From positions 28,672-92,671 of the forward strand of contig JANQQQ010000038.1 of assembly GCA_028284935.1 (NCBI GenBank): 64,000 bases of DNA, written 5' to 3'. A program made the position numbers and the translations under genes. How positions within the stretch are numbered: the first letter of the stretch is position 1; each line of letters opens with the position of its first letter. Source of the stretch: Croceivirga sp. (lineage in GTDB: Bacteria > Bacteroidota > Bacteroidia > Flavobacteriales > Flavobacteriaceae). Below are positions 1 through 64,000 of this stretch, in pieces. The notes beneath the pieces were generated by a model. The model made no database searches and was not told where the DNA came from. It worked only from the letters and a program-made list of their open reading frames with translations.

Positions 1-992
1 ACTGGGGAACTCAGGATGGTCCCACTATTCAGAACTCCTAAAATCAAGGTTGTTGAAAGCGGGAAGGAAAGCGCCAAAATAGCAACCGCATAGTCGCTAT
101 CAAACGTTTTTGATTTTTTCCCCAGCTCTAAACCATCAACCAATGAAATATGGGCAAAGGGCCAAAAACTACAAGCGCTTAATCCAAAGGAAAGCATAAG
201 TAGCATGCTATTTTGAAGTTGAAGCCCAAAAATGGAAACGAATATGGCAGTAAGAAAGAAAACCAAGCCGGCACGTATCAACAACAAGGATAAGATTTGT
301 AAAAATTGCTTCTTCTTAATTTTCACCGCTAGCCCAATAAACAACAATACTAAGGGGGTCATCATGAGGCTGAGCTTTGAAAGTGTATTTGAAATAACAA
401 AGGGCAAGGATTGCATGTTTAAACCTAAAACCAGTAAGATTAAGGCTAAGCCGATAAAGAGGTTGACAGGTTCCGTCACCAAGGTTTTCAGCAATGAAAC
501 CAACTTTGCTTTACCGCCCGTACGATTTTCTTGGTTTCTGGAATAAAACCAATGCATGGCAACAAGATATAGGCCAATAAGCACAAAAACTTTGTTTCCC
601 AAATCGGCCATGGCTGCTCTGGCCAAATAGTCCTCTCCCAAAAACTCCAGAACAAATGGAAAGCAAGATAGTCCAGGAGCCAAGGAGGGAATCAAAAGTC
701 GAGCGGTTCGATACGAAGTAGTGTTTTTCTTAACACCAATGATTGGTAGCAAAAAAGGCGAAACTGCGAAAAGGAGCACGTTAAAAAGCACTGCCATTAG
801 TGGCAATACCAAAAGATTTGCTTTCACTTTGATTCCCAACAAGGCAATGAAGATGGTCGCCGGAAGCGCAAGATTTAGAATGATTTTTTTGATTCCATTG
901 ATTTCCTGCGGAGATTTGAATTTGACCTTCAAAAGCATCCCAAGAAAAATAAAAACCAAGAAAACCAATGTTTTTTCGAAGCCCAATTCCAT
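1..992 (-). CDS. AEC-family (auxin efflux carrier type) permease, 3' end cut by window edge
   Basis: I translated this frame by hand from an ATG at 992; it runs open for about 330 codons to the left edge, so the C-terminus is missing. The protein is a chain of hydrophobic segments beginning MELGFEKTLVFLVFIFLG, followed by a conserved-looking NLALPATIFIALLG stretch, as in the AEC family of inner-membrane permeases (Mem_trans), which usually have about ten helices in 300-320 residues. These carriers move organic anions or amino-acid-related solutes; the substrate here cannot be told. The start lies 4 bp downstream of the aminotransferase stop, so the two genes are probably co-transcribed and the permease might carry that enzyme's substrate or product (inference). 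Both open frames on the opposite strand are shadows. Confidence 0.72.
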   Translation of the reverse strand, partial: MELGFEKTLVFLVFIFLGMLLKVKFKSPQEINGIKKIILNLALPATIFIALLGIKVKANLLVLPLMAVLFNVLLFAVSPFLLPIIGVKKNTTSYRTARLLIPSLAPGLSCFPFVLEFLGEDYLARAAMADLGNKVFVLIGLYLVAMHWFYSRNQENRTGGKAKLVSLLKTLVTEPVNLFIGLALILLVLGLNMQSLPFVISNTLSKLSLMMTPLVLLFIGLAVKIKKKQFLQILSLLLIRAGLVFFLTAIFVSIFGLQLQNSMLLMLSFGLSACSFWPFAHISLVDGLELGKKSKTFDSDYAVAILALSFPLSTTLILGVLNSGTILSSP

Positions 993-996
993 AGAA

Positions 997-2190
997 CTAT
1001 ACCAATACTTTGGTAATGGCTTCCGTAAAAAGTTTCATTTCATCAAGTGTGCCCATACTTACCCTACACCACTTTTTCCCCATAAATTCAAATGCCCTGA
1101 CACCTACTTTTTGCTCGGTCATTTGATTTAAAAAGGCTTTCCCTTCCATTTCAATGGGGAATATCATAAAACTTGTATGCGAGGGAACGGGTTCAAAGCC
1201 CAAATTCGTAAGGGCATCGAAGGTATATTTTCTTGCTTCCGCATTGAGCTTTCTAGAGGAATCTAAAAACGCTACATCGTCCATAGCTGCCATAGCCGCA
1301 AAAACCGAGGGATAACTAATGCCCATGCCAGCCCGTGTAATACGTTGTAGTCTGTCCAGAGTAGCTTCTTGGGCAACGGCATACCCTACACGAAGACCGG
1401 CCATACCATGGATTTTGGAAAATGTTCTGGCAATGATCACATCTTTGCCCTCGTTGATCAATGAGACCATGCTGTGTTTGGCCCCTTCCTCCAAAAACCA
1501 CAAATAGGCTTCGTCTACAAATACGGGTACTTTTTCGGAAACCCTCGAGCAGAAGTCCAACAGCTTTTTGCTATCGGTTATGGTGCCTGTAGGATTGTTG
1601 GGGTTGCAGATGTACACCAACTTGGTATTTTCATCAATAGCGGCTTCCATAGCTTCCAAATCATGGGACCAGTTGTCCTTTAGGGGTACGGGCTTCCATG
1701 TTCCGCCTACAGCTTCTGCTACCCGAATCAACGACATGTATGCCGGGTCTGCAGAAACCACGTTACCTCCGTTCATAAACAATACCATGGCTGTTTTCTC
1801 CAAAAGATCCGAAGAGCCAGGTCCCATCATAATATTTTTGGAGGTAACACCCTCGAAATCTGCAATTTTGTCCACAAGTTGGAATAATTCCTTCCATGCA
1901 TAACGGTTTCCTCCGGCTGCCGCCTTTTTTAGGGCGTCCAATCCCATGGGTGAAGGGCCGTAGGGATTTTCATTGGCATTGAGTTTGGCTTCCAAAACAG
2001 GGAATTCCCTTACATCTTCAGGGAGAAACTCTTTAAAAAATGGACTATAAACAGCATTTCCCTCCATATCCAGTTCTAAGGGTAAGGAGGGGTTTTTGGA
2101 AAATCCCAAATAAGGAGTGGCCATCAAGCCGCCAGCGGTAAGCGCAGAAGTTTTTAGCCAATTTCTGCGGTTGATTTTGGTTGGATTCAC
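997..2190 (-). CDS. PLP-dependent aminotransferase, HisC-like, with Tat-type signal
   Basis: A 397-residue fold-type I aminotransferase related to histidinol-phosphate aminotransferase. Visible motifs are NPNNPTG at 196-202, DEAY at 226-229, the Schiff-base lysine K259 in TFSKIHGMAG, and the phosphate-binding arginine R267. The N-terminus NRRNWLKTSALTAGG (residues 7-21) fits a twin-arginine signal (RR-x-W/F-LK followed by a hydrophobic stretch), so the folded, cofactor-loaded enzyme is probably sent to the periplasm or outer face. True HisC enzymes are cytoplasmic, lack this leader and sit in his operons, so a histidine-biosynthesis role is unlikely; the substrate is unknown. It is followed after 4 bp by an AEC permease. 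Confidence 0.85.
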   Translation of the reverse strand: MNPTKINRRNWLKTSALTAGGLMATPYLGFSKNPSLPLELDMEGNAVYSPFFKEFLPEDVREFPVLEAKLNANENPYGPSPMGLDALKKAAAGGNRYAWKELFQLVDKIADFEGVTSKNIMMGPGSSDLLEKTAMVLFMNGGNVVSADPAYMSLIRVAEAVGGTWKPVPLKDNWSHDLEAMEAAIDENTKLVYICNPNNPTGTITDSKKLLDFCSRVSEKVPVFVDEAYLWFLEEGAKHSMVSLINEGKDVIIARTFSKIHGMAGLRVGYAVAQEATLDRLQRITRAGMGISYPSVFAAMAAMDDVAFLDSSRKLNAEARKYTFDALTNLGFEPVPSHTSFMIFPIEMEGKAFLNQMTEQKVGVRAFEFMGKKWCRVSMGTLDEMKLFTEAITKVLV

Positions 2191-2347
2191 GGTATGGAAA
2201 TTTTAGTGTTAGCAATACCCCAAGTTACAGGGAGCCTTTTGTAAATCCTATGGTAAAACCATAAAAATCAATGGGTTGAAATCTGGAAATCGTAATTAGA
2301 CCCCATCGTAATTATTAGATTCAAAAAATTAAACAGAACTAAAGCAC

Positions 2348-2743
2348 CTATTTGGCCAGGATACCGTCCATTTCAAGAAGTGGTATGGGTACAGTATTTT
2401 GCTCATTTACACTGTTCTTTTCAAAGAGAAACCGTTTTTCAAACAGCTTATTTTCGGCATAGAAAGTCACGAAGAATTCGTTGGTCAATCGCAACACTTC
2501 CTCTTGCACCATTTCAATTTTTTCAAATCCCTTTGATGGAATATTCCCAAAGGCATACCGCAAAATGGAAGTTTTCTTCTCCCCATCAAAACCTTTTGAA
2601 ACAATGAGCACCATATCTATGGGTGTTGACCTATTATTTATGATATAGGCGTTCCAGTCCTTGTTCAGGAACTCTTTGTTCCATTCACGAACCAAAGCAA
2701 TATGTACATCTTTTGCAATGGGAATTTCAATATCCTTTTTCAC
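2348..2743 (-). CDS. conserved hypothetical protein, 131 aa
   Basis: A small soluble protein with no signal peptide or membrane helix; charged N-terminus MKKDIEIPIAKDVHIALVRE and mixed alpha/beta composition. It starts 8 bp downstream of the pheS stop and is read in the same direction, so it is almost certainly co-transcribed with phenylalanyl-tRNA synthetase alpha. I do not recognise a domain and propose no function. The downstream 157 bp to the aminotransferase start hold no clear hairpin terminator. Confidence 0.75.
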   Translation of the reverse strand: MKKDIEIPIAKDVHIALVREWNKEFLNKDWNAYIINNRSTPIDMVLIVSKGFDGEKKTSILRYAFGNIPSKGFEKIEMVQEEVLRLTNEFFVTFYAENKLFEKRFLFEKNSVNEQNTVPIPLLEMDGILAK

Positions 2744-2751
2744 GAGAGGTA

Positions 2752-3771
2752 TTAAAGGGCGGATTTAAACTGCTCCAAAAAGCGAACATCATTTTCGCTA
2801 AGTAGACGAATGTCCGGGATTTGATACAACAGCATTGTTATACGATCAATACCAACCCCAAAGGCAAATCCGGAATATTGATCAGGGTCAATTTTGCAAT
2901 TGGAAAGTACATTTGGATCCACCATGCCACAACCCCCAATTTCCAACCAACCCGTGCCCTTTGTAATTCTTCGATCGATTTCATTTTCCAAGCCCCAATA
3001 GACGTCAACTTCAGCGCTGGGTTCCGTAAATGGGAAGTAGGATGGCCGCAATCGAATTTTTGATTTACCGAACATTTCTGAAGTGAAGTACTGCAGTGTT
3101 TGCTTTAGGTCAGCAAAGGAGACATCCTTATCAACGTACAATCCCTCCACTTGATGGAAAAAGCAATGAGATCGTGCCGAAATAGCCTCGTTGCGATACA
3201 CGCGTCCGGGAGAAATGGTCCGTATAGGGGGAGTATTTTCTTCCATATACCTTATCTGAACCGAAGAGGTATGTGTACGTAAAAGAATATCCGGATTGGT
3301 CTGCACAAAAAAGGTATCCTGCATATCCCTGGCCGGATGGTATTCTGGCAAGTTCAATGCTGTAAAATTATGCCAGTCATCCTCAATTTCCGGCCCTTCC
3401 GAAACGTTGAAACCAATTCTGGAAAAAATATCAATAATCTGGTTTTTTACAATACTGATGGGGTGTCTAGCGCCCAAGGAAATAGGGTCTCCCGGTTTTG
3501 TAAGATCTCCATATTTTCCTTCGGATATGGTAGTGGATTCGAGTGCTACCTTTAGGTCATTGACTTTTTCGGTAGCGGTGGTCTTTAGTTGATTGATAAC
3601 CTGCCCGTACTCTTTTTTTTGTTCGTTGGGTACACTTTTGAAGGCTGCAAAGAATTCATTAAGTAGCCCTTTTTTCCCCAAGTATTTGATACGGAAATTT
3701 TCAATTTCGTCCCGTGAAGTTGAAGAAAACTGCTCTACCTGAGCGATATGTTGTTTAAGGATTTCAATCAT
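2752..3771 (-). CDS. pheS: phenylalanine--tRNA ligase alpha subunit
   Basis: This 339-residue cytoplasmic class II synthetase subunit charges tRNA-Phe with phenylalanine as part of the alpha2-beta2 enzyme. The length is normal. The N-terminal coiled coil (about residues 1-85) is followed by the catalytic core: motif 2 at about 190-215 (RVYRNEAISARSHCFFHQVE) and motif 3 at about 290-315 (GFAFGVGIDRITMLLYQ). The beta subunit gene pheT is not adjacent in this window, as is common in Bacteroidota. A good TAnnTTTG promoter box lies 23 nt upstream of the ATG. Confidence 0.97.
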   Translation of the reverse strand: MIEILKQHIAQVEQFSSTSRDEIENFRIKYLGKKGLLNEFFAAFKSVPNEQKKEYGQVINQLKTTATEKVNDLKVALESTTISEGKYGDLTKPGDPISLGARHPISIVKNQIIDIFSRIGFNVSEGPEIEDDWHNFTALNLPEYHPARDMQDTFFVQTNPDILLRTHTSSVQIRYMEENTPPIRTISPGRVYRNEAISARSHCFFHQVEGLYVDKDVSFADLKQTLQYFTSEMFGKSKIRLRPSYFPFTEPSAEVDVYWGLENEIDRRITKGTGWLEIGGCGMVDPNVLSNCKIDPDQYSGFAFGVGIDRITMLLYQIPDIRLLSENDVRFLEQFKSAL

Positions 3772-3793
3772 AACTGGGCACTTTCTAAGTTGG

Positions 3794-3801
3794 CAAATGT
3801 A
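3794..3801 (-). promoter_or_regulatory. pheS -7 promoter box (TACATTTG)
   Basis: On the minus strand the eight bases TACATTTG match the Bacteroidota -7 consensus TAnnTTTG. The box sits 23 nt before the pheS ATG, giving an expected 5' leader of about 16 nt. No convincing -33 TTG was found at the usual distance, so this is a moderate call. Confidence 0.45.
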
Positions 3802-3963
3802 AGAATTTGTGCAGGAAGATAATCGTTTTAGGTGCTCTAGGCTATTAGATTTACAATGACCTAATCACCCCTATGCTAAAGACGGGGGATTCTTTCAATA
3901 TAAATGCAAAGGGATAGGTTCTCCTTGGATTTTGCCTCTGGTACAATTGGAGGAATTGCACTT

Positions 3964-5547
3964 TTAATTTGTTTTAGGCTTTGATCTAAAAAAGGTAATG
4001 TAACTATTAGGGTTTTCAATGGTTCCCCTTTCCGAAATTAATTTAGTGCGAATGTTACGTTCTTGGGCTTTGGGTATAAAGTCCTCTAATATTTCAATGA
4101 TATCATTATCCAAATACCGTGTTTTTTTAACATCCAATTCAAGGTAGGAATCCTCCGGAATACTGTCCAGTTCTTTTAAAATGGCGCCCTTATTGAAAAA
4201 GGTCACTTCTTCAGCGAAAGTCATTTTAATGACATCAACTTTGCCCTCGTGGTTTTCTTCTATATGAAGGAAATGTGAGTTTTGATAGCTTTTGATCAAT
4301 ATCACTACAATACCCACGGCCAATCCCATGCCAATCCCAATGAGCAGGTCAGTGAATACTATGCCAAGCACCGTTACGGTGAATGGAATAAACTGTTTCC
4401 ACCCCAATTTATACATCTTTTTAAAGAGGGCAGGTTTGGCTAATTTATATCCTACCAAAAACAAGACCGCAGCCAAAACGGATAGGGGAATCATGTTCAA
4501 CAATCGTGGAATAAGGATTACCGAAATCAAAAGAAAGAAACCATGGATAATGGCAGATGCCTTGGTCTGCCCACCCGATTGCACATTGGCAGAACTTCTA
4601 ACAATAACCTGCGTTATGGGCAGTCCACCAATGAAACCAGAAATCATATTACCGGTTCCCTGTGCCAAAAGCTCCCTATTGGTCGGCGTTACCCTTTTGT
4701 GGGGATCTAATTTATCGGTGGCCTCCACACAAAGGAGGGTTTCCAGACTTGCTACAAGGGCAACCGTAAATGCAGTAACCCATATTTCTGGATTTCCTAT
4801 TACTCCAAAATTTGGAAAACTGAATTGACCAAAAAAGGATGTTGCATCCTCAGGAATAGGAACGCTGACCAAATTTTCAACCGGTATGCCCAAGGTCTCA
4901 TTGTTTTTGGTAAATACATAAAAGATAATTCCAACCACTACAGCAACAAGAGGTCCTTGGATCAACTCAAAAATTTTCCCTCTCTTTTTTAAAACTACCT
5001 CCCATAGTATCAAAATACCAAGGGCCACCAATGCAATGATAGTTGAGCCCGGACTAATAAAATTTATGGCATTTATGATTTCTGAAAAGGTATTTTCCCC
5101 ATCAACTTGGAAGAAGGCAAAATCCCCTTCTGGATCGGAATCATAACCGAAAAAATGCGGTATTTGTTTTAAGATAATAATGATTCCAATTCCGGTTAAC
5201 ATTCCTTTAATCACCGAAGAAGGAAAATAGTATCCAATAATACCCGCCTTTAAAACACCAAAAATGATTTGTATAATTCCCCCTAAAACAACAGCCACCA
5301 AGAAGTTCTGATAACCTCCCAGAGCCCCAATAGCCGTTAATACAATGGCCGCCAGCCCCGCCGCTGGACCGCTGACCCCTATTTGCGATCCACTGAGCGA
5401 TCCAACTACAATACCCCCAATAATACCAGCAATTAGGCCAGAAAACAATGGTGCCCCACTGGCTAATGCAATACCCAAACACAGTGGAAGAGCCACAAAG
5501 AATACTACAATACTGGCAGGAAGGTCTTTTTTTAAATTCTTGAACAT
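3964..5547 (-). CDS. SulP-family inorganic anion transporter with divergent STAS tail
   Basis: This 527-residue inner-membrane protein has the SulP (SLC26-type) architecture. A first conserved block (LPASIVVFFVALPLCLGIAL, residues 9-28) is followed by some 12 hydrophobic segments to about residue 425 and a cytoplasmic tail of about 100 residues in the position of the STAS domain. Family members move sulfate, bicarbonate or other anions, usually with Na+ or H+. The blocks GLPITQVIVRSSANVQSGGQ (about 308-327) are typical. The tail is a poor STAS match (short, ending in a charged KPKTN), so regulation may differ from the second SulP protein at 33.9 kb. No carbonic anhydrase gene is adjacent. It has a probable own promoter at 5671-5678. 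Confidence 0.88.
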   Translation of the reverse strand: MFKNLKKDLPASIVVFFVALPLCLGIALASGAPLFSGLIAGIIGGIVVGSLSGSQIGVSGPAAGLAAIVLTAIGALGGYQNFLVAVVLGGIIQIIFGVLKAGIIGYYFPSSVIKGMLTGIGIIIILKQIPHFFGYDSDPEGDFAFFQVDGENTFSEIINAINFISPGSTIIALVALGILILWEVVLKKRGKIFELIQGPLVAVVVGIIFYVFTKNNETLGIPVENLVSVPIPEDATSFFGQFSFPNFGVIGNPEIWVTAFTVALVASLETLLCVEATDKLDPHKRVTPTNRELLAQGTGNMISGFIGGLPITQVIVRSSANVQSGGQTKASAIIHGFFLLISVILIPRLLNMIPLSVLAAVLFLVGYKLAKPALFKKMYKLGWKQFIPFTVTVLGIVFTDLLIGIGMGLAVGIVVILIKSYQNSHFLHIEENHEGKVDVIKMTFAEEVTFFNKGAILKELDSIPEDSYLELDVKKTRYLDNDIIEILEDFIPKAQERNIRTKLISERGTIENPNSYITFFRSKPKTN

Positions 5548-5670
5548 TATTAGGTTGTTTTTGGCCTTCGGTTGTTGTGAAGACTGTTTAGATATTTTTT
5601 TGAACTAGGAATTTAAGAAGAATTCCTATTAGGATTGACATAAAAGTTTCAACCCATCGAGCAATCAAAA

Positions 5671-5678
5671 CAAATATA
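5671..5678 (-). promoter_or_regulatory. candidate -7 box for the SulP gene (TATATTTG)
   Basis: TATATTTG on the minus strand matches TAnnTTTG and lies between batE and the SulP gene, 124 nt before the SulP ATG. It would separate this transporter from the bat operon. An upstream TTG exists but at only about 13 nt, shorter than usual. Confidence 0.3.
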
Positions 5679-5710
5679 ACAGTAATACTATCAAGTCTTT
5701 GTTAATTGTT

Positions 5711-6475
5711 TTAAAAATCCTTTAACAATTTAAGACTTTCTGAAGGCATCCAACCGGTTTGCCCATCAGCTATTTTAATTTTACTCCAATCTTCAAGGGA
5801 TTCAAGCACATTTACTTTTGTGCCCTCATGAAGGGCAAATACTTTTTCACTACGTTCATTAGGTTCAGAGGTGATGACTACCTCGCGTTCAAAAATAATG
5901 GCTGGGTTTTTTGAGTTTTGATCCCGGTTTCCCACATATCCTATAACCACTGAGAAAATGGATACGAAAAGGGCAGTGTTTGCTGCAATAAAGGCGATTC
6001 TTTTGTACGTAGCCGAATACAGGACGTAATACGTGATGAAGCCTAAGACAAAGAGCAATATCATGGCCACGGCCAAATACCCCCATTGATCGGGCGTTAA
6101 CGCTAGAACCACAGCATCATGTAGTCTTGTCATTGCGGTTTTCGGCATTTTGTCTATGGCATCCAGTCGCATATTTTGAGCAAAGCCCAGGTTGTTTTTA
6201 ATTTCTTGATCATTAGGTTCCAGCAGTAGTGCTTTTTCATAATAGTAAATGCTTGGGCCAATTTCATCCAACTTGTAATGACAGTTTCCAAGGTTAAAGT
6301 ACAGCTCAGCAGAATGTTTGCCATTCTCTAGAATATCATTGTAGAGATTAATGGCTTTTTGGTATTCACCCTCGTTGTAGGCTTCTGTTGCCTTTTGGAA
6401 CAACACTTCACTTTGGCCAAGGCCTTTGAATCCAAGTAACAGGCATACTATGACAAAAATTTTGGTTATGCTCAT
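5711..6475 (-). CDS. batE: BatE: TPR and SH3-domain membrane protein
   Basis: This 254-residue protein carries a signal peptide (1-20), TPR-like helices (about 22-105), two transmembrane helices (about 131-153 and 159-181) and a C-terminal bacterial SH3 domain (about 195-250, with DWSKIKIADGQTGWMPSESL). It is the last gene of the bat (Bacteroides aerotolerance) operon and its start overlaps the batD stop by 4 bp. In the known system the Bat proteins form an envelope complex linked to the MoxR ATPase; the precise role of BatE is not established. Confidence 0.88.
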   Translation of the reverse strand: MSITKIFVIVCLLLGFKGLGQSEVLFQKATEAYNEGEYQKAINLYNDILENGKHSAELYFNLGNCHYKLDEIGPSIYYYEKALLLEPNDQEIKNNLGFAQNMRLDAIDKMPKTAMTRLHDAVVLALTPDQWGYLAVAMILLFVLGFITYYVLYSATYKRIAFIAANTALFVSIFSVVIGYVGNRDQNSKNPAIIFEREVVITSEPNERSEKVFALHEGTKVNVLESLEDWSKIKIADGQTGWMPSESLKLLKDF

Positions 6476-8256
6476 AGTTGTTTGTCCATTTGGGAGATTA
6501 CATCACCCGCTTTTTGATAGTCTTCATTCATTTGTACTTGGGTTATTGGGCTGTAACGAGCCATCTCGCAGCTTTTCAAAAGGTCAATAAAAAGGGATAT
6601 TGTTGATTCATCCACATTCTTTTTATTGAGCAACCCAATGATTTTTTCCTTGCTGAATTCCGAAGTTTCAATTTTGAGTTTTGCCTTGAGATAGTTATGC
6701 AGTGCCCTTTCCAAAGCCACATAAAATCCATCGGGATTGTTTAACTGTTTTTTTGCCGCAGACAGGTACTTTCTGGCTAACCTATTGGCCATTTTTAATC
6801 GGTTTCCTTCCACATCTGCGTCACTCTCCTGCTTCTTTTTTCTTACAAACAGCACTAGGGGAATGAATGCCAAAGGCGCAAATAACCACCAATAAAATTT
6901 TTGGGAACCAAAAAAATGTTTCGAGCTTATGGAAACCAAATCGGACTGTGTTTTAATAAAATGAAACTGTCTGCCCGTGGGAACCGTAATTTTTTGCGTA
7001 CCTACGGGTCCAGAAGTACCCCCCGTATTGTCTGTTGGACCTTCCATCACGTTGATCGTAATTTCATCTGAGCTAAGGGTTTGATAGGATTTTGACTTTG
7101 GATCAAAATAACTAAATGAAATACTGGGAATAGGATAACGGCCCCTAAATGAGGGAACAATGGTGTAGTTATTGGCTACTTTTCCTTGCATTCCAGCTAT
7201 TGTTGTTCTTACATTTTCATCAAACTCGGGTTCGTATACTTCCAAAGCACTGGGAAGTTCTGGTTCGGGCAGCTGAAAAAGCTTTAAGTTGCCCTTGCCA
7301 CTAACTTCTACCTTGGCCTGTAACGATTCCGTGGCGTTGAGACTTGTTTTGCTCGTGGTCACCTTAAAATCAAATTGACCGACCGCCCCTCCAAATCCAA
7401 GAGGTTTGCCCTCCTCCGGTAAGGGACGGACATTCAAGGTACGTTTGCCGGCAGAGACGGTCTTGTTGGCTTGCTGATAGATTCTACTTCCAAAAAAGTC
7501 CCTTCTATTGGTCGGGACATCAACATATAACTCCAATGACAAGGGCTCAATGTCCAACTTGCCGGCCTTTTGCGGATACAGCACCACTCGTTTTAAAATG
7601 ACACTTCGGTAGGGTTTGCCATTATAGTCCTCATTAACGGTATTGTATTTGGTTACTGGAATATCTTGACTCCAGAAGTTGTTGTATTTAGGACTGTCCA
7701 AGGGCCTAAAATTGGTTACAGAAATATTGGAGCTTATGTACAGTTTATAGACGACTGTGACCGCCTCATTTAGATAGGGACTACCTTTTGAGACTTGGGC
7801 AACCAAATGTAAACTCTCATCGGCTACATCGTCTGCGGTCTTTGGGGCATTTGGGTTATCGACAGCAGCGGTAATTTGCACTTTCCTAGGTAAGGTCTTA
7901 TAGGTTTCCCCATCAATTTCAATGGTTGCCTGACCAATGGTAAAGTTTCCTTGGGCGGTCGGTTTCAGGATATAGGAGTACGATTTAGAAAAACTACGTT
8001 TTCCATTGATCCAAGAAGAAGATATAGATTGCGAGGGTCCCATGACGACACGGAACCCGTCAAATGTGGGTGGATTGAAATTATCCCCGTCCTTGTTCAT
8101 GGCAAATTCTACCCGAAGCCTTTCATTGATGCCCAGTTTTTCTTTGCTCAACTTCATTTCAAAGGTGACCGCGTCATCTTCTTGACCAAAAGAGGTGGGG
8201 GAACCCAATAAAAGTCCCATAACACAAAAAATGGATGTCAACCTTGCGAGCCTCAC
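6472..8256 (-). CDS. batD: BatD: large beta-rich periplasmic protein anchored by a C-terminal helix
   Basis: The 594-residue product has a signal peptide (about 1-24, ending TSFGQ), a long beta-rich periplasmic region with repeated beta-sandwich-like segments, and a transmembrane helix near residues 447-465 (WWLFAPLAFIPLVLFV). A cytoplasmic helical tail of about 125 residues follows. This arrangement and the operon position define BatD (oxygen tolerance protein). The start shares one base with the batC stop. Confidence 0.9.
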   Translation of the reverse strand: MRLARLTSIFCVMGLLLGSPTSFGQEDDAVTFEMKLSKEKLGINERLRVEFAMNKDGDNFNPPTFDGFRVVMGPSQSISSSWINGKRSFSKSYSYILKPTAQGNFTIGQATIEIDGETYKTLPRKVQITAAVDNPNAPKTADDVADESLHLVAQVSKGSPYLNEAVTVVYKLYISSNISVTNFRPLDSPKYNNFWSQDIPVTKYNTVNEDYNGKPYRSVILKRVVLYPQKAGKLDIEPLSLELYVDVPTNRRDFFGSRIYQQANKTVSAGKRTLNVRPLPEEGKPLGFGGAVGQFDFKVTTSKTSLNATESLQAKVEVSGKGNLKLFQLPEPELPSALEVYEPEFDENVRTTIAGMQGKVANNYTIVPSFRGRYPIPSISFSYFDPKSKSYQTLSSDEITINVMEGPTDNTGGTSGPVGTQKITVPTGRQFHFIKTQSDLVSISSKHFFGSQKFYWWLFAPLAFIPLVLFVRKKKQESDADVEGNRLKMANRLARKYLSAAKKQLNNPDGFYVALERALHNYLKAKLKIETSEFSKEKIIGLLNKKNVDESTISLFIDLLKSCEMARYSPITQVQMNEDYQKAGDVISQMDKQL

Positions 8257-9146
8257 TACCAGTCTTTTTCGTTTTTGATTTTTTTACCTTTTACTTTTTT
8301 GGCATCAATTTTCTCTTGGACCTTCTTTTCTTCGTTTTGCATGGCCTCTAACAAATTCTGAATCTGTTGTTTGGATAGTTGATTGGGTCTTGGCCTGGGC
8401 TTCTTCTCTGGTTCCTCCCCTTGGTTGGGCTGTTTTTTTTGTTCCTGTTTTTCCTCTCCGTCACCTTTTTTGTTATCCTCTGGCTTTTGTTCCCCTTTAT
8501 CACCCTCGTCTCCCTGGTCCTTGTTTTGGTCGTCTTTTTGATCGCCTTCCTTGTCCTTATTTTGGTCCCCTTCGTTATTTTGATCTTGATTCTGTTCTTT
8601 GTTATCCTTGTTCTGGTCGTTATTTTTATCGTCCTTGTTCTGGTCGTTATTCTGGTTATTTTGGTCCTTTTTAAGCATTTCCTTGGCGAGCGCTAGATTA
8701 TATCTCGTCTCATCGTCATTAGGGTTGCTTCTTAAGGCTTGTTTATAGGCTTCAACGGCTTTTTCATATTCCTTATTTTGCATGAACACATTCCCCATAT
8801 TATGGAAGGCCTTGTGTTTGGTGGGTTTTTCCTCAGCCTTTTCACCGGCTTCCTTAAATCTGGCGAAAGCCTCGGCAAAACTTTCCCTGTTGTAATAGGC
8901 CCTACCTAAATTATAGGGGGCTGCCGTGTTTTCATCGCTCTTTGATATGGCCCTGCGGTAATCCGCTTCTGCTTGGATAAAGTCGTTTTGAACCAATTCT
9001 TGATTGGCTTCATAGGTAATATTGGTGGACTCATTGAGGTCCTTTTTTGATTCTGACTCCTTATCCGTCCCTTCTTGTCCTGAAACCGTGACAAAGAAGC
9101 ACAAGAGTAGGATCCAAAAAATAGGTTTATGCATCTTCATGTTCAT
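8256..9146 (-). CDS. batC: BatC: TPR protein with long Asn/Gln/Asp/Lys-rich linker
   Basis: A signal peptide (about 1-23) is followed by three TPR-like repeats (about 40-160; e.g. ADYRRAISKSDENTAAPYNL and EKAVEAYKQALRSNPNDDET). Next comes a low-complexity tract at about 163-255, built almost only from N, Q, D, K, E and G, and a helical basic C-terminus with QLSKQQIQNLLEAMQNEEKK. TPR modules mediate protein contacts and the tract is expected to be disordered. The 3' end shares one base with batD, and the start overlaps batB by 20 bp. ATGs three and five codons in are alternative starts. Confidence 0.88.
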   Translation of the reverse strand: MNMKMHKPIFWILLLCFFVTVSGQEGTDKESESKKDLNESTNITYEANQELVQNDFIQAEADYRRAISKSDENTAAPYNLGRAYYNRESFAEAFARFKEAGEKAEEKPTKHKAFHNMGNVFMQNKEYEKAVEAYKQALRSNPNDDETRYNLALAKEMLKKDQNNQNNDQNKDDKNNDQNKDNKEQNQDQNNEGDQNKDKEGDQKDDQNKDQGDEGDKGEQKPEDNKKGDGEEKQEQKKQPNQGEEPEKKPRPRPNQLSKQQIQNLLEAMQNEEKKVQEKIDAKKVKGKKIKNEKDW

Positions 9147-10173
9147 TAAACAAGTTCAACTTTTTTAACCATTTGGTTTTTCTATCAAGAATGAAAATGT
9201 CCAAAAATAGAAAGAAGGCCCCTAAGCCCAAAAACCACTGAAATTGGTCCTTATATTCAGCAAACTGTTTGGCCTCAAATTCCTTTTTATCCATTTTTTC
9301 CAATTCTTCCTTTATGTAGTTCACCGAATCTTCCGTGTTGGAACCATTGATATAGGCACCCCCCCCCACTTGGGCAATTTCGGTTAGGACAGGCTCGTTT
9401 AAACGACTTATCACAACCTCTCCCTCTTGATTTTTTTTAAGGCTCTCCACCACACCATTTCTTTTTATGGGGATGGGAGCACCTTTTGATTTGCCCACAC
9501 CAATAGTATACACTCTGATTCCTTGATTGACCGCTTTTTCCAAAGCCTCCAACGTATTCCCTTCTGAATGGTCCTCCCCATCGGAAACGATGAAGAGCAC
9601 CCGATTGGTCTGTTCTGCATCATCGTAATAGGTGGATGCCAAATCGATTGCCGAATTGATCGCTGTTCCTTGCGAAGACATCATTTCCGTGTTCATACTT
9701 TGTAGGAACATTTTGGCGGCGCCATAATCCGTTGTAATGGGCAACTGTGGGAAAGCCTGACCTGCATAGGCGATAATCCCTATTCTGTCACTAGCCAGTT
9801 GATTGATGATTTCAGAGACCAATCGTTTTGACTTTTCCAATCTATTGGGGGCAATATCTTCAGCCAACATACTTTTGGAAACATCCACGGCAAAAACAAT
9901 GTCCACCCCTTCCCGCTTTACGGTTTCCAACTTGGTACCAATTTTTGGATTGACCAACGCGATAACCAAAAAAGTGATGCCCATTAAAAAAACCACCAGT
10001 TTTAAAGTTGCCTTGAACCTTGATTTTTCCGGAGCTAGTTTTTTTAGCATCCGAATATTTGCAAATTCCCGTTGCTTACTCTTTTTCCAAACTTGGAGCA
10101 GTAGAAAGAGCAATACCAAAACAGGTAGTATCCCTAGCAGGTAGAAATATAATTTTTCATCAAACTGCACCAT
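9127..10173 (-). CDS. batB: BatB: VWA-domain membrane protein
   Basis: The 348-residue protein has an N-terminal transmembrane helix (about 8-27), a second at about 57-74, a von Willebrand A domain (about 88-290) and a C-terminal helix near 313-330. The metal-ion-dependent adhesion site is intact: DVSKS with D97, S99 and S101, and later VSDGEDHSEG. VWA domains hold divalent metal and bind partners. It lies 4 bp after batA and is its paralogue. Confidence 0.92.
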   Translation of the reverse strand: MVQFDEKLYFYLLGILPVLVLLFLLLQVWKKSKQREFANIRMLKKLAPEKSRFKATLKLVVFLMGITFLVIALVNPKIGTKLETVKREGVDIVFAVDVSKSMLAEDIAPNRLEKSKRLVSEIINQLASDRIGIIAYAGQAFPQLPITTDYGAAKMFLQSMNTEMMSSQGTAINSAIDLASTYYDDAEQTNRVLFIVSDGEDHSEGNTLEALEKAVNQGIRVYTIGVGKSKGAPIPIKRNGVVESLKKNQEGEVVISRLNEPVLTEIAQVGGGAYINGSNTEDSVNYIKEELEKMDKKEFEAKQFAEYKDQFQWFLGLGAFFLFLDIFILDRKTKWLKKLNLFNEHEDA

Positions 10174-10177
10174 GATA

Positions 10178-11176
10178 CTAGATGAAACTTTTAAATAGCG
10201 TGTTTCTTAATCCCCATTCCATTAATAACAATATTCCGGCCAAAAAAACCCAAGACCTAAATTTCTCTTCGTATTTGTAATACTTAAATTCTTCAATCTC
10301 CGTTTTTTCCAGCTTATTGATTTCGTTGTAGATCTCCTCCAATTTTTCATTATCCGTGGCCCGGAAATACTCTCCCCCAGTGACTTCAGCGATTTCCTGC
10401 AATAATTTTTCATCTATTTCCACTTGTCGCATTCCATATTGGAAAGAACCATCCCTTTTGTAGGCGATGGGAGTGAGGGCGTTACCATTGGTACCCAAAC
10501 CTATGGTATACGTTTTAATGTCGTACTCAACCGCCAAATCAGCTGCAGTTTGGGGCTCAATAAATCCCGAGTTGTTTACCCCATCCGTCAACAAAATAAT
10601 CACCTTACTAATGGCTTTGCTTTCCTTTAACCGATTTACCGAAGTAGCCAGACCCATTCCAATGGCGGTACCATCTTCCAATTGACCATAAACAATATCC
10701 TTAAGGGACCTCAATACAATACCCTTATCACTGGTAATAGGCGTTTTAGTATAACTTTCTCCGGCGTAGGCGACCAATCCAATACGGTCATTGGGCCTTT
10801 TTTTGATAAAATCAGCGGCAACCTCTTTAAGCGCAGACAATCTATTTGGTTTTAGATCCCTGGCGAGCATACTTGAGGAAACATCAATGGCCATAACAAT
10901 ATCGATTCCTTTTGTGGTCTTGGTACGTGTGGAAATATCTTCAATTTGAGGTCTGGCCAGTGCCGTTATTACCGAAGCCAACGCCAATAATCGTAAAACA
11001 AACAGCATGGGTCTAAGTTTGGTCAACCAACTTGAGGTTGAAAATGCCTTTGAAGTGGAGAGTTTTACCGAAGCCATCTGTTCCCTACGAGTCAAAAAGA
11101 ACCAAAGAATAGCAAGTGGCAGCACCAATAACAGCCAAAAGAATTCCGGGTTTGCAAATTGAACATTGTCTAACAT
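10178..11176 (-). CDS. batA: BatA: VWA-domain membrane protein
   Basis: The 332-residue protein has transmembrane segments at about 11-28 and 57-74, a VWA domain (about 88-300) with the MIDAS sequence DVSSS (D98, S100, S102) and LTDGVNNSG, and a C-terminal helix (about 309-325). It is a paralogue of the next gene, batB. It sits in the bat operon; the ATG shares one base with the stop of the preceding gene. Confidence 0.92.
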   Translation of the reverse strand: MLDNVQFANPEFFWLLLVLPLAILWFFLTRREQMASVKLSTSKAFSTSSWLTKLRPMLFVLRLLALASVITALARPQIEDISTRTKTTKGIDIVMAIDVSSSMLARDLKPNRLSALKEVAADFIKKRPNDRIGLVAYAGESYTKTPITSDKGIVLRSLKDIVYGQLEDGTAIGMGLATSVNRLKESKAISKVIILLTDGVNNSGFIEPQTAADLAVEYDIKTYTIGLGTNGNALTPIAYKRDGSFQYGMRQVEIDEKLLQEIAEVTGGEYFRATDNEKLEEIYNEINKLEKTEIEEFKYYKYEEKFRSWVFLAGILLLMEWGLRNTLFKSFI

Positions 11177-12834
11177 TAGGCTTGCGTTTTTACATCTATG
11201 GATGCGGTAATGCGTTGTACTATACGTTCCGCATAGGTATCACCATCCATCCATGTCAATATGATTTGTTGTTGAAAACCGGTCCCTCCAAAAAGGAAAA
11301 CAGCATATTTTGTTCGTATGCTTTTGTTGGACTCGGGAGCTTTCATTTGATAGGACCCATAGGTCTTTAAACCTTGAACCCCACTTTTGGTATAGGCCTC
11401 TTCATTTTTTGCTATTAAATTTTTCGCTCCCTTGCTTTCCAAGGAGCGCAATACTTCTTCAACGGATTTTTCGAAATCTACAGGTTTACCATTGGAAAAG
11501 GTCGTGGCCGAAACGGAAGCAGTAAACATTCCGTCGTAATTTGTGATACCGAAGAGTTGGGCGCTTTGGATACTGTCCGCTGGATTGAATTCACCCAATT
11601 CTTTTCTTTTCAATACTTCTGGGGTTTCTATATCAATAGGCGGATATCCGTAGGAACTGCTCACCCATTCCCCCTCCAACAAGCGCTTTGTAGGATGCCT
11701 AAGTACGGTATCTTTTACCTCTTGAACACCTAAAATGGCAGTGGAGGTGCCAATTCCCAGGATAATGAGTCCAGCGAGCACGGCTGCAGCTGTCCAGATA
11801 CGCTTTCTTTTGCGTTTACGTTCAAGCTCAGCCAGATATTCCTCGTTTTGCAGTAGTTCTTCTTCAACGGGCTCTGGTAATGCCTCTTTGGTTTTGATCA
11901 CAACGAATTCCACCGACTTTCTGTCGTCTTCGGCAATGGAAACCGCTGGTTTCGACTTGGCAAACTTCACTAAATCGGCAGTCTGCAGTACTTTCTTGAA
12001 TTGGTTCAGGGTGTCATCTTCCAACTTTAGCTCACCAGCATCCTTCAAAAGCTCCAAGCGCCCGATCAACTGATCCGTGGTACTTTCCATCGCCGAGATG
12101 TGCACTTCTTCTTCCAAATAGGCGCGTACAATATGGGTCAATTCTGAATAATACTTTTTGTACTCATCTTGGATAAGGTAGCGGGAATTTTCCAGTTCCT
12201 TCAGTTGCAATAGTGCTCTGTCATAGGGTGGAAGTAATGCTACCTTTTCCTCTTCCGTAAGGGGTTTGGGTCGAAAGAAAAACCAATAGAGTACCCCCCC
12301 AATAATCAACAACCCCAATAAAATGCCAATGAGCCATTTCCATACTTTGGCATAGCTACGGTCCACCTTGACCAGAGGTTTTATGTCGTAGAGTTTTTGT
12401 TTCGTGGTATCCACAACGACATCGGCCACAGCTATTTGGAATGAGTCGGTCAAAAAAGGTTCTTCGTTGATAGCAATACGTTGTTGGGGGATAACATAGC
12501 TTCCACTATCAAACTGTGTAAGCGCATAGATACGCTGAAGGGTAATACGGTCTTTATTCTTGGTGGTATCCACCGTGAGGGCTTCCACCATCTCCAAGGG
12601 GGAAAAGGTTTGGTCCTCTGGGAAATAGACCAGATTTAAGGAATCCGTTTCCACCGTGATTTTGTATTGTATCTGTTCCCCAATTTTGATTTGGGCGGTA
12701 TCGATTTCTGCTTTTACGGATGACGTTTTTTGAGATTGAATGACCGAAGGGCAAAAAAGCAAAAAAATGAGGGTCCCCAACAAAAAAGCGGAAGACCTAA
12801 TTTTAACCTTTAAACCTGAACCCACTGTGACCAT
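11176..12834 (-). CDS. BatD-like two-helix membrane protein of the bat operon
   Basis: The product of about 552 residues has a signal peptide (ending around FCPSVIQSQ), a beta-rich extracytoplasmic region, a transmembrane helix near 165-187 (WLIGILLGLLIIGGVLYWFF), a cytoplasmic helical region and a second helix near 345-370, then a C-terminal domain. Proteins at this position between DUF58 and BatA are usual in Bacteroidota and resemble BatD or DUF4381 proteins. I chose ATG 12834, which overlaps the DUF58 stop by one base (TGATG); a GTG one codon earlier is possible. The exact function is unknown. Confidence 0.8.
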   Translation of the reverse strand: MVTVGSGLKVKIRSSAFLLGTLIFLLFCPSVIQSQKTSSVKAEIDTAQIKIGEQIQYKITVETDSLNLVYFPEDQTFSPLEMVEALTVDTTKNKDRITLQRIYALTQFDSGSYVIPQQRIAINEEPFLTDSFQIAVADVVVDTTKQKLYDIKPLVKVDRSYAKVWKWLIGILLGLLIIGGVLYWFFFRPKPLTEEEKVALLPPYDRALLQLKELENSRYLIQDEYKKYYSELTHIVRAYLEEEVHISAMESTTDQLIGRLELLKDAGELKLEDDTLNQFKKVLQTADLVKFAKSKPAVSIAEDDRKSVEFVVIKTKEALPEPVEEELLQNEEYLAELERKRKRKRIWTAAAVLAGLIILGIGTSTAILGVQEVKDTVLRHPTKRLLEGEWVSSSYGYPPIDIETPEVLKRKELGEFNPADSIQSAQLFGITNYDGMFTASVSATTFSNGKPVDFEKSVEEVLRSLESKGAKNLIAKNEEAYTKSGVQGLKTYGSYQMKAPESNKSIRTKYAVFLFGGTGFQQQIILTWMDGDTYAERIVQRITASIDVKTQA

Positions 12835-13700
12835 CACCCCCTTCTTTTAAAATATCCAAGTAACTTTTTCACATAACTTTCATCCACTCGACAACTGATA
12901 ATACCACTGCCCGACTTTGTGAAAGCATTGTTGAAATAATCAACACATTCCATGTGATATCGCCAATAGTTGTGCCGTACGTGACCTGAACTTGTATTGA
13001 CCAATCGTATACTCCCGTCTTCAGCATCTTGAACCTGAATGACTCCCAAATTGGGAATGTATTCCTCTTTTTCATCGTACACCCTAATGCCTGTTACATC
13101 ATGTTTGTTTCCAACAATTCGTAGGGTGTCCGCGTAGTCCTCTGCGATAAAATCCGATAGTACAAAAACAATCGCTTTCTTTTTCATCACATTAGTAAGG
13201 AACTTCAATGCTTCCGCAATATCAGTTTTGTTACTTTTTGGTTTAAACTCCAACAATTCCCTAATAATCCTAAGTATGTGGCTTTTCCCTTTTTTGGGAG
13301 GAATAAAAAGTTCCACTTCATCAGAGAATAAAATGAGCCCCACCTTGTCGTTGTTCTGTAGCGCGGAAAAGGCCAAGGTTGCTGAAATTTCAGTGACCAC
13401 TTCTTTTTTGAATTGATTGGCGGTACCAAAAAGTTCTGAACCACTTACATCTACCATAAGCATCATGGTCAACTCCCTTTCCTCCTCAAACACCTTTACA
13501 TAAGGTTCATTATAACGTGCCGTTACGTTCCAATCTATAGACCTTACATCATCCCCAAATTGGTATTGCCTAACCTCACTAAAGGTCATGCCGCGCCCTT
13601 TAAAGGTAGAATGATATTCCCCGCCAAAAAGATGGTCGGACAACCGTCTCGTCTTGATTTCTATTTTGCGTACTTTCTTTAAAAGCTCTTTTGTATCCAT
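12834..13700 (-). CDS. DUF58 domain protein of the MoxR/Bat operon
   Basis: A 288-residue soluble protein with the DUF58 signature around residues 35-75 (FSEVRQYQFGDDVRSIDWNV and VKVFEEERELTMMLMVDVSG). It continues in a VWA-like fold whose MIDAS-type motif is DVSGS. DUF58 proteins pair with MoxR ATPases and are thought to link them to VWA client proteins such as BatA and BatB. It lies 72 bp downstream of moxR. Confidence 0.9.
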   Translation of the reverse strand: MDTKELLKKVRKIEIKTRRLSDHLFGGEYHSTFKGRGMTFSEVRQYQFGDDVRSIDWNVTARYNEPYVKVFEEERELTMMLMVDVSGSELFGTANQFKKEVVTEISATLAFSALQNNDKVGLILFSDEVELFIPPKKGKSHILRIIRELLEFKPKSNKTDIAEALKFLTNVMKKKAIVFVLSDFIAEDYADTLRIVGNKHDVTGIRVYDEKEEYIPNLGVIQVQDAEDGSIRLVNTSSGHVRHNYWRYHMECVDYFNNAFTKSGSGIISCRVDESYVKKLLGYFKRRG

Positions 13701-13772
13701 TTCGGTTCAAGGGTTACCGCTCGAGGTCAAAAACGTGTTAGGTCCAACCCACAAGCATGAAACAATGAGCTA

Positions 13773-14774
13773 CTAGGGCACTTCTACCTGGTTGACAATT
13801 TTGTTTATGATTTCCTCAGAAGTTATGTTTTCAGCCTCCGCTTCATAGGTGATGCCAATTCTATGACGTAGTACATCATGCACAACAGCCCTAACATCCT
13901 CGGGAATTACATACCCGCGCTGTTTGATAAATGCATAACACTTTGATGCCATTGCCAAATTGATACTACCCCTAGGAGAAGCCCCAAAACTTATAAGCGG
14001 TTTAAGGTTCTCCAGATTGTACTTTTCTGGATAGCGGGTGGCAAAAATTAAATCAAGGATGTACTTCTCAATTTTTTCATCCATGTAGACTTCGCGTACC
14101 GCTTTCTGGGCACTCAAAATTTGCTTGAGACTGACTACAGGTTTTATAGGTTCCATTCCACCGTTAAGGTTGAGACGAATAATCAGTTGCTCCTCGGTCA
14201 ATTTTGGATAATCAATGACCGTTTTTAACATAAAGCGGTCCACCTGAGCTTCGGGCAAAGGATAGGTACCTTCCTGTTCGACCGGGTTTTGTGTGGCCAT
14301 TACCAAAAAAGGCTTGTCAAGAATAAAGGTTTCGTCACCAATGGTCACCTGTTTTTCCTGCATGGCCTCTAAAAGGGCGGACTGTACTTTTGCCGGGGCA
14401 CGGTTAATTTCGTCAGCCAAAACGAAGTTGGCAAATATGGGCCCCTTTTTTATTGAAAAATCGTTTTCCTTTATGTTGTAAATAAGCGTACCGATAACAT
14501 CAGCTGGGAGAAGATCGGGAGTAAATTGGATCCTGCTAAAACTTCCCTTAACCGCTTTTGAAAGGGTATTAATGGCCAATGTCTTTGCCAATCCTGGCAC
14601 CCCCTCCAACAAAATATGGCCTTGACCCAAAAGGCCAATTAAAAGACGTTCCACCATATGCCTTTGGCCAACGATGGCCTTATCCATCTCTTGTTTGAGC
14701 AACCCGATAAAGGCACTTTCCTGTGCTATCTTTTCATTTACCGCTGCAATATCAATCGTAGTATTTTCCTCCAT
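13773..14774 (-). CDS. moxR: MoxR-family AAA+ ATPase
   Basis: This 333-residue ATPase has the Walker A GVPGLAKT (about residues 58-65), Walker B with FVLADEINRAP (about 116-126), sensor 1 in VMATQNPVEQEGTYPLPEAQ and the C-terminal lid domain. MoxR proteins are chaperone-like AAA+ ATPases acting with VWA proteins. This is the first gene of the eight-gene bat operon, which runs with overlaps or short gaps down to batE at 5711. The 143 bp upstream, shared with the divergent aldo/keto reductase, contain only near matches to TAnnTTTG. Confidence 0.95.
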   Translation of the reverse strand: MEENTTIDIAAVNEKIAQESAFIGLLKQEMDKAIVGQRHMVERLLIGLLGQGHILLEGVPGLAKTLAINTLSKAVKGSFSRIQFTPDLLPADVIGTLIYNIKENDFSIKKGPIFANFVLADEINRAPAKVQSALLEAMQEKQVTIGDETFILDKPFLVMATQNPVEQEGTYPLPEAQVDRFMLKTVIDYPKLTEEQLIIRLNLNGGMEPIKPVVSLKQILSAQKAVREVYMDEKIEKYILDLIFATRYPEKYNLENLKPLISFGASPRGSINLAMASKCYAFIKQRGYVIPEDVRAVVHDVLRHRIGITYEAEAENITSEEIINKIVNQVEVP

Positions 14775-14917
14775 AAAGAATTGATTGTCAGGTCTGATTT
14801 ATATAGAGGTGCAAAATGAAAATTTATTTAAAATCGCCCTGTTAATTATTGGTTAAAAAAACTTGGGAACCCTAAGTTTTATGACCCTTTTAAGGGATTT
14901 ATATTTATTTTCACAGC

Positions 14918-15790
14918 ATGTCAAAATCGAAGGATTATTCAAGAGTCATAGCAGGAACAATGACTTGGGGAAGATGGGGTAAGCAGCTTACCAAATCGGA
15001 AATGACAAAACTGATGAACCAATGTGTCGAAATGGGCATAACTACCTTTGATCATGCCGATATTTATGGGGGCTATGAAAATGAAACTGATTTTGGCGCA
15101 GCATTTTTAGAAAGCGGTATCCCAAGAAAACGTATTCAATTGATCAGCAAGTGCGGAATACAAATGACCCAAGGGCGGAACCATCAAGTAAAGCACTATC
15201 AATATGATGCGAAGTATATTGTGTGGTCTGCAGAACAATCGCTCAATAAACTAAAGACGGAATACTTGGACCTATTTTTGTTGCATCGACCAAGTCCTTT
15301 AATGGTTCCTGATGAAGTAGCCAAGGCCGTTGAAAAGCTAAAAAGGGATGGAAAAGTCAAACAGTTTGGGGTTTCCAATTTTACTCCTTCCCAAATAGCT
15401 CTTTTGGAAACCGAGGTTGAAATCGAGGGCAATCAAGTGGAATATTCCCTGACCCATGTGGACCCTATGAATGATGGTACTTTTGATGATTGTATATCCC
15501 ATAGCCGAATGGCGATGGCATGGAGTCCACTTGGCAGTTTTTTTAGGGATGAAGATGAACAAAAGCAACGGATTTCCAAGGCTTTGAAAGGACTCGTTGA
15601 GAAATACAACGCCGATGAAAGTCAGTTGCTTTTGGCGTTTATCCTAAAGCATCCAGTTGCGGTTCATCCGGTGGTGGGCACCACAAATAAGGATAGATTG
15701 GCTGCTTCACTAAAAGCAGCACATTTGGATATGGAACTCCAAGATTGGTTTGTACTACTGGAAGCCTCCCAGGGTAGGGAAGTCCCATAA
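14918..15790 (+). CDS. aldo/keto reductase (YdhF-like)
   Basis: This 290-residue NAD(P)H-dependent (beta/alpha)8 barrel oxidoreductase carries the catalytic Asp in TTFDHADIYGGYENE (about residues 43-57), Tyr of DIYG, Lys of ISKCG and the HRP motif LFLLHRPSP. The closest familiar pattern is the YdhF group of general aldo/keto reductases. The substrate is unknown. It is followed after 5-11 bp by an SDR oxidoreductase, suggesting a small redox operon. Confidence 0.9.
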   Translation: MSKSKDYSRVIAGTMTWGRWGKQLTKSEMTKLMNQCVEMGITTFDHADIYGGYENETDFGAAFLESGIPRKRIQLISKCGIQMTQGRNHQVKHYQYDAKYIVWSAEQSLNKLKTEYLDLFLLHRPSPLMVPDEVAKAVEKLKRDGKVKQFGVSNFTPSQIALLETEVEIEGNQVEYSLTHVDPMNDGTFDDCISHSRMAMAWSPLGSFFRDEDEQKQRISKALKGLVEKYNADESQLLLAFILKHPVAVHPVVGTTNKDRLAASLKAAHLDMELQDWFVLLEASQGREVP

Positions 15791-15801
15791 ATATTGTGAC
15801 T

Positions 15802-16557
15802 ATGGAAAAAATTGCATTGATTACAGGTGCTACCAGTGGTATTGGAAAAGCTACGGCCGAATTGTTCGCAAAAGAAGGCTTTAAATTGGTTTTGTGTGGA
15901 CGAAGGCAGCACCGTTTGGATCAGTTGAAAGACGCGCTATCGGCAGTCACAGAACTTGTAACCTTAAACTTTGATGTCAGAAATAGAAAGGATGTTTTAA
16001 ATGCCATTAGCGCTTTACCGAAAGCATTTTCCCAAATAGATATTTTAATCAACAACGCTGGTAATGCCCATGGGTTGGATACCATACAGGACGGAAGCAT
16101 GGATGACTGGGATGCTATGCTGGATATTAATGTCAAAGGCCTGTTGTATGTTTCCAAATCCATAATACCTGGCATGATAGCCCGAAAATCCGGGCATATT
16201 ATCAATGTGGGTTCATTGGCCGGAAAAGAAGTGTATCCTAAAGGTAATGTGTACTGTGCAAGTAAACATGCCGTGGACGCCATCAACCAAGGGATGCGCA
16301 AAGACTTGAATGCATATGGGATTCGTGTTGGGGCCATTAATCCTGGATTGGTGGAAACCGAGTTCAGTGATGTCCGCTTTAAAGGGGACAGGGAGCGTGC
16401 AAGAACAGTATATCAAGGTTATGAAGCATTGAGGGCAGAAGACATTGCCGAAATTATCCTTTTTGTGGTAACACGACCATACCACGTTAACATTGCCGAT
16501 CTTTTGGTATTACCAACGGCACAAGCCAGTTCAACAATTCTGAGGAAGGAATCATGA
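15802..16557 (+). CDS. short-chain dehydrogenase/reductase (YdfG-like)
   Basis: A classical SDR of about 251 residues: nucleotide-binding TGATSGIGKATAE near the N-terminus, NNAG, the catalytic Ser in NVGSLAGKEVYP and YCASK with Tyr and Lys. The pattern NPGLVETEFSDVRFKGD is like the YdfG/serine dehydrogenase group. I prefer ATG 15802; a GTG two codons upstream is possible. The stop overlaps the next ATG by 4 bp (ATGA). Confidence 0.92.
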   Translation: MEKIALITGATSGIGKATAELFAKEGFKLVLCGRRQHRLDQLKDALSAVTELVTLNFDVRNRKDVLNAISALPKAFSQIDILINNAGNAHGLDTIQDGSMDDWDAMLDINVKGLLYVSKSIIPGMIARKSGHIINVGSLAGKEVYPKGNVYCASKHAVDAINQGMRKDLNAYGIRVGAINPGLVETEFSDVRFKGDRERARTVYQGYEALRAEDIAEIILFVVTRPYHVNIADLLVLPTAQASSTILRKES

Positions 16558-17690
16558 TTAATAAGCGCTTGCTTGTTAAAAACCTCCTGGCACATAATGA
16601 CGAAAATAGTTTTTATGACAAAAAGCGTTTTATTTCCATTGGCGAAAAGGAAGGAAAGGCCAAATTCCTAAAACACGTTTGCGCACTTGCCAATAGTAAC
16701 CCAAAGAACAATTCATTTATAGTGGTTGGCGTAGAGGACGAGGACAATAAAATTGTTGGGGTAGATTTCTTTGATGATAGCAAGATACAGAACTTGGTAA
16801 ATGCCTATTTGAATAACCCTCCGATAATCTCTTATGAAAACATTCCTTTTCCGCATCTTTCTGAGGGGAAGGTTGTGGGCTTGGTGACCATTAAATCAAC
16901 TGGTAAAGTTTGTTCCCTTCGTAAGAACATTTGGAAGTATTACGGTGGAGCCGTTTTCTTTCGTGAGGGAAGCATTAGCCTTCCCAAGGTATTTGATATT
17001 GAATTAGTGGATATTAATTCAGAAAAGGTCACCACCATTGAGCAGCATGCCCGAAATAATATTGAACTTACCTTGGATGGGGTCATCGATTTTATCAACA
17101 ATCGACATGCCGACCTCACCAGTGACTATAAGGTTTTTAAAGAGCAGTTTGTGGTGTGTTGGGCAGGACACAAAAAAAAAGTCAAGGACAATACGTATTA
17201 TTCAAGGGTGGATATTGAATTGATAAACGAGCAAGTAAAATTGTTCTATTCGACACTGGATGAGGTGTCCATTCACTACGATGATGCAATCTTTAGCATC
17301 CTTGAATATGTACAATTGGGTTTAGGGAAAGAGCAGAAATACTACCCATTGGAAGAAGTTTCAATTGTGTTTATGGACAATGGGAGTTACCGCATTGATA
17401 GTGAACTTGTTTTTGATCCACCACAATTTGACAGGAAAGCACTATTTCATATCTATAATAGTAATAATGCGCTGGTTCGAAAAATAGAAAACAACATTAG
17501 ATTGACTCCTGCAGAAAAAACAGATTTGCACTATCTTCCCGATTCTTACCTTATCTGCTATTTGAATGGTTTTGAAGAAGCCAAGGAGCAGATGGAACAT
17601 GCGAGCCCTATCTTAAAGCAATGGGACAGGAAAGTGCATCAATCCCTTAAACTGGCCCAACGCATTCTTAGAAAGGTGCGCTATAATTAA
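16554..17690 (+). CDS. AlbA_2/Schlafen-type putative nucleic-acid-binding protein
   Basis: This 378-residue soluble protein has an N-terminal AlbA_2-like fold (about residues 22-125). It shows the usual features: an acidic start (FISIGEKEGKAKFLKHVCAL), a glycine-containing turn at FIVVGVEDEDNKIVGVDF and a closing FFREGSISLP. In other proteins this domain binds DNA or RNA and occurs in transcription regulators and Schlafen proteins. The remaining 250 residues match nothing I recognise. It is translationally coupled to the SDR gene (4 bp overlap). Its stop overlaps by 4 bp the convergent amylosucrase stop. Confidence 0.7.
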   Translation: MINKRLLVKNLLAHNDENSFYDKKRFISIGEKEGKAKFLKHVCALANSNPKNNSFIVVGVEDEDNKIVGVDFFDDSKIQNLVNAYLNNPPIISYENIPFPHLSEGKVVGLVTIKSTGKVCSLRKNIWKYYGGAVFFREGSISLPKVFDIELVDINSEKVTTIEQHARNNIELTLDGVIDFINNRHADLTSDYKVFKEQFVVCWAGHKKKVKDNTYYSRVDIELINEQVKLFYSTLDEVSIHYDDAIFSILEYVQLGLGKEQKYYPLEEVSIVFMDNGSYRIDSELVFDPPQFDRKALFHIYNSNNALVRKIENNIRLTPAEKTDLHYLPDSYLICYLNGFEEAKEQMEHASPILKQWDRKVHQSLKLAQRILRKVRYN

Positions 17691-19618
17691 TCTATTTTCT
17701 TAAGCCAGAATAATTGGTAAGGGGCTATAATCAGGTTACCCTTTTGAAGGGACCTCCTTTTATCGGATACCAAATCATGGGCCATATTGGATTTACTGTA
17801 CCCCAGTTGTTTTATCAATAGGGCATCCAATGGGTGGGGCCTTTCATCAAAATTGGCAATGACCAGGATTCCCCTATTATGCCCATCAGGACGTTCAAAA
17901 ACAAAGAGATGGGGGTTCCTTGAGTGATGGACCACTAAATTATTGGTGTCTTTGAAAGCTAAGGTTTTCCTACGTGTAGCAATAAGTTTCCGTAGTCTAT
18001 TAAAAACGATTCCTTGGACATTGTTCCTGTCTTGCAGTGGGTCTGTCAAATCCCAATTTCTTTCAGTTCGGTTTACCCAACGATTGTCCTCCTTTTTGTC
18101 CTCCTCCTCCAGAAAGGAGTAATCGTTCAAAGTCCCAATTTCATCACCCGCATAAATCATGGGAATGCCACCGTAAGAAAGTACAATTCCATGGAGCATT
18201 ACGATCTTATCAACAGCTTTTTTTGCCAAGTCCTTGTCCTGATTCTCCATTGCCTTTTCCAATCCGAGTAAAGAGGCCGCACTTCCCGAAATTCTACCAT
18301 CCCCGGTTTTGGGATTGTACATGAACATCAACCCCTTTGCCGGGGACCAATCCAGATGTTGACAATAATAATCCAATAAAAACTGGCGGTGTGCCTTTGG
18401 GTTCCAACCTAGTTCTTGGATGAACCGATCGCTTAATCCCAGCCCAATATCATCATGGCATCTAATATAGTTGATCCAAGTAGCGGGTAAAGGCTTCATT
18501 GGCATATTGAACAAGCTCTTGTAAAGCAAACCGGTTTTTTTTGTGGCAATGGAGTTCCATAAAAGGGCCATCAAGGATGCATTGTACGCTACCTCACATT
18601 CATTCCCCGTCCTATTTCCCTCTCCAAAATACTTAATGATTTCGTCCGGGGCCACAATAGCCTCAGCCAATAGAATGGAACCTGGAGCCACTACTTGAAG
18701 ACAAAGGCGGAATAAAGTAACTAATACATGGGCCTCTGGTAAGTTCTGAGACGTGGTATTCATCTTTTTCCAGAGAAAAGCAAGCGCGTCCAAGCGAATT
18801 ACATCTGCCCCCATATTGGACAAGGCAACGATATTCTCCAACATCTCAAGGAAAACCTCGGGATTTCTGTAGTTTAAATCCCATTGATACGAATTAAAGA
18901 CGGTCATAACCCACTTGCCCATTTCTGGGGTATAGGTAAAATTACCAGGTGCGGTCTCTGGGAAAACTTCTGGTAAGCTTCTTTCAAAGGCATCGGGGGT
19001 AGCGCGGTCAGCGTAGGTGTAATAATATTTCTGGTATTTGGAATTCCCTTCTTTTGCGGCCATTGCCCATTCATGTTCATCAGAGGTATGATTGGCCACA
19101 AAATCCAACATCAAATACATCTTTCTTGAGCGCAGTTCCTTTGTCAAAAGTTCCAAGTCTTTCCTGGTACCGTATTTGGAATCTATCTCAGTATGGCTGT
19201 TCACGGCATATCCCCCATCGTTTTCATTCTTCGGCCTAGTGGTAATAGGCATTAAATGCAGAAAATTGACCCCTAATTCTTCAAAATAGTCCAACTTGTC
19301 ATATAGACCCTTCAAATTTTTACTGAAAAGGTCAACGTACAACTGCATCCCCACAATTTCATTGGATTTATACCAATCCACATGATCTACCCTTATCAGG
19401 TCTTGTTCCTTTAGAAAATTTGGTCGAGCGGAAAATAATTTTGACAGTTTATGAACCAATTTTTGGAACTGTTCCAAGTGCAGATCCTCAGGATAAAGTG
19501 AAAAGAAAAGATTCTGTATCAATCCTAAGTTGGTATAGAGGCGTATACCAAACTGATCTTCCTTACTTTTGATTCCGTCATTGGCAACCAATAGATGATG
19601 CAGTTGTGCTTGGTTCAT
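17687..19618 (-). CDS. amylosucrase-like GH13 enzyme (alpha-amylase family)
   Basis: The 643-residue length and layout fit GH13 subfamily 4 (amylosucrase and sucrose hydrolase): a helical N-terminal domain of about 90 residues, then a (beta/alpha)8 barrel. Conserved regions are LDFVANHTSDEHEW (region I), DVIRLDALAFLW with the nucleophile Asp (about 270-275), LLAEAIV with the acid/base Glu (about 319) and RCHDDIGLGL with the transition-state Asp (about 389). The enzyme would split sucrose, releasing fructose and either building alpha-glucan or releasing glucose. No signal peptide is visible, so it acts in the cytoplasm. The fructokinase gene ends one base upstream of this start, which supports sucrose as substrate. 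Confidence 0.85.
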   Translation of the reverse strand: MNQAQLHHLLVANDGIKSKEDQFGIRLYTNLGLIQNLFFSLYPEDLHLEQFQKLVHKLSKLFSARPNFLKEQDLIRVDHVDWYKSNEIVGMQLYVDLFSKNLKGLYDKLDYFEELGVNFLHLMPITTRPKNENDGGYAVNSHTEIDSKYGTRKDLELLTKELRSRKMYLMLDFVANHTSDEHEWAMAAKEGNSKYQKYYYTYADRATPDAFERSLPEVFPETAPGNFTYTPEMGKWVMTVFNSYQWDLNYRNPEVFLEMLENIVALSNMGADVIRLDALAFLWKKMNTTSQNLPEAHVLVTLFRLCLQVVAPGSILLAEAIVAPDEIIKYFGEGNRTGNECEVAYNASLMALLWNSIATKKTGLLYKSLFNMPMKPLPATWINYIRCHDDIGLGLSDRFIQELGWNPKAHRQFLLDYYCQHLDWSPAKGLMFMYNPKTGDGRISGSAASLLGLEKAMENQDKDLAKKAVDKIVMLHGIVLSYGGIPMIYAGDEIGTLNDYSFLEEEDKKEDNRWVNRTERNWDLTDPLQDRNNVQGIVFNRLRKLIATRRKTLAFKDTNNLVVHHSRNPHLFVFERPDGHNRGILVIANFDERPHPLDALLIKQLGYSKSNMAHDLVSDKRRSLQKGNLIIAPYQLFWLKKID

Positions 19619-19619
19619 T

Positions 19620-20564
19620 CTAGGAATCCAACTGATTTAATGTGGGAAGGGAAACAATTGCCCCGTATTGGGTAGTGGTCAATGCTCCCGCTTTATTCGC
19701 CTTTTTAACCATTGCCGTCAAAAGCGTTTTATCATCGAAAATTGCATTGAAATTATTCAATTCCGAAATTTGAAAAAGGAGGCATCCAATAAAGGCATCG
19801 CCGGCTCCGGTTGTGTCCACCGGAGAAACTTTTATGCTGGGGACCAGTTTAGTCCATCCTTCCATGCTTATATATGTCCCTTCCTTGCCTAAGGTAACTA
19901 CTATGATTGTCGCTCCTATTTCGTGCAGGTTTACACAGGCCTCTTCCACAGTTTCTTTGCCCGAAAGCAATAGGGCTTCTTCCAGACTGAACTTGCATAG
20001 ATGGGATTTCTCTACATAAGGAAGACATTTTTTTATAAAGCTCGACTCGTTTTCCTTCCAAAGGTCTCCCCTAAAGTTAGGGTCAAAGCTAATGAATGAT
20101 TCCTGGGTCAACGCATCAAAGAGGTAGTGGTTGTAGGCTTCCTCCAAAGCACCTCCCAAAAGCGCGGTTGCTGCTCCAAAGTGAATCAAGCTTTTATTGA
20201 AGTGCTTTTTTATTGAAGTGTCATATTTCAGTTCTTTATCAGCACCCCTACTAAAAACAAAGTCACGTTCACCATCATCGGCCAATGAGACAAAAGCAAG
20301 CGTCGTAAATGTTTTCGAACGTTGGGCCATGGAAATATCCACACTTTCATCCTTAAGTACCTTAAGCAAAAAGGTGCCAAAAGGATCTTTTCCCACGCAG
20401 CCTATAAAATGACTTTTCCCACCTAGTTTAGAGATGGCACAAGCCACATTTGCTGGAGCTCCACCCGCCTTTTTTGTAAAATCGTTGGCCCTGGTCAAAT
20501 CACTTCCTTGATTCTCCGCAACAAAATCAATTAATAACTCGCCAATACAGAAGACCTTCGTCAT
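19620..20564 (-). CDS. PfkB-family carbohydrate kinase, probable fructokinase
   Basis: This 314-residue ribokinase-fold enzyme has both PfkB signatures: GGAPANVACAISKLGGKSHF near residues 33-52 and DTTGAGDAFIGCLL with the catalytic Asp near 250. It would phosphorylate fructose with ATP. The assignment to fructose rests on its coupling (1 bp gap) to the amylosucrase-like gene, whose reaction liberates fructose; by sequence alone other sugars are possible. Confidence 0.87.
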   Translation of the reverse strand: MTKVFCIGELLIDFVAENQGSDLTRANDFTKKAGGAPANVACAISKLGGKSHFIGCVGKDPFGTFLLKVLKDESVDISMAQRSKTFTTLAFVSLADDGERDFVFSRGADKELKYDTSIKKHFNKSLIHFGAATALLGGALEEAYNHYLFDALTQESFISFDPNFRGDLWKENESSFIKKCLPYVEKSHLCKFSLEEALLLSGKETVEEACVNLHEIGATIIVVTLGKEGTYISMEGWTKLVPSIKVSPVDTTGAGDAFIGCLLFQISELNNFNAIFDDKTLLTAMVKKANKAGALTTTQYGAIVSLPTLNQLDS

Positions 20565-20688
20565 ATGCTATTGAGAATAATTACGGGGGAAAGGTACAGA
20601 AATTAACAGTAAAACAAGTAGCCTAAAAACTTTACCTTATTTTATTTTAGAAAATCTTGAGAGTTTTTATTATTGCGAAAAATTTTAC

Positions 20689-21414
20689 ATGCGCAAACTT
20701 GTAATTGGAGATGTCCATTCAGGCTTAAAGGCCTTGGAACAACTGTTTGGAAGGGCAAAAGTGACCAAAGATGACCACCTGATTTTTTTGGGGGATTATG
20801 TGGACTCATGGAGCGATGCTTTTGAAACGGTCGAATTTCTAATTACTTTGGGCAACACCCATCATTGTACTTTTATCAGGGGCAATCATGATGAACTTTG
20901 TCGGGAATGGATGTTAACGGGACAGGAAAAGCCGCAATGGCTGGCCCATGGGGGCAGGGCCACAAGGGATTCCTATGCAAGGGTTGGAAAAGAAAGATGG
21001 GAAGCACATTTGGAGTTTTATAGGAACCTTGAGAATACGTTCTTGGATTATGAAAATCGTCTGTTCCTTCATGCAGGATTTACCAATTTAAAGGGAATTG
21101 ACTACGAATATTTTGAACAGCTGTTCTATTGGGACAGAACACTTTGGGAGTTGGCCAAATCCTTAAGTCCAGATTTGAGTCTTGAAAATCCCAATTATCC
21201 CGAAAGACTTAAACATTACAAAGAAATTTTCATAGGGCATACCCCTTTGTCGAAAACAGGACATGCAGAACCAACGAACCATGCCAATGTTTGGAACGTG
21301 GATACGGGAGCAGCGTTTAAAGGACCATTGACCATGATGGATGTTGAAACAAAAGAGTATTGGCAAAGCGATCCTGTCCATACGTTTTACCCCAATGAAA
21401 ATGGAAGAAATTAA
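20689..21414 (+). CDS. PPP-type metallophosphoesterase (serine/threonine phosphatase family)
   Basis: This 241-residue cytoplasmic protein has the four metal-binding blocks of the PPP/calcineurin-like family in order: GDVHSG near residue 7, GDYVDSW, RGNHDEL and GHTPLS. Bacterial members dephosphorylate proteins, diadenosine tetraphosphate or other phosphoesters; the substrate here is not deducible. It is divergent from the fructokinase (124 bp between) and convergent with the HhH protein. Confidence 0.88.
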   Translation: MRKLVIGDVHSGLKALEQLFGRAKVTKDDHLIFLGDYVDSWSDAFETVEFLITLGNTHHCTFIRGNHDELCREWMLTGQEKPQWLAHGGRATRDSYARVGKERWEAHLEFYRNLENTFLDYENRLFLHAGFTNLKGIDYEYFEQLFYWDRTLWELAKSLSPDLSLENPNYPERLKHYKEIFIGHTPLSKTGHAEPTNHANVWNVDTGAAFKGPLTMMDVETKEYWQSDPVHTFYPNENGRN

Positions 21415-21460
21415 AGGACCAGCATTTGCTGACCCTTTTTGATTTAGAAGATATGGAAAA

Positions 21461-22009
21461 TTAGAATTTTCCTGCTTTATGCTCATCTTGCCATTTGACC
21501 AACTCCTTCCATTTTCCTTCATAGGCCATTTTACCTTGCATAGGCCAAGAAGAAGGGTCGTGAATGCGGTAACGCTTCCCTCCTGAGTTCAACACTTCTT
21601 GACATTTATCCACGGTAGCCTCAGAAAGGGTTTCCCATGTTTTGATGTCAAAATTATGGAATAGTCCTTCTATTTTTGGACCGATACCCTCGACTATTTT
21701 AAGGTCATCTTGCTTGATGCGTTTTCCAAATGCTGCTTTTGCTGCGCCAGCATCAAATACGGTTCGAGTTCCAGAAGAGACCAATGGGGAGACCGGTGTG
21801 GTAATCTTTGGTGCTGAAGCAGTCGCTAATTTTGTATGGCACACCTCTAAATCCGCCTTTAATTTGGTGTTTTCATCTTCCAATGCTTTTAGTTGAGAAG
21901 AACTACCAATTACTTCTCGTCTTCCTTTACCCCAGAGATACCCCAAAAGGGCACAAATAACGCCGACCAAAAGGGGAATCAACCAGCTCCAGACAGTATC
22001 AAGATTCAT
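21461..22009 (-). CDS. membrane-anchored protein with helix-hairpin-helix-like domain
   Basis: The 182-residue product has an N-terminal membrane anchor (about residues 7-27, WLIPLLVGVICALLGYLWGK), a short coiled coil (about 38-60) and a C-terminal domain. That domain contains DLKIVEGIGPKIEGLF, a helix-hairpin-helix pattern as in DUF4332 or ribosomal-protein-linked proteins, and ends with a conserved-looking YRIHDPSSWPMQGKMAYEGK. HhH motifs usually contact DNA or RNA, which is odd for a membrane-anchored protein. Function unknown. Confidence 0.75.
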   Translation of the reverse strand: MNLDTVWSWLIPLLVGVICALLGYLWGKGRREVIGSSSQLKALEDENTKLKADLEVCHTKLATASAPKITTPVSPLVSSGTRTVFDAGAAKAAFGKRIKQDDLKIVEGIGPKIEGLFHNFDIKTWETLSEATVDKCQEVLNSGGKRYRIHDPSSWPMQGKMAYEGKWKELVKWQDEHKAGKF

Positions 22010-22355
22010 TTCTTTAAAGTTTTATATCCATTGTTCATTTTATGGCAATTTCCATACACCGGTTTCTCGACCTGTCATGTTCCCTAGCGTTAAAATCAAT
22101 TGACAATCATTACAGGGGAGTGAAGTAAAGTAAGATTCCTATCAGGAGGGTAACAATAATCCCCTTGAGATAGAATAGGTCTCGTGTTACGTTAATTGGT
22201 ATTGGTGTTCAAGACAACAAATTATTAAAAAAGATTGGAAAATGTTAATTTTTCGTAAGGAAAGTGTTAAACCACAATACAATAACAACTGAATGACACT
22301 TTTTACTCGTAACTAGACAATAGCAAGAAAAAACACTTTTCCTACCAATTATACA
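22010..22355. other. intergenic region, no gene recognised
   Basis: About 350 bp upstream of the HhH protein start. It should contain that gene's minus-strand promoter, but I found no exact TAnnTTTG match on that strand. No open frame of useful length is seen. The region continues into the candidate regulated transcript at 22356-22549. Confidence 0.4.
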
Positions 22356-22392
22356 GTATTCCTTGCAGAAGATAATTTTGAACAAGGAATAC
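22356..22392 (+). promoter_or_regulatory. promoter box flanked by a perfect 10-bp inverted repeat
   Basis: GTATTCCTTG (22356-22365) and CAAGGAATAC (22383-22392) are a perfect 10-bp inverted repeat with a 17-bp spacer. Inside the spacer, TAATTTTG (22373-22380) matches the TAnnTTTG -7 box on the plus strand. The layout suits a dimeric repressor site over a promoter. The alternative is a transcribed hairpin. The -33 region has no obvious TTG. Confidence 0.4.
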
Positions 22393-22549
22393 CCATAAAA
22401 TTATAGGAAATTTATAGTATCAAAATAAATAAATGCCCTATTTCTCCCGACAAGGTTCCGGCATTGAAATAGGGTTTACAATAGTTAAGTTTGAGTTAGT
22501 TAAGTTGGTTTAAGACCGTTGCACTTTTCGGGGGGCAGCGGTTTTTTTA
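22387..22549 (+). ncRNA. candidate small RNA or 26-codon leaderless gene
   Basis: The expected transcript from the promoter box at 22373-22380 to the terminator ending at 22549 is about 160 nt. It contains a perfect 9-bp hairpin (CCCTATTTC 22436-22444 with GAAATAGGG 22466-22474) and a competing 6-bp pairing (AATGCC with GGCATT). A T/G-rich linker and a rho-independent terminator follow. A 26-codon frame, ATG 22433 to TAA 22513 (starts MPYFSRQGSGIE), spans hairpin and linker, so a small protein is an alternative. No known RNA family is recognised. Confidence 0.35.
22515..22549 (+). terminator. rho-independent terminator, plus strand
   Basis: ACCGTTGC (22515-22522) pairs with GCAGCGGT (22535-22542), eight pairs with one G-T wobble, followed by seven T. 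The T-run is on the plus strand, so it terminates a plus-strand transcript, yet no plus-strand protein gene of normal size lies before it. Confidence 0.75.
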
Positions 22550-22618
22550 TAAATAGAACTTATGTTCTTGTACCCTCTTACAATCAATAAGTGTCAAAGG
22601 AACCAAAGGATTGCACCA

Positions 22619-24172
22619 TTATAGGTCGAATTTGATACCTTGGGCAAGTGGCAGTTGATCCGTATAGTTAATAGTGTTGGTTTGCCGCCTCATATACACT
22701 TTCCAAGCATCGGAACCACTTTCCCTGCCACCTCCTGTTTCTTTTTCGCCACCAAAAGCCCCACCAATTTCCGCACCGGAAGTGCCAATGTTGACGTTGG
22801 CGATACCACAATCGCTTCCTGCCGCAGAAAGAAAACGTTCCGCTTCCTTAAGATTATTGGTCATAATAGCAGAGGATAGTCCTTGTACCACATCATTTTG
22901 TTGGGAAATGGCGTTTTCTACCTCACCTGAATATTTTAGAAGATATAAAATTGGGGCAAAGGTTTCCTCTTGTACGATTTCAAAGGAGTTTTTGGCTTCC
23001 ACTATGGCCGGCTTTACGTAACATCCACTTTCATATCCTTCCCCGCTTAGAACGCCACCTTGCACCAACACATGTCCTCCCTGGTACTCGGCTTGTTGTA
23101 ACGCTTTTTCGTAAAGCGTTACCGCATCGGTATCGATTAAGGGCCCTACATGATTGTTCTCGTCCAAGGGATTTCCAATCTTTAATTGTTGGTAGGCGTC
23201 AACCAAGGCATTTTTTACGGTATCATAAATGGATTCGTGAACGATTAATCGCCTCGTGGAGGTGCAGCGTTGCCCGGCAGTTCCAACGGCTCCGAAAACG
23301 GCACCAATAACGGTCATTTTAACATCAGCATCCGGGGTGACTATGATGGCATTGTTTCCGCCAAGTTCCAAAAGCGATTTCCCTAACCTTGCCGCCACAG
23401 TCTGAGCTACAACTTTACCCATACGTATGGAGCCAGTTGCGGAAACCAAAGGAATTCTTTTGTCATGGGTCATGAATTCCCCAACATGATAATCCCCATT
23501 GATCAAACAGGAAATCCCTTCAGGGAGATTGTTCTTTTTTAGTACTTCTGCCATAATGTTTTGACAAGCAATACCACAGAGAGGTGTTTTTTCCGAGGGC
23601 TTCCAAACACAGACATCACCACAAACCCATGCCAAGGCTGTATTCCATGCCCATACGGCCACGGGAAAATTGAATGCGGAGATAACCCCTACAATTCCAA
23701 GCGGGTGGTACTGTTCATACATGCGATGTCCAGGACGCTCAGAATGCATGGTAAGGCCATGTAATTGACGGGAAAGGCCAACGGCAAAATCGCAAATGTC
23801 AATCATTTCTTGAACTTCGCCCAAGCCCTCTTGATAGGATTTGCCCATTTCATAGGAAACCAATTTGCCCAGAGGTTCTTTGAACTCTCGCAGTTTTTCG
23901 CCGAACTGGCGAACCATTTCCCCACGCTGCGGAGCAGGAGTTGACCGCCATTTTTTAAATGCAGAAGCGGCCGCGTTGATGACTTTTTCATAGTCTTCTT
24001 TCGAGGTAGCAATTACTTTTCCTATCAAAGAACCATCCACAGGAGAATAAGATGCAATGGCTTCTCCAGAACCAAAGTTCTCAATACCTGTTGAAGTACC
24101 GTGATTGATTTCTTTTATGCCAAGGGTTTTTAACGTTTCGTGAACGCCGAAAACAGCCGCTGTTTCTGCCAT
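22619..24172 (-). CDS. aldehyde dehydrogenase, ALDH7 (antiquitin) type; probable alpha-aminoadipate semialdehyde dehydrogenase
   Basis: This 517-residue NAD(P)-dependent dehydrogenase carries the nucleotide-binding and catalytic blocks of the superfamily: FNFPVAVWAWNTALA (about 164-178), the catalytic Glu in LLELGGNNAI and the catalytic Cys in GTAGQRCTSTRRL. The GQRCTSTRRL form and the glycine-rich GAEIGGAFGGEKETGGGRES near the C-terminus point to ALDH7, which oxidises alpha-aminoadipate semialdehyde / piperideine-6-carboxylate in lysine catabolism. Its neighbour is a kynurenine-pathway dioxygenase, so action on a muconate semialdehyde is an alternative. It has its own promoter candidate within a hairpin-like repeat at 24191-24216. 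Confidence 0.88.
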   Translation of the reverse strand: MAETAAVFGVHETLKTLGIKEINHGTSTGIENFGSGEAIASYSPVDGSLIGKVIATSKEDYEKVINAAASAFKKWRSTPAPQRGEMVRQFGEKLREFKEPLGKLVSYEMGKSYQEGLGEVQEMIDICDFAVGLSRQLHGLTMHSERPGHRMYEQYHPLGIVGVISAFNFPVAVWAWNTALAWVCGDVCVWKPSEKTPLCGIACQNIMAEVLKKNNLPEGISCLINGDYHVGEFMTHDKRIPLVSATGSIRMGKVVAQTVAARLGKSLLELGGNNAIIVTPDADVKMTVIGAVFGAVGTAGQRCTSTRRLIVHESIYDTVKNALVDAYQQLKIGNPLDENNHVGPLIDTDAVTLYEKALQQAEYQGGHVLVQGGVLSGEGYESGCYVKPAIVEAKNSFEIVQEETFAPILYLLKYSGEVENAISQQNDVVQGLSSAIMTNNLKEAERFLSAAGSDCGIANVNIGTSGAEIGGAFGGEKETGGGRESGSDAWKVYMRRQTNTINYTDQLPLAQGIKFDL

Positions 24173-24190
24173 TTATAACTATTTAAAGGG

Positions 24191-24216
24191 GTTTTGTTGA
24201 AATTGCAACAAAACTA
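24191..24216 (-). promoter_or_regulatory. ALDH promoter box overlapping a perfect inverted repeat
   Basis: GTTTTGTTG (24191-24199) and CAACAAAAC (24206-24214) form a perfect 9-bp inverted repeat with a 6-bp spacer. On the minus strand TAGTTTTG (24216-24209) matches TAnnTTTG and overlaps the repeat. The box is 37 nt before the ALDH ATG. A repressor operator, or a hairpin in the 5' leader, are both possible. Confidence 0.42.
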
Positions 24217-24240
24217 CAAAGATTCACAGTCTTTGCCTTG

Positions 24241-24603
24241 TCAGGAGAGTAAAAAAGCAAGTATTCCTAGAAGGGCAGGTACTCCTTGGATATAGAATAT
24301 CTTTTTTGAGACGCTAATGGCACCATAAATTCCAGCAACGGCCACACAACCCAAAAAGAACACTGCTATGTTCATGGACCAATCAAGATCTTTGATAAGA
24401 AGGGACCAAATTAATCCGGCACTGAGAAAACCATTGTATAATCCTTGATTGGCCGCCATGGATTTAGTAGGTTCAAAAAGATCTTTAGGGAAATTCCTAA
24501 ATACTTTTGGGGCCCTAGTGGTCCAGGCAAACATTTCCAACCAAAGAAAATATAGGTGAAGTAATGCTACAAAGGCTACGATACATTTGGCGACTAAAAT
24601 CAT
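24241..24603 (-). CDS. DUF1304 family small membrane protein
   Basis: The 120-residue product has four hydrophobic helices and the typical opening of the family, with HLYFLWLEMFAWTTRAPKVF near residues 16-35, followed by NQGLYNGFLSAGLIW. DUF1304 proteins are small inner-membrane proteins of unknown role. Its start overlaps the 3-hydroxyanthranilate dioxygenase stop by 4 bp, so the two are translated from one message. Confidence 0.85.
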   Translation of the reverse strand: MILVAKCIVAFVALLHLYFLWLEMFAWTTRAPKVFRNFPKDLFEPTKSMAANQGLYNGFLSAGLIWSLLIKDLDWSMNIAVFFLGCVAVAGIYGAISVSKKIFYIQGVPALLGILAFLLS

Positions 24604-25139
24604 CCTTTTGCTATAAATCGTTCATCTATTGGCATTACCGTGCCACAATTGTCACAGGTTCTGAGTTCTTTTGAACCATAAAAGTGCTTAAAATGGCCTA
24701 AGAAATCCTTTTCAATATCATGTAGGGTGAAATAGGCTTCATAAAGTTTGTGGTTACAGTTATCACAGAACCAAAGGAGTCCATCATCCACTTTCATATG
24801 GCTCCGTTTTCGTTCAATCACCAAACCAATGGAACCCTCGTGACGTACCGGAGAATGTGGAACTTTGGCTGGATGTAGGTACATATCCCCAGGACCAAGC
24901 TCCATGGTCTTTTTTTGTCCTTCTTCTTGAATGTGTACTTCAATAGTGCCCTCCAGTTGATAAAAAAGTTCTTCTGTTTCATTATAATGATAATCCTTTC
25001 TGGCGTTCGGCCCCGCGACGACCATTACAATATAGTCGCCGGCATCTTTATAAAGATTTTTGTTGCCAACAGGAGGTTTTAGCGTTTCCTTGTTCTCCGC
25101 TAACCATTTATTAAGATTAAAAGGGGGCTGTATTGCCAT
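24600..25139 (-). CDS. nbaC: 3-hydroxyanthranilate 3,4-dioxygenase
   Basis: This 179-residue cupin cleaves the ring of 3-hydroxyanthranilate with O2, giving 2-amino-3-carboxymuconate semialdehyde in the kynurenine pathway. Counting from the ATG at 25139, the iron ligands are H51, E57 and H95. The substrate-contacting residues R47, R99 and E110 are present. The C-terminal rubredoxin-like iron site has C125, C128, C162 and C165. These positions fit the known bacterial enzyme exactly, which supports this ATG over a TTG eight codons upstream. A tryptophan 2,3-dioxygenase gene is found at 62 kb. Confidence 0.96.
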   Translation of the reverse strand: MAIQPPFNLNKWLAENKETLKPPVGNKNLYKDAGDYIVMVVAGPNARKDYHYNETEELFYQLEGTIEVHIQEEGQKKTMELGPGDMYLHPAKVPHSPVRHEGSIGLVIERKRSHMKVDDGLLWFCDNCNHKLYEAYFTLHDIEKDFLGHFKHFYGSKELRTCDNCGTVMPIDERFIAKG

Positions 25140-25182
25140 GTACTCTTTTTCGGAAAGGTACAAAACCTATATAAATAGAAAT

Positions 25183-25212
25183 AAAAAGCCCTGCAAATCA
25201 GCAGGGCTTTTT
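25183..25212 (-). terminator. terminator after the CAP-domain lipoprotein gene
   Basis: AAAAAGCCCTGC and GCAGGGCTTTTT form a perfect 12-bp stem with a 6-base loop, with T-rich sequence on the minus-strand 3' side. It separates the CAP-domain gene from the dioxygenase operon. Between the stop and the stem lies a T/G-rich 55-nt 3' UTR. Confidence 0.88.
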
Positions 25213-25267
25213 AAAACCATCAAAACACTTAATTAAAACACTTAATATAAAAATCGAATCTAATTTT

Positions 25268-25765
25268 TTATTTTCTGAAGAAAATCTGTGTATAATACGG
25301 ATTACCTTCGGTATCGTTCATTATGCTCAAAGTAGTATGGGTAAAGTCGCCTTCAATTGTATTCTTATGGGATGAACTATTCAACCATCCCTCAAGGGCG
25401 TTCTCTACTTGTGGATAGTCCTTGGCAACGTTCTCGGCAACAAAATTGGCAGAAGTGATTTCTGAAATCGTGGATGCTCTGGCCTCAAAATTATCATGGC
25501 TTAACGCTCCTTGTGAAATCATATACTCGTTGTGCTCAGAAGCATACTTATACGCCTCAGCACTAAATTCCAACTCATTTAATCCTTGTGATGTACGGTA
25601 ATTGTTGACAATATCAATTAATTCCTGTTCTTGTACAGATAGTTCAACGACTACTTTCGAGGTGGTCCCATTTTCAAATAATTCCTGATCTTCCGAAACC
25701 GATGTTGTGGAACAAGAAGTCAGCAGAATTGCAAAAATGACAATCAAGCTATAACGGGGGAACAT
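25268..25765 (-). CDS. CAP/SCP-domain lipoprotein
   Basis: The 165-residue product has a lipoprotein signal with lipobox LTSC (Cys at residue 18), then a CAP (cysteine-rich secretory/PR-1-like) domain from about residue 48. Recognisable blocks are IVNNYRTSQGLNELEFSAEA, the SHDNFEAR block with a conserved His, VAENVA and WLNSSSHKNTI. CAP proteins are extracytoplasmic; bacterial functions are mostly unknown. It is a single-gene unit with its own strong terminator. Confidence 0.92.
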   Translation of the reverse strand: MFPRYSLIVIFAILLTSCSTTSVSEDQELFENGTTSKVVVELSVQEQELIDIVNNYRTSQGLNELEFSAEAYKYASEHNEYMISQGALSHDNFEARASTISEITSANFVAENVAKDYPQVENALEGWLNSSSHKNTIEGDFTHTTLSIMNDTEGNPYYTQIFFRK

Positions 25766-26054
25766 TCTTTTCTACTTTAATGTGATTAGTGTTAATTCTT
25801 ACAGGGCTAAAGTAGAAATGAAATGTGCGGGACCAAGAAATTCTCTTTAATCGCACCTGTTTTTTCGGTCATCTGCAAAATACTATTGAATAAGGGCTTA
25901 TCGATAAAATACAGATATAATTTCATCGAATAAATCAAACATTTCATGTGACTTTTCACTGCTTATCGAGACTGCACTACCATTAATCGATGGAAAGAAA
26001 AATTGGAACGGGATGAAGTACACAAATGTGTCGGTATATGGGATTTAGAGCGTG

Positions 26055-26561
26055 TTATTTAGGTTCAACGGAATCAGTATTGTTTCTGAAAACGGTATTG
26101 AAAACAAACGCCCCGATATCACGCACAGGTTGATAAAGAATGGACTCTTTTTTGGTTTCCTCATTAATAAAGTTGAGGGAAGCAGTGGCCTTTTCAAAGA
26201 ATACAAGTAGAGCCCCCAATATGATGGCCACTTTAAGCGCACCAAAAATCCCTCCCGCAATTTTATTCAGAAGGCCGAGCATTGCGAAATCAGCAATTTT
26301 TGTGAGCAGTTTTCCTGCAAAGTGCACCAGTAGTACGATTGCTATGAATGTAATTATAAAAGAAGTGATTTTAATGTAGCGGGGGTTCCAATCCATATTT
26401 TGGGAAAGATAATCCGCAGCGATATAAGAGAAATGAATAGAACCGAAGATGCCTGCTATCAAGGCTACCAGAGAAGCGAGTTCCACAAAAAGTCCGTTGG
26501 TCAGTCCTTTGTATAGACCCCATACTAGAAGAATACCCAACACAATATCCAAAAAATTCAT
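26055..26561 (-). CDS. CvpA-family inner-membrane protein
   Basis: This 168-residue protein has four predicted transmembrane helices and the family start MNFLDIVLGILLVWGLYKGL, followed by a glycine-rich stretch and a second conserved block near residues 100-125 (LLNKIAGGIFGALKVAIILG). CvpA proteins were first linked to colicin V production and are now tied to envelope and bile stress; their mechanism is not settled. A complete promoter is visible just upstream. Confidence 0.88.
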   Translation of the reverse strand: MNFLDIVLGILLVWGLYKGLTNGLFVELASLVALIAGIFGSIHFSYIAADYLSQNMDWNPRYIKITSFIITFIAIVLLVHFAGKLLTKIADFAMLGLLNKIAGGIFGALKVAIILGALLVFFEKATASLNFINEETKKESILYQPVRDIGAFVFNTVFRNNTDSVEPK

Positions 26562-26575
26562 GGTAGTGTTTTGAG

Positions 26576-26606
26576 CAAATATAAACTATTGGACAAAGTT
26601 CAATGT
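26576..26606 (-). promoter_or_regulatory. promoter of the cvpA-like gene
   Basis: On the minus strand a TTG is followed by 17 nt and then TATATTTG (26583-26576), a full match to the Bacteroidota TTG-N17-TAnnTTTG arrangement. The box is 15 nt before the ATG, so the leader is very short. Confidence 0.6.
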
Positions 26607-26653
26607 TTAAAAAACCTATGAGGGATTAATAAAGCGGCTTGGCCAGTTTCTTT

Positions 26654-26848
26654 CTATTCTTTCTCGTTTAAATCTGGGGCTACTTGAACTCCTCTGATTA
26701 GATATAATACAACTAAGATAAAACTCATCCCAATACCAAAAATGAAGACTGCCCAGAAAGGAAAACCTAGAAATAGAAGCAGGGAACAGAAGGAGACGAT
26801 AGCGAAAAGAATAAGATAGTTTCCATTGATGATTGCTTTGCCTTGCAT
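26654..26848 (-). CDS. small two-helix membrane protein, about 64 aa
   Basis: A short hydrophobic protein beginning MQGKAIINGNYLILFAIVSF, with two transmembrane helices (about 9-25 and 30-49) and a charged tail ending VAPDLNEKE. I chose the internal ATG; an upstream TTG would add 17 residues of unlikely sequence. No family recognised. Confidence 0.6.
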   Translation of the reverse strand: MQGKAIINGNYLILFAIVSFCSLLLFLGFPFWAVFIFGIGMSFILVVLYLIRGVQVAPDLNEKE

Positions 26849-27008
26849 AATTATGATGTATAATGAAGAACAGTACAAAGTTAAATAATTGATATTCAAT
26901 TATTTATTAAAATTGGGTTTATGTGTATTTGGTATCAATATCGGTATCGATGGTCTTTTTCAAAGGATTTTTAACGATAAGCAACCAGGCATCCCTACCT
27001 TTGTCCAC

Positions 27009-27365
27009 ATGGCCAGGGACACCTTACTCAAGCAACGTTGGGAGCATTTGGTAGCGAAGCTATCTGCTCAATTTTCCGATGGAGACCCATTGGATTTGGA
27101 AGGAATTATTTATTTGGTGGGTGTACAAGAATTAGGGCAACTCCATCGAAATTTTAAAAAAGATGAGAAAGTAAATCTAATGCATATCGCCATCTGTAAA
27201 CTATTGGAACCCTATGGGTTTTATGAATTTGATTTTTTTGACAAGGAAGGTTGGCCGCATTATATTGTGAGGGAAAATCTCCCTCCCCTGAAATCTGGGG
27301 AACAAAGTGTGTTGATGAAGGAGGCATTGGTAAATTACTTTTTAGAAAAGGAATACATCGTTTAA
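27009..27365 (+). CDS. conserved hypothetical protein, about 118 aa
   Basis: Starting at ATG 27009, the product begins MARDTLLKQRWEHLVAKLSA and is a soluble, mostly helical protein with repeated aromatic residues (LEPYGFYEFDFFDKEGWPHY near the middle). The frame stays open 40 codons further upstream, so an earlier start is possible. The stop overlaps the next ATG by one base (TAATG), indicating coupling with the monooxygenase-like gene. Function unknown. Confidence 0.65.
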   Translation: MARDTLLKQRWEHLVAKLSAQFSDGDPLDLEGIIYLVGVQELGQLHRNFKKDEKVNLMHIAICKLLEPYGFYEFDFFDKEGWPHYIVRENLPPLKSGEQSVLMKEALVNYFLEKEYIV

Positions 27366-27676
27366 TGGAATTACAAACACCCTATTATGCGGTAATTTTT
27401 ACAAATACCCGTACTGAAGGAGATTTTGGTTATGCTAAAATGGCAGAAAAAATGGAGCAATTGGCACAGGGACAACCGGGTTATTTAGGATTTGAGAGCG
27501 CACGTTCAGGATTGGGGATTGCAGTAAGTTATTGGGAAAGTCTTGAAGCCATTACTGGGTGGAAGGCCCATATGGAACATCAACTTGCCCAGGAAAAAGG
27601 GAAAGCCCAATGGTACAGTTGGTATAAAGTTCGCATCTGCAGGGTAGAACGTGAATACGAGTTCAGTACTTCCTAA
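27365..27676 (+). CDS. antibiotic biosynthesis monooxygenase (ABM) domain protein
   Basis: A protein of about 103 residues with a single dimeric alpha/beta-barrel (ABM) domain: VIFTNTRTEGDFGYAKMAEK, then a PGYLGFESARSGLGIAVSYW strand and WKAHMEHQLAQEKGK. Members include small oxygenases, heme-degrading enzymes and proteins without enzymatic role. The pattern LGFESARS...VSYWESLEAI is typical of the housekeeping members. It is coupled to the preceding gene and followed by glpD after 67 bp. Confidence 0.8.
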   Translation: MELQTPYYAVIFTNTRTEGDFGYAKMAEKMEQLAQGQPGYLGFESARSGLGIAVSYWESLEAITGWKAHMEHQLAQEKGKAQWYSWYKVRICRVEREYEFSTS

Positions 27677-27743
27677 ATGGCTCCCTATTTCTTTGAAATG
27701 GTACTTTAATCCTCTAATTTTAAAGCTCAAAAATTGCTGTACC

Positions 27744-29417
27744 ATGAAGGAGCTTATCCGCTTTTCCAATTTGGATAGAACCAAGACCATTAAAGAATTA
27801 TCTGAAGTAGCATTTGACCTCGTTGTGATTGGAGGAGGAATTACCGGGGGGGGAATAGCTTTGGACGCAGCTTCCAGGGGACTTAAGGTGGCCCTTTTGG
27901 AAAAGGGGGACTTTGCCTCAGGAACCAGCAGTAAGTCCACCAAGCTTATCCATGGGGGGCTTCGTTATTTAAAACAGTTCGATTTTTGGTTGGTAAAAGA
28001 AGTGGGTTCGGAGCGTGCCATTGTACATAGGTTGGCGCCCCATTTGGTATTGCCCGAAAAGATGTTGTTGCCCCTTATCGAGGGGGGATCATATGGAAAA
28101 TGGCTCACCAGTATAGGACTGAAGGTTTACGATATTTTAGCCCAAGTATCGGGTGATGATAAACGGCAAATGTTAGACAAAAAACAGGCCTTGAAATTGG
28201 AGCCGTTGTTACCCAAAAAAATATTGAACGGTGCCGGTTATTATGCCGAATATAGAACCGATGATGCTCGATTGACCATTGAAAACATTAAAACCAGTTT
28301 GAAATATGGGGCTGTGGCGTTGAACTATGCTGAAGTAAAAGACTTTATCTATAAGGAAAACCAAGTCGCTGGCGTTGTCGCAGTAGATTCGCAGCTGGGA
28401 GAACAGTTCACCATCAAATCCAAGTATGTAATCAGTGCTGCCGGGCCTTGGGTTGACGAACTCCGTTCCATCAATCATTCCAAAAAAGGGAAACGCCTAC
28501 ATTTAACTAAAGGCGTACACTTGGTATTCCCATTTGAAAAGCTTCCCGTTAAGCAATCTGTATATTTTGACATTCCTGACGGGCGCATGATGTTTGCCAT
28601 TCCAAGGGGTAAAATCACCTATGTGGGTACCACTGATACCAATTACAACTTGGATAAGGATGACATTCGTACCGATTTGGCCGATGCCATTTATTTAATA
28701 TCCGCAGTAAATAATATGTTTCCTGATATTGAACTGGAAATGGACGATATCATTTCCTCTTGGGCTGGGGTTCGACCATTGATTCACGAAGAAGGAAAAT
28801 CCGCTTCAGAACTTTCCCGTAAGGATGAAATATTTACATCAGACACAGGTCTTATTAGCATTGCTGGAGGTAAATTGACGGGATACCGTAAAATGGCAGA
28901 GCGGGTGGTGGACCGTATTGTAAAAAAAATGGAGGAAGAATACCAAACCAAGGTTAAGGAATGCCATACGGATGAAATCCCACTCTGCGGAAATGGTTTT
29001 AAGAAGTTCAAGCATGTTAAAAAGTATATCGATGAAATCCATGTGAGGATAAAGGCAGATGGTTTCTCTGCCTATGATGCTTGGTATCTTGTAACCACCT
29101 ACGGAAAACAGACCGAACAAATTCTAGAGGCATACAAAGGCTATAAAAACAAAGAGGCTTCCTTAGGTATGATTCGCGCTGAGCTCAAATTTGGTATGGA
29201 GCATGAAATGGTCGCCAATCCCATGGACTTCTTTATCCGTAGAACAGGACGTCTGTATTTTGATATAGATAGTGTTAGGGCATATTTAAAACCTATTCTG
29301 GACGATTTGCAAAAAGCATTTGGATATGATGAGGCCCAACAACTGGCTTTCCAAGAAAAAATAATGGAAGAGTTGGAACTACACTCCAATTTTTCATTGG
29401 AACGCCGAGAGGTTTAA
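27744..29417 (+). CDS. glpD: aerobic glycerol-3-phosphate dehydrogenase
   Basis: This FAD-dependent enzyme of about 557 residues oxidises glycerol-3-phosphate to dihydroxyacetone phosphate at the inner membrane and feeds electrons to quinones. The FAD-binding motif VVIGGGITGGGIALDAASRG is near residues 23-42. Other blocks are SSKSTKLIHGGLRYL, AAGPWVDELR and GVRPLIHEEGKSASELSRKD, with a C-terminal helical domain. I chose ATG 27744, which places the FAD motif normally; the frame is open 31 codons upstream. Its 3' end overlaps convergent gpsA by 4 bp. Confidence 0.95.
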   Translation: MKELIRFSNLDRTKTIKELSEVAFDLVVIGGGITGGGIALDAASRGLKVALLEKGDFASGTSSKSTKLIHGGLRYLKQFDFWLVKEVGSERAIVHRLAPHLVLPEKMLLPLIEGGSYGKWLTSIGLKVYDILAQVSGDDKRQMLDKKQALKLEPLLPKKILNGAGYYAEYRTDDARLTIENIKTSLKYGAVALNYAEVKDFIYKENQVAGVVAVDSQLGEQFTIKSKYVISAAGPWVDELRSINHSKKGKRLHLTKGVHLVFPFEKLPVKQSVYFDIPDGRMMFAIPRGKITYVGTTDTNYNLDKDDIRTDLADAIYLISAVNNMFPDIELEMDDIISSWAGVRPLIHEEGKSASELSRKDEIFTSDTGLISIAGGKLTGYRKMAERVVDRIVKKMEEEYQTKVKECHTDEIPLCGNGFKKFKHVKKYIDEIHVRIKADGFSAYDAWYLVTTYGKQTEQILEAYKGYKNKEASLGMIRAELKFGMEHEMVANPMDFFIRRTGRLYFDIDSVRAYLKPILDDLQKAFGYDEAQQLAFQEKIMEELELHSNFSLERREV

Positions 29418-30403
29418 TCCAATTTTTCGGTAAGCCTTTTGAATGTCTTTTTGGGATTTTTGTTTTCATAGAGAATGCTGTAGACCGCATTGATAATTGG
29501 GGTTTTTGTTTTTTTTTCCAATTTTTCCATCAAGAGACGGGCACTTTTCGCAGCATAATATCCTTCCGCCACCATGTTCATTTCCATCATGGCACTTTTT
29601 ACCGTATACCCCTTGCCGACCATGTTCCCAAACATACGGTTTCTACTAAAAGTGGAATATCCCGTAACCAATAGATCCCCCAAATACGCAGAATTATTGA
29701 TATTCCGCTTCATCTTGTGGACTTTATCAATAAAGCGCTTCATTTCACGAATGGCATTGCTCATGAGGACGCTTTGAAAGTTATCACCGTATCCTAGGCC
29801 GTGGGCAATTCCGGCAGCAATGGCATAAATGTTCTTCAACATGGCTGCGTATTCCGTGCCAACAATGTCATCCGATATTTTAATTCTGATATAATGACTT
29901 TTTAAGTGCTGGGCCAAAAAGGTCGCTTTTTCTTCATCGGAACAGGCTAGTGTAAGATAGGATAGTCGTTCCAGCGCAACTTCCTCGGCATGGCAAGGAC
30001 CGGTCACCACCCCAATATGGGAATAAGGAATGTTGTATTTAAAATGAAAGTGTTCCCCAACAATTTTTCCTGTTGTTGGAACTATTCCCTTAATGGCCGA
30101 GAAAATGATTTTTCCATTCAGGGGATGGGTCAATTTATCCAGTTCTTGTTCCAAAAACGCAGAGGGGATAACGAACAAGAGGAAGTCACAAGCCTCCGCA
30201 GCTTCATTAATATTGTTGGTCAGTTTTAAATAGGCGTTGTTTAGTTGCACCGAGCTAAGGTAATTGGGATTTTGCCCCTCCTTCTTAATATGCTCTATAG
30301 CATGAACACTACGCATGTACCAATGGACTTCATCCAAGTTTTCGGTCAACATCTTTACCAAAGCCGTGGCCCAACTACCCCCTCCTAAAACCGCTATCTT
30401 CAA
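29414..30403 (-). CDS. gpsA: NAD(P)H-dependent glycerol-3-phosphate dehydrogenase
   Basis: This 329-residue cytoplasmic enzyme reduces dihydroxyacetone phosphate to glycerol-3-phosphate for lipid synthesis. Motifs are the Rossmann AVLGGGSWATALVKML at 4-19, the catalytic Lys in EYAAMLKNIYAIAAGIAHGL, and NFQS. It is convergent with glpD, which catalyses the opposite direction, and their 3' ends overlap by 4 bp. A candidate promoter lies at 30432-30439. Confidence 0.95.
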   Translation of the reverse strand: MKIAVLGGGSWATALVKMLTENLDEVHWYMRSVHAIEHIKKEGQNPNYLSSVQLNNAYLKLTNNINEAAEACDFLLFVIPSAFLEQELDKLTHPLNGKIIFSAIKGIVPTTGKIVGEHFHFKYNIPYSHIGVVTGPCHAEEVALERLSYLTLACSDEEKATFLAQHLKSHYIRIKISDDIVGTEYAAMLKNIYAIAAGIAHGLGYGDNFQSVLMSNAIREMKRFIDKVHKMKRNINNSAYLGDLLVTGYSTFSRNRMFGNMVGKGYTVKSAMMEMNMVAEGYYAAKSARLLMEKLEKKTKTPIINAVYSILYENKNPKKTFKRLTEKLD

Positions 30404-30431
30404 CCTAAGAATGTTGTTAAAATTACAATCC

Positions 30432-30439
30432 CAAAAATA
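30432..30439 (-). promoter_or_regulatory. gpsA -7 box (TATTTTTG)
   Basis: TATTTTTG on the minus strand matches TAnnTTTG, 29 nt before the gpsA ATG. A matching -33 TTG is not evident. Confidence 0.42.
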
Positions 30440-30541
30440 GGATAAATGGAAATTTAACCATTAAAATTTGATTATCAATATGTTATGATTTTTGGCATGA
30501 TGCTTGGTCTTCTATGGTAGAAACCATTAAACCCAGCACGT

Positions 30542-31459
30542 ATGAAAGCTAAAAAACTACTTCTCGGATTATTGGCAATAGGCCTCCTGACCAGTTCATG
30601 TTATACAGAGGTCATTTTAGAAGACGAAATTATCGTTGAATCCGCGCTTAATACCGATCAGGCCCTGCAGTCTTATGATTTATGGTATGTGGATATCAAT
30701 GCTACTAGGGGAAATGGCGAAATCCCATTCTTACAGCGTGCGTTCACCTTATCCTTTGCGGATGGGGTTGTATTTGCCAACAACAATATTGTGGGCATTG
30801 GAAAAACGGGCAATGGGTTGGGAATTGATGTAGGTAGCTATGGAACCTTTAATGGGGTGGTGGATATTGACCATGATATCGACGGCGCATGGACGTTCGA
30901 AGTTTTTGCCATGAACAACAGTACCTTGGAATTGTATAATAGAAGAACAAACACCTCTTACTTTTTGGATGGATACCAAAGAAGAAACTTTGATTATGAC
31001 AGACTCTTTTATGAAAATATACAGTATCTGTTACAGGAGTTTGATGCTTGGGAAAAAACCTTTACCAGCGAATTGGGAGCGATAAATGATTTTGATGATG
31101 AAAACTTCTTGCGATTTTTTGGAGACAATGCGGGTTTTTTTCAGTCATCAGTTGATGTGCCGGGTACACGAATTCCCGGTTTGCAGTGGGATTATGAAGG
31201 AAATTACGAAGTGTTTGACACCAATGATGAAACATTGAAAACTTTAACACTGGATTATGACTTCTTGGGCAATGATTACTTCGAGCTGTACGTTATTGAC
31301 GATAGTACGGTTGAACTCTACCATGTAGCCAGTGAGACCGTATATGAGCTTACGGGAAGGGGATTTGTGCAATTCCTTAAGTCCAAAGAGGGCTCAGGAA
31401 AAAAGCGTACAAAGTCAACAAATAGAAAGATGAATGTTGAGCGTAAACGAAAAATGTAA
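30542..31459 (+). CDS. lipoprotein of unknown function with duplicated domain and basic tail
   Basis: The 305-residue product has a lipoprotein signal with TSSC (Cys at residue 20). Two similar beta-rich units follow: compare TFEVFAMNNSTLELYNRRTN (about 119-138) with YFELYVIDDSTVELYHVASE (about 244-263). The last 25 residues are strongly basic. In related genomes such proteins are sometimes labelled a nicotinic acid mononucleotide adenylyltransferase; no such motif is visible here and I do not follow that label. It is followed by a hairpin, a T/G-rich linker and a strong terminator. Confidence 0.75.
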   Translation: MKAKKLLLGLLAIGLLTSSCYTEVILEDEIIVESALNTDQALQSYDLWYVDINATRGNGEIPFLQRAFTLSFADGVVFANNNIVGIGKTGNGLGIDVGSYGTFNGVVDIDHDIDGAWTFEVFAMNNSTLELYNRRTNTSYFLDGYQRRNFDYDRLFYENIQYLLQEFDAWEKTFTSELGAINDFDDENFLRFFGDNAGFFQSSVDVPGTRIPGLQWDYEGNYEVFDTNDETLKTLTLDYDFLGNDYFELYVIDDSTVELYHVASETVYELTGRGFVQFLKSKEGSGKKRTKSTNRKMNVERKRKM

Positions 31460-31468
31460 GGTATAGCA

Positions 31469-31556
31469 ATAGTCTTCGACTATAGTAATAAGTTTTTTGG
31501 TTGGTTATTTAGTTAGGAATCGCCCTGTTGCCATCTCGCACAGGGCGGTTCTTTTT
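31469..31556 (+). terminator. hairpin, TTGGTTGGTTATTTAG linker and rho-independent terminator
   Basis: The 3' UTR has three parts. First is a 6-bp hairpin (ATAGTC 31469-31474 with GACTAT 31478-31483). Second is a T-rich linker with TTGGTTGGTTATTTAG (31497-31512). Third is the terminator proper, a 12-bp stem (31517-31528 with 31540-31551, one G-T pair) followed by five T. The 16-base linker sequence recurs in front of another terminator at 63915-63930 on the opposite strand. Confidence 0.9.
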
Positions 31557-31564
31557 AGTGAGAT

Positions 31565-31712
31565 AGCAAATCTTCGATTTGCGTGATCGAACTAACCCTG
31601 AGCGAAGCCGAAGGGTCTTTTCAATGGGTTACAAAAGCTTATCTACAAATCTTCGATTTGTGTTATCCAATTAACCCCCGAGCTGACAAACTTAGCTCGT
31701 CGAAGTGTCCTT
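31565..31712. repeat. intergenic repeat cluster with duplicated hairpin
   Basis: CAAATCTTCGATTTG occurs at 31567-31581 and again at 31646-31660; each copy is a perfect 6-bp hairpin with a TTC loop. Between and after them lie CCTGAGCGAAGCCGAAGGG, resembling dispersed short repeats found in many genomes, and a GAGCT...AGCTC hairpin (31680-31698) followed by TCGAAGTGTCC. This looks like two degenerate copies of a dispersed intergenic repeat. No gene is present. Confidence 0.55.
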
Positions 31713-31751
31713 ATATTATGTCATAAGTGAGTATAACCATTCATTAATGGT

Positions 31752-32597
31752 CTAATTTCCCATCCTTTTTTTGAAATCCGTTGGATTTTCCCCAGTTACC
31801 TTCTTGAACACCCTGGTAAAATAAGAAAGACTTTCAAAACCTGATTCATGGAAGGTTTCGGAGATGTTTTTGCCTGATAGCAGCAAACGCTTGGCTTGGG
31901 TAATTCGATATTGGTTCAGAAAATTTGTAAACGTGGTACCCGACACTTTTTTAAAATATCTACAGAAAGCTTCATTACCAAGGTTCAATAAACTTGCAGC
32001 ATCTGGAACTCCTATTTTTCTCTGGTAGTTGGAACTGATATATTCGTATACCTTTTGAAGCCGTAATTGTTTACTTTTTAATCGATCGGAAAGCACAGGT
32101 TTTTCATGAAGTAATTGGTATTCATCACTCTCCGCCAGCAGTTTGAGAATTTGGAAGACCTCAAGAAGCTGTTCAAACTGTGTCATTTTGTACAAACGTT
32201 TCATTCTATTCCCAATCTCAATCTTGGTGTCCCCATAAAATGCTATGCCGCACTGCGCATTCTCCAATAAGCTGGGCACCTTTGGCAATTCTGGCAGTTG
32301 CTTTAAAACCGTGGTACAGAAGTCAACATTAAAATGTAGCACTTCTTTCAGATAGGTGGTCTTAATGCCGTAATCAAAATTTAAATGCGGAACATATGAA
32401 CCGATGAATACCAAATCACTGTCGGAGAAAGTGGAAATATGTTCCCCAACATGTCGGGTACCATTCGCCCCTTCAATATACACCAGTTCATACTCAGGAT
32501 GAAAATGCCAAAAGAAGAGATCGCTCAACTTGGGATCGTGCAATAACCTAATGGAGCTTTTTTTATGGGGTTTAATATTTTCTAATTGAACCTTCAT
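31752..32597 (-). CDS. AraC-family transcriptional regulator with cupin sensor domain
   Basis: The protein of about 281 residues has an N-terminal cupin-like ligand domain (HFHPEYELVYIEGANGTRHV near residues 30-50) and a C-terminal double helix-turn-helix (about residues 175-275). The second helix pair contains ISETFHESGFESLSYFTRVF, the AraC signature. It is divergent from the Fe/2OG dioxygenase, and the region between them carries three copies of a GTCAAAA half-site, so it very likely controls that gene. The start is ATG 32597; an in-frame ATG 12 codons upstream is less likely. Confidence 0.92.
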   Translation of the reverse strand: MKVQLENIKPHKKSSIRLLHDPKLSDLFFWHFHPEYELVYIEGANGTRHVGEHISTFSDSDLVFIGSYVPHLNFDYGIKTTYLKEVLHFNVDFCTTVLKQLPELPKVPSLLENAQCGIAFYGDTKIEIGNRMKRLYKMTQFEQLLEVFQILKLLAESDEYQLLHEKPVLSDRLKSKQLRLQKVYEYISSNYQRKIGVPDAASLLNLGNEAFCRYFKKVSGTTFTNFLNQYRITQAKRLLLSGKNISETFHESGFESLSYFTRVFKKVTGENPTDFKKRMGN

Positions 32598-32640
32598 TTG
32601 AATTAAAATAGCAAAAAAATGCCCATAAATCATTTAAAAA

Positions 32641-32708
32641 GTCAAAATAATGAAAATTTTGGTCAAAATACTACTTGAATGAGAGATAGGATGCCAATAG
32701 TTTTGACC
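32641..32708 (+). promoter_or_regulatory. promoter of the dioxygenase gene with three GTCAAAA half-sites
   Basis: Direct repeats GTCAAAATA lie at 32641-32649 and 32662-32670, exactly 21 bp apart (two helical turns). An inverted copy TTTTGAC is at 32701-32707. The promoter is TTG (32675-32677), 20 nt, then TAGTTTTG (32698-32705), 26 nt before the dioxygenase ATG. The two direct repeats lie just upstream of the -33 element, the usual place for an AraC-type activator, while the inverted copy covers the -7 box. Confidence 0.62.
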
Positions 32709-32730
32709 TATAATTTTAAAACAAAATGGT

Positions 32731-33702
32731 ATGAAGCAAGATGTTAGTTTAGAAATGGCGAACAAAGCCCATGAGGAAATCCCTGGTAACCCTTCAACAG
32801 CTACCAGTAGCACAAAAAAATTAAGTGATAGAAGCAATGGCCAACCCTTACGGGTATTGTCGGAAGAAGATTGGAAATTCTGGATACATAATGGTTATAT
32901 CGTTATCAAAAACGCCATCCCAAGGGAACAGGCGCAAGCGACTGCGGATTTTTTATGGGAATTCGATGAAAAAAGCCCAAATGACCCAGCAACTTGGTAT
33001 GCCCCAGCTAGGGCCGAAATGAAAATGAAAGAGTTGACGGGAACGGGAATGGTAGAGGTGTACAACCACCAACATTTGTGGAACAACCGTCAGACCCAAA
33101 GGGTATATGATGCTTTTGTGGATATTTGGGGGACTGAGAGATTATGGGTGACCATAGACCGGGCGAACTTGAATTTTCCTCAACGACCAGGTGAGAACAA
33201 AAAAGGGTTTATTCATTGGGACTATGATCCTGAGACCAAACCACAAAATGTACAAGGTGTTTTGGCATTAGCGGACCAAACCGATGAGCATATGGGTGGA
33301 TTTCAGTGTATTCCTTGGTTGTATCGAAATTATGATACTTGGAAACTCACACAACCTGAAGACCGCGATCATTTTCAGCCAGATGTTACTGGCTTGGAAG
33401 ATCGAATAGTCAAGGTAAAAATGGAAGCAGGAGACCTATTGATTTTCAACAGCACCCAACCCCATGGGATTCGTCCCAACAAATCTGGTGATAAAGTAAG
33501 AATTGCCCAATACATTTCCATGATACCAGCGGAAGAGGATAATCAAGAAATGAGGGATTGGCGCATACATTCATGGAAGAACCGAGTAGCTCCTGAAGGC
33601 TACGCCTTCCCTGGCGACCCTAGAAACTGGGAGCGTGATAAGTACGATACTGCCCAACTAAGTGAGCTTGGGGAGAAGTTGCTCGGCCTTAAGGATTGGT
33701 AG
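32731..33702 (+). CDS. phytanoyl-CoA dioxygenase (PhyH) family Fe(II)/2-oxoglutarate oxygenase
   Basis: The 323-residue protein has the double-stranded beta-helix iron site: H162 and D164 in IHWDYDPETK and H245 in STQPHGIRPN, with R248 or R257 as likely 2-oxoglutarate contacts. Members hydroxylate lipids, small molecules or natural products; the substrate is unknown. The divergent AraC gene and the operator-like repeats between suggest induction by a small molecule. It is a single gene followed by a weak 11-bp interrupted hairpin (33733-33761). Confidence 0.85.
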   Translation: MKQDVSLEMANKAHEEIPGNPSTATSSTKKLSDRSNGQPLRVLSEEDWKFWIHNGYIVIKNAIPREQAQATADFLWEFDEKSPNDPATWYAPARAEMKMKELTGTGMVEVYNHQHLWNNRQTQRVYDAFVDIWGTERLWVTIDRANLNFPQRPGENKKGFIHWDYDPETKPQNVQGVLALADQTDEHMGGFQCIPWLYRNYDTWKLTQPEDRDHFQPDVTGLEDRIVKVKMEAGDLLIFNSTQPHGIRPNKSGDKVRIAQYISMIPAEEDNQEMRDWRIHSWKNRVAPEGYAFPGDPRNWERDKYDTAQLSELGEKLLGLKDW

Positions 33703-33894
33703 GCCCAATCGATGAACTTATAACTAAAGAATAAGGTGGCCCTGGTAACAGGTTCCACCTTTGGCATTTAATGGACTATCTCCAAAGGGTTATTTTAAAT
33801 AGGGCGTCATGGTGATTTTCCATGGGCGTTAACGACAAATATTGGAAATAGGTCGAAATTTACCGCTAATAGTCTTTAACTAATTGAATAGTAC

Positions 33895-33902
33895 TATTTT
33901 TG
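33895..33902 (+). promoter_or_regulatory. -7 box of the second SulP gene (TATTTTTG)
   Basis: TATTTTTG matches TAnnTTTG and lies 21 nt before ATG 33923. If used, the in-frame TTG at 33884 cannot be the start, because it would lie upstream of the message. Confidence 0.42.
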
Positions 33903-33922
33903 CCGGCTTCAAAGCGAAAGCC

Positions 33923-35500
33923 ATGCGCAAATACCTCAACTTATTCGATTTTAAACAAAAAGTAGATTATAAGACCGAGATTTTATCGGGATTGACTGTA
34001 GCACTGGCTTTGGTTCCAGAAGCCATTGCTTTTGCCCTAATTCCTGGATTTTCTCCATTGACAGGCCTCTATGCCGCATTTGTCCTGGCCTTGGTAACTG
34101 CTATCTTAGGGGGTCGCCCTGGAATGATATCCGGCGCAACAGGTGCAGTAGCTGTTGTTTTTGTTGGGTTGATTTTGGAGTTGAAAAATACGTTTCCGGG
34201 AATTGAACCTACCACCATATTGAATTATGTTTTTGCAACGGTAATTATTGCAGGGCTCCTCCAGATTCTTGCGGGTTTATTACGATTGGGGAAGTTCATA
34301 CGCTTGGTTCCGCATCCAGTGATGTTTGGATTTGTCAATGGGTTGGCCATTATTATTTTTATGGCGCAATTCCCTAATTTTTATGATCAAACCTCCAGGG
34401 CGTTGCTCACGGGAGCCCCTTTATATACGATGTTGGGCCTCACGCTCTTGACCATGCTCATTATTTGGGGCTTCCCAAAATTGACCAAAGCCATTCCCTC
34501 TTCCTTATTGGCCATTGTTGTAGTTTCAGCCCTGGTTTTAGGATTTGGAATTGACACCCTCACCGTGGCGGATATTATGCCTGAAGGGGAAAGTATACAA
34601 GGTGGATTTCCCCCATTGTCAATTCCCCAACTGCCTTTTACCTGGGAGACCTTTAGGATTATCATTCCCTATGCCGGTATCGTTGCCGGTGTTGGACTTA
34701 TAGAGAGTTTGTTGACCTTGAATATCATAGATGAAATAACGGAAACCCGAGGAAGGGGAAACAAAGAATGTGTAGCACAGGGGACAGCCAATATTCTATC
34801 CGGATTTTTATCTGGAATGGGCGGTTGTGCTATGATTGGGCAAAGTTTGATCAACACTTCTTCTGGGGCAAGGGCCCGTCTGTCTGGAATTACCGCCGCA
34901 ATAATGCTCCTGGTATTTATTATGTTCGGCAGTAGTTTGATTGAACGGCTGCCTATGGCTGCCTTGGTGGGGTTGATGTTTATGGTGGCTTTGGGGACTT
35001 TTGAATGGGCCAGCTTCAAAACCTTCCGGAAAATGCCCAATTCAGATGTTATTGTTATGGTTCTGGTGACTTTGATTACGGCCATTACCCACAATTTGGC
35101 TATCGCTGTGCTACTGGGGGTCATTATTTCGGCCTTGGCCTATTCGTGGGAAAATGCGAAACGTATTCGGGCACGGAAACATATCGATGACAATGGTATT
35201 AAGCACTATGAAATCTACGGTCCGCTGTTCTTTGGATCAACCACCTTGTTTGGAGAAAAGTTTGATGTGCAAAAAGATCCTGTAGAAGTCATCATCGACT
35301 TTAAGGAGAGTAGGGTAGCGGATATGTCGGGCATTGAGGCTTTGAACAAAATAACGGAACGCTACCGCAAGGCGGGTAAAAAAGTACATCTACGACATTT
35401 AAGTAACGACTGTGTTCGATTATTAAAAAATGCAGAGGATATTATAGAGGTCAATGTCATTGAAGATCCTACCTACAAAGTGGTTTCGGATGCGTTTTAG
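33923..35500 (+). CDS. SulP-family inorganic anion transporter with C-terminal STAS domain
   Basis: The protein of about 525 residues has the SulP signature near the N-terminus (EILSGLTVALALVPEAIAFA), about 12 membrane segments, and a C-terminal STAS domain from about residue 420. That domain has the conserved DFKESRVADMSGIEALNKIT, the segment resembling anti-sigma antagonists. It transports sulfate, bicarbonate or a related anion across the inner membrane. Unlike the SulP protein at 4-5.5 kb, its STAS domain looks complete. It is monocistronic. Confidence 0.92.
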   Translation: MRKYLNLFDFKQKVDYKTEILSGLTVALALVPEAIAFALIPGFSPLTGLYAAFVLALVTAILGGRPGMISGATGAVAVVFVGLILELKNTFPGIEPTTILNYVFATVIIAGLLQILAGLLRLGKFIRLVPHPVMFGFVNGLAIIIFMAQFPNFYDQTSRALLTGAPLYTMLGLTLLTMLIIWGFPKLTKAIPSSLLAIVVVSALVLGFGIDTLTVADIMPEGESIQGGFPPLSIPQLPFTWETFRIIIPYAGIVAGVGLIESLLTLNIIDEITETRGRGNKECVAQGTANILSGFLSGMGGCAMIGQSLINTSSGARARLSGITAAIMLLVFIMFGSSLIERLPMAALVGLMFMVALGTFEWASFKTFRKMPNSDVIVMVLVTLITAITHNLAIAVLLGVIISALAYSWENAKRIRARKHIDDNGIKHYEIYGPLFFGSTTLFGEKFDVQKDPVEVIIDFKESRVADMSGIEALNKITERYRKAGKKVHLRHLSNDCVRLLKNAEDIIEVNVIEDPTYKVVSDAF

Positions 35501-35523
35501 ACAACGTATCCCAATGGGTTGGA

Positions 35524-35817
35524 CTAAGGGCTAAAAAGTGGTGCCATAAATAATAGGTAGATTGCATAAGAAAGTAAGCCTATAATCAAGATGGAAAGTA
35601 AAGCGGCCAAAATCTGCTTTTTTCGCTCTTTTTTGGCTTGAGCGACGATTTTATCCCTTATTTTCTTTTGCTCAAAAGGAGTTAGCTCCTTAAACTCAAG
35701 TTCCACTTCCTTGACATATCCCGAATAGGAATCCTTGATTTCCTTAAAGGTCCGTTTCTTTTTTAGTAAGGCCCTATTTGCTTTTATGATATTATTTGCC
35801 TGTGTTCCAAACTCCAT
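35524..35817 (-). CDS. small hypothetical protein with C-terminal membrane helix
   Basis: A 97-residue, very basic protein whose first 65 residues are charged and helical (FKEIKDSYSGYVKEVELEFK), with one or two membrane helices at about 69-93. Convergent with the SulP gene. No family recognised. Confidence 0.65.
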   Translation of the reverse strand: MEFGTQANNIIKANRALLKKKRTFKEIKDSYSGYVKEVELEFKELTPFEQKKIRDKIVAQAKKERKKQILAALLSILIIGLLSYAIYLLFMAPLFSP

Positions 35818-35872
35818 ATTACCCTTTTAGTATGGGTGTTGGAAAAAGTACTTTTGTTACAGCAGAAGTAGG

Positions 35873-36409
35873 TTATTCCCTGTTCTTTCCCATAAAAACA
35901 TCAACCTTGGAATCGATAGGATTTCCAGAAGCCCTTCGCATCATTACCAATTGTCCTGTGTGGTAAATGGCATCGGAGATTTGCCCGTTGATTAAATTCC
36001 AAAAGGGGAAATCATATTGGCGTTCACTTCGTTTAAAAATCACCTTATAATTTTTTAGGTCTTCCGAAGTCTTTCCCAAAACCAAGTCGCTGGCTTTTTT
36101 AAGATTTTCCAAGGTCATTTTACGTAGTTCAGGATACGAGTGTCCCGTAAGGTCCAAAGGTCGAATGTTAGGTTCGCTTTTGGGGGCATTTAAAATGGCG
36201 ATGGATAGGCCATAAATATGCTGAAGCGTTTCAAGTGTAGTTCGACCATCATCCGAAGGTTGATACGTCAAATCGGACTCCCTGAGGTCTTTTGAGGCCC
36301 AATAATAACGATATCCCAAACCATCAATCATTCGTCCTACGACATTTCCTGGACCATAATCTTCAGGATAATCAGGTATTTGGGAGTAGGGAAGCTTTTG
36401 ACCGCTCAT
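35873..36409 (-). CDS. DinB-family four-helix protein
   Basis: The 178-residue product fits the DinB/YfiT-like four-helix bundle: histidines in ETLQHIYGLS (about residue 64) and near the C-terminus in ISDAIYHTGQLVMMRRAS (about residue 150) would bind a divalent metal. Members include thiol-dependent transferases and DNA-damage-inducible proteins of unknown function. A full promoter, TTTG-N18-TATTTTTG, lies directly upstream. Confidence 0.8.
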   Translation of the reverse strand: MSGQKLPYSQIPDYPEDYGPGNVVGRMIDGLGYRYYWASKDLRESDLTYQPSDDGRTTLETLQHIYGLSIAILNAPKSEPNIRPLDLTGHSYPELRKMTLENLKKASDLVLGKTSEDLKNYKVIFKRSERQYDFPFWNLINGQISDAIYHTGQLVMMRRASGNPIDSKVDVFMGKNRE

Positions 36410-36420
36410 AATGTCGCAAC

Positions 36421-36450
36421 CAAAAATAGTAAAACGAGAACCCTTGCAAA
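36421..36450 (-). promoter_or_regulatory. promoter of the DinB-family gene
   Basis: On the minus strand TTTG (36450-36447), 18 nt, then TATTTTTG (36428-36421), a complete Bacteroidota promoter 12 nt before the ATG. Confidence 0.62.
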
Positions 36451-36452
36451 CA

Positions 36453-37160
36453 TCATTCGCCTCTTGGACCCCAAACTTCGTAAATGGGCTTTCCTTTACT
36501 ACTGAGTCCTGAGTGGTGCCAATCCCCCTTTTTTAACTCATAATCAAATTGAAGGCTTGCCCCTACGCGATTGTTGTCCCTTGAAAAGAACTCGATATTT
36601 TCAGTGTACTTACCATCAATGGTAGTGTAGGTGCCGCCACCGGTTCCCATAAATTCAGCTGTTTCGGTATTGTAGGCAATCCATTGAAATCGGGTGCCGG
36701 ATAAAATTTTCATTGTTTTTCTCGGGCGATTGGTGTCCCGTTTTTGTAGTTCCCCATCGCGCATGCGGCCCGAAATCAACCATGCCCCTGCCAATTCTCC
36801 GGGAGTGCCATTGTCAATACGGTTCCAAACTACATCCATACCCGTGATTCGGAGTTCCGAATTTGTTAGTTCAATTTCAAAAGAGGAGCTTGTCCCTACG
36901 CGTGCAGGGGTTTTTGTGTCAAACTCAACGGTCTCGGACATCATATTGCCTTCTAAGCTCCATGTTCCTCCATTGGTGCTTACAAATGCACCCGTAGTTG
37001 CATCGTAGTTAGTGGCCACCTGATGTCCTTTGGAAAAAATGGCAACATTACGTAGTTTCCTGCCGTCTTCCTCAATGATGGCTTCCCATGCCCCTATGAG
37101 GCTTTGGGCACTACCGCCAAAACTCATTAGGACCACACTAAAAAAAAGTAGTTGTTTCAT
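36453..37160 (-). CDS. secreted protein with two tandem lipocalin-like repeats
   Basis: The 235-residue product has a signal peptide (about 1-19, MKQLLFFSVVLMSFGGSAQS) and two homologous halves. Compare LIGAWEAI...DATTGAFVSTNGGTWSLEGN with LAGAWLIS...NTETAEFMGTGGGTYTTIDG; each ends in an RVG(T/A)S...F(E/D)(I/Y)EL strand. The G-A-W opening and the beta-strand pattern resemble lipocalin-like domains. Ligand unknown. It is coupled to the SnoaL-like gene (TAATG). Confidence 0.72.
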   Translation of the reverse strand: MKQLLFFSVVLMSFGGSAQSLIGAWEAIIEEDGRKLRNVAIFSKGHQVATNYDATTGAFVSTNGGTWSLEGNMMSETVEFDTKTPARVGTSSSFEIELTNSELRITGMDVVWNRIDNGTPGELAGAWLISGRMRDGELQKRDTNRPRKTMKILSGTRFQWIAYNTETAEFMGTGGGTYTTIDGKYTENIEFFSRDNNRVGASLQFDYELKKGDWHHSGLSSKGKPIYEVWGPRGE

Positions 37161-37537
37161 TAATACATAGTATTAGGGTTAGCAGATGCTAGAGGAATTT
37201 TCTGAATGGCATCCCAATGTTCACAAATTTTCCCGTCTTTATCAAAGCGGAGAAAATCCATGGTAACATATTCCTCTCCGCCGGGCCAAATTTGGTGGGT
37301 ATGCAAGGCCACCAAATCCCCTTCAGCAATACACCGCACAAATTCAATGGATTTGTGCGGATACTCCATTTGCATCCGTTCAAAATAGGTGATAAATCCG
37401 TCAGGGCCATCGGCCACATCGGGATTGTGTTGAATATATTCTTTGCCTACATAGTGTTCCACGGCCTTTTTTGGTTCTCCCAAATAGGCCGTTCGGTAAA
37501 AGGCAATGGCATTCTTTTTATTCGCTTCCAGGTCCAT
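37160..37537 (-). CDS. SnoaL-like / NTF2-fold protein
   Basis: A protein of about 125 residues with an NTF2-like alpha/beta cone. Typical strings are NKKNAIAFYRTAYLGEPKKA, YIQHNPDVADGPDGF and LVALHTHQIW...HWDAIQKI, matching the SnoaL-like group with its conserved His and Asp in the pocket. Such proteins are small isomerases, cyclases or binding proteins. The ATG at 37537 is preferred over a TTG three codons earlier. Translationally coupled to the secreted repeat protein. Confidence 0.82.
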   Translation of the reverse strand: MDLEANKKNAIAFYRTAYLGEPKKAVEHYVGKEYIQHNPDVADGPDGFITYFERMQMEYPHKSIEFVRCIAEGDLVALHTHQIWPGGEEYVTMDFLRFDKDGKICEHWDAIQKIPLASANPNTMY

Positions 37538-37602
37538 ATGTAACAAAAAATGCCATTATCAATTTTGGGAGATAACAGCATTTCAAAGAGTTAAATAAGC
37601 GT

Positions 37603-38082
37603 CTATAGTGTTCTTAAGTACTCAGCCAAATCACGGGCTTCTGCTTCCGTAAGGTTTTGGTTGAGCATTATGGCATTGTTGTATTCCTTTAATAAAGCTT
37701 TTGCAATGGGATCCTCTTTCAACATGCCATCGGGGTTGAGCATCATATTCATCACCCATGCTGGGTTTCTGCGTTCGTATACCCCCTTCATGGCAGGGCC
37801 GATCATACGTTGTTCCGCCATATGGCAAGCCACACAAATGGCATTGAAACTAGCTTCGCCGCGTGCGGCCATTTCCTCATCAATTTCATCGGGGAAGGTC
37901 AATTCTTTAATTGGACCCACCCCTACATTGTCCATATCTATGGGGACTCCTTCGCTGGCTACTTCCTTTTTATCCTCTTTTTTGGTACGGCTTACCTCAA
38001 AGCCATCTTTCTTTTCTTCTTTTTTGCCGCCGCAGCCTACAATAAAGGCCCCTAGGGCGACAAGTAGCATAAGTTTTTTCAT
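37603..38082 (-). CDS. lipid-anchored c-type cytochrome
   Basis: The product of about 159 residues has a lipoprotein signal with VGC (Cys at residue 16), a Lys/Glu-rich linker (about 19-50) and a monoheme domain with the heme-binding CVACH and a likely axial Met in MIGPAMKGVYE or the later NMMLNPDGM. It would carry electrons at the outer face of the inner membrane. ATG 38082 begins MKKLMLLVALGAF; the frame is open five codons earlier. Confidence 0.87.
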   Translation of the reverse strand: MKKLMLLVALGAFIVGCGGKKEEKKDGFEVSRTKKEDKKEVASEGVPIDMDNVGVGPIKELTFPDEIDEEMAARGEASFNAICVACHMAEQRMIGPAMKGVYERRNPAWVMNMMLNPDGMLKEDPIAKALLKEYNNAIMLNQNLTEAEARDLAEYLRTL

Positions 38083-38143
38083 GTAAAACGGGTTCAAAAC
38101 GTTGCAAATACTAAGATAGGAATTTCCATTTAGTTGATGGAGA

Positions 38144-40876
38144 TTAAAAACTCACCGCCAAGTTTAAAAAGAAGGTCCTCCCAAACCCGTACCAATATCT
38201 TGGTGCAAAGGAGGGATCGTTTCTGAGATTGTCCTGTTGTAACTGCCCAAAGTTTCCATTTCTACTTTGTTCAAAACCACCTGTCCTATAAACAGCATCA
38301 AAAACATTGTTGATGCTGGCAAAAATGCTGATGTATTTACCATTGATCAACCATGATTTCCCGCCTACTACGTTAAGTAAGTAAAAATCGTCCAAGGATT
38401 CTTGCCGCAGCAATGGGGTGACGTTCTCCGGTGTTGCATTGGGAAAGGACTGTCCGGTTTCTGGATCTAAAAGAAAACTTGACGTTCGTGTAATCGTAGA
38501 GATATTGGCATAATTATCCGCCAAATAATTGCCAGTTGCGCCGATCCACCAATAGTTGGGATCTCTATACTCCACCCCAAGGGCAAAAGCGGTCTGAGGC
38601 CCTTGCGAAAGCCTTAGGTCTTTGATGTTGGCAATACCTAAATCCTCAAAACCATCTGGATTGATAAAATCCTCCTCGGCACCGGCCGTGTCAAAATTAA
38701 TGGTGACATTAGGGTTACTGGCAAACAGATATTTTCCCAAATTGGCTGCAAAGGACAGCTTTACTTGAGGGGAGACCTGATATTCCAAACCCAGTTCCAA
38801 ACCCATGTGCAATCGATCTAAATCCGTAAGGACTTCTTGGACAAAGTCCGAACCCACACCAGCATCCACAAAGAAAAAATTAACGTCCGTAGTATTTTGA
38901 AATCGCGTATAAAAACCGGTCACCCTCCCTGTTACATCGGGCAATCGAATAAGATAATTAAGGTCAACTGTGCTTACCGTTTCTAGTTGGATATTAGGAA
39001 CAATCCCATGGTTCTCCCTTGGATTTATAAATGTGTTTTGAAGTGTAGGGGGGCGTTCCGTAAAGCCTGCATTTGCCTGTAACCAATGTCTACTGGTTAT
39101 TTGATAGGAAATACCTGACTTCATTCCAATATTTGAAAATTGAAGTCGCTCACTTAAACCCAACGAACCTTCCAAAAAACGCTCGTTTTGATAGCGCCCA
39201 TTCCTTTGATAGGTTATTCCAGAGAGGTTAGCTGCCAAGAATACCCTCCATGGTCCTTTGAGCACGTTTACTTGGGCAAAAGCATTCCATTCTGAAACCT
39301 TTATATCATAATGATAGTTGAAAATCTCCCCTTCCACTTTTTTCGGATTACCGTTCATATCATTTCTAGTATTGGAAAATGGATCGATATCCTCATGAAA
39401 TTCTGAGCCCAATAGGTCTATGATTTCTGCATAGTTTTTGGAGTTTAGGGAGCGAAGTACTATTCCACAATCCAGTTTTATGGAATTACCGAGTGTAATT
39501 GAAGCATTGCTTGCCAACGATATTTGTGTATCATCCATGGCGTCTTCCTGTAAGATATAGGCTGCTCTTCCCTGATTTTCTGGATTGGTGTTGGCCCTAT
39601 ACAATTGAGACCAATTGATTTGGGAATTGTTCAAGAAACCTGTTCTGGCAAGGGCCGCATTGGTAAAATCGGCGCCAATAGGGTTGTTGATGTAAAAACT
39701 GGGGAGATACCTAAAATAGGTAGGGTCAGGATTTGGGGCATTGTAATACCCCAATCGGCTTCGGGATCGGGTTCCGGTTTGGTAGGCTATTCCCGTGGTC
39801 AGTTGAAAAGAATTGGATTTATGGTAATGGTTGAGCATTACTATGGGCTCAAAGATGTTGCGTTCCCTTGAATTTCGAATGTTGCCATGCTGTTCACCCC
39901 AGAAAGGATTGTAGTCGTTTCCCTTAAGTTCAAAAACTTCCTCTGTAATGGCTGAGGAACGACCTCGCCTGTTCTTTGCCAAAACGGAGGTCAATACTAA
40001 GCTGTTTTTTGGATTGAACTGGTATTCGACAGCACCAAAAAATGAATAGGCATCATACAGTGTACCCTCAATGAACCCTTGATTACCCCAGCGACGGGAG
40101 GCCGATAAGGAATAGCCGAGCCCTTTTTTGTTGGTTCCGGACGTATGTGTCGCCATGAACCGACCCGAGTAGGTCCTATTGGAAAAAGAGGTGGAAAGAC
40201 GTGTTCCCACTCTTAAGTCAGACGGTCTCATGTTAATATTGGTATTGCCCAAAACACCACCAAAAGCATACTTAAAGGCTTCCAGTCCATTTGTAAACTC
40301 TTGGTTTCTCACTACATCGTTGAGACCACCCCAATTGTTCCATTGGGGTCTTCCATCGAAAAACTTATTCATAACCAATCCATTGATGAGTACTTGCCCT
40401 TCCCTGGAATCGTAACCCCGTACCCTAAAGAAAGCCTGGCCAAAATCAAAGGCCGCTTTGGTTAAGAAAATATCACGGGTGGCCTGCAATAATCCCGTTG
40501 AATTGGATACCTCTCCTCCGTCATCAAAAAGGTCATTTTCCGTTAAAGTAATTAGATTATCACTTTTTTCTGAAGCAATATCCAATTGCAAGGAAAGATT
40601 GCCCAAATCCATATCATCGTATTCCAAAATAAGGGGTATCCTCTTTGGAAGACAATCTTTTGACGAAAGCTTGAGAACATACTTTCCCTTGAGGGCTGTT
40701 TCAAAAGAAAACCGACCATCTGAAGAAGAAGAAAGACTGAGTTGCGTCCCTTCAACAACAATAATGACATTGGCAAGGGGTGATTGATCTTCAGTAACGA
40801 CCCTGCCGGATACTAGTATACTTTCCTGAGACCATACAAAACAGGAAGTCACCAAAAGGAAAGCAAAAAAGCGCAT
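38144..40876 (-). CDS. TonB-dependent outer-membrane receptor with carboxypeptidase-like N-domain
   Basis: The 910-residue outer-membrane transporter has a signal peptide (about 1-16), a CarboxypepD_reg-like beta domain (about 20-95, SGRVVTEDQSPLANVIIVVE), a plug domain (about 110-240, with FFRVRGYDSREGQVLINGL) and a 22-strand barrel ending in the aromatic FFLNLAVSF. Substrate unknown. It is divergent (83 bp) from a secreted endonuclease/exonuclease/phosphatase-family protein, so uptake of that enzyme's product, for instance phosphate or nucleotides, is possible (inference). Confidence 0.93.
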   Translation of the reverse strand: MRFFAFLLVTSCFVWSQESILVSGRVVTEDQSPLANVIIVVEGTQLSLSSSSDGRFSFETALKGKYVLKLSSKDCLPKRIPLILEYDDMDLGNLSLQLDIASEKSDNLITLTENDLFDDGGEVSNSTGLLQATRDIFLTKAAFDFGQAFFRVRGYDSREGQVLINGLVMNKFFDGRPQWNNWGGLNDVVRNQEFTNGLEAFKYAFGGVLGNTNINMRPSDLRVGTRLSTSFSNRTYSGRFMATHTSGTNKKGLGYSLSASRRWGNQGFIEGTLYDAYSFFGAVEYQFNPKNSLVLTSVLAKNRRGRSSAITEEVFELKGNDYNPFWGEQHGNIRNSRERNIFEPIVMLNHYHKSNSFQLTTGIAYQTGTRSRSRLGYYNAPNPDPTYFRYLPSFYINNPIGADFTNAALARTGFLNNSQINWSQLYRANTNPENQGRAAYILQEDAMDDTQISLASNASITLGNSIKLDCGIVLRSLNSKNYAEIIDLLGSEFHEDIDPFSNTRNDMNGNPKKVEGEIFNYHYDIKVSEWNAFAQVNVLKGPWRVFLAANLSGITYQRNGRYQNERFLEGSLGLSERLQFSNIGMKSGISYQITSRHWLQANAGFTERPPTLQNTFINPRENHGIVPNIQLETVSTVDLNYLIRLPDVTGRVTGFYTRFQNTTDVNFFFVDAGVGSDFVQEVLTDLDRLHMGLELGLEYQVSPQVKLSFAANLGKYLFASNPNVTINFDTAGAEEDFINPDGFEDLGIANIKDLRLSQGPQTAFALGVEYRDPNYWWIGATGNYLADNYANISTITRTSSFLLDPETGQSFPNATPENVTPLLRQESLDDFYLLNVVGGKSWLINGKYISIFASINNVFDAVYRTGGFEQSRNGNFGQLQQDNLRNDPSFAPRYWYGFGRTFFLNLAVSF

Positions 40877-40934
40877 GGATGAACCAGTATTAGGGTTAAT
40901 TTCTATAAATCAATCAGAAATATAGTAAATAATC

Positions 40935-40942
40935 TATATTTG
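40935..40942 (+). promoter_or_regulatory. -7 box of the EEP-family gene (TATATTTG)
   Basis: TATATTTG matches TAnnTTTG, 17 nt before the TTG start at 40960. No -33 TTG was found at the usual distance. Confidence 0.4.
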
Positions 40943-40959
40943 AAATAATTATTACTGAT

Positions 40960-42045
40960 TTGAAACGGCTTATTATTCTTTTTTTCTCAACATGTTGTCC
41001 TTTTGCCCATATCTTGGGTCAGAAGGTCTATGGAATACGAACGGTGGCTTTTTATAATGTGGAAAACCTATTTGACACCCTCAATGATTCATTGGTTTTT
41101 GATGACGAGCGAACACCTAATGGAGCTTATCAATGGACTAGGGAGCGGTATCAAACCAAAATTGAACATATTAGCAAGGTTCTTGCCGAAATTGGACGGG
41201 AAACCGCAAAAACCTCACCTGATATTATTGGACTTTGCGAGGTTGAGAAAATTGGAGTGGTACGGGATTTGATCAATCATCCCAACTTAATTGAAAGGAA
41301 TTATGGCATTATCCATGCTGATTCTCCCGATGAACGGGGTATCGATGTTGCACTGATATTCAAAAAGTCCGCTTTTTTACCAACTTCTTTCAAAAGTGTA
41401 CGCTTGTTGTTATTTGACGATGAAGGGCATAGGGATTACACTAGGGATCAATTGGTTGTTAGCGGGATATTGGATGGGGAAGAAATTAATTTTATAGTGA
41501 ACCATTGGCCCTCGCGCAGTGGGGGGGAATTACGAAGTCGCCCCAACAGAATTAAAGCAGCCCAACTGAACAAGCGAATCATGGATTCCATTCGTTATTT
41601 GGATTCTGGCGCCAAAATCATTTCAATGGGCGATTTAAATGATGATCCCAGGGATTATACCTTAAAAAAGGTGCTGAAGACCAAGGGTAAGAAAAGTCAA
41701 TTGGATAGTTTGGGGTTATTCAATCCCATGGAAAGCATGTACAAAAGAGGTTTTGGAACTCTTGCCTATCGCGATAAATGGAATTTATTTGACCAATTCT
41801 TGCTTAGCACCAATTTAATCAATACGGAAAAGGAAGCATACTCATTTTGGAAAGCTGGAATATTTACCCCTAATTATTTAAGAACCCGGCAAGGAAGATA
41901 TAAGGGTTATCCCTTCAGGACCTATGTAGGCACCACCTACCAAGGGGGGTATTCCGATCATTTTCCTGTGTATATTCATTTGATTCGAAAGATAACAGGA
42001 AAAGACATCGATTCAGAATCAACTAGAAGTAAGAAAGGCAATTAG
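40960..42045 (+). CDS. secreted endonuclease/exonuclease/phosphatase-family protein
   Basis: The 361-residue product has a signal peptide (about 1-20) and the EEP fold. Blocks are VAFYNVENLFDT (metal-binding Asn/Glu), DIIGLCEVEKIG, IVNHWPSRSGGE with a catalytic His, MGDLNDDP and the terminal YSDHFPVYI with the SDH motif. It cleaves phosphodiesters or phosphomonoesters outside the cytoplasm. The start is a TTG; the signal peptide begins right there and no in-frame ATG is available upstream. It pairs divergently with a TonB receptor. Confidence 0.88.
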   Translation: MKRLIILFFSTCCPFAHILGQKVYGIRTVAFYNVENLFDTLNDSLVFDDERTPNGAYQWTRERYQTKIEHISKVLAEIGRETAKTSPDIIGLCEVEKIGVVRDLINHPNLIERNYGIIHADSPDERGIDVALIFKKSAFLPTSFKSVRLLLFDDEGHRDYTRDQLVVSGILDGEEINFIVNHWPSRSGGELRSRPNRIKAAQLNKRIMDSIRYLDSGAKIISMGDLNDDPRDYTLKKVLKTKGKKSQLDSLGLFNPMESMYKRGFGTLAYRDKWNLFDQFLLSTNLINTEKEAYSFWKAGIFTPNYLRTRQGRYKGYPFRTYVGTTYQGGYSDHFPVYIHLIRKITGKDIDSESTRSKKGN

Positions 42046-42349
42046 TTAATGTCCCAATTAAAAGATATGGAAAAAGTGAACAGTCTAGAGAAAAAGTAGG
42101 GACTCTTGCAGATGGATCACTTTTCATTTTGGAGGGGCTCAAATTGCTTGGATAAGGGATACATTAAACATAAAAACATTTGTAAGGACTATTTATATTG
42201 TCCACTAAGTTGTTCAACACCTGCGAGATTTAAAAAAAAGGTCTAATTCTAAGGAGTTTCCAATCTAATGACCAATAAAAATTGGAGTTACTTTTATTTG
42301 AGAATCCAAAAAGGTGCATTTTTGAAATGAAAATTCATGAAAAATAAAA
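42046..42349. other. A+T-rich intergenic region at the left edge of the RiPP island
   Basis: About 300 bp without a gene. Near the right end TTTG is followed after about 16 nt by CATTTTTG, one mismatch from TAnnTTTG, which may be the promoter of the kinase-like gene. I found no tRNA end, inverted repeat or insertion-sequence remnant that would mark an island border. Confidence 0.4.
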
Positions 42350-42916
42350 TTGGAAAAAAATCTAATTATACAATTGTGTGGGTTACCAGGGGTTGGAAAG
42401 TCTTATATCGCCGACAAAATACATGAAGAGTTTGATGATTCTTGTTTAGTTTCCATTAGAAATATAAGGAGAAGTCTAGGGCACAGAGGATATTTTCCAG
42501 ATAGAAATAAAGAGGTCTTTCAAAAGGTGTATGACACCTTTGTTGAAAATATGCAACTAAACAGGTTAATTATATTTGATTCAAATGAAACACAAAAAGC
42601 TAGGAGAATCTATACTGCCAATATGGCGAATAGCTTTTTGTATCAACTAGTTACAATAGAATGCTTTTGCGATGAAACGTTAGCAAAACAAAGGATGTCA
42701 AAAAGAGACTTAGTCGATGATGAATTGTTCGAAGATTCGAACAACCCTACGGTTTATGATACTTTAAAATTGCGATGGCAAGAGATTAGTCAAGAAGAAT
42801 TAGGACTTTCGAACTATTTTTATATGAAGGTGGACACTGGAACCAAGCTTATTTCATGGGAAAAGAAACTTGATAGTTTGGAAGGATTGGATTCCTTTTT
42901 ATTTAAAATTCTTTAA
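42350..42916 (+). CDS. P-loop kinase-like protein
   Basis: The 188-residue protein has a Walker A motif GLPGVGKS at 11-18. Its overall order resembles small ATP-dependent kinases of the AAA_33/adenylylsulfate-kinase-like group: a Arg-rich region (IRNIRRSLGHRG), a Walker B-like IIFDSNE near 75 and a lid with QRMSKRD near 115. The substrate is unknown. The start is TTG 42350; the only nearby ATG (42337) is out of frame and leads to a quick stop. It stands alone, convergent with the unknown gene at 42951. Confidence 0.65.
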   Translation: MEKNLIIQLCGLPGVGKSYIADKIHEEFDDSCLVSIRNIRRSLGHRGYFPDRNKEVFQKVYDTFVENMQLNRLIIFDSNETQKARRIYTANMANSFLYQLVTIECFCDETLAKQRMSKRDLVDDELFEDSNNPTVYDTLKLRWQEISQEELGLSNYFYMKVDTGTKLISWEKKLDSLEGLDSFLFKIL

Positions 42917-42950
42917 TAACGACAATTTTGATGAATAACAAATGAACTTT

Positions 42951-43616
42951 TTACATGCCAACCGGACGAATAGCATCATATAAAATGGCAAACACTATTA
43001 AGTTGTCACAAACTGAATCTTCCAGTGATTGTTGGTTTTTATTTTCAATGGAACCCATCTTAAGTGCATCTAATAAATCGGTACCAGTAAAATAATCATC
43101 ATGTTCAAACAATTCTGTCAGAATGTAATCGAAACTTGAGGGACGAAGTGACAACTCCATATAATCCTGGCATTTAAGAAATGTAGGTCTTATTAGAAAG
43201 GTAAAACGTGTTTTGAATGAACCTTCTAGCAAGGCATTCATATTCCTAAATCTTAAATCTTTTATGTTAATTCGAATACTTTGGACTGTAGCTTTAGGGT
43301 TAAATAAGAAAGGGGCTTCTAAGAGCCTCTCTCTTTTTTGCCTTAATAAATCATGAACTTTTTTTAGACTTAAAGTTCTTTCCTTAAACAAATTTTTAGC
43401 ATCCATTTTATTTAAATGGTTATACACAAAGTATTCATAGTTGTATACTTCTCTAATAAGCTGGCTTTTTTGGGCACTCAGGTTTTCTGAAAAAAAACTA
43501 TCCCAAAAGTCGTAATTCGTAAAGGGTTTTGTTAATACTGTTTTCTGGGACTTTCCGAGTTTGTTCATAACATGGACTGTTCTACTAAAATCCCTTGAAC
43601 TTCTTTTGGAGATCAT
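42951..43616 (-). CDS. unknown protein of the RiPP-linked operon
   Basis: The 221-residue soluble protein is basic and helical at the N-terminus (FSRTVHVMNKLGKSQKTVLT), with no recognised domain, signal or membrane helix. It overlaps the preceding DUF6734-type gene by 4 bp and so is its translational partner. The aromatic and Lys-rich composition fits the A+T-rich island. No function is proposed. Confidence 0.6.
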   Translation of the reverse strand: MISKRSSRDFSRTVHVMNKLGKSQKTVLTKPFTNYDFWDSFFSENLSAQKSQLIREVYNYEYFVYNHLNKMDAKNLFKERTLSLKKVHDLLRQKRERLLEAPFLFNPKATVQSIRINIKDLRFRNMNALLEGSFKTRFTFLIRPTFLKCQDYMELSLRPSSFDYILTELFEHDDYFTGTDLLDALKMGSIENKNQQSLEDSVCDNLIVFAILYDAIRPVGM

Positions 43617-44524
43617 AAAGTATTATTGAGTAGTAGGTGCTGAGCTTCTGGTAAAATCTTTTGTAACCTATCGTAAACATTGGGGAAATGTGCCTTAAGG
43701 TTGAGTAAAATCAACTCAGCTATTAGTTCATTTTTTTTTGCGGAACCAACTATATGAACGTACTTAGATTTAAAAGGGGCATGATGTAATTTCAAAACTT
43801 CCTGAAAATCATTCGAAATAGTGTCAAACAAATAGCTGACCTTAATATCATAATAGCTAACGAAACATTTAAGTAAGAACTGTTCGAAAAAATGATTGAT
43901 GTATGGCGTTCTTTTTTTTAAGAGAAACTTTTGGTTTTTTAATACATAAGTCAATGCGGAATTGGCATATTCCTTGATGAATTTAATATTATTTCCACCA
44001 AAGACCCCCATGTTAATTCCTTCAAATTGGTGACTCTCTTCAAAATAGGGTTTGACTTCCTTGGGCATTAAGGCGATACCGTCTAAAAATGTTGTGTAAA
44101 GGTTATGATACAAACCAAAGTTTTCCTCACGATTTTGAGCAAAGATTTCACCGGCAAACAATTCGCTATTAAGTTTTTCCCAAATAAAAATATCTCCGTC
44201 CATATGAATAAAGGGAACTTCTTGAGATTTGTAAACGAATAGCTTTCCGGCCGCCCAAAAAGAACTGTCAATAGTGTAAATCGAATCAAAAACTTCATGG
44301 CAATTTTCATAAGGAAGCTCTAAGAGATCAATTAAAACTCTTTTTCCAAAACCATCAGTATAAAGGTTCAGATTCTGATAGCACTTTTGTATGCTCATGG
44401 CGCTTAAGGCCCAGCTAGCCAAAAAGGTTTCGAAATCTGGCCATCCTCCAATACTGACGGTATCTCTGTCAATGTGTTTTGCATTCAACAAAGGTTTGGA
44501 CCAGAAGCTTTGTACTATTTTCAT
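43613..44524 (-). CDS. DUF6734-type glycosyltransferase-like protein
   Basis: The protein of about 303 residues starts MKIVQSFWSKPLLNAKHIDR and has an alpha/beta pattern. It contains VPFIHMDGDIFIWEKL, where DGD resembles the DxD sugar-nucleotide and metal site of GT-A glycosyltransferases, and later FEGINMGVFGGNN. It reminds me of the DUF6734 family seen in Bacteroidota natural-product loci (from memory, not searched). If active, it might glycosylate the peptide or a wall component. A TTG 12 codons earlier is an alternative start. Confidence 0.55.
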   Translation of the reverse strand: MKIVQSFWSKPLLNAKHIDRDTVSIGGWPDFETFLASWALSAMSIQKCYQNLNLYTDGFGKRVLIDLLELPYENCHEVFDSIYTIDSSFWAAGKLFVYKSQEVPFIHMDGDIFIWEKLNSELFAGEIFAQNREENFGLYHNLYTTFLDGIALMPKEVKPYFEESHQFEGINMGVFGGNNIKFIKEYANSALTYVLKNQKFLLKKRTPYINHFFEQFLLKCFVSYYDIKVSYLFDTISNDFQEVLKLHHAPFKSKYVHIVGSAKKNELIAELILLNLKAHFPNVYDRLQKILPEAQHLLLNNTL

Positions 44525-44608
44525 GTGATTTTCAACAAGAAAAGGATTGATTTTGTACAAATACCATAATTCTGTTAGGCCTGTTCAAAGCGGTGTTATT
44601 TACAACTT

Positions 44609-45370
44609 TTATTGGTTAGTCCCAGGTTTTCTTGCAGTTGTGTACATTTTACAAAACTCTGTTTCCAGTTCGCTGTATCCCTGTTTATGGTATTCTTGTA
44701 ACCTTTTTAATCCCATATTGAAACTCTCAGGACTTACTAGATGTAATTGGGAATAGTTCTTAACCTGGGCTTCTTGAATTGCCTTTTCAAAACTTATTGA
44801 GAAGATTTGTTCCTCAAAATAACTTTTGTGATCAAAACCAATTTTTGAGAGTAATTCCGATAATTGGTCGAGCTTTAAAAAACGCTTGACATCTTCTTCA
44901 TAGCTATTCTTGAAATATTTATAGATCCAAGATTCTCTCATTTTAAAGGGATAAATGGAATTAATATGGTAAATTCCATTCGACTTTAAGACATTGAACA
45001 CTTTTTGGAACCCTTCTTCCTTATCCATGAAGTGATGATATGAATGATTGCAAATTACATAGTCAAAATAGTTATGTTTAAAGTTTAAGGACTCAGCGGT
45101 GCTTTCAAACAATTGGACATCTTTAAGTTTGGATTTTGCTACTTGCAGCATTTTTGGGCTTGGATCAACGCCGTACCACTGTACTCGATTCTCATTATAA
45201 AATTTCTGTTGTTGTTTTAAATAATTACCAGTACCACAACCCAGATCCAAAATCCTCAGCCCCTCTTTATTTTTAACCAGTTCACTTATTATTGGGTCTT
45301 TGATTGAATAATGTCGAGATTCCGTCTCATCATAACTTTTGGCAATATTTTCATAGTTTGTCTTTTTCAA
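44609..45370 (-). CDS. class I SAM-dependent methyltransferase
   Basis: The 253-residue product has a Rossmann fold with motif I LDLGCGTGN (41-49), an acidic strand end in WYGVDPSPKML and the FDYVICNHSYHHF post-II block, as in small-molecule methyltransferases of the Methyltransf_11/25 type. The acceptor is unknown. It starts 2 bp after the nucleotidyltransferase stop. An 84-bp gap separates it from the DUF6734-type gene. Confidence 0.87.
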   Translation of the reverse strand: MKKTNYENIAKSYDETESRHYSIKDPIISELVKNKEGLRILDLGCGTGNYLKQQQKFYNENRVQWYGVDPSPKMLQVAKSKLKDVQLFESTAESLNFKHNYFDYVICNHSYHHFMDKEEGFQKVFNVLKSNGIYHINSIYPFKMRESWIYKYFKNSYEEDVKRFLKLDQLSELLSKIGFDHKSYFEEQIFSISFEKAIQEAQVKNYSQLHLVSPESFNMGLKRLQEYHKQGYSELETEFCKMYTTARKPGTNQ

Positions 45371-45372
45371 CT

Positions 45373-46125
45373 CTAAATGGATTTTATTGTAAAACTTTTC
45401 ACATTAATTGTATTAAAAGTGGTCATCACGTGTTTAAAAAGTGTATCTAGTTCCTTTTTGTCAACTGCTAAGATTGCATTAACAAAAAGTTGTTTAAACG
45501 TTTCATCCTCAAGATTTTCCATAAAATGTTTTTCCCTAAATGGATTGGAGAAGAAAAATTCCTCCAACTTATCCTCCAAAATATGTTCATTACCCGATAA
45601 AACCGAATAGCAGTTAAGCAAATGGCTTAGTACGGAATAGTAGTTATACTTAAAAAACCTGGATTCAACATCCATTTGTTTCACTTTTTTAAATTGATTG
45701 GAAAGGGCATACAGTCTCGCTACTTTCTCATTCTCTTTTAATGGCTTGAAGGGTGTTTCCATAATCACACCTGCCCGTGTGATAAGAGATCTTGTTAGTT
45801 CACTAAAACCACCTATTTCATAGATAATCTTGGAGGCAGCAAAAATTCTGGCTTCAAATTTAGACTGATTAACAAACTGATCATTAAATAGCTGGGCATA
45901 TTTGAGATGGCCGGCGGCGAAATAGGAGATATCTTTCCCTCTAATATTTACCACTCCTCTTTCATAAATAGGCTCCTTGCTTTTAACCACCACCCTAATA
46001 TCGACATCTGAAGCAGGAAGAGGCTCACTGTGCGCATAACTGCCACTTAAAACTATTCCCTCCACCAATAATCTTTGTGAGATATTGGTTCTGAATTCAT
46101 TCAGTATTTCTTCAAGAGGGTTCAT
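45373..46125 (-). CDS. nucleotidyltransferase-domain protein
   Basis: The 250-residue protein carries the polymerase-beta-like nucleotidyltransferase motif GSYAHSEPLPASDVDIRVVV: GS at 28-29, then D40 and D42 as metal ligands. A helical C-terminal half follows, as in antibiotic nucleotidyltransferases and minimal nucleotidyltransferases. It could transfer a nucleotide to a small molecule or protein. It is first gene of the four-gene minus-strand set and begins only 30 bp from the divergent lanC-like gene. Confidence 0.75.
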   Translation of the reverse strand: MNPLEEILNEFRTNISQRLLVEGIVLSGSYAHSEPLPASDVDIRVVVKSKEPIYERGVVNIRGKDISYFAAGHLKYAQLFNDQFVNQSKFEARIFAASKIIYEIGGFSELTRSLITRAGVIMETPFKPLKENEKVARLYALSNQFKKVKQMDVESRFFKYNYYSVLSHLLNCYSVLSGNEHILEDKLEEFFFSNPFREKHFMENLEDETFKQLFVNAILAVDKKELDTLFKHVMTTFNTINVKSFTIKSI

Positions 46126-46130
46126 TTATT

Positions 46131-46138
46131 TAAGTTTG
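46131..46138 (+). promoter_or_regulatory. promoter box upstream of lanC (TAAGTTTG)
   Basis: TAAGTTTG matches TAnnTTTG, 18 nt before the lanC-like ATG, in the 30-bp divergent gap. It would drive lanC and lanB, which are 13 bp apart. The -33 element would lie inside the start of the opposite gene; no clear TTG is seen there. Confidence 0.5.
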
Positions 46139-46155
46139 AATGAAATTAAAAAATA

Positions 46156-47349
46156 ATGGAACACTTAACTACAAAGACAAGGGAAAAGCTTGAAGAAATA
46201 AAGGAAATTCTAATTAGTGAAAAGGTTAAAGGGAACTCACTATTTGATGGAAGAACAGGAGAACTCCTTTTTTTGTTCCATTACTATTATTACGTAGACC
46301 AGCAAGAAAAGGTATTAAGCTTTGCCTATCATTTAATGAATGAGGTTTTTGAATCATTAAGTAATGAACATTTTAGCTTCAGTTCGGGGTATGCAGGGAT
46401 AGGTTGGTTTTTAGAATACTGTACAGAAAAAAACTGGTTGGAGATCAACACCAATGAGGTATTGGAAGATGTAGATAAAATGGTCTATCAACTAAGTATT
46501 TATGAGCTTCAAAAAGGAAACTATGACTTTTTGCATGGGGCTATGGGCGGGGGGCTTTATTTTCTTTCAAGAAGTGGTAGCCCTCTAAGGGAGGCATTTA
46601 TGGAAGCCTTGGTTTTGGGTTTGGAAGAAATTGCAGAGGAAGAATCTTGTTTTGTCAAATGGCCTTTTTACAACTTTTCCGAAAGAACTAGGGACTTAAA
46701 AACATTTAATCTGGGAATGTCCCATGGTATTCCAAGTATTGTCGCCTTTTTATCCTTGTTATCAAAAGAGGGAATTCACGAAGATGTTTGTTATAGGTTA
46801 GCCAAAAAGGCAATAGATTTTATAGAATCAAACGAAATCGATTTTAACCAGTTCAATTGCCACTTCCCAAATTCAATCCGGGAGGGCGTATTTCAAAAAA
46901 GTCGACTAGCTTGGTGTTATGGTGATCTTGGATTGACCTGCGGGTTATATCATTTTTCGAATAGCGATAAAAACCAACAGAGTTTACTGAGCAAAAAGAT
47001 CCAAAAAATATTGGACAATAATGCTGATAGACGAAATCTATTGAAAAATAAGGTGTGGGATGCAGGTTTGTGTCACGGAGCTTCAGGAATTGCACACATA
47101 TTTAACAAAATGTACAAGAGAATTGGTAAAAACCAATATCGGGAAGCTGCTGAATATTGGTTGAAGCAAACCTTATTATTTGCGAGCTTTGATGATGGAT
47201 TGGCAGGCTTTAAAGCATACGATTCTGTAAAAGACATCCACTATAACAATAGAGGGTTTTTGGAAGGAATATCAGGAATTGGACTTGCCTTGATCAGTTT
47301 TCTAAAAAGAGAAGAATTGGATTGGGATAGGGCATTATTAATTTCTTAA
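46156..47349 (+). CDS. lanC: lanthionine synthetase C-like cyclase
   Basis: This 397-residue protein has the alpha/alpha toroid pattern of LanC with repeated G-x-x-G blocks: GYAGIGWFLEYC, LHGAMGGGLYFLSR, MSHGIPSIVAFLS, CYGDLGLTCGLYHF and CHGASGIAHIF. The zinc ligands are all present: C254 in AWCYGD, and C306 and H307 in GLCHG. LanC adds cysteine thiols across dehydroalanine or dehydrobutyrine to form thioether rings. Its pairing with the LanB gene 13 bp downstream defines a class I lanthipeptide locus. An intact zinc site suggests that real cyclisation occurs. Confidence 0.93.
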   Translation: MEHLTTKTREKLEEIKEILISEKVKGNSLFDGRTGELLFLFHYYYYVDQQEKVLSFAYHLMNEVFESLSNEHFSFSSGYAGIGWFLEYCTEKNWLEINTNEVLEDVDKMVYQLSIYELQKGNYDFLHGAMGGGLYFLSRSGSPLREAFMEALVLGLEEIAEEESCFVKWPFYNFSERTRDLKTFNLGMSHGIPSIVAFLSLLSKEGIHEDVCYRLAKKAIDFIESNEIDFNQFNCHFPNSIREGVFQKSRLAWCYGDLGLTCGLYHFSNSDKNQQSLLSKKIQKILDNNADRRNLLKNKVWDAGLCHGASGIAHIFNKMYKRIGKNQYREAAEYWLKQTLLFASFDDGLAGFKAYDSVKDIHYNNRGFLEGISGIGLALISFLKREELDWDRALLIS

Positions 47350-47362
47350 AATCTGGGTACTG

Positions 47363-50300
47363 GTGAATTATTCATTTTTTGACAAGTTTGTAATTAGGAC
47401 TCCAATAAAACCTATACAAAACGATTTAGGGGAAGTAGACAAAAATAGCATTCTTGATTTTTTTAAGGGGAAAGAGGGTAAAGAAGCGCTTTACCTTGCC
47501 TCTTTCGATTTATATAATGAACTAGAAAAATATCTAGTAGGAGAGTTTAATAATGATAAGGAAGATAAGTTCATTGAATCACTTTATAAATATTATTTAA
47601 GGATACATTACAGAACAATCCCATTTGGTTTGTTCGCTTCATGTGGCGTTGGAAAATGGTCCGAGGAAACTAAAATTAATATGCAATATAAAGATGGATT
47701 TTATCGACACACTAGGCTCGATATGTCCTTTATGTTTTCCCTAACTAAAATGCTCGAAAGATTCCCACAACTTCAAATATTTCTGAAATATACCCCAAAC
47801 AATAGTATTTACCACTTAAATGAACAGATTAGGTATACGGAATACGTGTATAGGGGGGCGAGAAGGAGCTTTCAACTGAATTCAGTTAATGAGGATTATT
47901 ACTTAAAGAAAACGCTTTCCTTTGCTGAATCAGGAAGACTCAAAAAGGAACTAATTAAAAACTTGCAAGATGATGATATTAGTCAAAGTGAGGCAACTGA
48001 ATACATTGAGGAATTAATCGATTCGCAGGTTCTTACTAGCAACTTAAACCTTGGTATTACCGGTAAAGACCCCCTCTTAAAGATAATCGACTTTTTATCT
48101 CAATTTGAAGAAAAAAGTTCAGAAGTCAAAAAACTGTATTTTATCCTTTCCCAAATTCAGAAAAAACTAAACAAGCTTGATGAAAATAAATATAACGATA
48201 TCTCTGCCTACAATGAAATTGTGGTCTTGGTTTCTCAGCTGGGGATAGATTTTAATAAAAGAAGTCTTTTTCAGGTTGACTCTTATTATGAACCAAAATC
48301 GAATTTGACCATTTCTAAAAAGGTATTAAAGCAACTAAAGCAGTGCCTTTATTTTTTCATGAATTTAAATGAATCTCCAAAAGACTCAGAGCTGGATAAT
48401 TTTGCTAAAGCCTTTTATAAAAAATATGAAGATCAAGAAATTCCTATGGTGGAAGCCTTAGATGACGAAATAGGAATTGGATTTCCGTTAAAAAAGAACT
48501 CAAGAAAAGATGAACCGATTTTAAAGGACTTGTCTTTGCCAAACTCTTCAACAACTAAAAATAAACTTCGTTGGGGGAAGAATGAGCAAAAAATATTTGA
48601 TTGTATTTTGGAAGGATTGAGGGCCAACCAAACAAGTATAGATATCTCGAAAATTGATTTTGATACGACTTCCAAAGTTGCTTCGGCCCAAATGCCAAAT
48701 ACATTTTCATGTGATTTTAGTTTGATTGAATCAAAAAAAGAACACAATCCCTTGATATATCTCTCTGCTTTTGGTAATGTTAGTGCTACAAGCTTGTTAG
48801 GGAGATTTACCTACGGGAATAAAAATATTTTAGGCCTCGTAGAAGACATTGTTTCTAAAGAAGAAGACATAGACCATGGTAACATTGTTGCAGAGATTGT
48901 ACATCTGCCAGAGATTACCAGATTGGGCAATGTTTTGATTCATCCTGCTTTTAGAACCTTTGAAATTCCTTATTTGGCCTCACCGTCAAAGCGTGCAATT
49001 GCTATTTCAGATATTTTGATAAAGGTTTATGGCAATGGTCAAATTGTACTTAGGTCAAAGCAACATAACAAAGAAATAATTCCAGTGTTAAGTAATGCCC
49101 ACATGCTCTCTGGAGGCTTGCCCATTTATCGTTTCTTGGGGGCAATGCAATCTCAAAATAAATTGCGGACCATTTTCTTTAATATTGGAGGGAACCAAAG
49201 CATATTTAGTTTTATCCCAAGAATTCAATGGAATGACATTATCTTAAGAAAAGCTACTTGGCAACTTCGGAAAAGTGATTTTGAGGGACTCATAAAAAAT
49301 GGCGGTGATGTGAAATTAAGGTTACTTGCTTTTAGGCAAAAGTGGAATCTTCCAAATCAAATATATTATTTGGAAAGGGATAACAGACTGTTTATTGATT
49401 TTACAAATGAACTTTCACAATCATTGTTTATAAATACGATTAAAAACAAAAAAAGTATCCTCTTAGAAGAATTTCTTTATGATTCTAAATTCAATCCTGT
49501 CTCTGATAGCAAGGGAAATGTTTTTGTGAATCAGATAATTGCAAGCTTATATAAAAATGTTCAAACCTCAAGAAACAATAAGAATGCTAACAATCCAACC
49601 ACTTCAAAAAAAATAAGGAGAAAGTTCGCTCCAGGTTCTAAGTGGCTCTACTTTAAAATCTATTGTGAGCCGAAAATTACAGACCATGTTTTGATTACGG
49701 TCCTTCGCCCCCTGATAAGAAAATATCAGAAAAATAAATGGATAAAAAGGTGGTTTTTCTTACGCTATGATGATTCCGAACACCACATAAGGATAAGGTT
49801 TGAGGTTGCTTCCAAGGAAAATATTGCTTCAATTATGGAAACCATGAACAAAATAATTTCAAAAGATATTGAAAATAGAAGTGTAAATAAAATTCAACTA
49901 GATACTTATAATAGGGAATTGGAACGCTATGGTCCGCTCACAATGGAACTTTCAGAAGAATTATTTTGTTTAAGTAGTACCAACACTTTGGAGTTTCTAA
50001 ACCTTTATTCTAAAAAGCATTTATCTGACGAAACAAGATGGTTATATGCAATAGCTAGGGTAGATACCTTTTTGGACGCTTTTGCTTTTGATTTAGAGAA
50101 GCGCAAGGCAATTTTGAAGGTCATGAAAGACAGCTTTTCCATGGAATTCAAAATGGATAAAAGATTGAAGCGACAAATGGATGGAATTTATCGGAAATAT
50201 TCTAAGGAAATTGAGAATTGGATAAACAAAAAGAATTTTACCGTAGCCAAGAAAGTGCTCACCTATGAAAACGAAGAATTTACAATGGGAAATATTGCCT

Positions 50301-50488
50301 CAAAAATATTGACCATATTGGATGATAAAAATTCTGAGTTAAATCTTGAATCCTTTATTATTAGTCATGTTCATATGATTATCAATAGAATTTCCAAATC
50401 AAATCCCAGATTGTATGAACTACTGATTTATTATCTTATGGACCGTTATTATGGTTCTGCATTAGCAAGGAGAAAGTATCATTCTTAA
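47363..50488 (+). CDS. lanB: full-length class I lantibiotic dehydratase
   Basis: The 1041-residue enzyme has the N-terminal glutamylation domain (about 10-690). Conserved patterns there include IRTPIKP, RTIPFGLFASCGVGKW and RLDMSFMFSL. The C-terminal SpaB_C elimination domain (about 755-1035) contains WLYFKIYC, RWFFLRYDDSEHHIRIRFEV and YNRELERYGPLTMELSEELF. LanB uses glutamyl-tRNA to glutamylate Ser and Thr of the precursor and then eliminates glutamate to give dehydro residues. The two activities are joined, unlike the split LanB of some Bacteroidota clusters. The start is GTG 47363. An 81-bp gap separates it from the precursor gene. Confidence 0.93.
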   Translation: MNYSFFDKFVIRTPIKPIQNDLGEVDKNSILDFFKGKEGKEALYLASFDLYNELEKYLVGEFNNDKEDKFIESLYKYYLRIHYRTIPFGLFASCGVGKWSEETKINMQYKDGFYRHTRLDMSFMFSLTKMLERFPQLQIFLKYTPNNSIYHLNEQIRYTEYVYRGARRSFQLNSVNEDYYLKKTLSFAESGRLKKELIKNLQDDDISQSEATEYIEELIDSQVLTSNLNLGITGKDPLLKIIDFLSQFEEKSSEVKKLYFILSQIQKKLNKLDENKYNDISAYNEIVVLVSQLGIDFNKRSLFQVDSYYEPKSNLTISKKVLKQLKQCLYFFMNLNESPKDSELDNFAKAFYKKYEDQEIPMVEALDDEIGIGFPLKKNSRKDEPILKDLSLPNSSTTKNKLRWGKNEQKIFDCILEGLRANQTSIDISKIDFDTTSKVASAQMPNTFSCDFSLIESKKEHNPLIYLSAFGNVSATSLLGRFTYGNKNILGLVEDIVSKEEDIDHGNIVAEIVHLPEITRLGNVLIHPAFRTFEIPYLASPSKRAIAISDILIKVYGNGQIVLRSKQHNKEIIPVLSNAHMLSGGLPIYRFLGAMQSQNKLRTIFFNIGGNQSIFSFIPRIQWNDIILRKATWQLRKSDFEGLIKNGGDVKLRLLAFRQKWNLPNQIYYLERDNRLFIDFTNELSQSLFINTIKNKKSILLEEFLYDSKFNPVSDSKGNVFVNQIIASLYKNVQTSRNNKNANNPTTSKKIRRKFAPGSKWLYFKIYCEPKITDHVLITVLRPLIRKYQKNKWIKRWFFLRYDDSEHHIRIRFEVASKENIASIMETMNKIISKDIENRSVNKIQLDTYNRELERYGPLTMELSEELFCLSSTNTLEFLNLYSKKHLSDETRWLYAIARVDTFLDAFAFDLEKRKAILKVMKDSFSMEFKMDKRLKRQMDGIYRKYSKEIENWINKKNFTVAKKVLTYENEEFTMGNIASKILTILDDKNSELNLESFIISHVHMIINRISKSNPRLYELLIYYLMDRYYGSALARRKYHS

Positions 50489-50569
50489 ATTAATAAAATT
50501 TTCCTAAAATTATTTTGATTTAGAGAAAATATACGTAGTTTCCTTGTACTATTCACAAAATATAAAGCC

Positions 50570-50878
50570 ATGAAAAAACTGAAATTAAAAAAGATTAAGA
50601 TTGGGCAGCTCTCCGACATGGATTTGGAAAGTGTAAAGGGTGGTTATGGCCATACTTGGACATGTACCCAGCCACAAAATTGCGGAGGTGGTACCGGAAC
50701 CGGATACAATACCAATAGTGGATGTGGTGGAGGTGGAACCGGGAACGGATGTGGCGGTGACTCCTCCAATACAGATTGTGATCCTTACTACTCCCGGTGG
50801 GGCTGTGGCTCCGGCAGCGGTTGCGGCGGTGGTGGTCCTAGGGGAACGGGTGGCCACAACGGATGGTACTGCACTTAA
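50570..50878 (+). CDS. lanA: lanthipeptide precursor with double-glycine leader and Gly/Cys-rich core
   Basis: The 102-residue peptide has a basic leader of 25 residues (MKKLKLKKIKIGQLSDMDLE, then SVKGG), ending in the double glycine cut by C39 peptidases. The 77-residue core holds 8 Cys, 10 Thr, 6 Ser and 27 Gly. A GCGGGG block occurs twice (SGCGGGGTGNG and SGCGGGGPRGTGG), and the core ends WYCT. There are twice as many Ser/Thr as Cys, so up to eight thioether rings are possible plus unpaired dehydro residues. The core is G+C-rich (33 of 60 bases at 50701-50760), unlike its neighbours, because of glycine codons. It does not resemble a known lantibiotic that I can recall. Confidence 0.87.
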   Translation: MKKLKLKKIKIGQLSDMDLESVKGGYGHTWTCTQPQNCGGGTGTGYNTNSGCGGGGTGNGCGGDSSNTDCDPYYSRWGCGSGSGCGGGGPRGTGGHNGWYCT

Positions 50879-50904
50879 TTTAGGGTGATTTAGCATTTTA
50901 CTTA

Positions 50905-51003
50905 TTATGCTTATAGCATAAATCGTGGTACTACTGCTCTAAGTTATACCTAACAATACAACAAAATAAGCCTTGCCTAAGAATTCTGGCAGGGCTTATT
51001 TTA
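50905..51003 (+). terminator. hairpin and terminator after the precursor gene
   Basis: A 6-bp hairpin (TTATGC 50905-50910, GCATAA 50916-50921) comes first. About 42 nt later a 14-bp stem (50964-50977 with 50988-51001, one G-T pair) is followed by a T-rich tail. It lies between the precursor and the exporter gene, so it should cut most precursor transcripts short of the exporter, leaving the exporter to read-through or its own promoter. Confidence 0.85.
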
Positions 51004-51123
51004 TTGCCAAATTTAGATTGTACTTGGTTTGAAATTTCTATGTTTAGCCCAAATACGGTTTCATTTTACACTATTTTCTGTACAAACATTCAAATACTTT
51101 TATCTTAAGCAAAATATTTAGAA

Positions 51124-53319
51124 ATGTCTTTTAAGAAGTTTCCGTTCTACAGACAATTAGACAGTATGGATTGCGGACCAGCATGCCTTAGAATGATTTC
51201 CAAGTACCATGGAAAATCATATACGCTGGAGTATCTTAGGAGCCTAGCCAACTTAACCCGAGAAGGAGTAACCTTGGGGGGGATAGCAGAAGCAGCGGAA
51301 GAAATTGGTTTTAGAACGATTGCCGCAAAGGTCGACATTTCGACCTTGGAGAAAGAAGTTTCCCTCCCCTGTATTGTACATTGGCGCAAGAGACATTTTG
51401 TGGTGGTATACAGGATTTCTGGTAGCTACATATATATTGCGGATCCTGCGCACGGCCTTTTAAAGCTTGTTAAGGCAGAGTTCCTTAAGGGTTGGTTGGA
51501 TACAGAATCAAAGGAAGAGGAAGGTTACGTTCTATTATTAACGCCAACTTCCGAGTTTGTTGAAGGTAAATTGGAAGAAAAAAACCGATTAGGATTCAAA
51601 TTTCTATTTTGGTATTTTACTCCATACAAAAAGTTTATTTTACAGCTGGCTCTAGGTTTGCTCGTTGGAAGTTTCTTGCAGTTGATATTTCCTTTTCTTA
51701 CTCAAGCAGTTGTAGATTATGGAATTAATTATCAAAACTTAAATTTCGTTTATCTAATTCTTTTTGCCCAATTAACACTTTTTATTTCCCAGACAACTGT
51801 AGGGCTAATTAGAGGATGGATTTTATTACATATTACCAGTCGAATAAATATTAGCCTGATATCAGATTTTTTGATTAAGCTTATGCGCCTGCCAATTGCT
51901 TTTTTTGATTCGAAGAACACTGGCGATATCATACAGAGGATTTATGACCATAATAGGATACAAAGTTTTTTATCAAATACAACTTTGAATACACTTTTTT
52001 CGGCGTTCAACCTTATAATTTTCGGCGCGATACTAGCTTTTTACAGTCTTGAGATTTTCATCATTTTTTTAACAGGCTCTGTTGTTTACGTAGGTTGGAC
52101 GATTCTATTCCTAAAGAAAAGGGCAGAACTTGATTATAAACGTTTTGATCACTCTGCTGAGAACCAAAGTACCATCTATCAATTAATCTCTGGGATGCAA
52201 GAAATTAAATTAAATGGATCTGAACGTCGAAGAAGATGGGAGTGGGAGGCTATTCAGGTCAGATTATTTAAGGTTTCTGTAAAAGGGTTAACGCTTTCGC
52301 AAACACAAAATACCGGAGGTCAATTTTTCAATGAACTCAAAAACATCTTAATCACTTTTATAGCCGCCAAATCTGTAATTGATGGGAACCTTACGCTTGG
52401 AATGATGTTGTCTGTACAATACATTATAGGACAGCTTAATCTGCCTATAAACAATTTCATTTCATTTATTCAAGCAGGACAGGATGCTAAGATAAGTTTA
52501 GAAAGGTTAGCAGAAATTCACACAAAGGAAGATGAAGAAAGCGAAGCGAATACCATAAAGGAACTACCGCAGGGTGGTGATATTAATATTAATGGGCTAA
52601 GTTTTCGTTATGGGGGAAGGAGTTCTCCGCTTGTACTAAAAGACATTAATTTAACGATTCCAAAAGGTAAAGTAACAGCTATTGTTGGTGCAAGTGGAAG
52701 TGGTAAAACAACCCTAATAAAACTATTGCTAAAATTTTATCACCCTACCGAAGGAAATATCTCAATTGATAGGACAAATCTCAAAAACATACGAACAAGT
52801 TTTTGGAGAAAAAAATGTGGTAGTGTTATGCAAGAGGGATTCATTTTTGAAGATACTATTTCCAGAAATATAACAGAGTCAGATTCTGGTAGAACGATTT
52901 CTACAAAAAAACTATTGCAAGCTATTGACATAGCGAATATTCTGGGATTTGTGGAGCAATTACCTTCAGGAGTAAACACCAAAATTGGCGTTAGTGGCAC
53001 TAATATCAGTGGTGGCCAAAGGCAGAGGATTCTATTGGCCAGAGCGGTCTATAAAGACCCCAAATACATCTTTCTTGATGAGGCTACGAGCTCTTTGGAT
53101 GCAAATAATGAAAAAGCAATTATGGATAAAATGCAAAAATTCTACTCGGGCAAGACAGTAGTCATAGTTGCACATCGCTTAAGTACTGTGAAAAATGCAG
53201 ATCAAATCGTTGTTTTGAATCAAGGAGAAATTGTGGAACGGGGAAATCATAACCAACTCACCAAAAGAAAAGGAATATATTATTCCCTTGTAAAGAATCA
53301 GCTGGAGTTAGGTAACTGA
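51124..53319 (+). CDS. lanT: peptidase-containing ABC transporter (C39 bacteriocin exporter)
   Basis: The 731-residue exporter has an N-terminal C39 peptidase with Q11, C17 (DSMDCGPACLRM), H91 and D107. Six membrane helices follow (about 160-430), then an ATPase: Walker A GASGSGKTT near 521-530, signature ISGGQRQ near 628, Walker B YIFLDEATSSLD near 648 and the H-loop VIVAHRLST near 682. It cuts the leader after Gly-Gly while exporting the core. C39 exporters usually accompany class II lanthipeptides; here one is joined to a class I LanB/LanC system, as in other Bacteroidota. Confidence 0.95.
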   Translation: MSFKKFPFYRQLDSMDCGPACLRMISKYHGKSYTLEYLRSLANLTREGVTLGGIAEAAEEIGFRTIAAKVDISTLEKEVSLPCIVHWRKRHFVVVYRISGSYIYIADPAHGLLKLVKAEFLKGWLDTESKEEEGYVLLLTPTSEFVEGKLEEKNRLGFKFLFWYFTPYKKFILQLALGLLVGSFLQLIFPFLTQAVVDYGINYQNLNFVYLILFAQLTLFISQTTVGLIRGWILLHITSRINISLISDFLIKLMRLPIAFFDSKNTGDIIQRIYDHNRIQSFLSNTTLNTLFSAFNLIIFGAILAFYSLEIFIIFLTGSVVYVGWTILFLKKRAELDYKRFDHSAENQSTIYQLISGMQEIKLNGSERRRRWEWEAIQVRLFKVSVKGLTLSQTQNTGGQFFNELKNILITFIAAKSVIDGNLTLGMMLSVQYIIGQLNLPINNFISFIQAGQDAKISLERLAEIHTKEDEESEANTIKELPQGGDININGLSFRYGGRSSPLVLKDINLTIPKGKVTAIVGASGSGKTTLIKLLLKFYHPTEGNISIDRTNLKNIRTSFWRKKCGSVMQEGFIFEDTISRNITESDSGRTISTKKLLQAIDIANILGFVEQLPSGVNTKIGVSGTNISGGQRQRILLARAVYKDPKYIFLDEATSSLDANNEKAIMDKMQKFYSGKTVVIVAHRLSTVKNADQIVVLNQGEIVERGNHNQLTKRKGIYYSLVKNQLELGN

Positions 53320-53323
53320 TATA

Positions 53324-54640
53324 ATGAAAATAAAAATGGAAAGTGAACACGAACATTTGTTTTCAGAAGAAAGATCTGATATGGTAAGAGATATTTTAGG
53401 AAAACCTCCCAATTGGGTTGTTCGTATTGGTATCACTGTTGTTTTTGTTGTTGTAAGCCTTCTTTTTATAGGCGCCGCAGTGTTATCTTACAACGATATT
53501 ACCACTGCAAGGATAACAATAACAAGTAAGAACCCCCCAATTTATTTAAAGGCAAATGTTAGTGGGAGATTGACTAATGTTCTTGTAGAGGAGAATCAAT
53601 ATGTTGAGGAGGGACAGATATTGGCAGAAATTGAAAACACGGCCAATTTTGAAGATGTCCTTTTTCTCAAAAGACAGCTTGAAAATTTTAACCCAGAAAA
53701 TAAAACTTTGGATTCCTTAAAGAAAGAGTTTCCTTCGAGCCTAAACCTTGGAACCATGCAACTGGCATATATAGAGTTTTTAACTAAATTTCAAAACTTT
53801 ATGTTATTTAAGGCCTTATCTCCGAACAAGAAGGAATCCCAAATAATCCTTCAGCAGTTAAAGGAGCAAAAGACTTTTTTATCAAAACAAGAAGATCAGA
53901 GAAAAATACTGGAGGAGGATTTGGAACTTTCAAAAAAGACCTTTGAACGAAGCTCATTTTTGCACAAAAAGGGCGTTATTTCCCAAGCGGAATATGAAGA
54001 GGCTTCAAGGTCTTACTTGTCGGACAAACAGCGGCATGAAACTTTTTTAGGAGGAATTTCCAATACCCGCATAGCGATTGCCAATTTCAATAGTTTGCTT
54101 ACCAAGTCAACCATTCAAGGAAAGGAGTTCCAAAGCAACTACAGACAGGGAATAGACAATGCTTTACAATCCTTATCCAATGAGCTATTACTTTGGGAAC
54201 AACGTTTTTTGATAAAAAGCCCCATTGATGGTAAAGTGACAATATTTGATATTTGGAGTACATTTCAGAATGTCGAGGCTGGGGAAGTCATTTTCACGAT
54301 TGTGCCAATCGACATCGATAAAATAATAGGACGACTCACATTACCAATTCGGAATTCCGGTAAGGTTAAGGAAGGTCAAAAGGTGATTGTAAAATTGGAT
54401 AATTATCCATTCGAAGAATGGGGAAGTTTAGAAGGAAGAATCATCAGTATATCCGAAGTCCCAAAACTGAATCAAGTTGATGAATACACGTTGTATGTTG
54501 AGATTGATAATTTGAGAACTTCTTACAATAAGACCATTGAATTTAAACAGGCTATGCAAGGATCAGCCGAAATAGTGTTGGAGGAACTTACTTTGCTTCA
54601 AAGAATCCTTTATCAGCTAAGAGGTCTTTTTTCAAGATAG
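53324..54640 (+). CDS. HlyD-family membrane fusion protein
   Basis: The 438-residue adaptor has an N-terminal membrane anchor (about residues 28-53, WVVRIGITVVFVVVSLLFIG) and a biotinyl-lipoyl-like segment (about 70-108, ANVSGRLTNVLVEENQYVEE). A long coiled coil (about 110-270) leads to a second half of the lipoyl hairpin (FLIKSPIDGKVTIFDI) and a beta-barrel. It would bridge the C39 exporter to an outer-membrane TolC-type channel. It begins 4 bp after the exporter stop. No TolC gene is in the window. Confidence 0.92.
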   Translation: MKIKMESEHEHLFSEERSDMVRDILGKPPNWVVRIGITVVFVVVSLLFIGAAVLSYNDITTARITITSKNPPIYLKANVSGRLTNVLVEENQYVEEGQILAEIENTANFEDVLFLKRQLENFNPENKTLDSLKKEFPSSLNLGTMQLAYIEFLTKFQNFMLFKALSPNKKESQIILQQLKEQKTFLSKQEDQRKILEEDLELSKKTFERSSFLHKKGVISQAEYEEASRSYLSDKQRHETFLGGISNTRIAIANFNSLLTKSTIQGKEFQSNYRQGIDNALQSLSNELLLWEQRFLIKSPIDGKVTIFDIWSTFQNVEAGEVIFTIVPIDIDKIIGRLTLPIRNSGKVKEGQKVIVKLDNYPFEEWGSLEGRIISISEVPKLNQVDEYTLYVEIDNLRTSYNKTIEFKQAMQGSAEIVLEELTLLQRILYQLRGLFSR

Positions 54641-55191
54641 ACACAAAATATCATATTCCTAGCTAGCTAGTTCTGGAAGGGAATTTTTTCTTTTTCAAAA
54701 ATCCTTCCCTTAGCAAAGGGCCAATTAATTTTCCAAAGATTACATAGAAATATCATATTTATGTGCTCAAAATATTTAGTTCTTTTAAAAGAACAAGGGT
54801 TTAGTCAGTCATGGTATGCAGTTTTGAAATTTGAATAATCCTGAACATCCTGAACTGTGAAGTTGGAACCCACAATCATTTAAGTACCTTGTTTTGCGCC
54901 CTCTTAAGAGAATATGGGAATCCTTTATTTCAGATGTTCCGGGTTTTTTCCACTTCGATTTTCTTCTGTACGTTTGGGATTTCCCTTGTTGGGCAAGAAG
55001 TTCCAGCTTTGCTTCCGGTTGTACAACTGAATTCCCTAAGAACTTCTGCATTGAAGTCCTTGCCATGCCCCAGTCTTACAACCCAATTTGAAGAATATGT
55101 TGTACTCTTGTTTTTGGTTCTGACTTATTGCAAGTTCAGTGTTATTGATAAATCCGTTTTTATACCTCGTTCTAGTCAGATTAAATAAGTA
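54641..55191. other. intergenic region at the right edge of the RiPP island
   Basis: About 550 bp without a supported gene. It contains a 12-bp direct repeat AAATATCATATT (54646-54657 and 54748-54759), a bulged hairpin with its T-run inside the stem (54675-54710), and two overlapping open frames on opposite strands (54889-55188 plus, 54809-55066 minus). Neither frame resembles a known protein or has a convincing start context. This may be decayed DNA. Confidence 0.4.
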
Positions 55192-55629
55192 CTATTGAAA
55201 CCACTGCCCCCAAGGAATACGACTTAAAATCAAAATAAGCCCAGCACCGTACATTAGCCCAATTCTTCTGAATTTTACAGTAGAATCGTCCGTTTTTTTA
55301 TGGCGGGACCACCCAACCGTAATGAGCGCAATGGCCAAAATATTGATAAAGGGGTGCTCAACTGCCAACAACCGCGCTGCTGAATTCAATCCACCCATGC
55401 CCAAGGTTTGGATGGCCTTTAACCCATTGGCCGAAACAAAGAAAACGATCAACCCTATGACCAATTGCAAATGGCTTAAAACCAGGGCAAAAAGACTTAA
55501 TCGTAAATCCTTGTCAAAACGAAACTCTTTTTTGGTCAACCAGCCAATAAGCGCATTGGCCGTGGCAATGATTAATATAATCAAAACAATGTAAGCAAAA
55601 TAAGAGTGGAGGGTTTTTAGGATTTCCAT
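55192..55629 (-). CDS. small four-helix membrane protein, possible heme-binding
   Basis: The 145-residue protein has four transmembrane helices (about 8-28, 44-65, 90-107 and 123-140). H8, H53, H92 and H110 lie near helix ends or within helices, a layout compatible with b-type heme binding (inference). Related proteins in this phylum are sometimes mislabelled as a ribosomal protein; nothing ribosomal is visible. It is followed by no clear terminator and lies downstream of the Oar-like gene's terminator. Confidence 0.65.
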   Translation of the reverse strand: MEILKTLHSYFAYIVLIILIIATANALIGWLTKKEFRFDKDLRLSLFALVLSHLQLVIGLIVFFVSANGLKAIQTLGMGGLNSAARLLAVEHPFINILAIALITVGWSRHKKTDDSTVKFRRIGLMYGAGLILILSRIPWGQWFQ

Positions 55630-55668
55630 GGTGTTCGATTAAGAGCTAAAAGTAATGATTTTAGAAAA

Positions 55669-55701
55669 GAAAAAGGCCCCCGACATTGATGCCGAGGGCC
55701 T
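55669..55701 (-). terminator. terminator of the Oar-like receptor gene
   Basis: On the minus strand GGCCCTCG pairs with CGGGGGCC (one T-G pair) around a short loop, followed by five T. A 29-nt T-rich stretch lies between the stop codon and the stem. Confidence 0.85.
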
Positions 55702-55729
55702 AAAAACTTAATTAAACTAAACTATATTT

Positions 55730-58700
55730 CTAGTTGAAGCTATATCTAATTCCTAATTGCATTTGCCACCTTGAAGAAATATTTTCGGCATCATCGATGA
55801 CATTATTTGTTTCTTCGACCCCGGGGTCGAATGTAAACTCTGGGGTAGTACCATCAGCAGCAAACCCTTCAAAGTTCAAAAGTTGAACCTGATTGAAGTT
55901 GGTGAATGTTCGAACACCCCAATCTTTATTCAATAAATTGGTAAAATTGAATATATCTGCAGTCAATTCCAACCTATGGATGTTTTCACCAAACTTGATT
56001 CCAAACTCTTGGGCAAACTTTAGATCGATGATGTGCGTCCAATCCGTACGAGTTGCATTACGTTCGGCAAATTGACCACGACGACTCCTTAAGTATTCAT
56101 CACCCTCTATTACGGCGTTAAGAGCAGTCCATTGGTCCGCTGCCGATAGCACAAGATTACCGTCTCTGTCGAAATTATCTACCAATAATGCTTCAGTCTC
56201 ATTTCTGGGAACATAAATCAAGGCAGAGAAACCTCCCGTATCTTCCAAAAGACCACTACCCGTGTAAACATAACTAAATGGTGTCCCTTCCGCTCCCTCG
56301 TAGAAAAGACCTAAACGGGTTTTGACCGTTTCGGACCACTTGTAAATAAATGTAGAATTGGCGATGATTCGATGTCCTGGTGAGAAATCAGATGTTGATA
56401 GAACGGGCCTATTCGATCCATTTACTGTTTCCAAAAATCGCCATTGTGAACTGTTCTGTGAAGACGTACCATCAAAGATGCCATCAGCCTCACCATAGGA
56501 ATAGGATACGGAAGATGTCACATCCAAATTAGGACTAAAGAAGTTTTTGGTCAAGGTTCCTGCAATATTATAAGAGCTTCCTTCACTTGTATTGGAAGCC
56601 AAGTAAATGGCAGGATATGTAGAATCAATTCTGCCAAAACCATAATTGGGTCTAGACCCTGCCCCGGTAGTAGTGAATTCTGGTGCTGGAAGGTTTAGGT
56701 TTTCATAAAACACAGCATTCACATTATCATTCCATATAAAATCTGCTGAGAAAATCATGTCCCAAGGTAACCGCTGATCTACAGCAATGTTCATTTTAAA
56801 AACCTGCGGAAGTTTAAAATCTTTCGCAAACAAGTCAACCTGGCCACCAACAGCACCCGATCCCTGTGGGGGGTCCTGAAGCTGGGTGTTGGGGTTAGGA
56901 TTGAAAGCGGGCACATCATCCCCAAATAATTCAGTAAATCCAGTTGAGATTCCGTTGTTGTTGTATTGGGCCCCTGGCCATACCAAAGGAACCCTAGACG
57001 TGAAAATTCCCAATCCTCCTCGTATCTGCGTAGATTTATCGCTGTTCACATCCCAGTTAAATCCAACCCTTGGTGAAAAATGTACATTGGCATCAATGCT
57101 TTCCCCTACACGGGCACCTTGCAAATCTTTACCGGCTGCTTCGAGCAGCGGGATTGTATTTGTATTAAATTCCACGTTTTCCCTTCCATCTTCCCAATAT
57201 GGAATATCAATACGGGCGCCCATTGTAAATTTAAAATTATCGGTAATATCAAACTCATCCTGAACATAAAGACCAAATTGGAAAATATTGAACTCCGCGG
57301 CACCTTCCGAATCATCTCCAAATCCACCAATTAGGGAATATCCATGTCGATACCTGTTCGCCAATTCGCCATCAAGGAAATCATCTAAACTACTATATCG
57401 ATAATCACCAAAATTTTGACGGAAGAACACATTCCTTACCGAGCCAAATTCATTGTTTGTACCAATGGTAATAGTATGCCTTCCAGAATAGATTTGGAAA
57501 TTGTTGGTCAAGGTCAAAATATCTTGATCCAACACATTGGCGGTAGAAAAAGGTTCTGAACCAAAAAATATGGAAGTTCCTGCCGCGTCAAAAATTTGAA
57601 CTGAAGGAAATGCATCTCCTATAGGATCCCTGTTATCCCGAACACGGGTGTATCCTAAAACAAAATTGTTGGACATATTACTTCCAATTTGGGAGTTCAG
57701 TTCCAAAGCAGATGAATTGGTGATGGACTCAAAATCGATAGATCGATTTAAGAAGTTAATGGAACCTGGATTTGAGCCAGCGGCATTGAACTGAACGGCA
57801 TTGACATAGCTATGTCGAAATGAAAGTTTGTTTTTTTCATTAATGTTCCAGTCAATTTTCGCGATTAATTTATCACTCGTAAGGGATGCAATACTATTGC
57901 CGAAAGTTCCTGGGTTATAACCGAAATTGTTCGTTAAGAAGTCAGATAAACCATTCAAATCAGACTCCGTGGCATCCCCTCTGTAGGTGGTAATATCAAA
58001 CGGTTGGGGTGTTTCATTTTCTTGTCTCTCATAGTTCACAAAAAAGAACAGTTTATTCTCAATTAGTGGTCCACCCAATCGAACCCCATAAGTGTTTGCG
58101 GTAAACTCGTCCAGTTTTTCCCGTTCCCCATCATCTCCTATCAAACCAACGGGGGTTTTGCCCGCAAACCCCTCATTTCTTAGTAAGACATAGGCTGAAC
58201 CTATAAATTCGTTGGTCCCTGATCTAGTATTGGCATTGATACTACCCCCGGCAAAACCGGATTGACGAACATCAAAAGGAGCTACGTTGATCTGGAACGT
58301 TTCGATAGCATCCAATGATATTGGGCTTACACCTGTCTGCCCTCCATTGGTCCCTGAACCTGCCAATCCAAAAACATCATTATTGATAGCTCCGTCAATA
58401 TAGATAGCATTGAATCGATTGTTCTGACCACTTATTGAAATACGATCGTCCCCGGTGACCCTTGCTTGTGGGGTCAACCTAGCAAAATCGGCAATATTAC
58501 GTGAAACAGAAGGCAAATTGTTTACCTGTGTTGAGCTCACGTTAGTTTCGGCACCTGTTTTTCCAGAATCAAATAATCCTCCAGATTGGGCAACTACTAT
58601 AACTTCATCAAGGGCAGTAGCAGATTCTGAAAGTTGTACACTTATGCGTTCTGTAGCTCCCAAATTTAATAAGATACCATCTCTTACATCGTCATTAAAT

Positions 58701-58951
58701 CCAACATAAGAAATAGTTACCTGGTATGGGCCCCCTGCTCTCATACCGGAAATACGATAAAATCCATCAAAATCCGCGGCTGCACCATAGGTGGTTCCCG
58801 AAGGAAGGTGAACTGCCACTATACTAGCCCCAGGGAGGGGCTCTCCAGAAGCATCGGTTACCTTACCCCCCATTGCGGAAGTGGTAACCCCTTGTGAAAA
58901 TGCAGATGCAGTCACAAATAGGGCTACAAATGCCAAGTAGATTTTTTTCAT
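55730..58951 (-). CDS. Oar-like TonB-dependent outer-membrane receptor
   Basis: The product of about 1073 residues starts at ATG 58951 (MKKIYLAFVALFVTASAFSQ, signal peptide). A carboxypeptidase-regulatory-like beta domain (about 20-110, with GKVTDASGEPLPGASIVAVH) precedes a plug domain with the Oar-type ISGQNNRFNAIYIDGAINND and a large barrel ending in the terminal aromatic WQMQLGIRYSFN. Oar-family receptors are abundant outer-membrane proteins; some transport peptides or protein, and one is used for secretion in myxobacteria. Substrate unknown. The upstream region has four spaced GTTAA motifs. Confidence 0.93.
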   Translation of the reverse strand: MKKIYLAFVALFVTASAFSQGVTTSAMGGKVTDASGEPLPGASIVAVHLPSGTTYGAAADFDGFYRISGMRAGGPYQVTISYVGFNDDVRDGILLNLGATERISVQLSESATALDEVIVVAQSGGLFDSGKTGAETNVSSTQVNNLPSVSRNIADFARLTPQARVTGDDRISISGQNNRFNAIYIDGAINNDVFGLAGSGTNGGQTGVSPISLDAIETFQINVAPFDVRQSGFAGGSINANTRSGTNEFIGSAYVLLRNEGFAGKTPVGLIGDDGEREKLDEFTANTYGVRLGGPLIENKLFFFVNYERQENETPQPFDITTYRGDATESDLNGLSDFLTNNFGYNPGTFGNSIASLTSDKLIAKIDWNINEKNKLSFRHSYVNAVQFNAAGSNPGSINFLNRSIDFESITNSSALELNSQIGSNMSNNFVLGYTRVRDNRDPIGDAFPSVQIFDAAGTSIFFGSEPFSTANVLDQDILTLTNNFQIYSGRHTITIGTNNEFGSVRNVFFRQNFGDYRYSSLDDFLDGELANRYRHGYSLIGGFGDDSEGAAEFNIFQFGLYVQDEFDITDNFKFTMGARIDIPYWEDGRENVEFNTNTIPLLEAAGKDLQGARVGESIDANVHFSPRVGFNWDVNSDKSTQIRGGLGIFTSRVPLVWPGAQYNNNGISTGFTELFGDDVPAFNPNPNTQLQDPPQGSGAVGGQVDLFAKDFKLPQVFKMNIAVDQRLPWDMIFSADFIWNDNVNAVFYENLNLPAPEFTTTGAGSRPNYGFGRIDSTYPAIYLASNTSEGSSYNIAGTLTKNFFSPNLDVTSSVSYSYGEADGIFDGTSSQNSSQWRFLETVNGSNRPVLSTSDFSPGHRIIANSTFIYKWSETVKTRLGLFYEGAEGTPFSYVYTGSGLLEDTGGFSALIYVPRNETEALLVDNFDRDGNLVLSAADQWTALNAVIEGDEYLRSRRGQFAERNATRTDWTHIIDLKFAQEFGIKFGENIHRLELTADIFNFTNLLNKDWGVRTFTNFNQVQLLNFEGFAADGTTPEFTFDPGVEETNNVIDDAENISSRWQMQLGIRYSFN

Positions 58952-58992
58952 TTTTACAGTGTTTAATTGTTCAATTAGCACTGCAAAAGTGC

Positions 58993-59047
58993 GTTAAAGG
59001 AGGTGTACAAACGTTAACATAACGTTAAGAAATCACAGCTTTGTTAA
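58993..59047. promoter_or_regulatory. phased GTTAA repeats upstream of the Oar-like gene
   Basis: GTTAA occurs at 58993, 59013, 59024 and 59043, with two exact AACGTTAA copies at 59010-59017 and 59021-59028. The spacings of 20, 11 and 19 bp are close to multiples of a DNA turn. The cluster lies 40-100 bp before the ATG, where promoter and operator are expected. A near match to the -7 box (AACGTTTG) overlaps it. Confidence 0.35.
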
Positions 59048-59116
59048 CAACAGAATGATTCTAAATTACTGTTTATCAGTAGTTTGAGAATTGTAAGTTT
59101 TTTAGGAAGATGTAAA

Positions 59117-60754
59117 TTATTCTTTAAAAAATTTAATAAGATTGAATGTAGAGGCATCATGATCGCCAATTTCGGAATTTTTCAAATCAGACAGTACGTT
59201 TTTAGCTAGCTGCTTTCCTAATTCTACCCCCCATTGATCATAGCTGAAAATGTTCCATAGTACCCCTTGAACAAATATCTTATGTTCGTATAGGGAAATA
59301 AGGGATCCCAAGTTTTCAGGTGTGAGCTCATCAATTAATATGGTAGTGGTTGGTTTATTGCCCTCAAAGAATTTGAAGGGTCGTAGTTTTTCAATTTCCT
59401 TTTCGCCCAATCCGGATTTTTCCAATTCGGCCGTAACTTCCCCAAATGGCTTGCCATTCATCAACGCCTCCGTCTGGGCAAAGAAATTGGCCATTAACAT
59501 TTGGTGGTGTTCCATTTCTCCATGCAAGGGTCTTTTAAAGCCGATGAAATCCGTTGGAATCAATTTTGTACCTTGATGAATCAACTGGAAGAAAGCATGT
59601 TGGGAATTGGTCCCTGGTTCTCCCCAAATTATGGTACCCGTTTCATAACGGACCCGTTGGCCCCGCCTGTCCATGCTTTTACCATTACTTTCCATAATGC
59701 CCTGTTGCAAGTATGCCGAAAATCGATGTAGGTATTGTGAATAGGGAATAATGGCTTCGGTTTCAGCACCATGGAAATTATTGTACCAAATACTGAGCAG
59801 TGCAAGAATCACGGGGATGTTTTCTGACAACTCGGTTTCCCTAAAATGAACATCCATTTTTTGCGCGCCATTTAGAAGTTCCTCAAAATGGTCATAACCA
59901 ATAGCCAATGCAATGGTAAGACCTACGGCACTCCATAGCGAAAAACGGCCTCCGACCCAGTCCCACATTGGGAACACATGTTCAGTTGAAATACCAAATT
60001 CATCAATTTTTGAGGTGTTGGTCGATACCGCAACAAAATGGGTGGCCACATCTTTTTCCGCAGCCTGTTGCAAAAACCATTTCTTAATGGTCAGGGCATT
60101 GCTCAGGGTCTCTTGAGTGGTGAACGACTTGGAAACTATAACGAACAAGGTGGTTTCCGGATGTAGTCCTTTCAAAACCTCCCGAACATGGTCGCCATCC
60201 ACATTGCTCACAAAATGAACGTTCAAGTGGTTTTTATAAAACCTAAGGGCTTCCGTAACCATGACCGGCCCTAAATCGGAACCTCCAATTCCTATATTGA
60301 CCACATCTGTAAATGCTTTTCCCGAATATCCCTTTTTCCCGCCAGAAATAATTGCCTCAACAAAGGATTTAATCCGATCCTTTACTTCATATACCTCAGG
60401 GGTGATATTTCTACCATTAACCGTAATTTTTTCCTTTTTTTTAGCACGCAACGCCGTGTGTAAAACCGCCCTTCCCTCAGTCTCATTAATGATATCCCCA
60501 GAAAAATAAGAAGCTATGGCATCGTTCAATCCTACTTCATTGGCGAGCGCAAGTAAAAGCTCAAGCGTTTGATCGGTAAGCCTATTTTTGGAATAATCCA
60601 CAAAAAAGGTTTCCCACTTAATTGAAAACTCTTTTGCCCTTTCGGGATGATTTTCAAAAAGTGTCTTTATATGCTTATCCTTTGTTTCTTCGAAGTGTAT
60701 TTTTAGTGCTTTCCAAGCGTCGGTTGATGTAGGGTCAATTTTGGGTAAGGCCAT
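59117..60754 (-). CDS. pgi: glucose-6-phosphate isomerase
   Basis: This 545-residue cytoplasmic enzyme interconverts glucose-6-phosphate and fructose-6-phosphate. Visible blocks are the sugar-phosphate-binding [29 protein letters not shown], the [20 protein letters not shown] signature, the catalytic Glu in [15 protein letters not shown] and Lys near the C-terminus. I chose ATG 60754 ([10 protein letters not shown]), overlapping the M23 gene by 20 bp; a TTG four codons earlier exists. It is last in a four-gene operon. Confidence 0.96.
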
Positions 60755-62027
60755 CTTTTTGGTCAAGGGTTAATAGGTTCTCTTCGGTAGTCGGATCCTC
60801 AAATGGGATGCAGTCCAATTGAAATTTTAGGGGCTCAATGTGTTCTAAGTACGCCGTTCGCAAAGAATCGGCAATGGGTTCGGCCGATGGTAGTTTCTCC
60901 CGTAAGGGATCTACCTGTCTTCCGTTTTTCCAAAAGCGATAACATACATGGGGACCTCCGGTGTTTCCAGTCATTCCAACCCAACCTATCACATCGCCTT
61001 GTCTTACAAATTCCCCGGCTTTTACTTTTTGGGCCTTCATGTGCAAATATTGGGTGCTGTACATGCTATTGTGCCTAATCTTTACGTATTTGCCATTGCC
61101 TCCCCTCCTTCTGGACTCAGTTACCGTTCCATCTGCTGTGGCTACAATAGGTGTACCAATAGGAGCTGCATAATCTGTTCCAAGATGGGGTCGGACTTTG
61201 TACCCGTAATAAGCAATTCGTCTTCTAAGGTTATATCGTGAAGACAGTCTGTATCCAAATTTAATGGGCGCCCTCAAGAAAGTACTCCTCAGGTTATTGG
61301 CATCTTGATCGTAATATTCTTGAATGTTTTTTATGGAATCCGAAACATAGGGAAATGCGTAAATGGGTTTTCCCTTGTGTTCAAAGTAAGCGGATTTAAT
61401 GGCTCCGCTTCCGGCGTAAATGGAGTCGTTTATGAATTTTTCGTCATAGATGATTTTGAATTTATCTCCTTTTTCCAATCGGAAAAAATCAATGGTCCAT
61501 GCGTAAATCTCGGAGAGGTTAATGGTAACGCTGTAATCCACACCCAAACTATCCAAATCCATGGACAGGCTATTTTTGATGGTACCGGCAACTTCACGTT
61601 CCAAATAGTTGACTTTTTTCTTTCCCTTGTAGGCAACAGCAGAATCCCTTAGGTCGACCACCGTGTAATTTATTTTATCATTTTGGTAAATAAATACTTG
61701 GGCCTTTTCCAAGCTATCTTTTTCTTTTAAGATGAGGTAGGGTTTGCCAACCTTTATTTTTCGCACGTCAAAGGTATCTTTGTAGTTTTCTGAAATTGCT
61801 ACTACTTTGGGATAGTCCACATGGTTTTTTAGCATGAGTTCGCCAAAGCTATCCCCCCATTTTATCGTGTCTTTGACAACATTGAAATTGTCCAAATTAA
61901 ATCCATAATGGGTGACGATAGGTTGAACCTTAGGTTCTTCAATAGGTATGTTTTCAGCAATTTTTTTATCATTCCCGCAAGATGCCAAAACCAGCATTGC
62001 CAAAATTACGCCCCAATATTTTTGCAT
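60735..62027 (-). CDS. M23-family peptidase homologue, lipoprotein, altered metal site
   Basis: The 430-residue lipoprotein (lipobox ASC, Cys 17) has a LysM-like or OapA-like segment (about 50-100) and a C-terminal LytM/M23 domain. H281 and D285 in [11 protein letters not shown] are the first metal ligands, and H329 in YLHMKA and H360 in GPHVCYRFW are present. The second His of the usual H-x-H, a zinc ligand, is C362. Cys can bind zinc, so the enzyme could be active, or it may be a non-catalytic activator of another wall hydrolase. Sits between tryptophan dioxygenase (9 bp) and pgi. Confidence 0.87.
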
Positions 62028-62036
62028 GCTTATTCT

Positions 62037-62999
62037 CTAGTTATTTTGGGGATTAAAGACGTGTTCTACCCACTGTTTGCCCCAATTGTCCAACTCCTCT
62101 CTGGAATGCAAAGTTGGGAAAAATATTATTCTCTGGAAACTTGGGGGTAAAAAGTCCTTCCAGTTGGTTCCACCCGTGGCACTGATATCACCTTTGTCCC
62201 TTGCCAAATATCGGTAGGCAGAACCCATATGCATCAATGGCCAATTGACGTTTGCGTTGATATCCATTTTCTTGATGGCATCCAGTAGCGGCTTGTTATC
62301 AGGAGAATTCTCTAGCAGATCAAGGCATTTTTGATACATGGTGCTTCCTTTGATTTGTTTGGCTATCCGAACCAACCTAGGGGTATAGCGGTATTCAAAC
62401 TGTTTTAAGGTCAATGTCTTTTCACCCGTATTGAGATTCGTTGCTCCTTTTTTCCAATAGATATGATCGTAAAGCTCTTCAATACTGTTTTTATCAGAAA
62501 AATCTTTCTGTTCGGAAGTATGGACTAAATTTTCGAGCGGAGTGGCATAAATTTCTATCATACGGTATTGTACGGATTGGAATCCGCTGGCAGGAAGCAG
62601 GGCCATTCTATATCGTAAAAACTGTTCCCTTTCCATACCATTGATCATAATGCCAAAGGAAGAAATCAACGCCTTGTAATAGCTGTTTATTCTATTGATT
62701 CTTTCTATAAAAAAATTGATGTTCTGTGATTTGTCGTCCACCAATTGTTTTTGTTCGTGAAGAATGAGCTTAAAATAGAGCTCTGTAATCTGGTGGTACA
62801 TGATAAAGATTTCTTCATCTGGGAAATAGGTCCTGGGAACTTGCAGACTCAACAGCGTGTCCAAATGAATGTAATCCCAATAAGTAAGGTAACGCTGATA
62901 GAGAAGACCATCCAGATAAGAACCTAGGTCTTGTCCCGAGTTTTTGAATTTTTCTTCCAGCTTGTTGATTTGGGACGCAATGCTATCATCTTTGTTCAT
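62037..62999 (-). CDS. kynA: tryptophan 2,3-dioxygenase
   Basis: This 320-residue heme enzyme opens the indole ring of L-tryptophan to N-formylkynurenine, first step of the kynurenine pathway. The substrate and distal-side block MYHQITELYFKLILHEQKQL (about residues 68-87) and a C-terminal part with NWPLMHMGSAYRYL, likely containing the proximal His, fit the family. SATGGTNWKDFLPP is a typical substrate-binding loop. It starts 9 bp after the DUF3108 stop. The later enzyme 3-hydroxyanthranilate dioxygenase is encoded at 24.6 kb. Confidence 0.94.
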   Translation of the reverse strand: MNKDDSIASQINKLEEKFKNSGQDLGSYLDGLLYQRYLTYWDYIHLDTLLSLQVPRTYFPDEEIFIMYHQITELYFKLILHEQKQLVDDKSQNINFFIERINRINSYYKALISSFGIMINGMEREQFLRYRMALLPASGFQSVQYRMIEIYATPLENLVHTSEQKDFSDKNSIEELYDHIYWKKGATNLNTGEKTLTLKQFEYRYTPRLVRIAKQIKGSTMYQKCLDLLENSPDNKPLLDAIKKMDINANVNWPLMHMGSAYRYLARDKGDISATGGTNWKDFLPPSFQRIIFFPTLHSREELDNWGKQWVEHVFNPQNN

Positions 63000-63008
63000 T
63001 GGTTGGGA

Positions 63009-63785
63009 TCAATCCATAATTATTTTGAACTGGTTGCGTAGACCATTGTAACCATCCAAATCAGCTTTGATGGAACCAACGGCTAAATCGGCTTTGATGC
63101 GTATGGGAATTTTATTGAAGTCATTGGAGACCCAAAGGGTTAAACTTTCCTCCTCCTTAAATACCCTTCCCGACTGCACATAAGGCCTAAATTTAAGACA
63201 TTCTACTTTGCCAAATTTTGTGCGCACGATTTCTTTCCCCAAATATTTTAACTTAAATTGATAAACACCATCATCGTCAAAAAGCATATCCATACTTAGC
63301 ACTTCCCCTTTTTTGAAATCTTGAGTACCATATTCGTTTCTTAAATGATAGGAAGCAGATAGTAAATCTTGAACCTTGTCATTTACCGGAATGTTAAATT
63401 CCTTATTGTTTTTTTTGTCCTTAAACAGGGCGATATCATCCTTATAATCAAAGCGGATTTCGATATCTTTTGTATAACCTCCTTCATAGGTATCCCTTAT
63501 GAATTTGTAAGGCTTACCACTTTCTTTATCAAAATAACTCTCAAAAGTATTGTCGACCTTAAAGAAGATACTGGCAAATCCCGTGGTTTTCCCCCTACCT
63601 ACGACATGGTATACAGGGATGGAATCCAATTGTTCGGACGTAAGATGTAAGGTAGCATAACTAGCGTTTAGAAAACCGTAATGAATTCTAAACTTTAGCC
63701 ATTCCCCTGCTTTAAATGCAGGTCTCTCTTGAGCTACCAAACTAAAAACCATAAATGTCAATACAAGCGCTAATGTCTTTTTCAT
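63009..63785 (-). CDS. DUF3108 family secreted protein
   Basis: The 258-residue product has a signal peptide (about 1-17, MKKTLALVLTFMVFSLVAQE) and a DUF3108 domain: FKAGEWLKFRIHYGFLNASY near the start, then repeated beta strands with VECLKFRPYVQSGRVFKEEE and LTLWVSNDFNKIPIRIKADL. DUF3108 proteins are periplasmic or outer-membrane-facing beta proteins of unknown role. It is first gene of the operon with kynA, the M23 homologue and pgi. Confidence 0.9.
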   Translation of the reverse strand: MKKTLALVLTFMVFSLVAQERPAFKAGEWLKFRIHYGFLNASYATLHLTSEQLDSIPVYHVVGRGKTTGFASIFFKVDNTFESYFDKESGKPYKFIRDTYEGGYTKDIEIRFDYKDDIALFKDKKNNKEFNIPVNDKVQDLLSASYHLRNEYGTQDFKKGEVLSMDMLFDDDGVYQFKLKYLGKEIVRTKFGKVECLKFRPYVQSGRVFKEEESLTLWVSNDFNKIPIRIKADLAVGSIKADLDGYNGLRNQFKIIMD

Positions 63786-63877
63786 AGCATTGAAATGGGA
63801 TATAAATTTAATACAATCAGGTCTTCTAACACCACATTTACAATTACTTAAACAAAAGTTATTCCAAACTATTGTAC

Positions 63878-63914
63878 AAAAAAAGCCCTAATGTTGAGCA
63901 TCAGGGCTTTTTCT
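63878..63914 (-). terminator. rho-independent terminator of the right-edge small transcript
   Basis: On the minus strand AAAAAGCCCTGATG pairs with CATTAGGGCTTTTT (one G-T pair) around a short loop, followed by further T. Immediately before it is TTGGTTGGTTATTTAG (63930-63915), the same 16 bases found before the terminator at 31517. Confidence 0.88.
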
Positions 63915-63981
63915 AAATAACCAACCAAACTTTAAATTATGAAAAACCAATACTTAAAGTTGTAAGGGAACCACCCCTTAC
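63878..63981 (-). ncRNA. candidate small RNA of about 100 nt
   Basis: On the minus strand a TATCTTTG box (63994-63987, matching TAnnTTTG) is followed about 7 nt later by a perfect 7-bp hairpin (GTAAGGG 63981-63975 with CCCTTAC 63968-63962). A 31-nt unstructured stretch, TTGGTTGGTTATTTAG and a strong terminator come next. No start codon with a meaningful frame exists in it. The whole unit looks like a small RNA gene rather than a gene's 3' end, although an upstream gene beyond the window cannot be excluded. Confidence 0.45.
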
Positions 63982-63986
63982 ACTTA

Positions 63987-63994
63987 CAAAGATA
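63987..63994 (-). promoter_or_regulatory. -7 box for the right-edge small transcript (TATCTTTG)
   Basis: TATCTTTG matches TAnnTTTG. The -33 element would lie beyond the window edge at 64000 and cannot be examined. Confidence 0.4.
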
Positions 63995-64000
63995 AATTTA

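Follow-up and report, generated by a model that had tools for sequence, protein, structure and literature searches.

An inserted block of about 13 kb in the genome of Croceivirga sp. quite probably carries the genes of a class I lanthipeptide pathway: a LanB would dehydrate a precursor peptide, a LanC would close its rings and a C39-type exporter would cleave and secrete it. As judged from the genes, the product would be a lanthionine-ringed, C39-processed and possibly glycosylated peptide, whose role in competition or signaling between bacteria is only presumed. The window, that is, the whole stretch of DNA analysed, is 64 kb long, and the features in question are the following:

42046..55191, no strand: inserted A+T-rich stretch (flank genes adjacent in congeners; G+C 32-38%)
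42350..42916, plus strand: P-loop kinase-like protein (AAA_33; PF13671, 39.2 bits, cut-off 27), matched in 0 of 120 LanB loci
42951..43616, minus strand: DUF6734 partner protein, 221 aa (no Pfam match; partner HMM)
43613..44560, minus strand: DUF6734 protein (PF20508, 270.5 bits, cut-off 27), predicted GT-A glycosyltransferase
44609..45370, minus strand: SAM methyltransferase (PF08241, 75.7 bits), matched in 1 of 120 LanB loci
45373..46125, minus strand: nucleotidyltransferase-domain protein (PF01909, 31.9 bits), matched in 0 of 120 LanB loci
46156..47349, plus strand: LanC cyclase (PF05147, 143.6 bits; zinc ligands C254, C306 and H307; aligned to 8byk_A)
47363..50488, plus strand: LanB dehydratase, one 1041-aa chain with fused glutamylation and elimination domains (PF04738 and PF14028)
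50570..50644, plus strand: precursor leader with LxLxKx5L motif and Gly-Gly end (sequence; leader HMM, E = 6e-5)
50645..50878, plus strand: precursor core of 77 aa and stop codon; 27 Gly, 8 Cys, 6 Ser and 10 Thr by composition count
50959..51006, plus strand: strong hairpin between the precursor and exporter genes (fold of 50940-51040: -27.9 kcal/mol, z -4.16)
51124..53319, plus strand: C39 peptidase-ABC exporter (PF03412, PF00664, PF00005; C17, H91, D107)
53324..54640, plus strand: HlyD-type periplasmic adaptor (PF13437)

The island occupies a site that is empty in all ten congeners, so that a single genome of the 11 compared within the genus has it. The endonuclease gene on its left and the gene for a 145-aa membrane protein on its right are convergent neighbours in 10/10 congeners, their stop codons overlapping by 4 bp (five genomes) or lying 5-60 bp (four) or 515 bp (one) apart, whereas 13,146 bp lie between the two genes in the window. 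The earlier note had suggested acquisition on the grounds of A+T-richness and had called for a synteny comparison. The base composition is confirmed and the suggestion supported: the seven 2-kb bins covering 42001-56000 have 32-38% G+C and the other bins of the window 37-44%, and the synteny comparison, now run, finds the island missing from the matching site of each of the ten congeners. The evidence supports 42046-55191 as an insertion acquired as a block, the gene order of the congeners doing so better than base composition. Given the ten empty sites, the lanthipeptide cluster resides in the genome as a single inserted block.

With respect to signs of a mobile element, no convincing direct or inverted repeats were found at the island borders, no integrase among the ten island proteins scanned and no tRNA gene in the 64-kb window. 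An Rfam scan gave no match at the gathering threshold, and a scan for defence systems with PADLOC gave partial matches only. The approximately 550 bp between the HlyD gene and the right flank (54641-55191) contain only short ORFs of doubtful meaning, for instance 54809-55066 on the minus strand, and may be what is left, in decayed form, of the element that brought the island in.

LanC, LanB, the precursor, the exporter and the adaptor form a row on the plus strand from 46156 to 54640. The earlier note had described these genes as contiguous, with an intact zinc site in LanC, a full-length LanB, a double-glycine precursor, a C39-peptidase ABC exporter and a HlyD adaptor, and this description is upheld by the domain matches and residues given here. 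The three putative zinc ligands of LanC align with the WCYG and CHG motifs of 8byk. LanB is a single chain in which PF04738 (401.3 bits, cut-off 28) and PF14028 (205.9 bits, cut-off 24.4) are both found. By alignment with hand-counted positions, NisB R83, R87, D121, D299 and R464, which we take to be glutamylation residues, correspond to R80, R84, D120, D306 and R481, and NisB R784, R786 and R826, presumably elimination residues, to R810, R812 and R855; all eight are invariant across 18 aligned full-length LanBs, that of the window included. A separate LanC with a Cys-Cys-His zinc site and a LanB with both domains characterize class I lanthipeptide systems. Against the lanthipeptide reading counts Ile86 of the window LanB, at a position where at least 90% of the 18 aligned LanBs have Thr (NisB T89).

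The precursor ORF (50570-50878, plus strand, 102 aa) begins with a 25-aa leader whose last two residues are GG, MKKLKLKKIKIGQLSDMDLESVKGG, and continues with the core. The LxLxKx5L motif of the leader reads LKLKKIKIGQL. When a leader HMM trained on LanB loci other than the window was run against the 537 window ORFs of 30-200 aa, the precursor ranked first (the runner-up having E = 2.6), so it is more than a chance ORF. HMM and motif together place the leader in the family used by LanB loci, another class I trait. However, NF038153, the NCBI model of class I lanthipeptide leaders, scored 13.8 bits, below its cut-off of 22, which counts against the lanthipeptide reading.

The core was compared with others from 69 of the 120 LanB loci, giving 139 distinct cores in all, although some loci overlap and a few cores may be false. 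It is the longest (77 residues, the next having 62) and the richest in glycine (35%, next 33%, median 8.2%), and it is among the six with at least 8 Cys. Milder glycine-rich cores are present in L096, L098, L111 and L131, so that the 77-aa core is the end of a continuum; the statement of the earlier note that the core is very unusual stands as regards its extreme position. Locus L111 carries at 12759-13019 a precursor with a 61-residue core, 10 Cys and the stretch CGTNGCGTGNCGTGGC, beside LanB, LanC, HlyD and C39-ABC genes. A word-based search of 5.8 billion proteins, in which shared 5-residue words were needed, gave 126 candidates for relatives of the 77-aa core, none with E<=0.1. Therefore, no conserved ring pattern can be read from it, which is a further point against the lanthipeptide reading.

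The exporter combines a C39 domain with ABC membrane and ATPase domains, as in C39 peptidase-containing exporters (PCATs), and matches structure 4ry2, presumably PCAT1, with E = 7.3e-106 over residues 4-724. C17, H91 and D107 are, we assume, the catalytic residues of its C39 domain. The hairpin upstream of the exporter gene is likely a terminator or processing site and, as a terminator, would likely separate expression of the precursor from that of the exporter genes; a simple terminator scan limited to loops of 3-8 did not list it. As the earlier note had stated, LanFEG, two-component regulator and TolC genes are lacking among the ten island proteins scanned. Neither an immunity gene nor a regulator was recognised among the same ten proteins, and the lack of a recognised immunity gene counts against the lanthipeptide reading.

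According to the proposed pathway, LanB, which is inferred from its residues to depend on glutamyl-tRNA, would load Ser and Thr of the core with glutamate and then eliminate it, and LanC would likely add the eight Cys to dehydro residues to form thioether rings. Because Ser and Thr (16) outnumber Cys (8), several dehydro residues might remain outside rings, as they do in the Chryseobacterium and Runella peptides (PMC9993889). The C39 domain is predicted to cleave after Gly25, and the product would leave the cell by way of the ABC exporter, HlyD and a TolC-type outer-membrane protein presumably encoded elsewhere. DUF6734 and its partner may add a sugar to the same peptide.

This last step is more doubtful, and concerns two of the minus-strand genes at 42951-46125, which lay outside the discussion of the earlier note. 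The DUF6734 protein, whose translation likely starts at 44524 (Met13), is predicted to be a GT-A glycosyltransferase: its model has the GT-A fold, with a modest TM-score (0.44 by model length) in the best Foldseek row. A candidate for the GT-A DxD motif, D109 and D111 in P0085 numbering, is invariant in 29 sequences. As for the partner, an HMM of seven partners from other genomes ranks 42951-43616 first among the 76 window ORFs of at least 100 aa (E = 7.1e-5, next 0.76); its structure predicted from the single sequence has a pLDDT of 34.9 and carries no meaning. The idea that long DUF6734 proteins are fusions of DUF6734 and partner obtained an hhalign probability of 0.9% (E 0.026, 165 columns). 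DUF6734 was found in two plasmid records and in no phage, and the literature search found the name in no paper.

The neighbourhoods of DUF6734 were examined at 22 stretches, all the places found in 249 family and 395 class genomes with the window left out. Genes for LanB, LanC or C39-ABC are present in seven (L222, L224, L228, L231, where the DUF6734 copy is interrupted by stops, L253, L254 and L255) and in none of 20 random stretches (one-sided Fisher about 0.006, hand calculation), the controls coming from six genomes, several case loci sharing genomes and some case stretches being shorter than 19 kb. Counting C39-VKOR proteins and leader-HMM matches as well gives 11/22 against 1/20, the one control scoring by the leader HMM alone; this count is biased because the C39-VKOR queries were taken from two of the case loci. 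Pfam scans of four C39-VKOR proteins placed C39 above the cut-off in L223, L224 and L225 and below it in L226. A pattern search run without a control found candidate GG-leader precursors adjoining DUF6734 in L222, where the candidate is also glycine-rich, L223, L225, L226, L227, L249 and L252. DUF6734, partner, LanC and LanB lie in a row on one strand, DUF6734 upstream, in congener G007 (L101), and on an Emticicia plasmid DUF6734 adjoins a VKOR-family gene, with a lantibiotic dehydratase approximately 3.5 kb away. LanB is present in 7 of the 11 family genomes with DUF6734, in five of them at a separate place.

Other features of these loci were also observed. DUF6734, partner and C39-VKOR genes are arranged like an operon in L223, L225, L226 and L227, and close to them lies a small peptide with a GG leader and many YYC motifs; L225-L227 share the stretch YYCGAYYCANVNP. 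Distant DUF6734 proteins occur in L229, L230 and L232, and the neighbours in L229 and L232 resemble, by eye, phage-tail or contractile-injection parts. Tyr makes up on average 10.8% of the DUF6734-adjacent cores (n=10) and 1.9% of 135 others (Mann-Whitney p 3.5e-6; n=8 and p 7e-5 minus two near-copies), in a post hoc comparison in which the DUF6734-linked cores were chosen by a loose pattern and by eye and ORFs of L255, L236, L224 and L250 and a second ORF of L226 were excluded. Most of the signal is due to the C39-VKOR loci together with L249 and L252; Tyr amounts to 2.8-6.5% in the four LanB/LanC-linked cores, and the difference is a lead only.

The GT-A fold, the invariant DxD, the 7/22 against 0/20 loci and the gene order in G007 are the grounds on which we tentatively propose that DUF6734 and its partner could tailor the precursor with a sugar. 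Against this step count the 11 of 22 DUF6734 loci without a RiPP gene by the test used, the presence of DUF6734 in only 2 of the 120 LanB loci, and its position here with the partner on the strand opposite to LanC, with the methyltransferase and nucleotidyltransferase genes in between. The opposite strand and the 11 of 22 loci also suit a reading to which we give an even chance, namely that the lanthionine part stands and DUF6734, partner, methyltransferase, nucleotidyltransferase and kinase are separate cargo with another target, such as a cell-surface glycan. All of these except the kinase lie on the minus strand, the methyltransferase was matched in one and the nucleotidyltransferase and kinase in none of the 120 LanB loci, and the nearest folds of DUF6734 include glycan-building transferases such as LgtC. 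However, the excess of lanthipeptide and exporter genes near DUF6734 over the controls, the run in G007, the candidate precursors at seven loci and the dehydratase on the Emticicia plasmid speak against such a separation. The nucleotidyltransferase was rejected as a conserved partner: only two of 249 family genomes carry it, the present one and G211, where the copy is 28% identical and lies approximately 63 kb from the LanB of that genome. A broader proposal seems rather unlikely at present: DUF6734 and its 205-233-aa partner would be an unrecognised Bacteroidota RiPP module in which a glycogenin-like GT-A enzyme glycosylates Cys/Tyr-rich GG-leader peptides, yielding here, with LanB and LanC, a long glycine-rich glyco-lanthipeptide.

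Other readings concern the lanthionine part itself. The precursor might be exported mostly unmodified and serve as a peptide or scaffold rich in disulfides and glycine, with LanB and LanC acting on few residues or none. The eight Cys and 35% Gly of a core with no recognisable ring pattern would suit such a peptide, as would Ile86 at a nearly invariant Thr position of LanB, but LanC, LanB and precursor follow each other directly on one strand, the catalytic and zinc residues of both enzymes are kept and the leader is of the family used by LanB loci, so we regard this as improbable. A silent or decaying cluster without a product appears more improbable still: although no immunity gene or regulator was recognised among the ten proteins scanned and the presence in one of 11 genus genomes suggests a recent, possibly transient gain, all core genes are full-length open frames with their active-site residues kept. 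Least credible is that the core is a substrate for azoles or azolines, as its glycine-rich runs around Cys and Ser/Thr recall those of the azole/azoline peptide microcin B17, since LanB and LanC adjoin the precursor and no YcaO match was found in any of the 38 contigs of the genome (99.99% complete) by a search that was positive in 5 of 14 control genomes.

The class I lanthipeptide pathway remains the preferred reading. In its favour, LanC, LanB, GG precursors, C39-ABC and HlyD also occur together in, for instance, L096, L098, L099, L101, L103 and L111. Scanning genome contigs for LanB with a single query sequence gave no relative, and with a multi-sequence alignment gave 457, of which the best 80 were kept; a LanB match was obtained in 36 of 397 family genomes, this one included, with two candidates scored per genome. 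Three of the ten congeners (G001, G003 and G007) have another, split LanB with 33-37% identity, and the best LanB relatives in a large protein database reach 36-37%. In the six best matches among the 120 LanB loci, identity is 72-74% for the exporter, 54-62% for HlyD, 33-35% for LanB and 34-40% for LanC, indicating far more divergence, or exchange, in the enzymes than in the exporter.

Genomes of Bacteroidota encode many lanthipeptides, of which few have been produced. The present cluster would offer a test of how the two enzymes cope with a core in which 16 Ser/Thr and 8 Cys are embedded in glycine, the extreme among the cores compared. Should the DUF6734 module act on such peptides, DUF6734 would no longer be a domain without a function and could serve as a genomic marker for glycosylated RiPPs throughout the phylum. 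A limited literature search found neither a class I core like this one nor a class I glyco-lanthipeptide of the long glycine-rich type.

Several known systems resemble the island. ChmABC of Chryseobacterium and RuiABC of Runella limosa are also Bacteroidota LanA/LanB/LanC systems, whose peptides, according to PMC9993889, were found by mass spectrometry to be 7-fold dehydrated and to carry three rings in E. coli, which also speaks for the lanthipeptide reading; the core of the island offers up to 16 sites for dehydration. Locus L203 of R. limosa DSM 17973, which we take by name to be the Rui locus, has LanC, LanB (31% identical), C39-ABC and HlyD matches and no DUF6734 match. Pinensins of Chitinophaga are class I peptides of Bacteroidetes too, but the pinensin LanB is split (PMC7268733), and membership of that family was rejected because the window LanB is a single chain. 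The aci lanthipeptides of Acidobacteriota share with the island a glycine-rich precursor and lanthipeptide enzymes, but have a class III synthetase (PMC13083261); glycine richness alone is therefore not new. With respect to DUF6734, glycogenin, like other GT-A glycosyltransferases, is a distant likeness, with 14-17% identity in the glycogenin matches.

The closest likeness is to the Bacteroidetes clusters of Walker et al. (2020, PMC7268733), which, like the island, combine the class I enzymes LanB and LanC and a C39 protease with GG leaders bearing the LxLxKx5L motif. The earlier note was thus right that class I enzymes are combined with class II-style export in this phylum and that the cluster is of this type; its description of the cluster as new has to be restricted, because the architecture is already published there. 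Compared with those clusters as described, the island goes further at two points, its extreme 77-aa, 35%-Gly core and its DUF6734 module.
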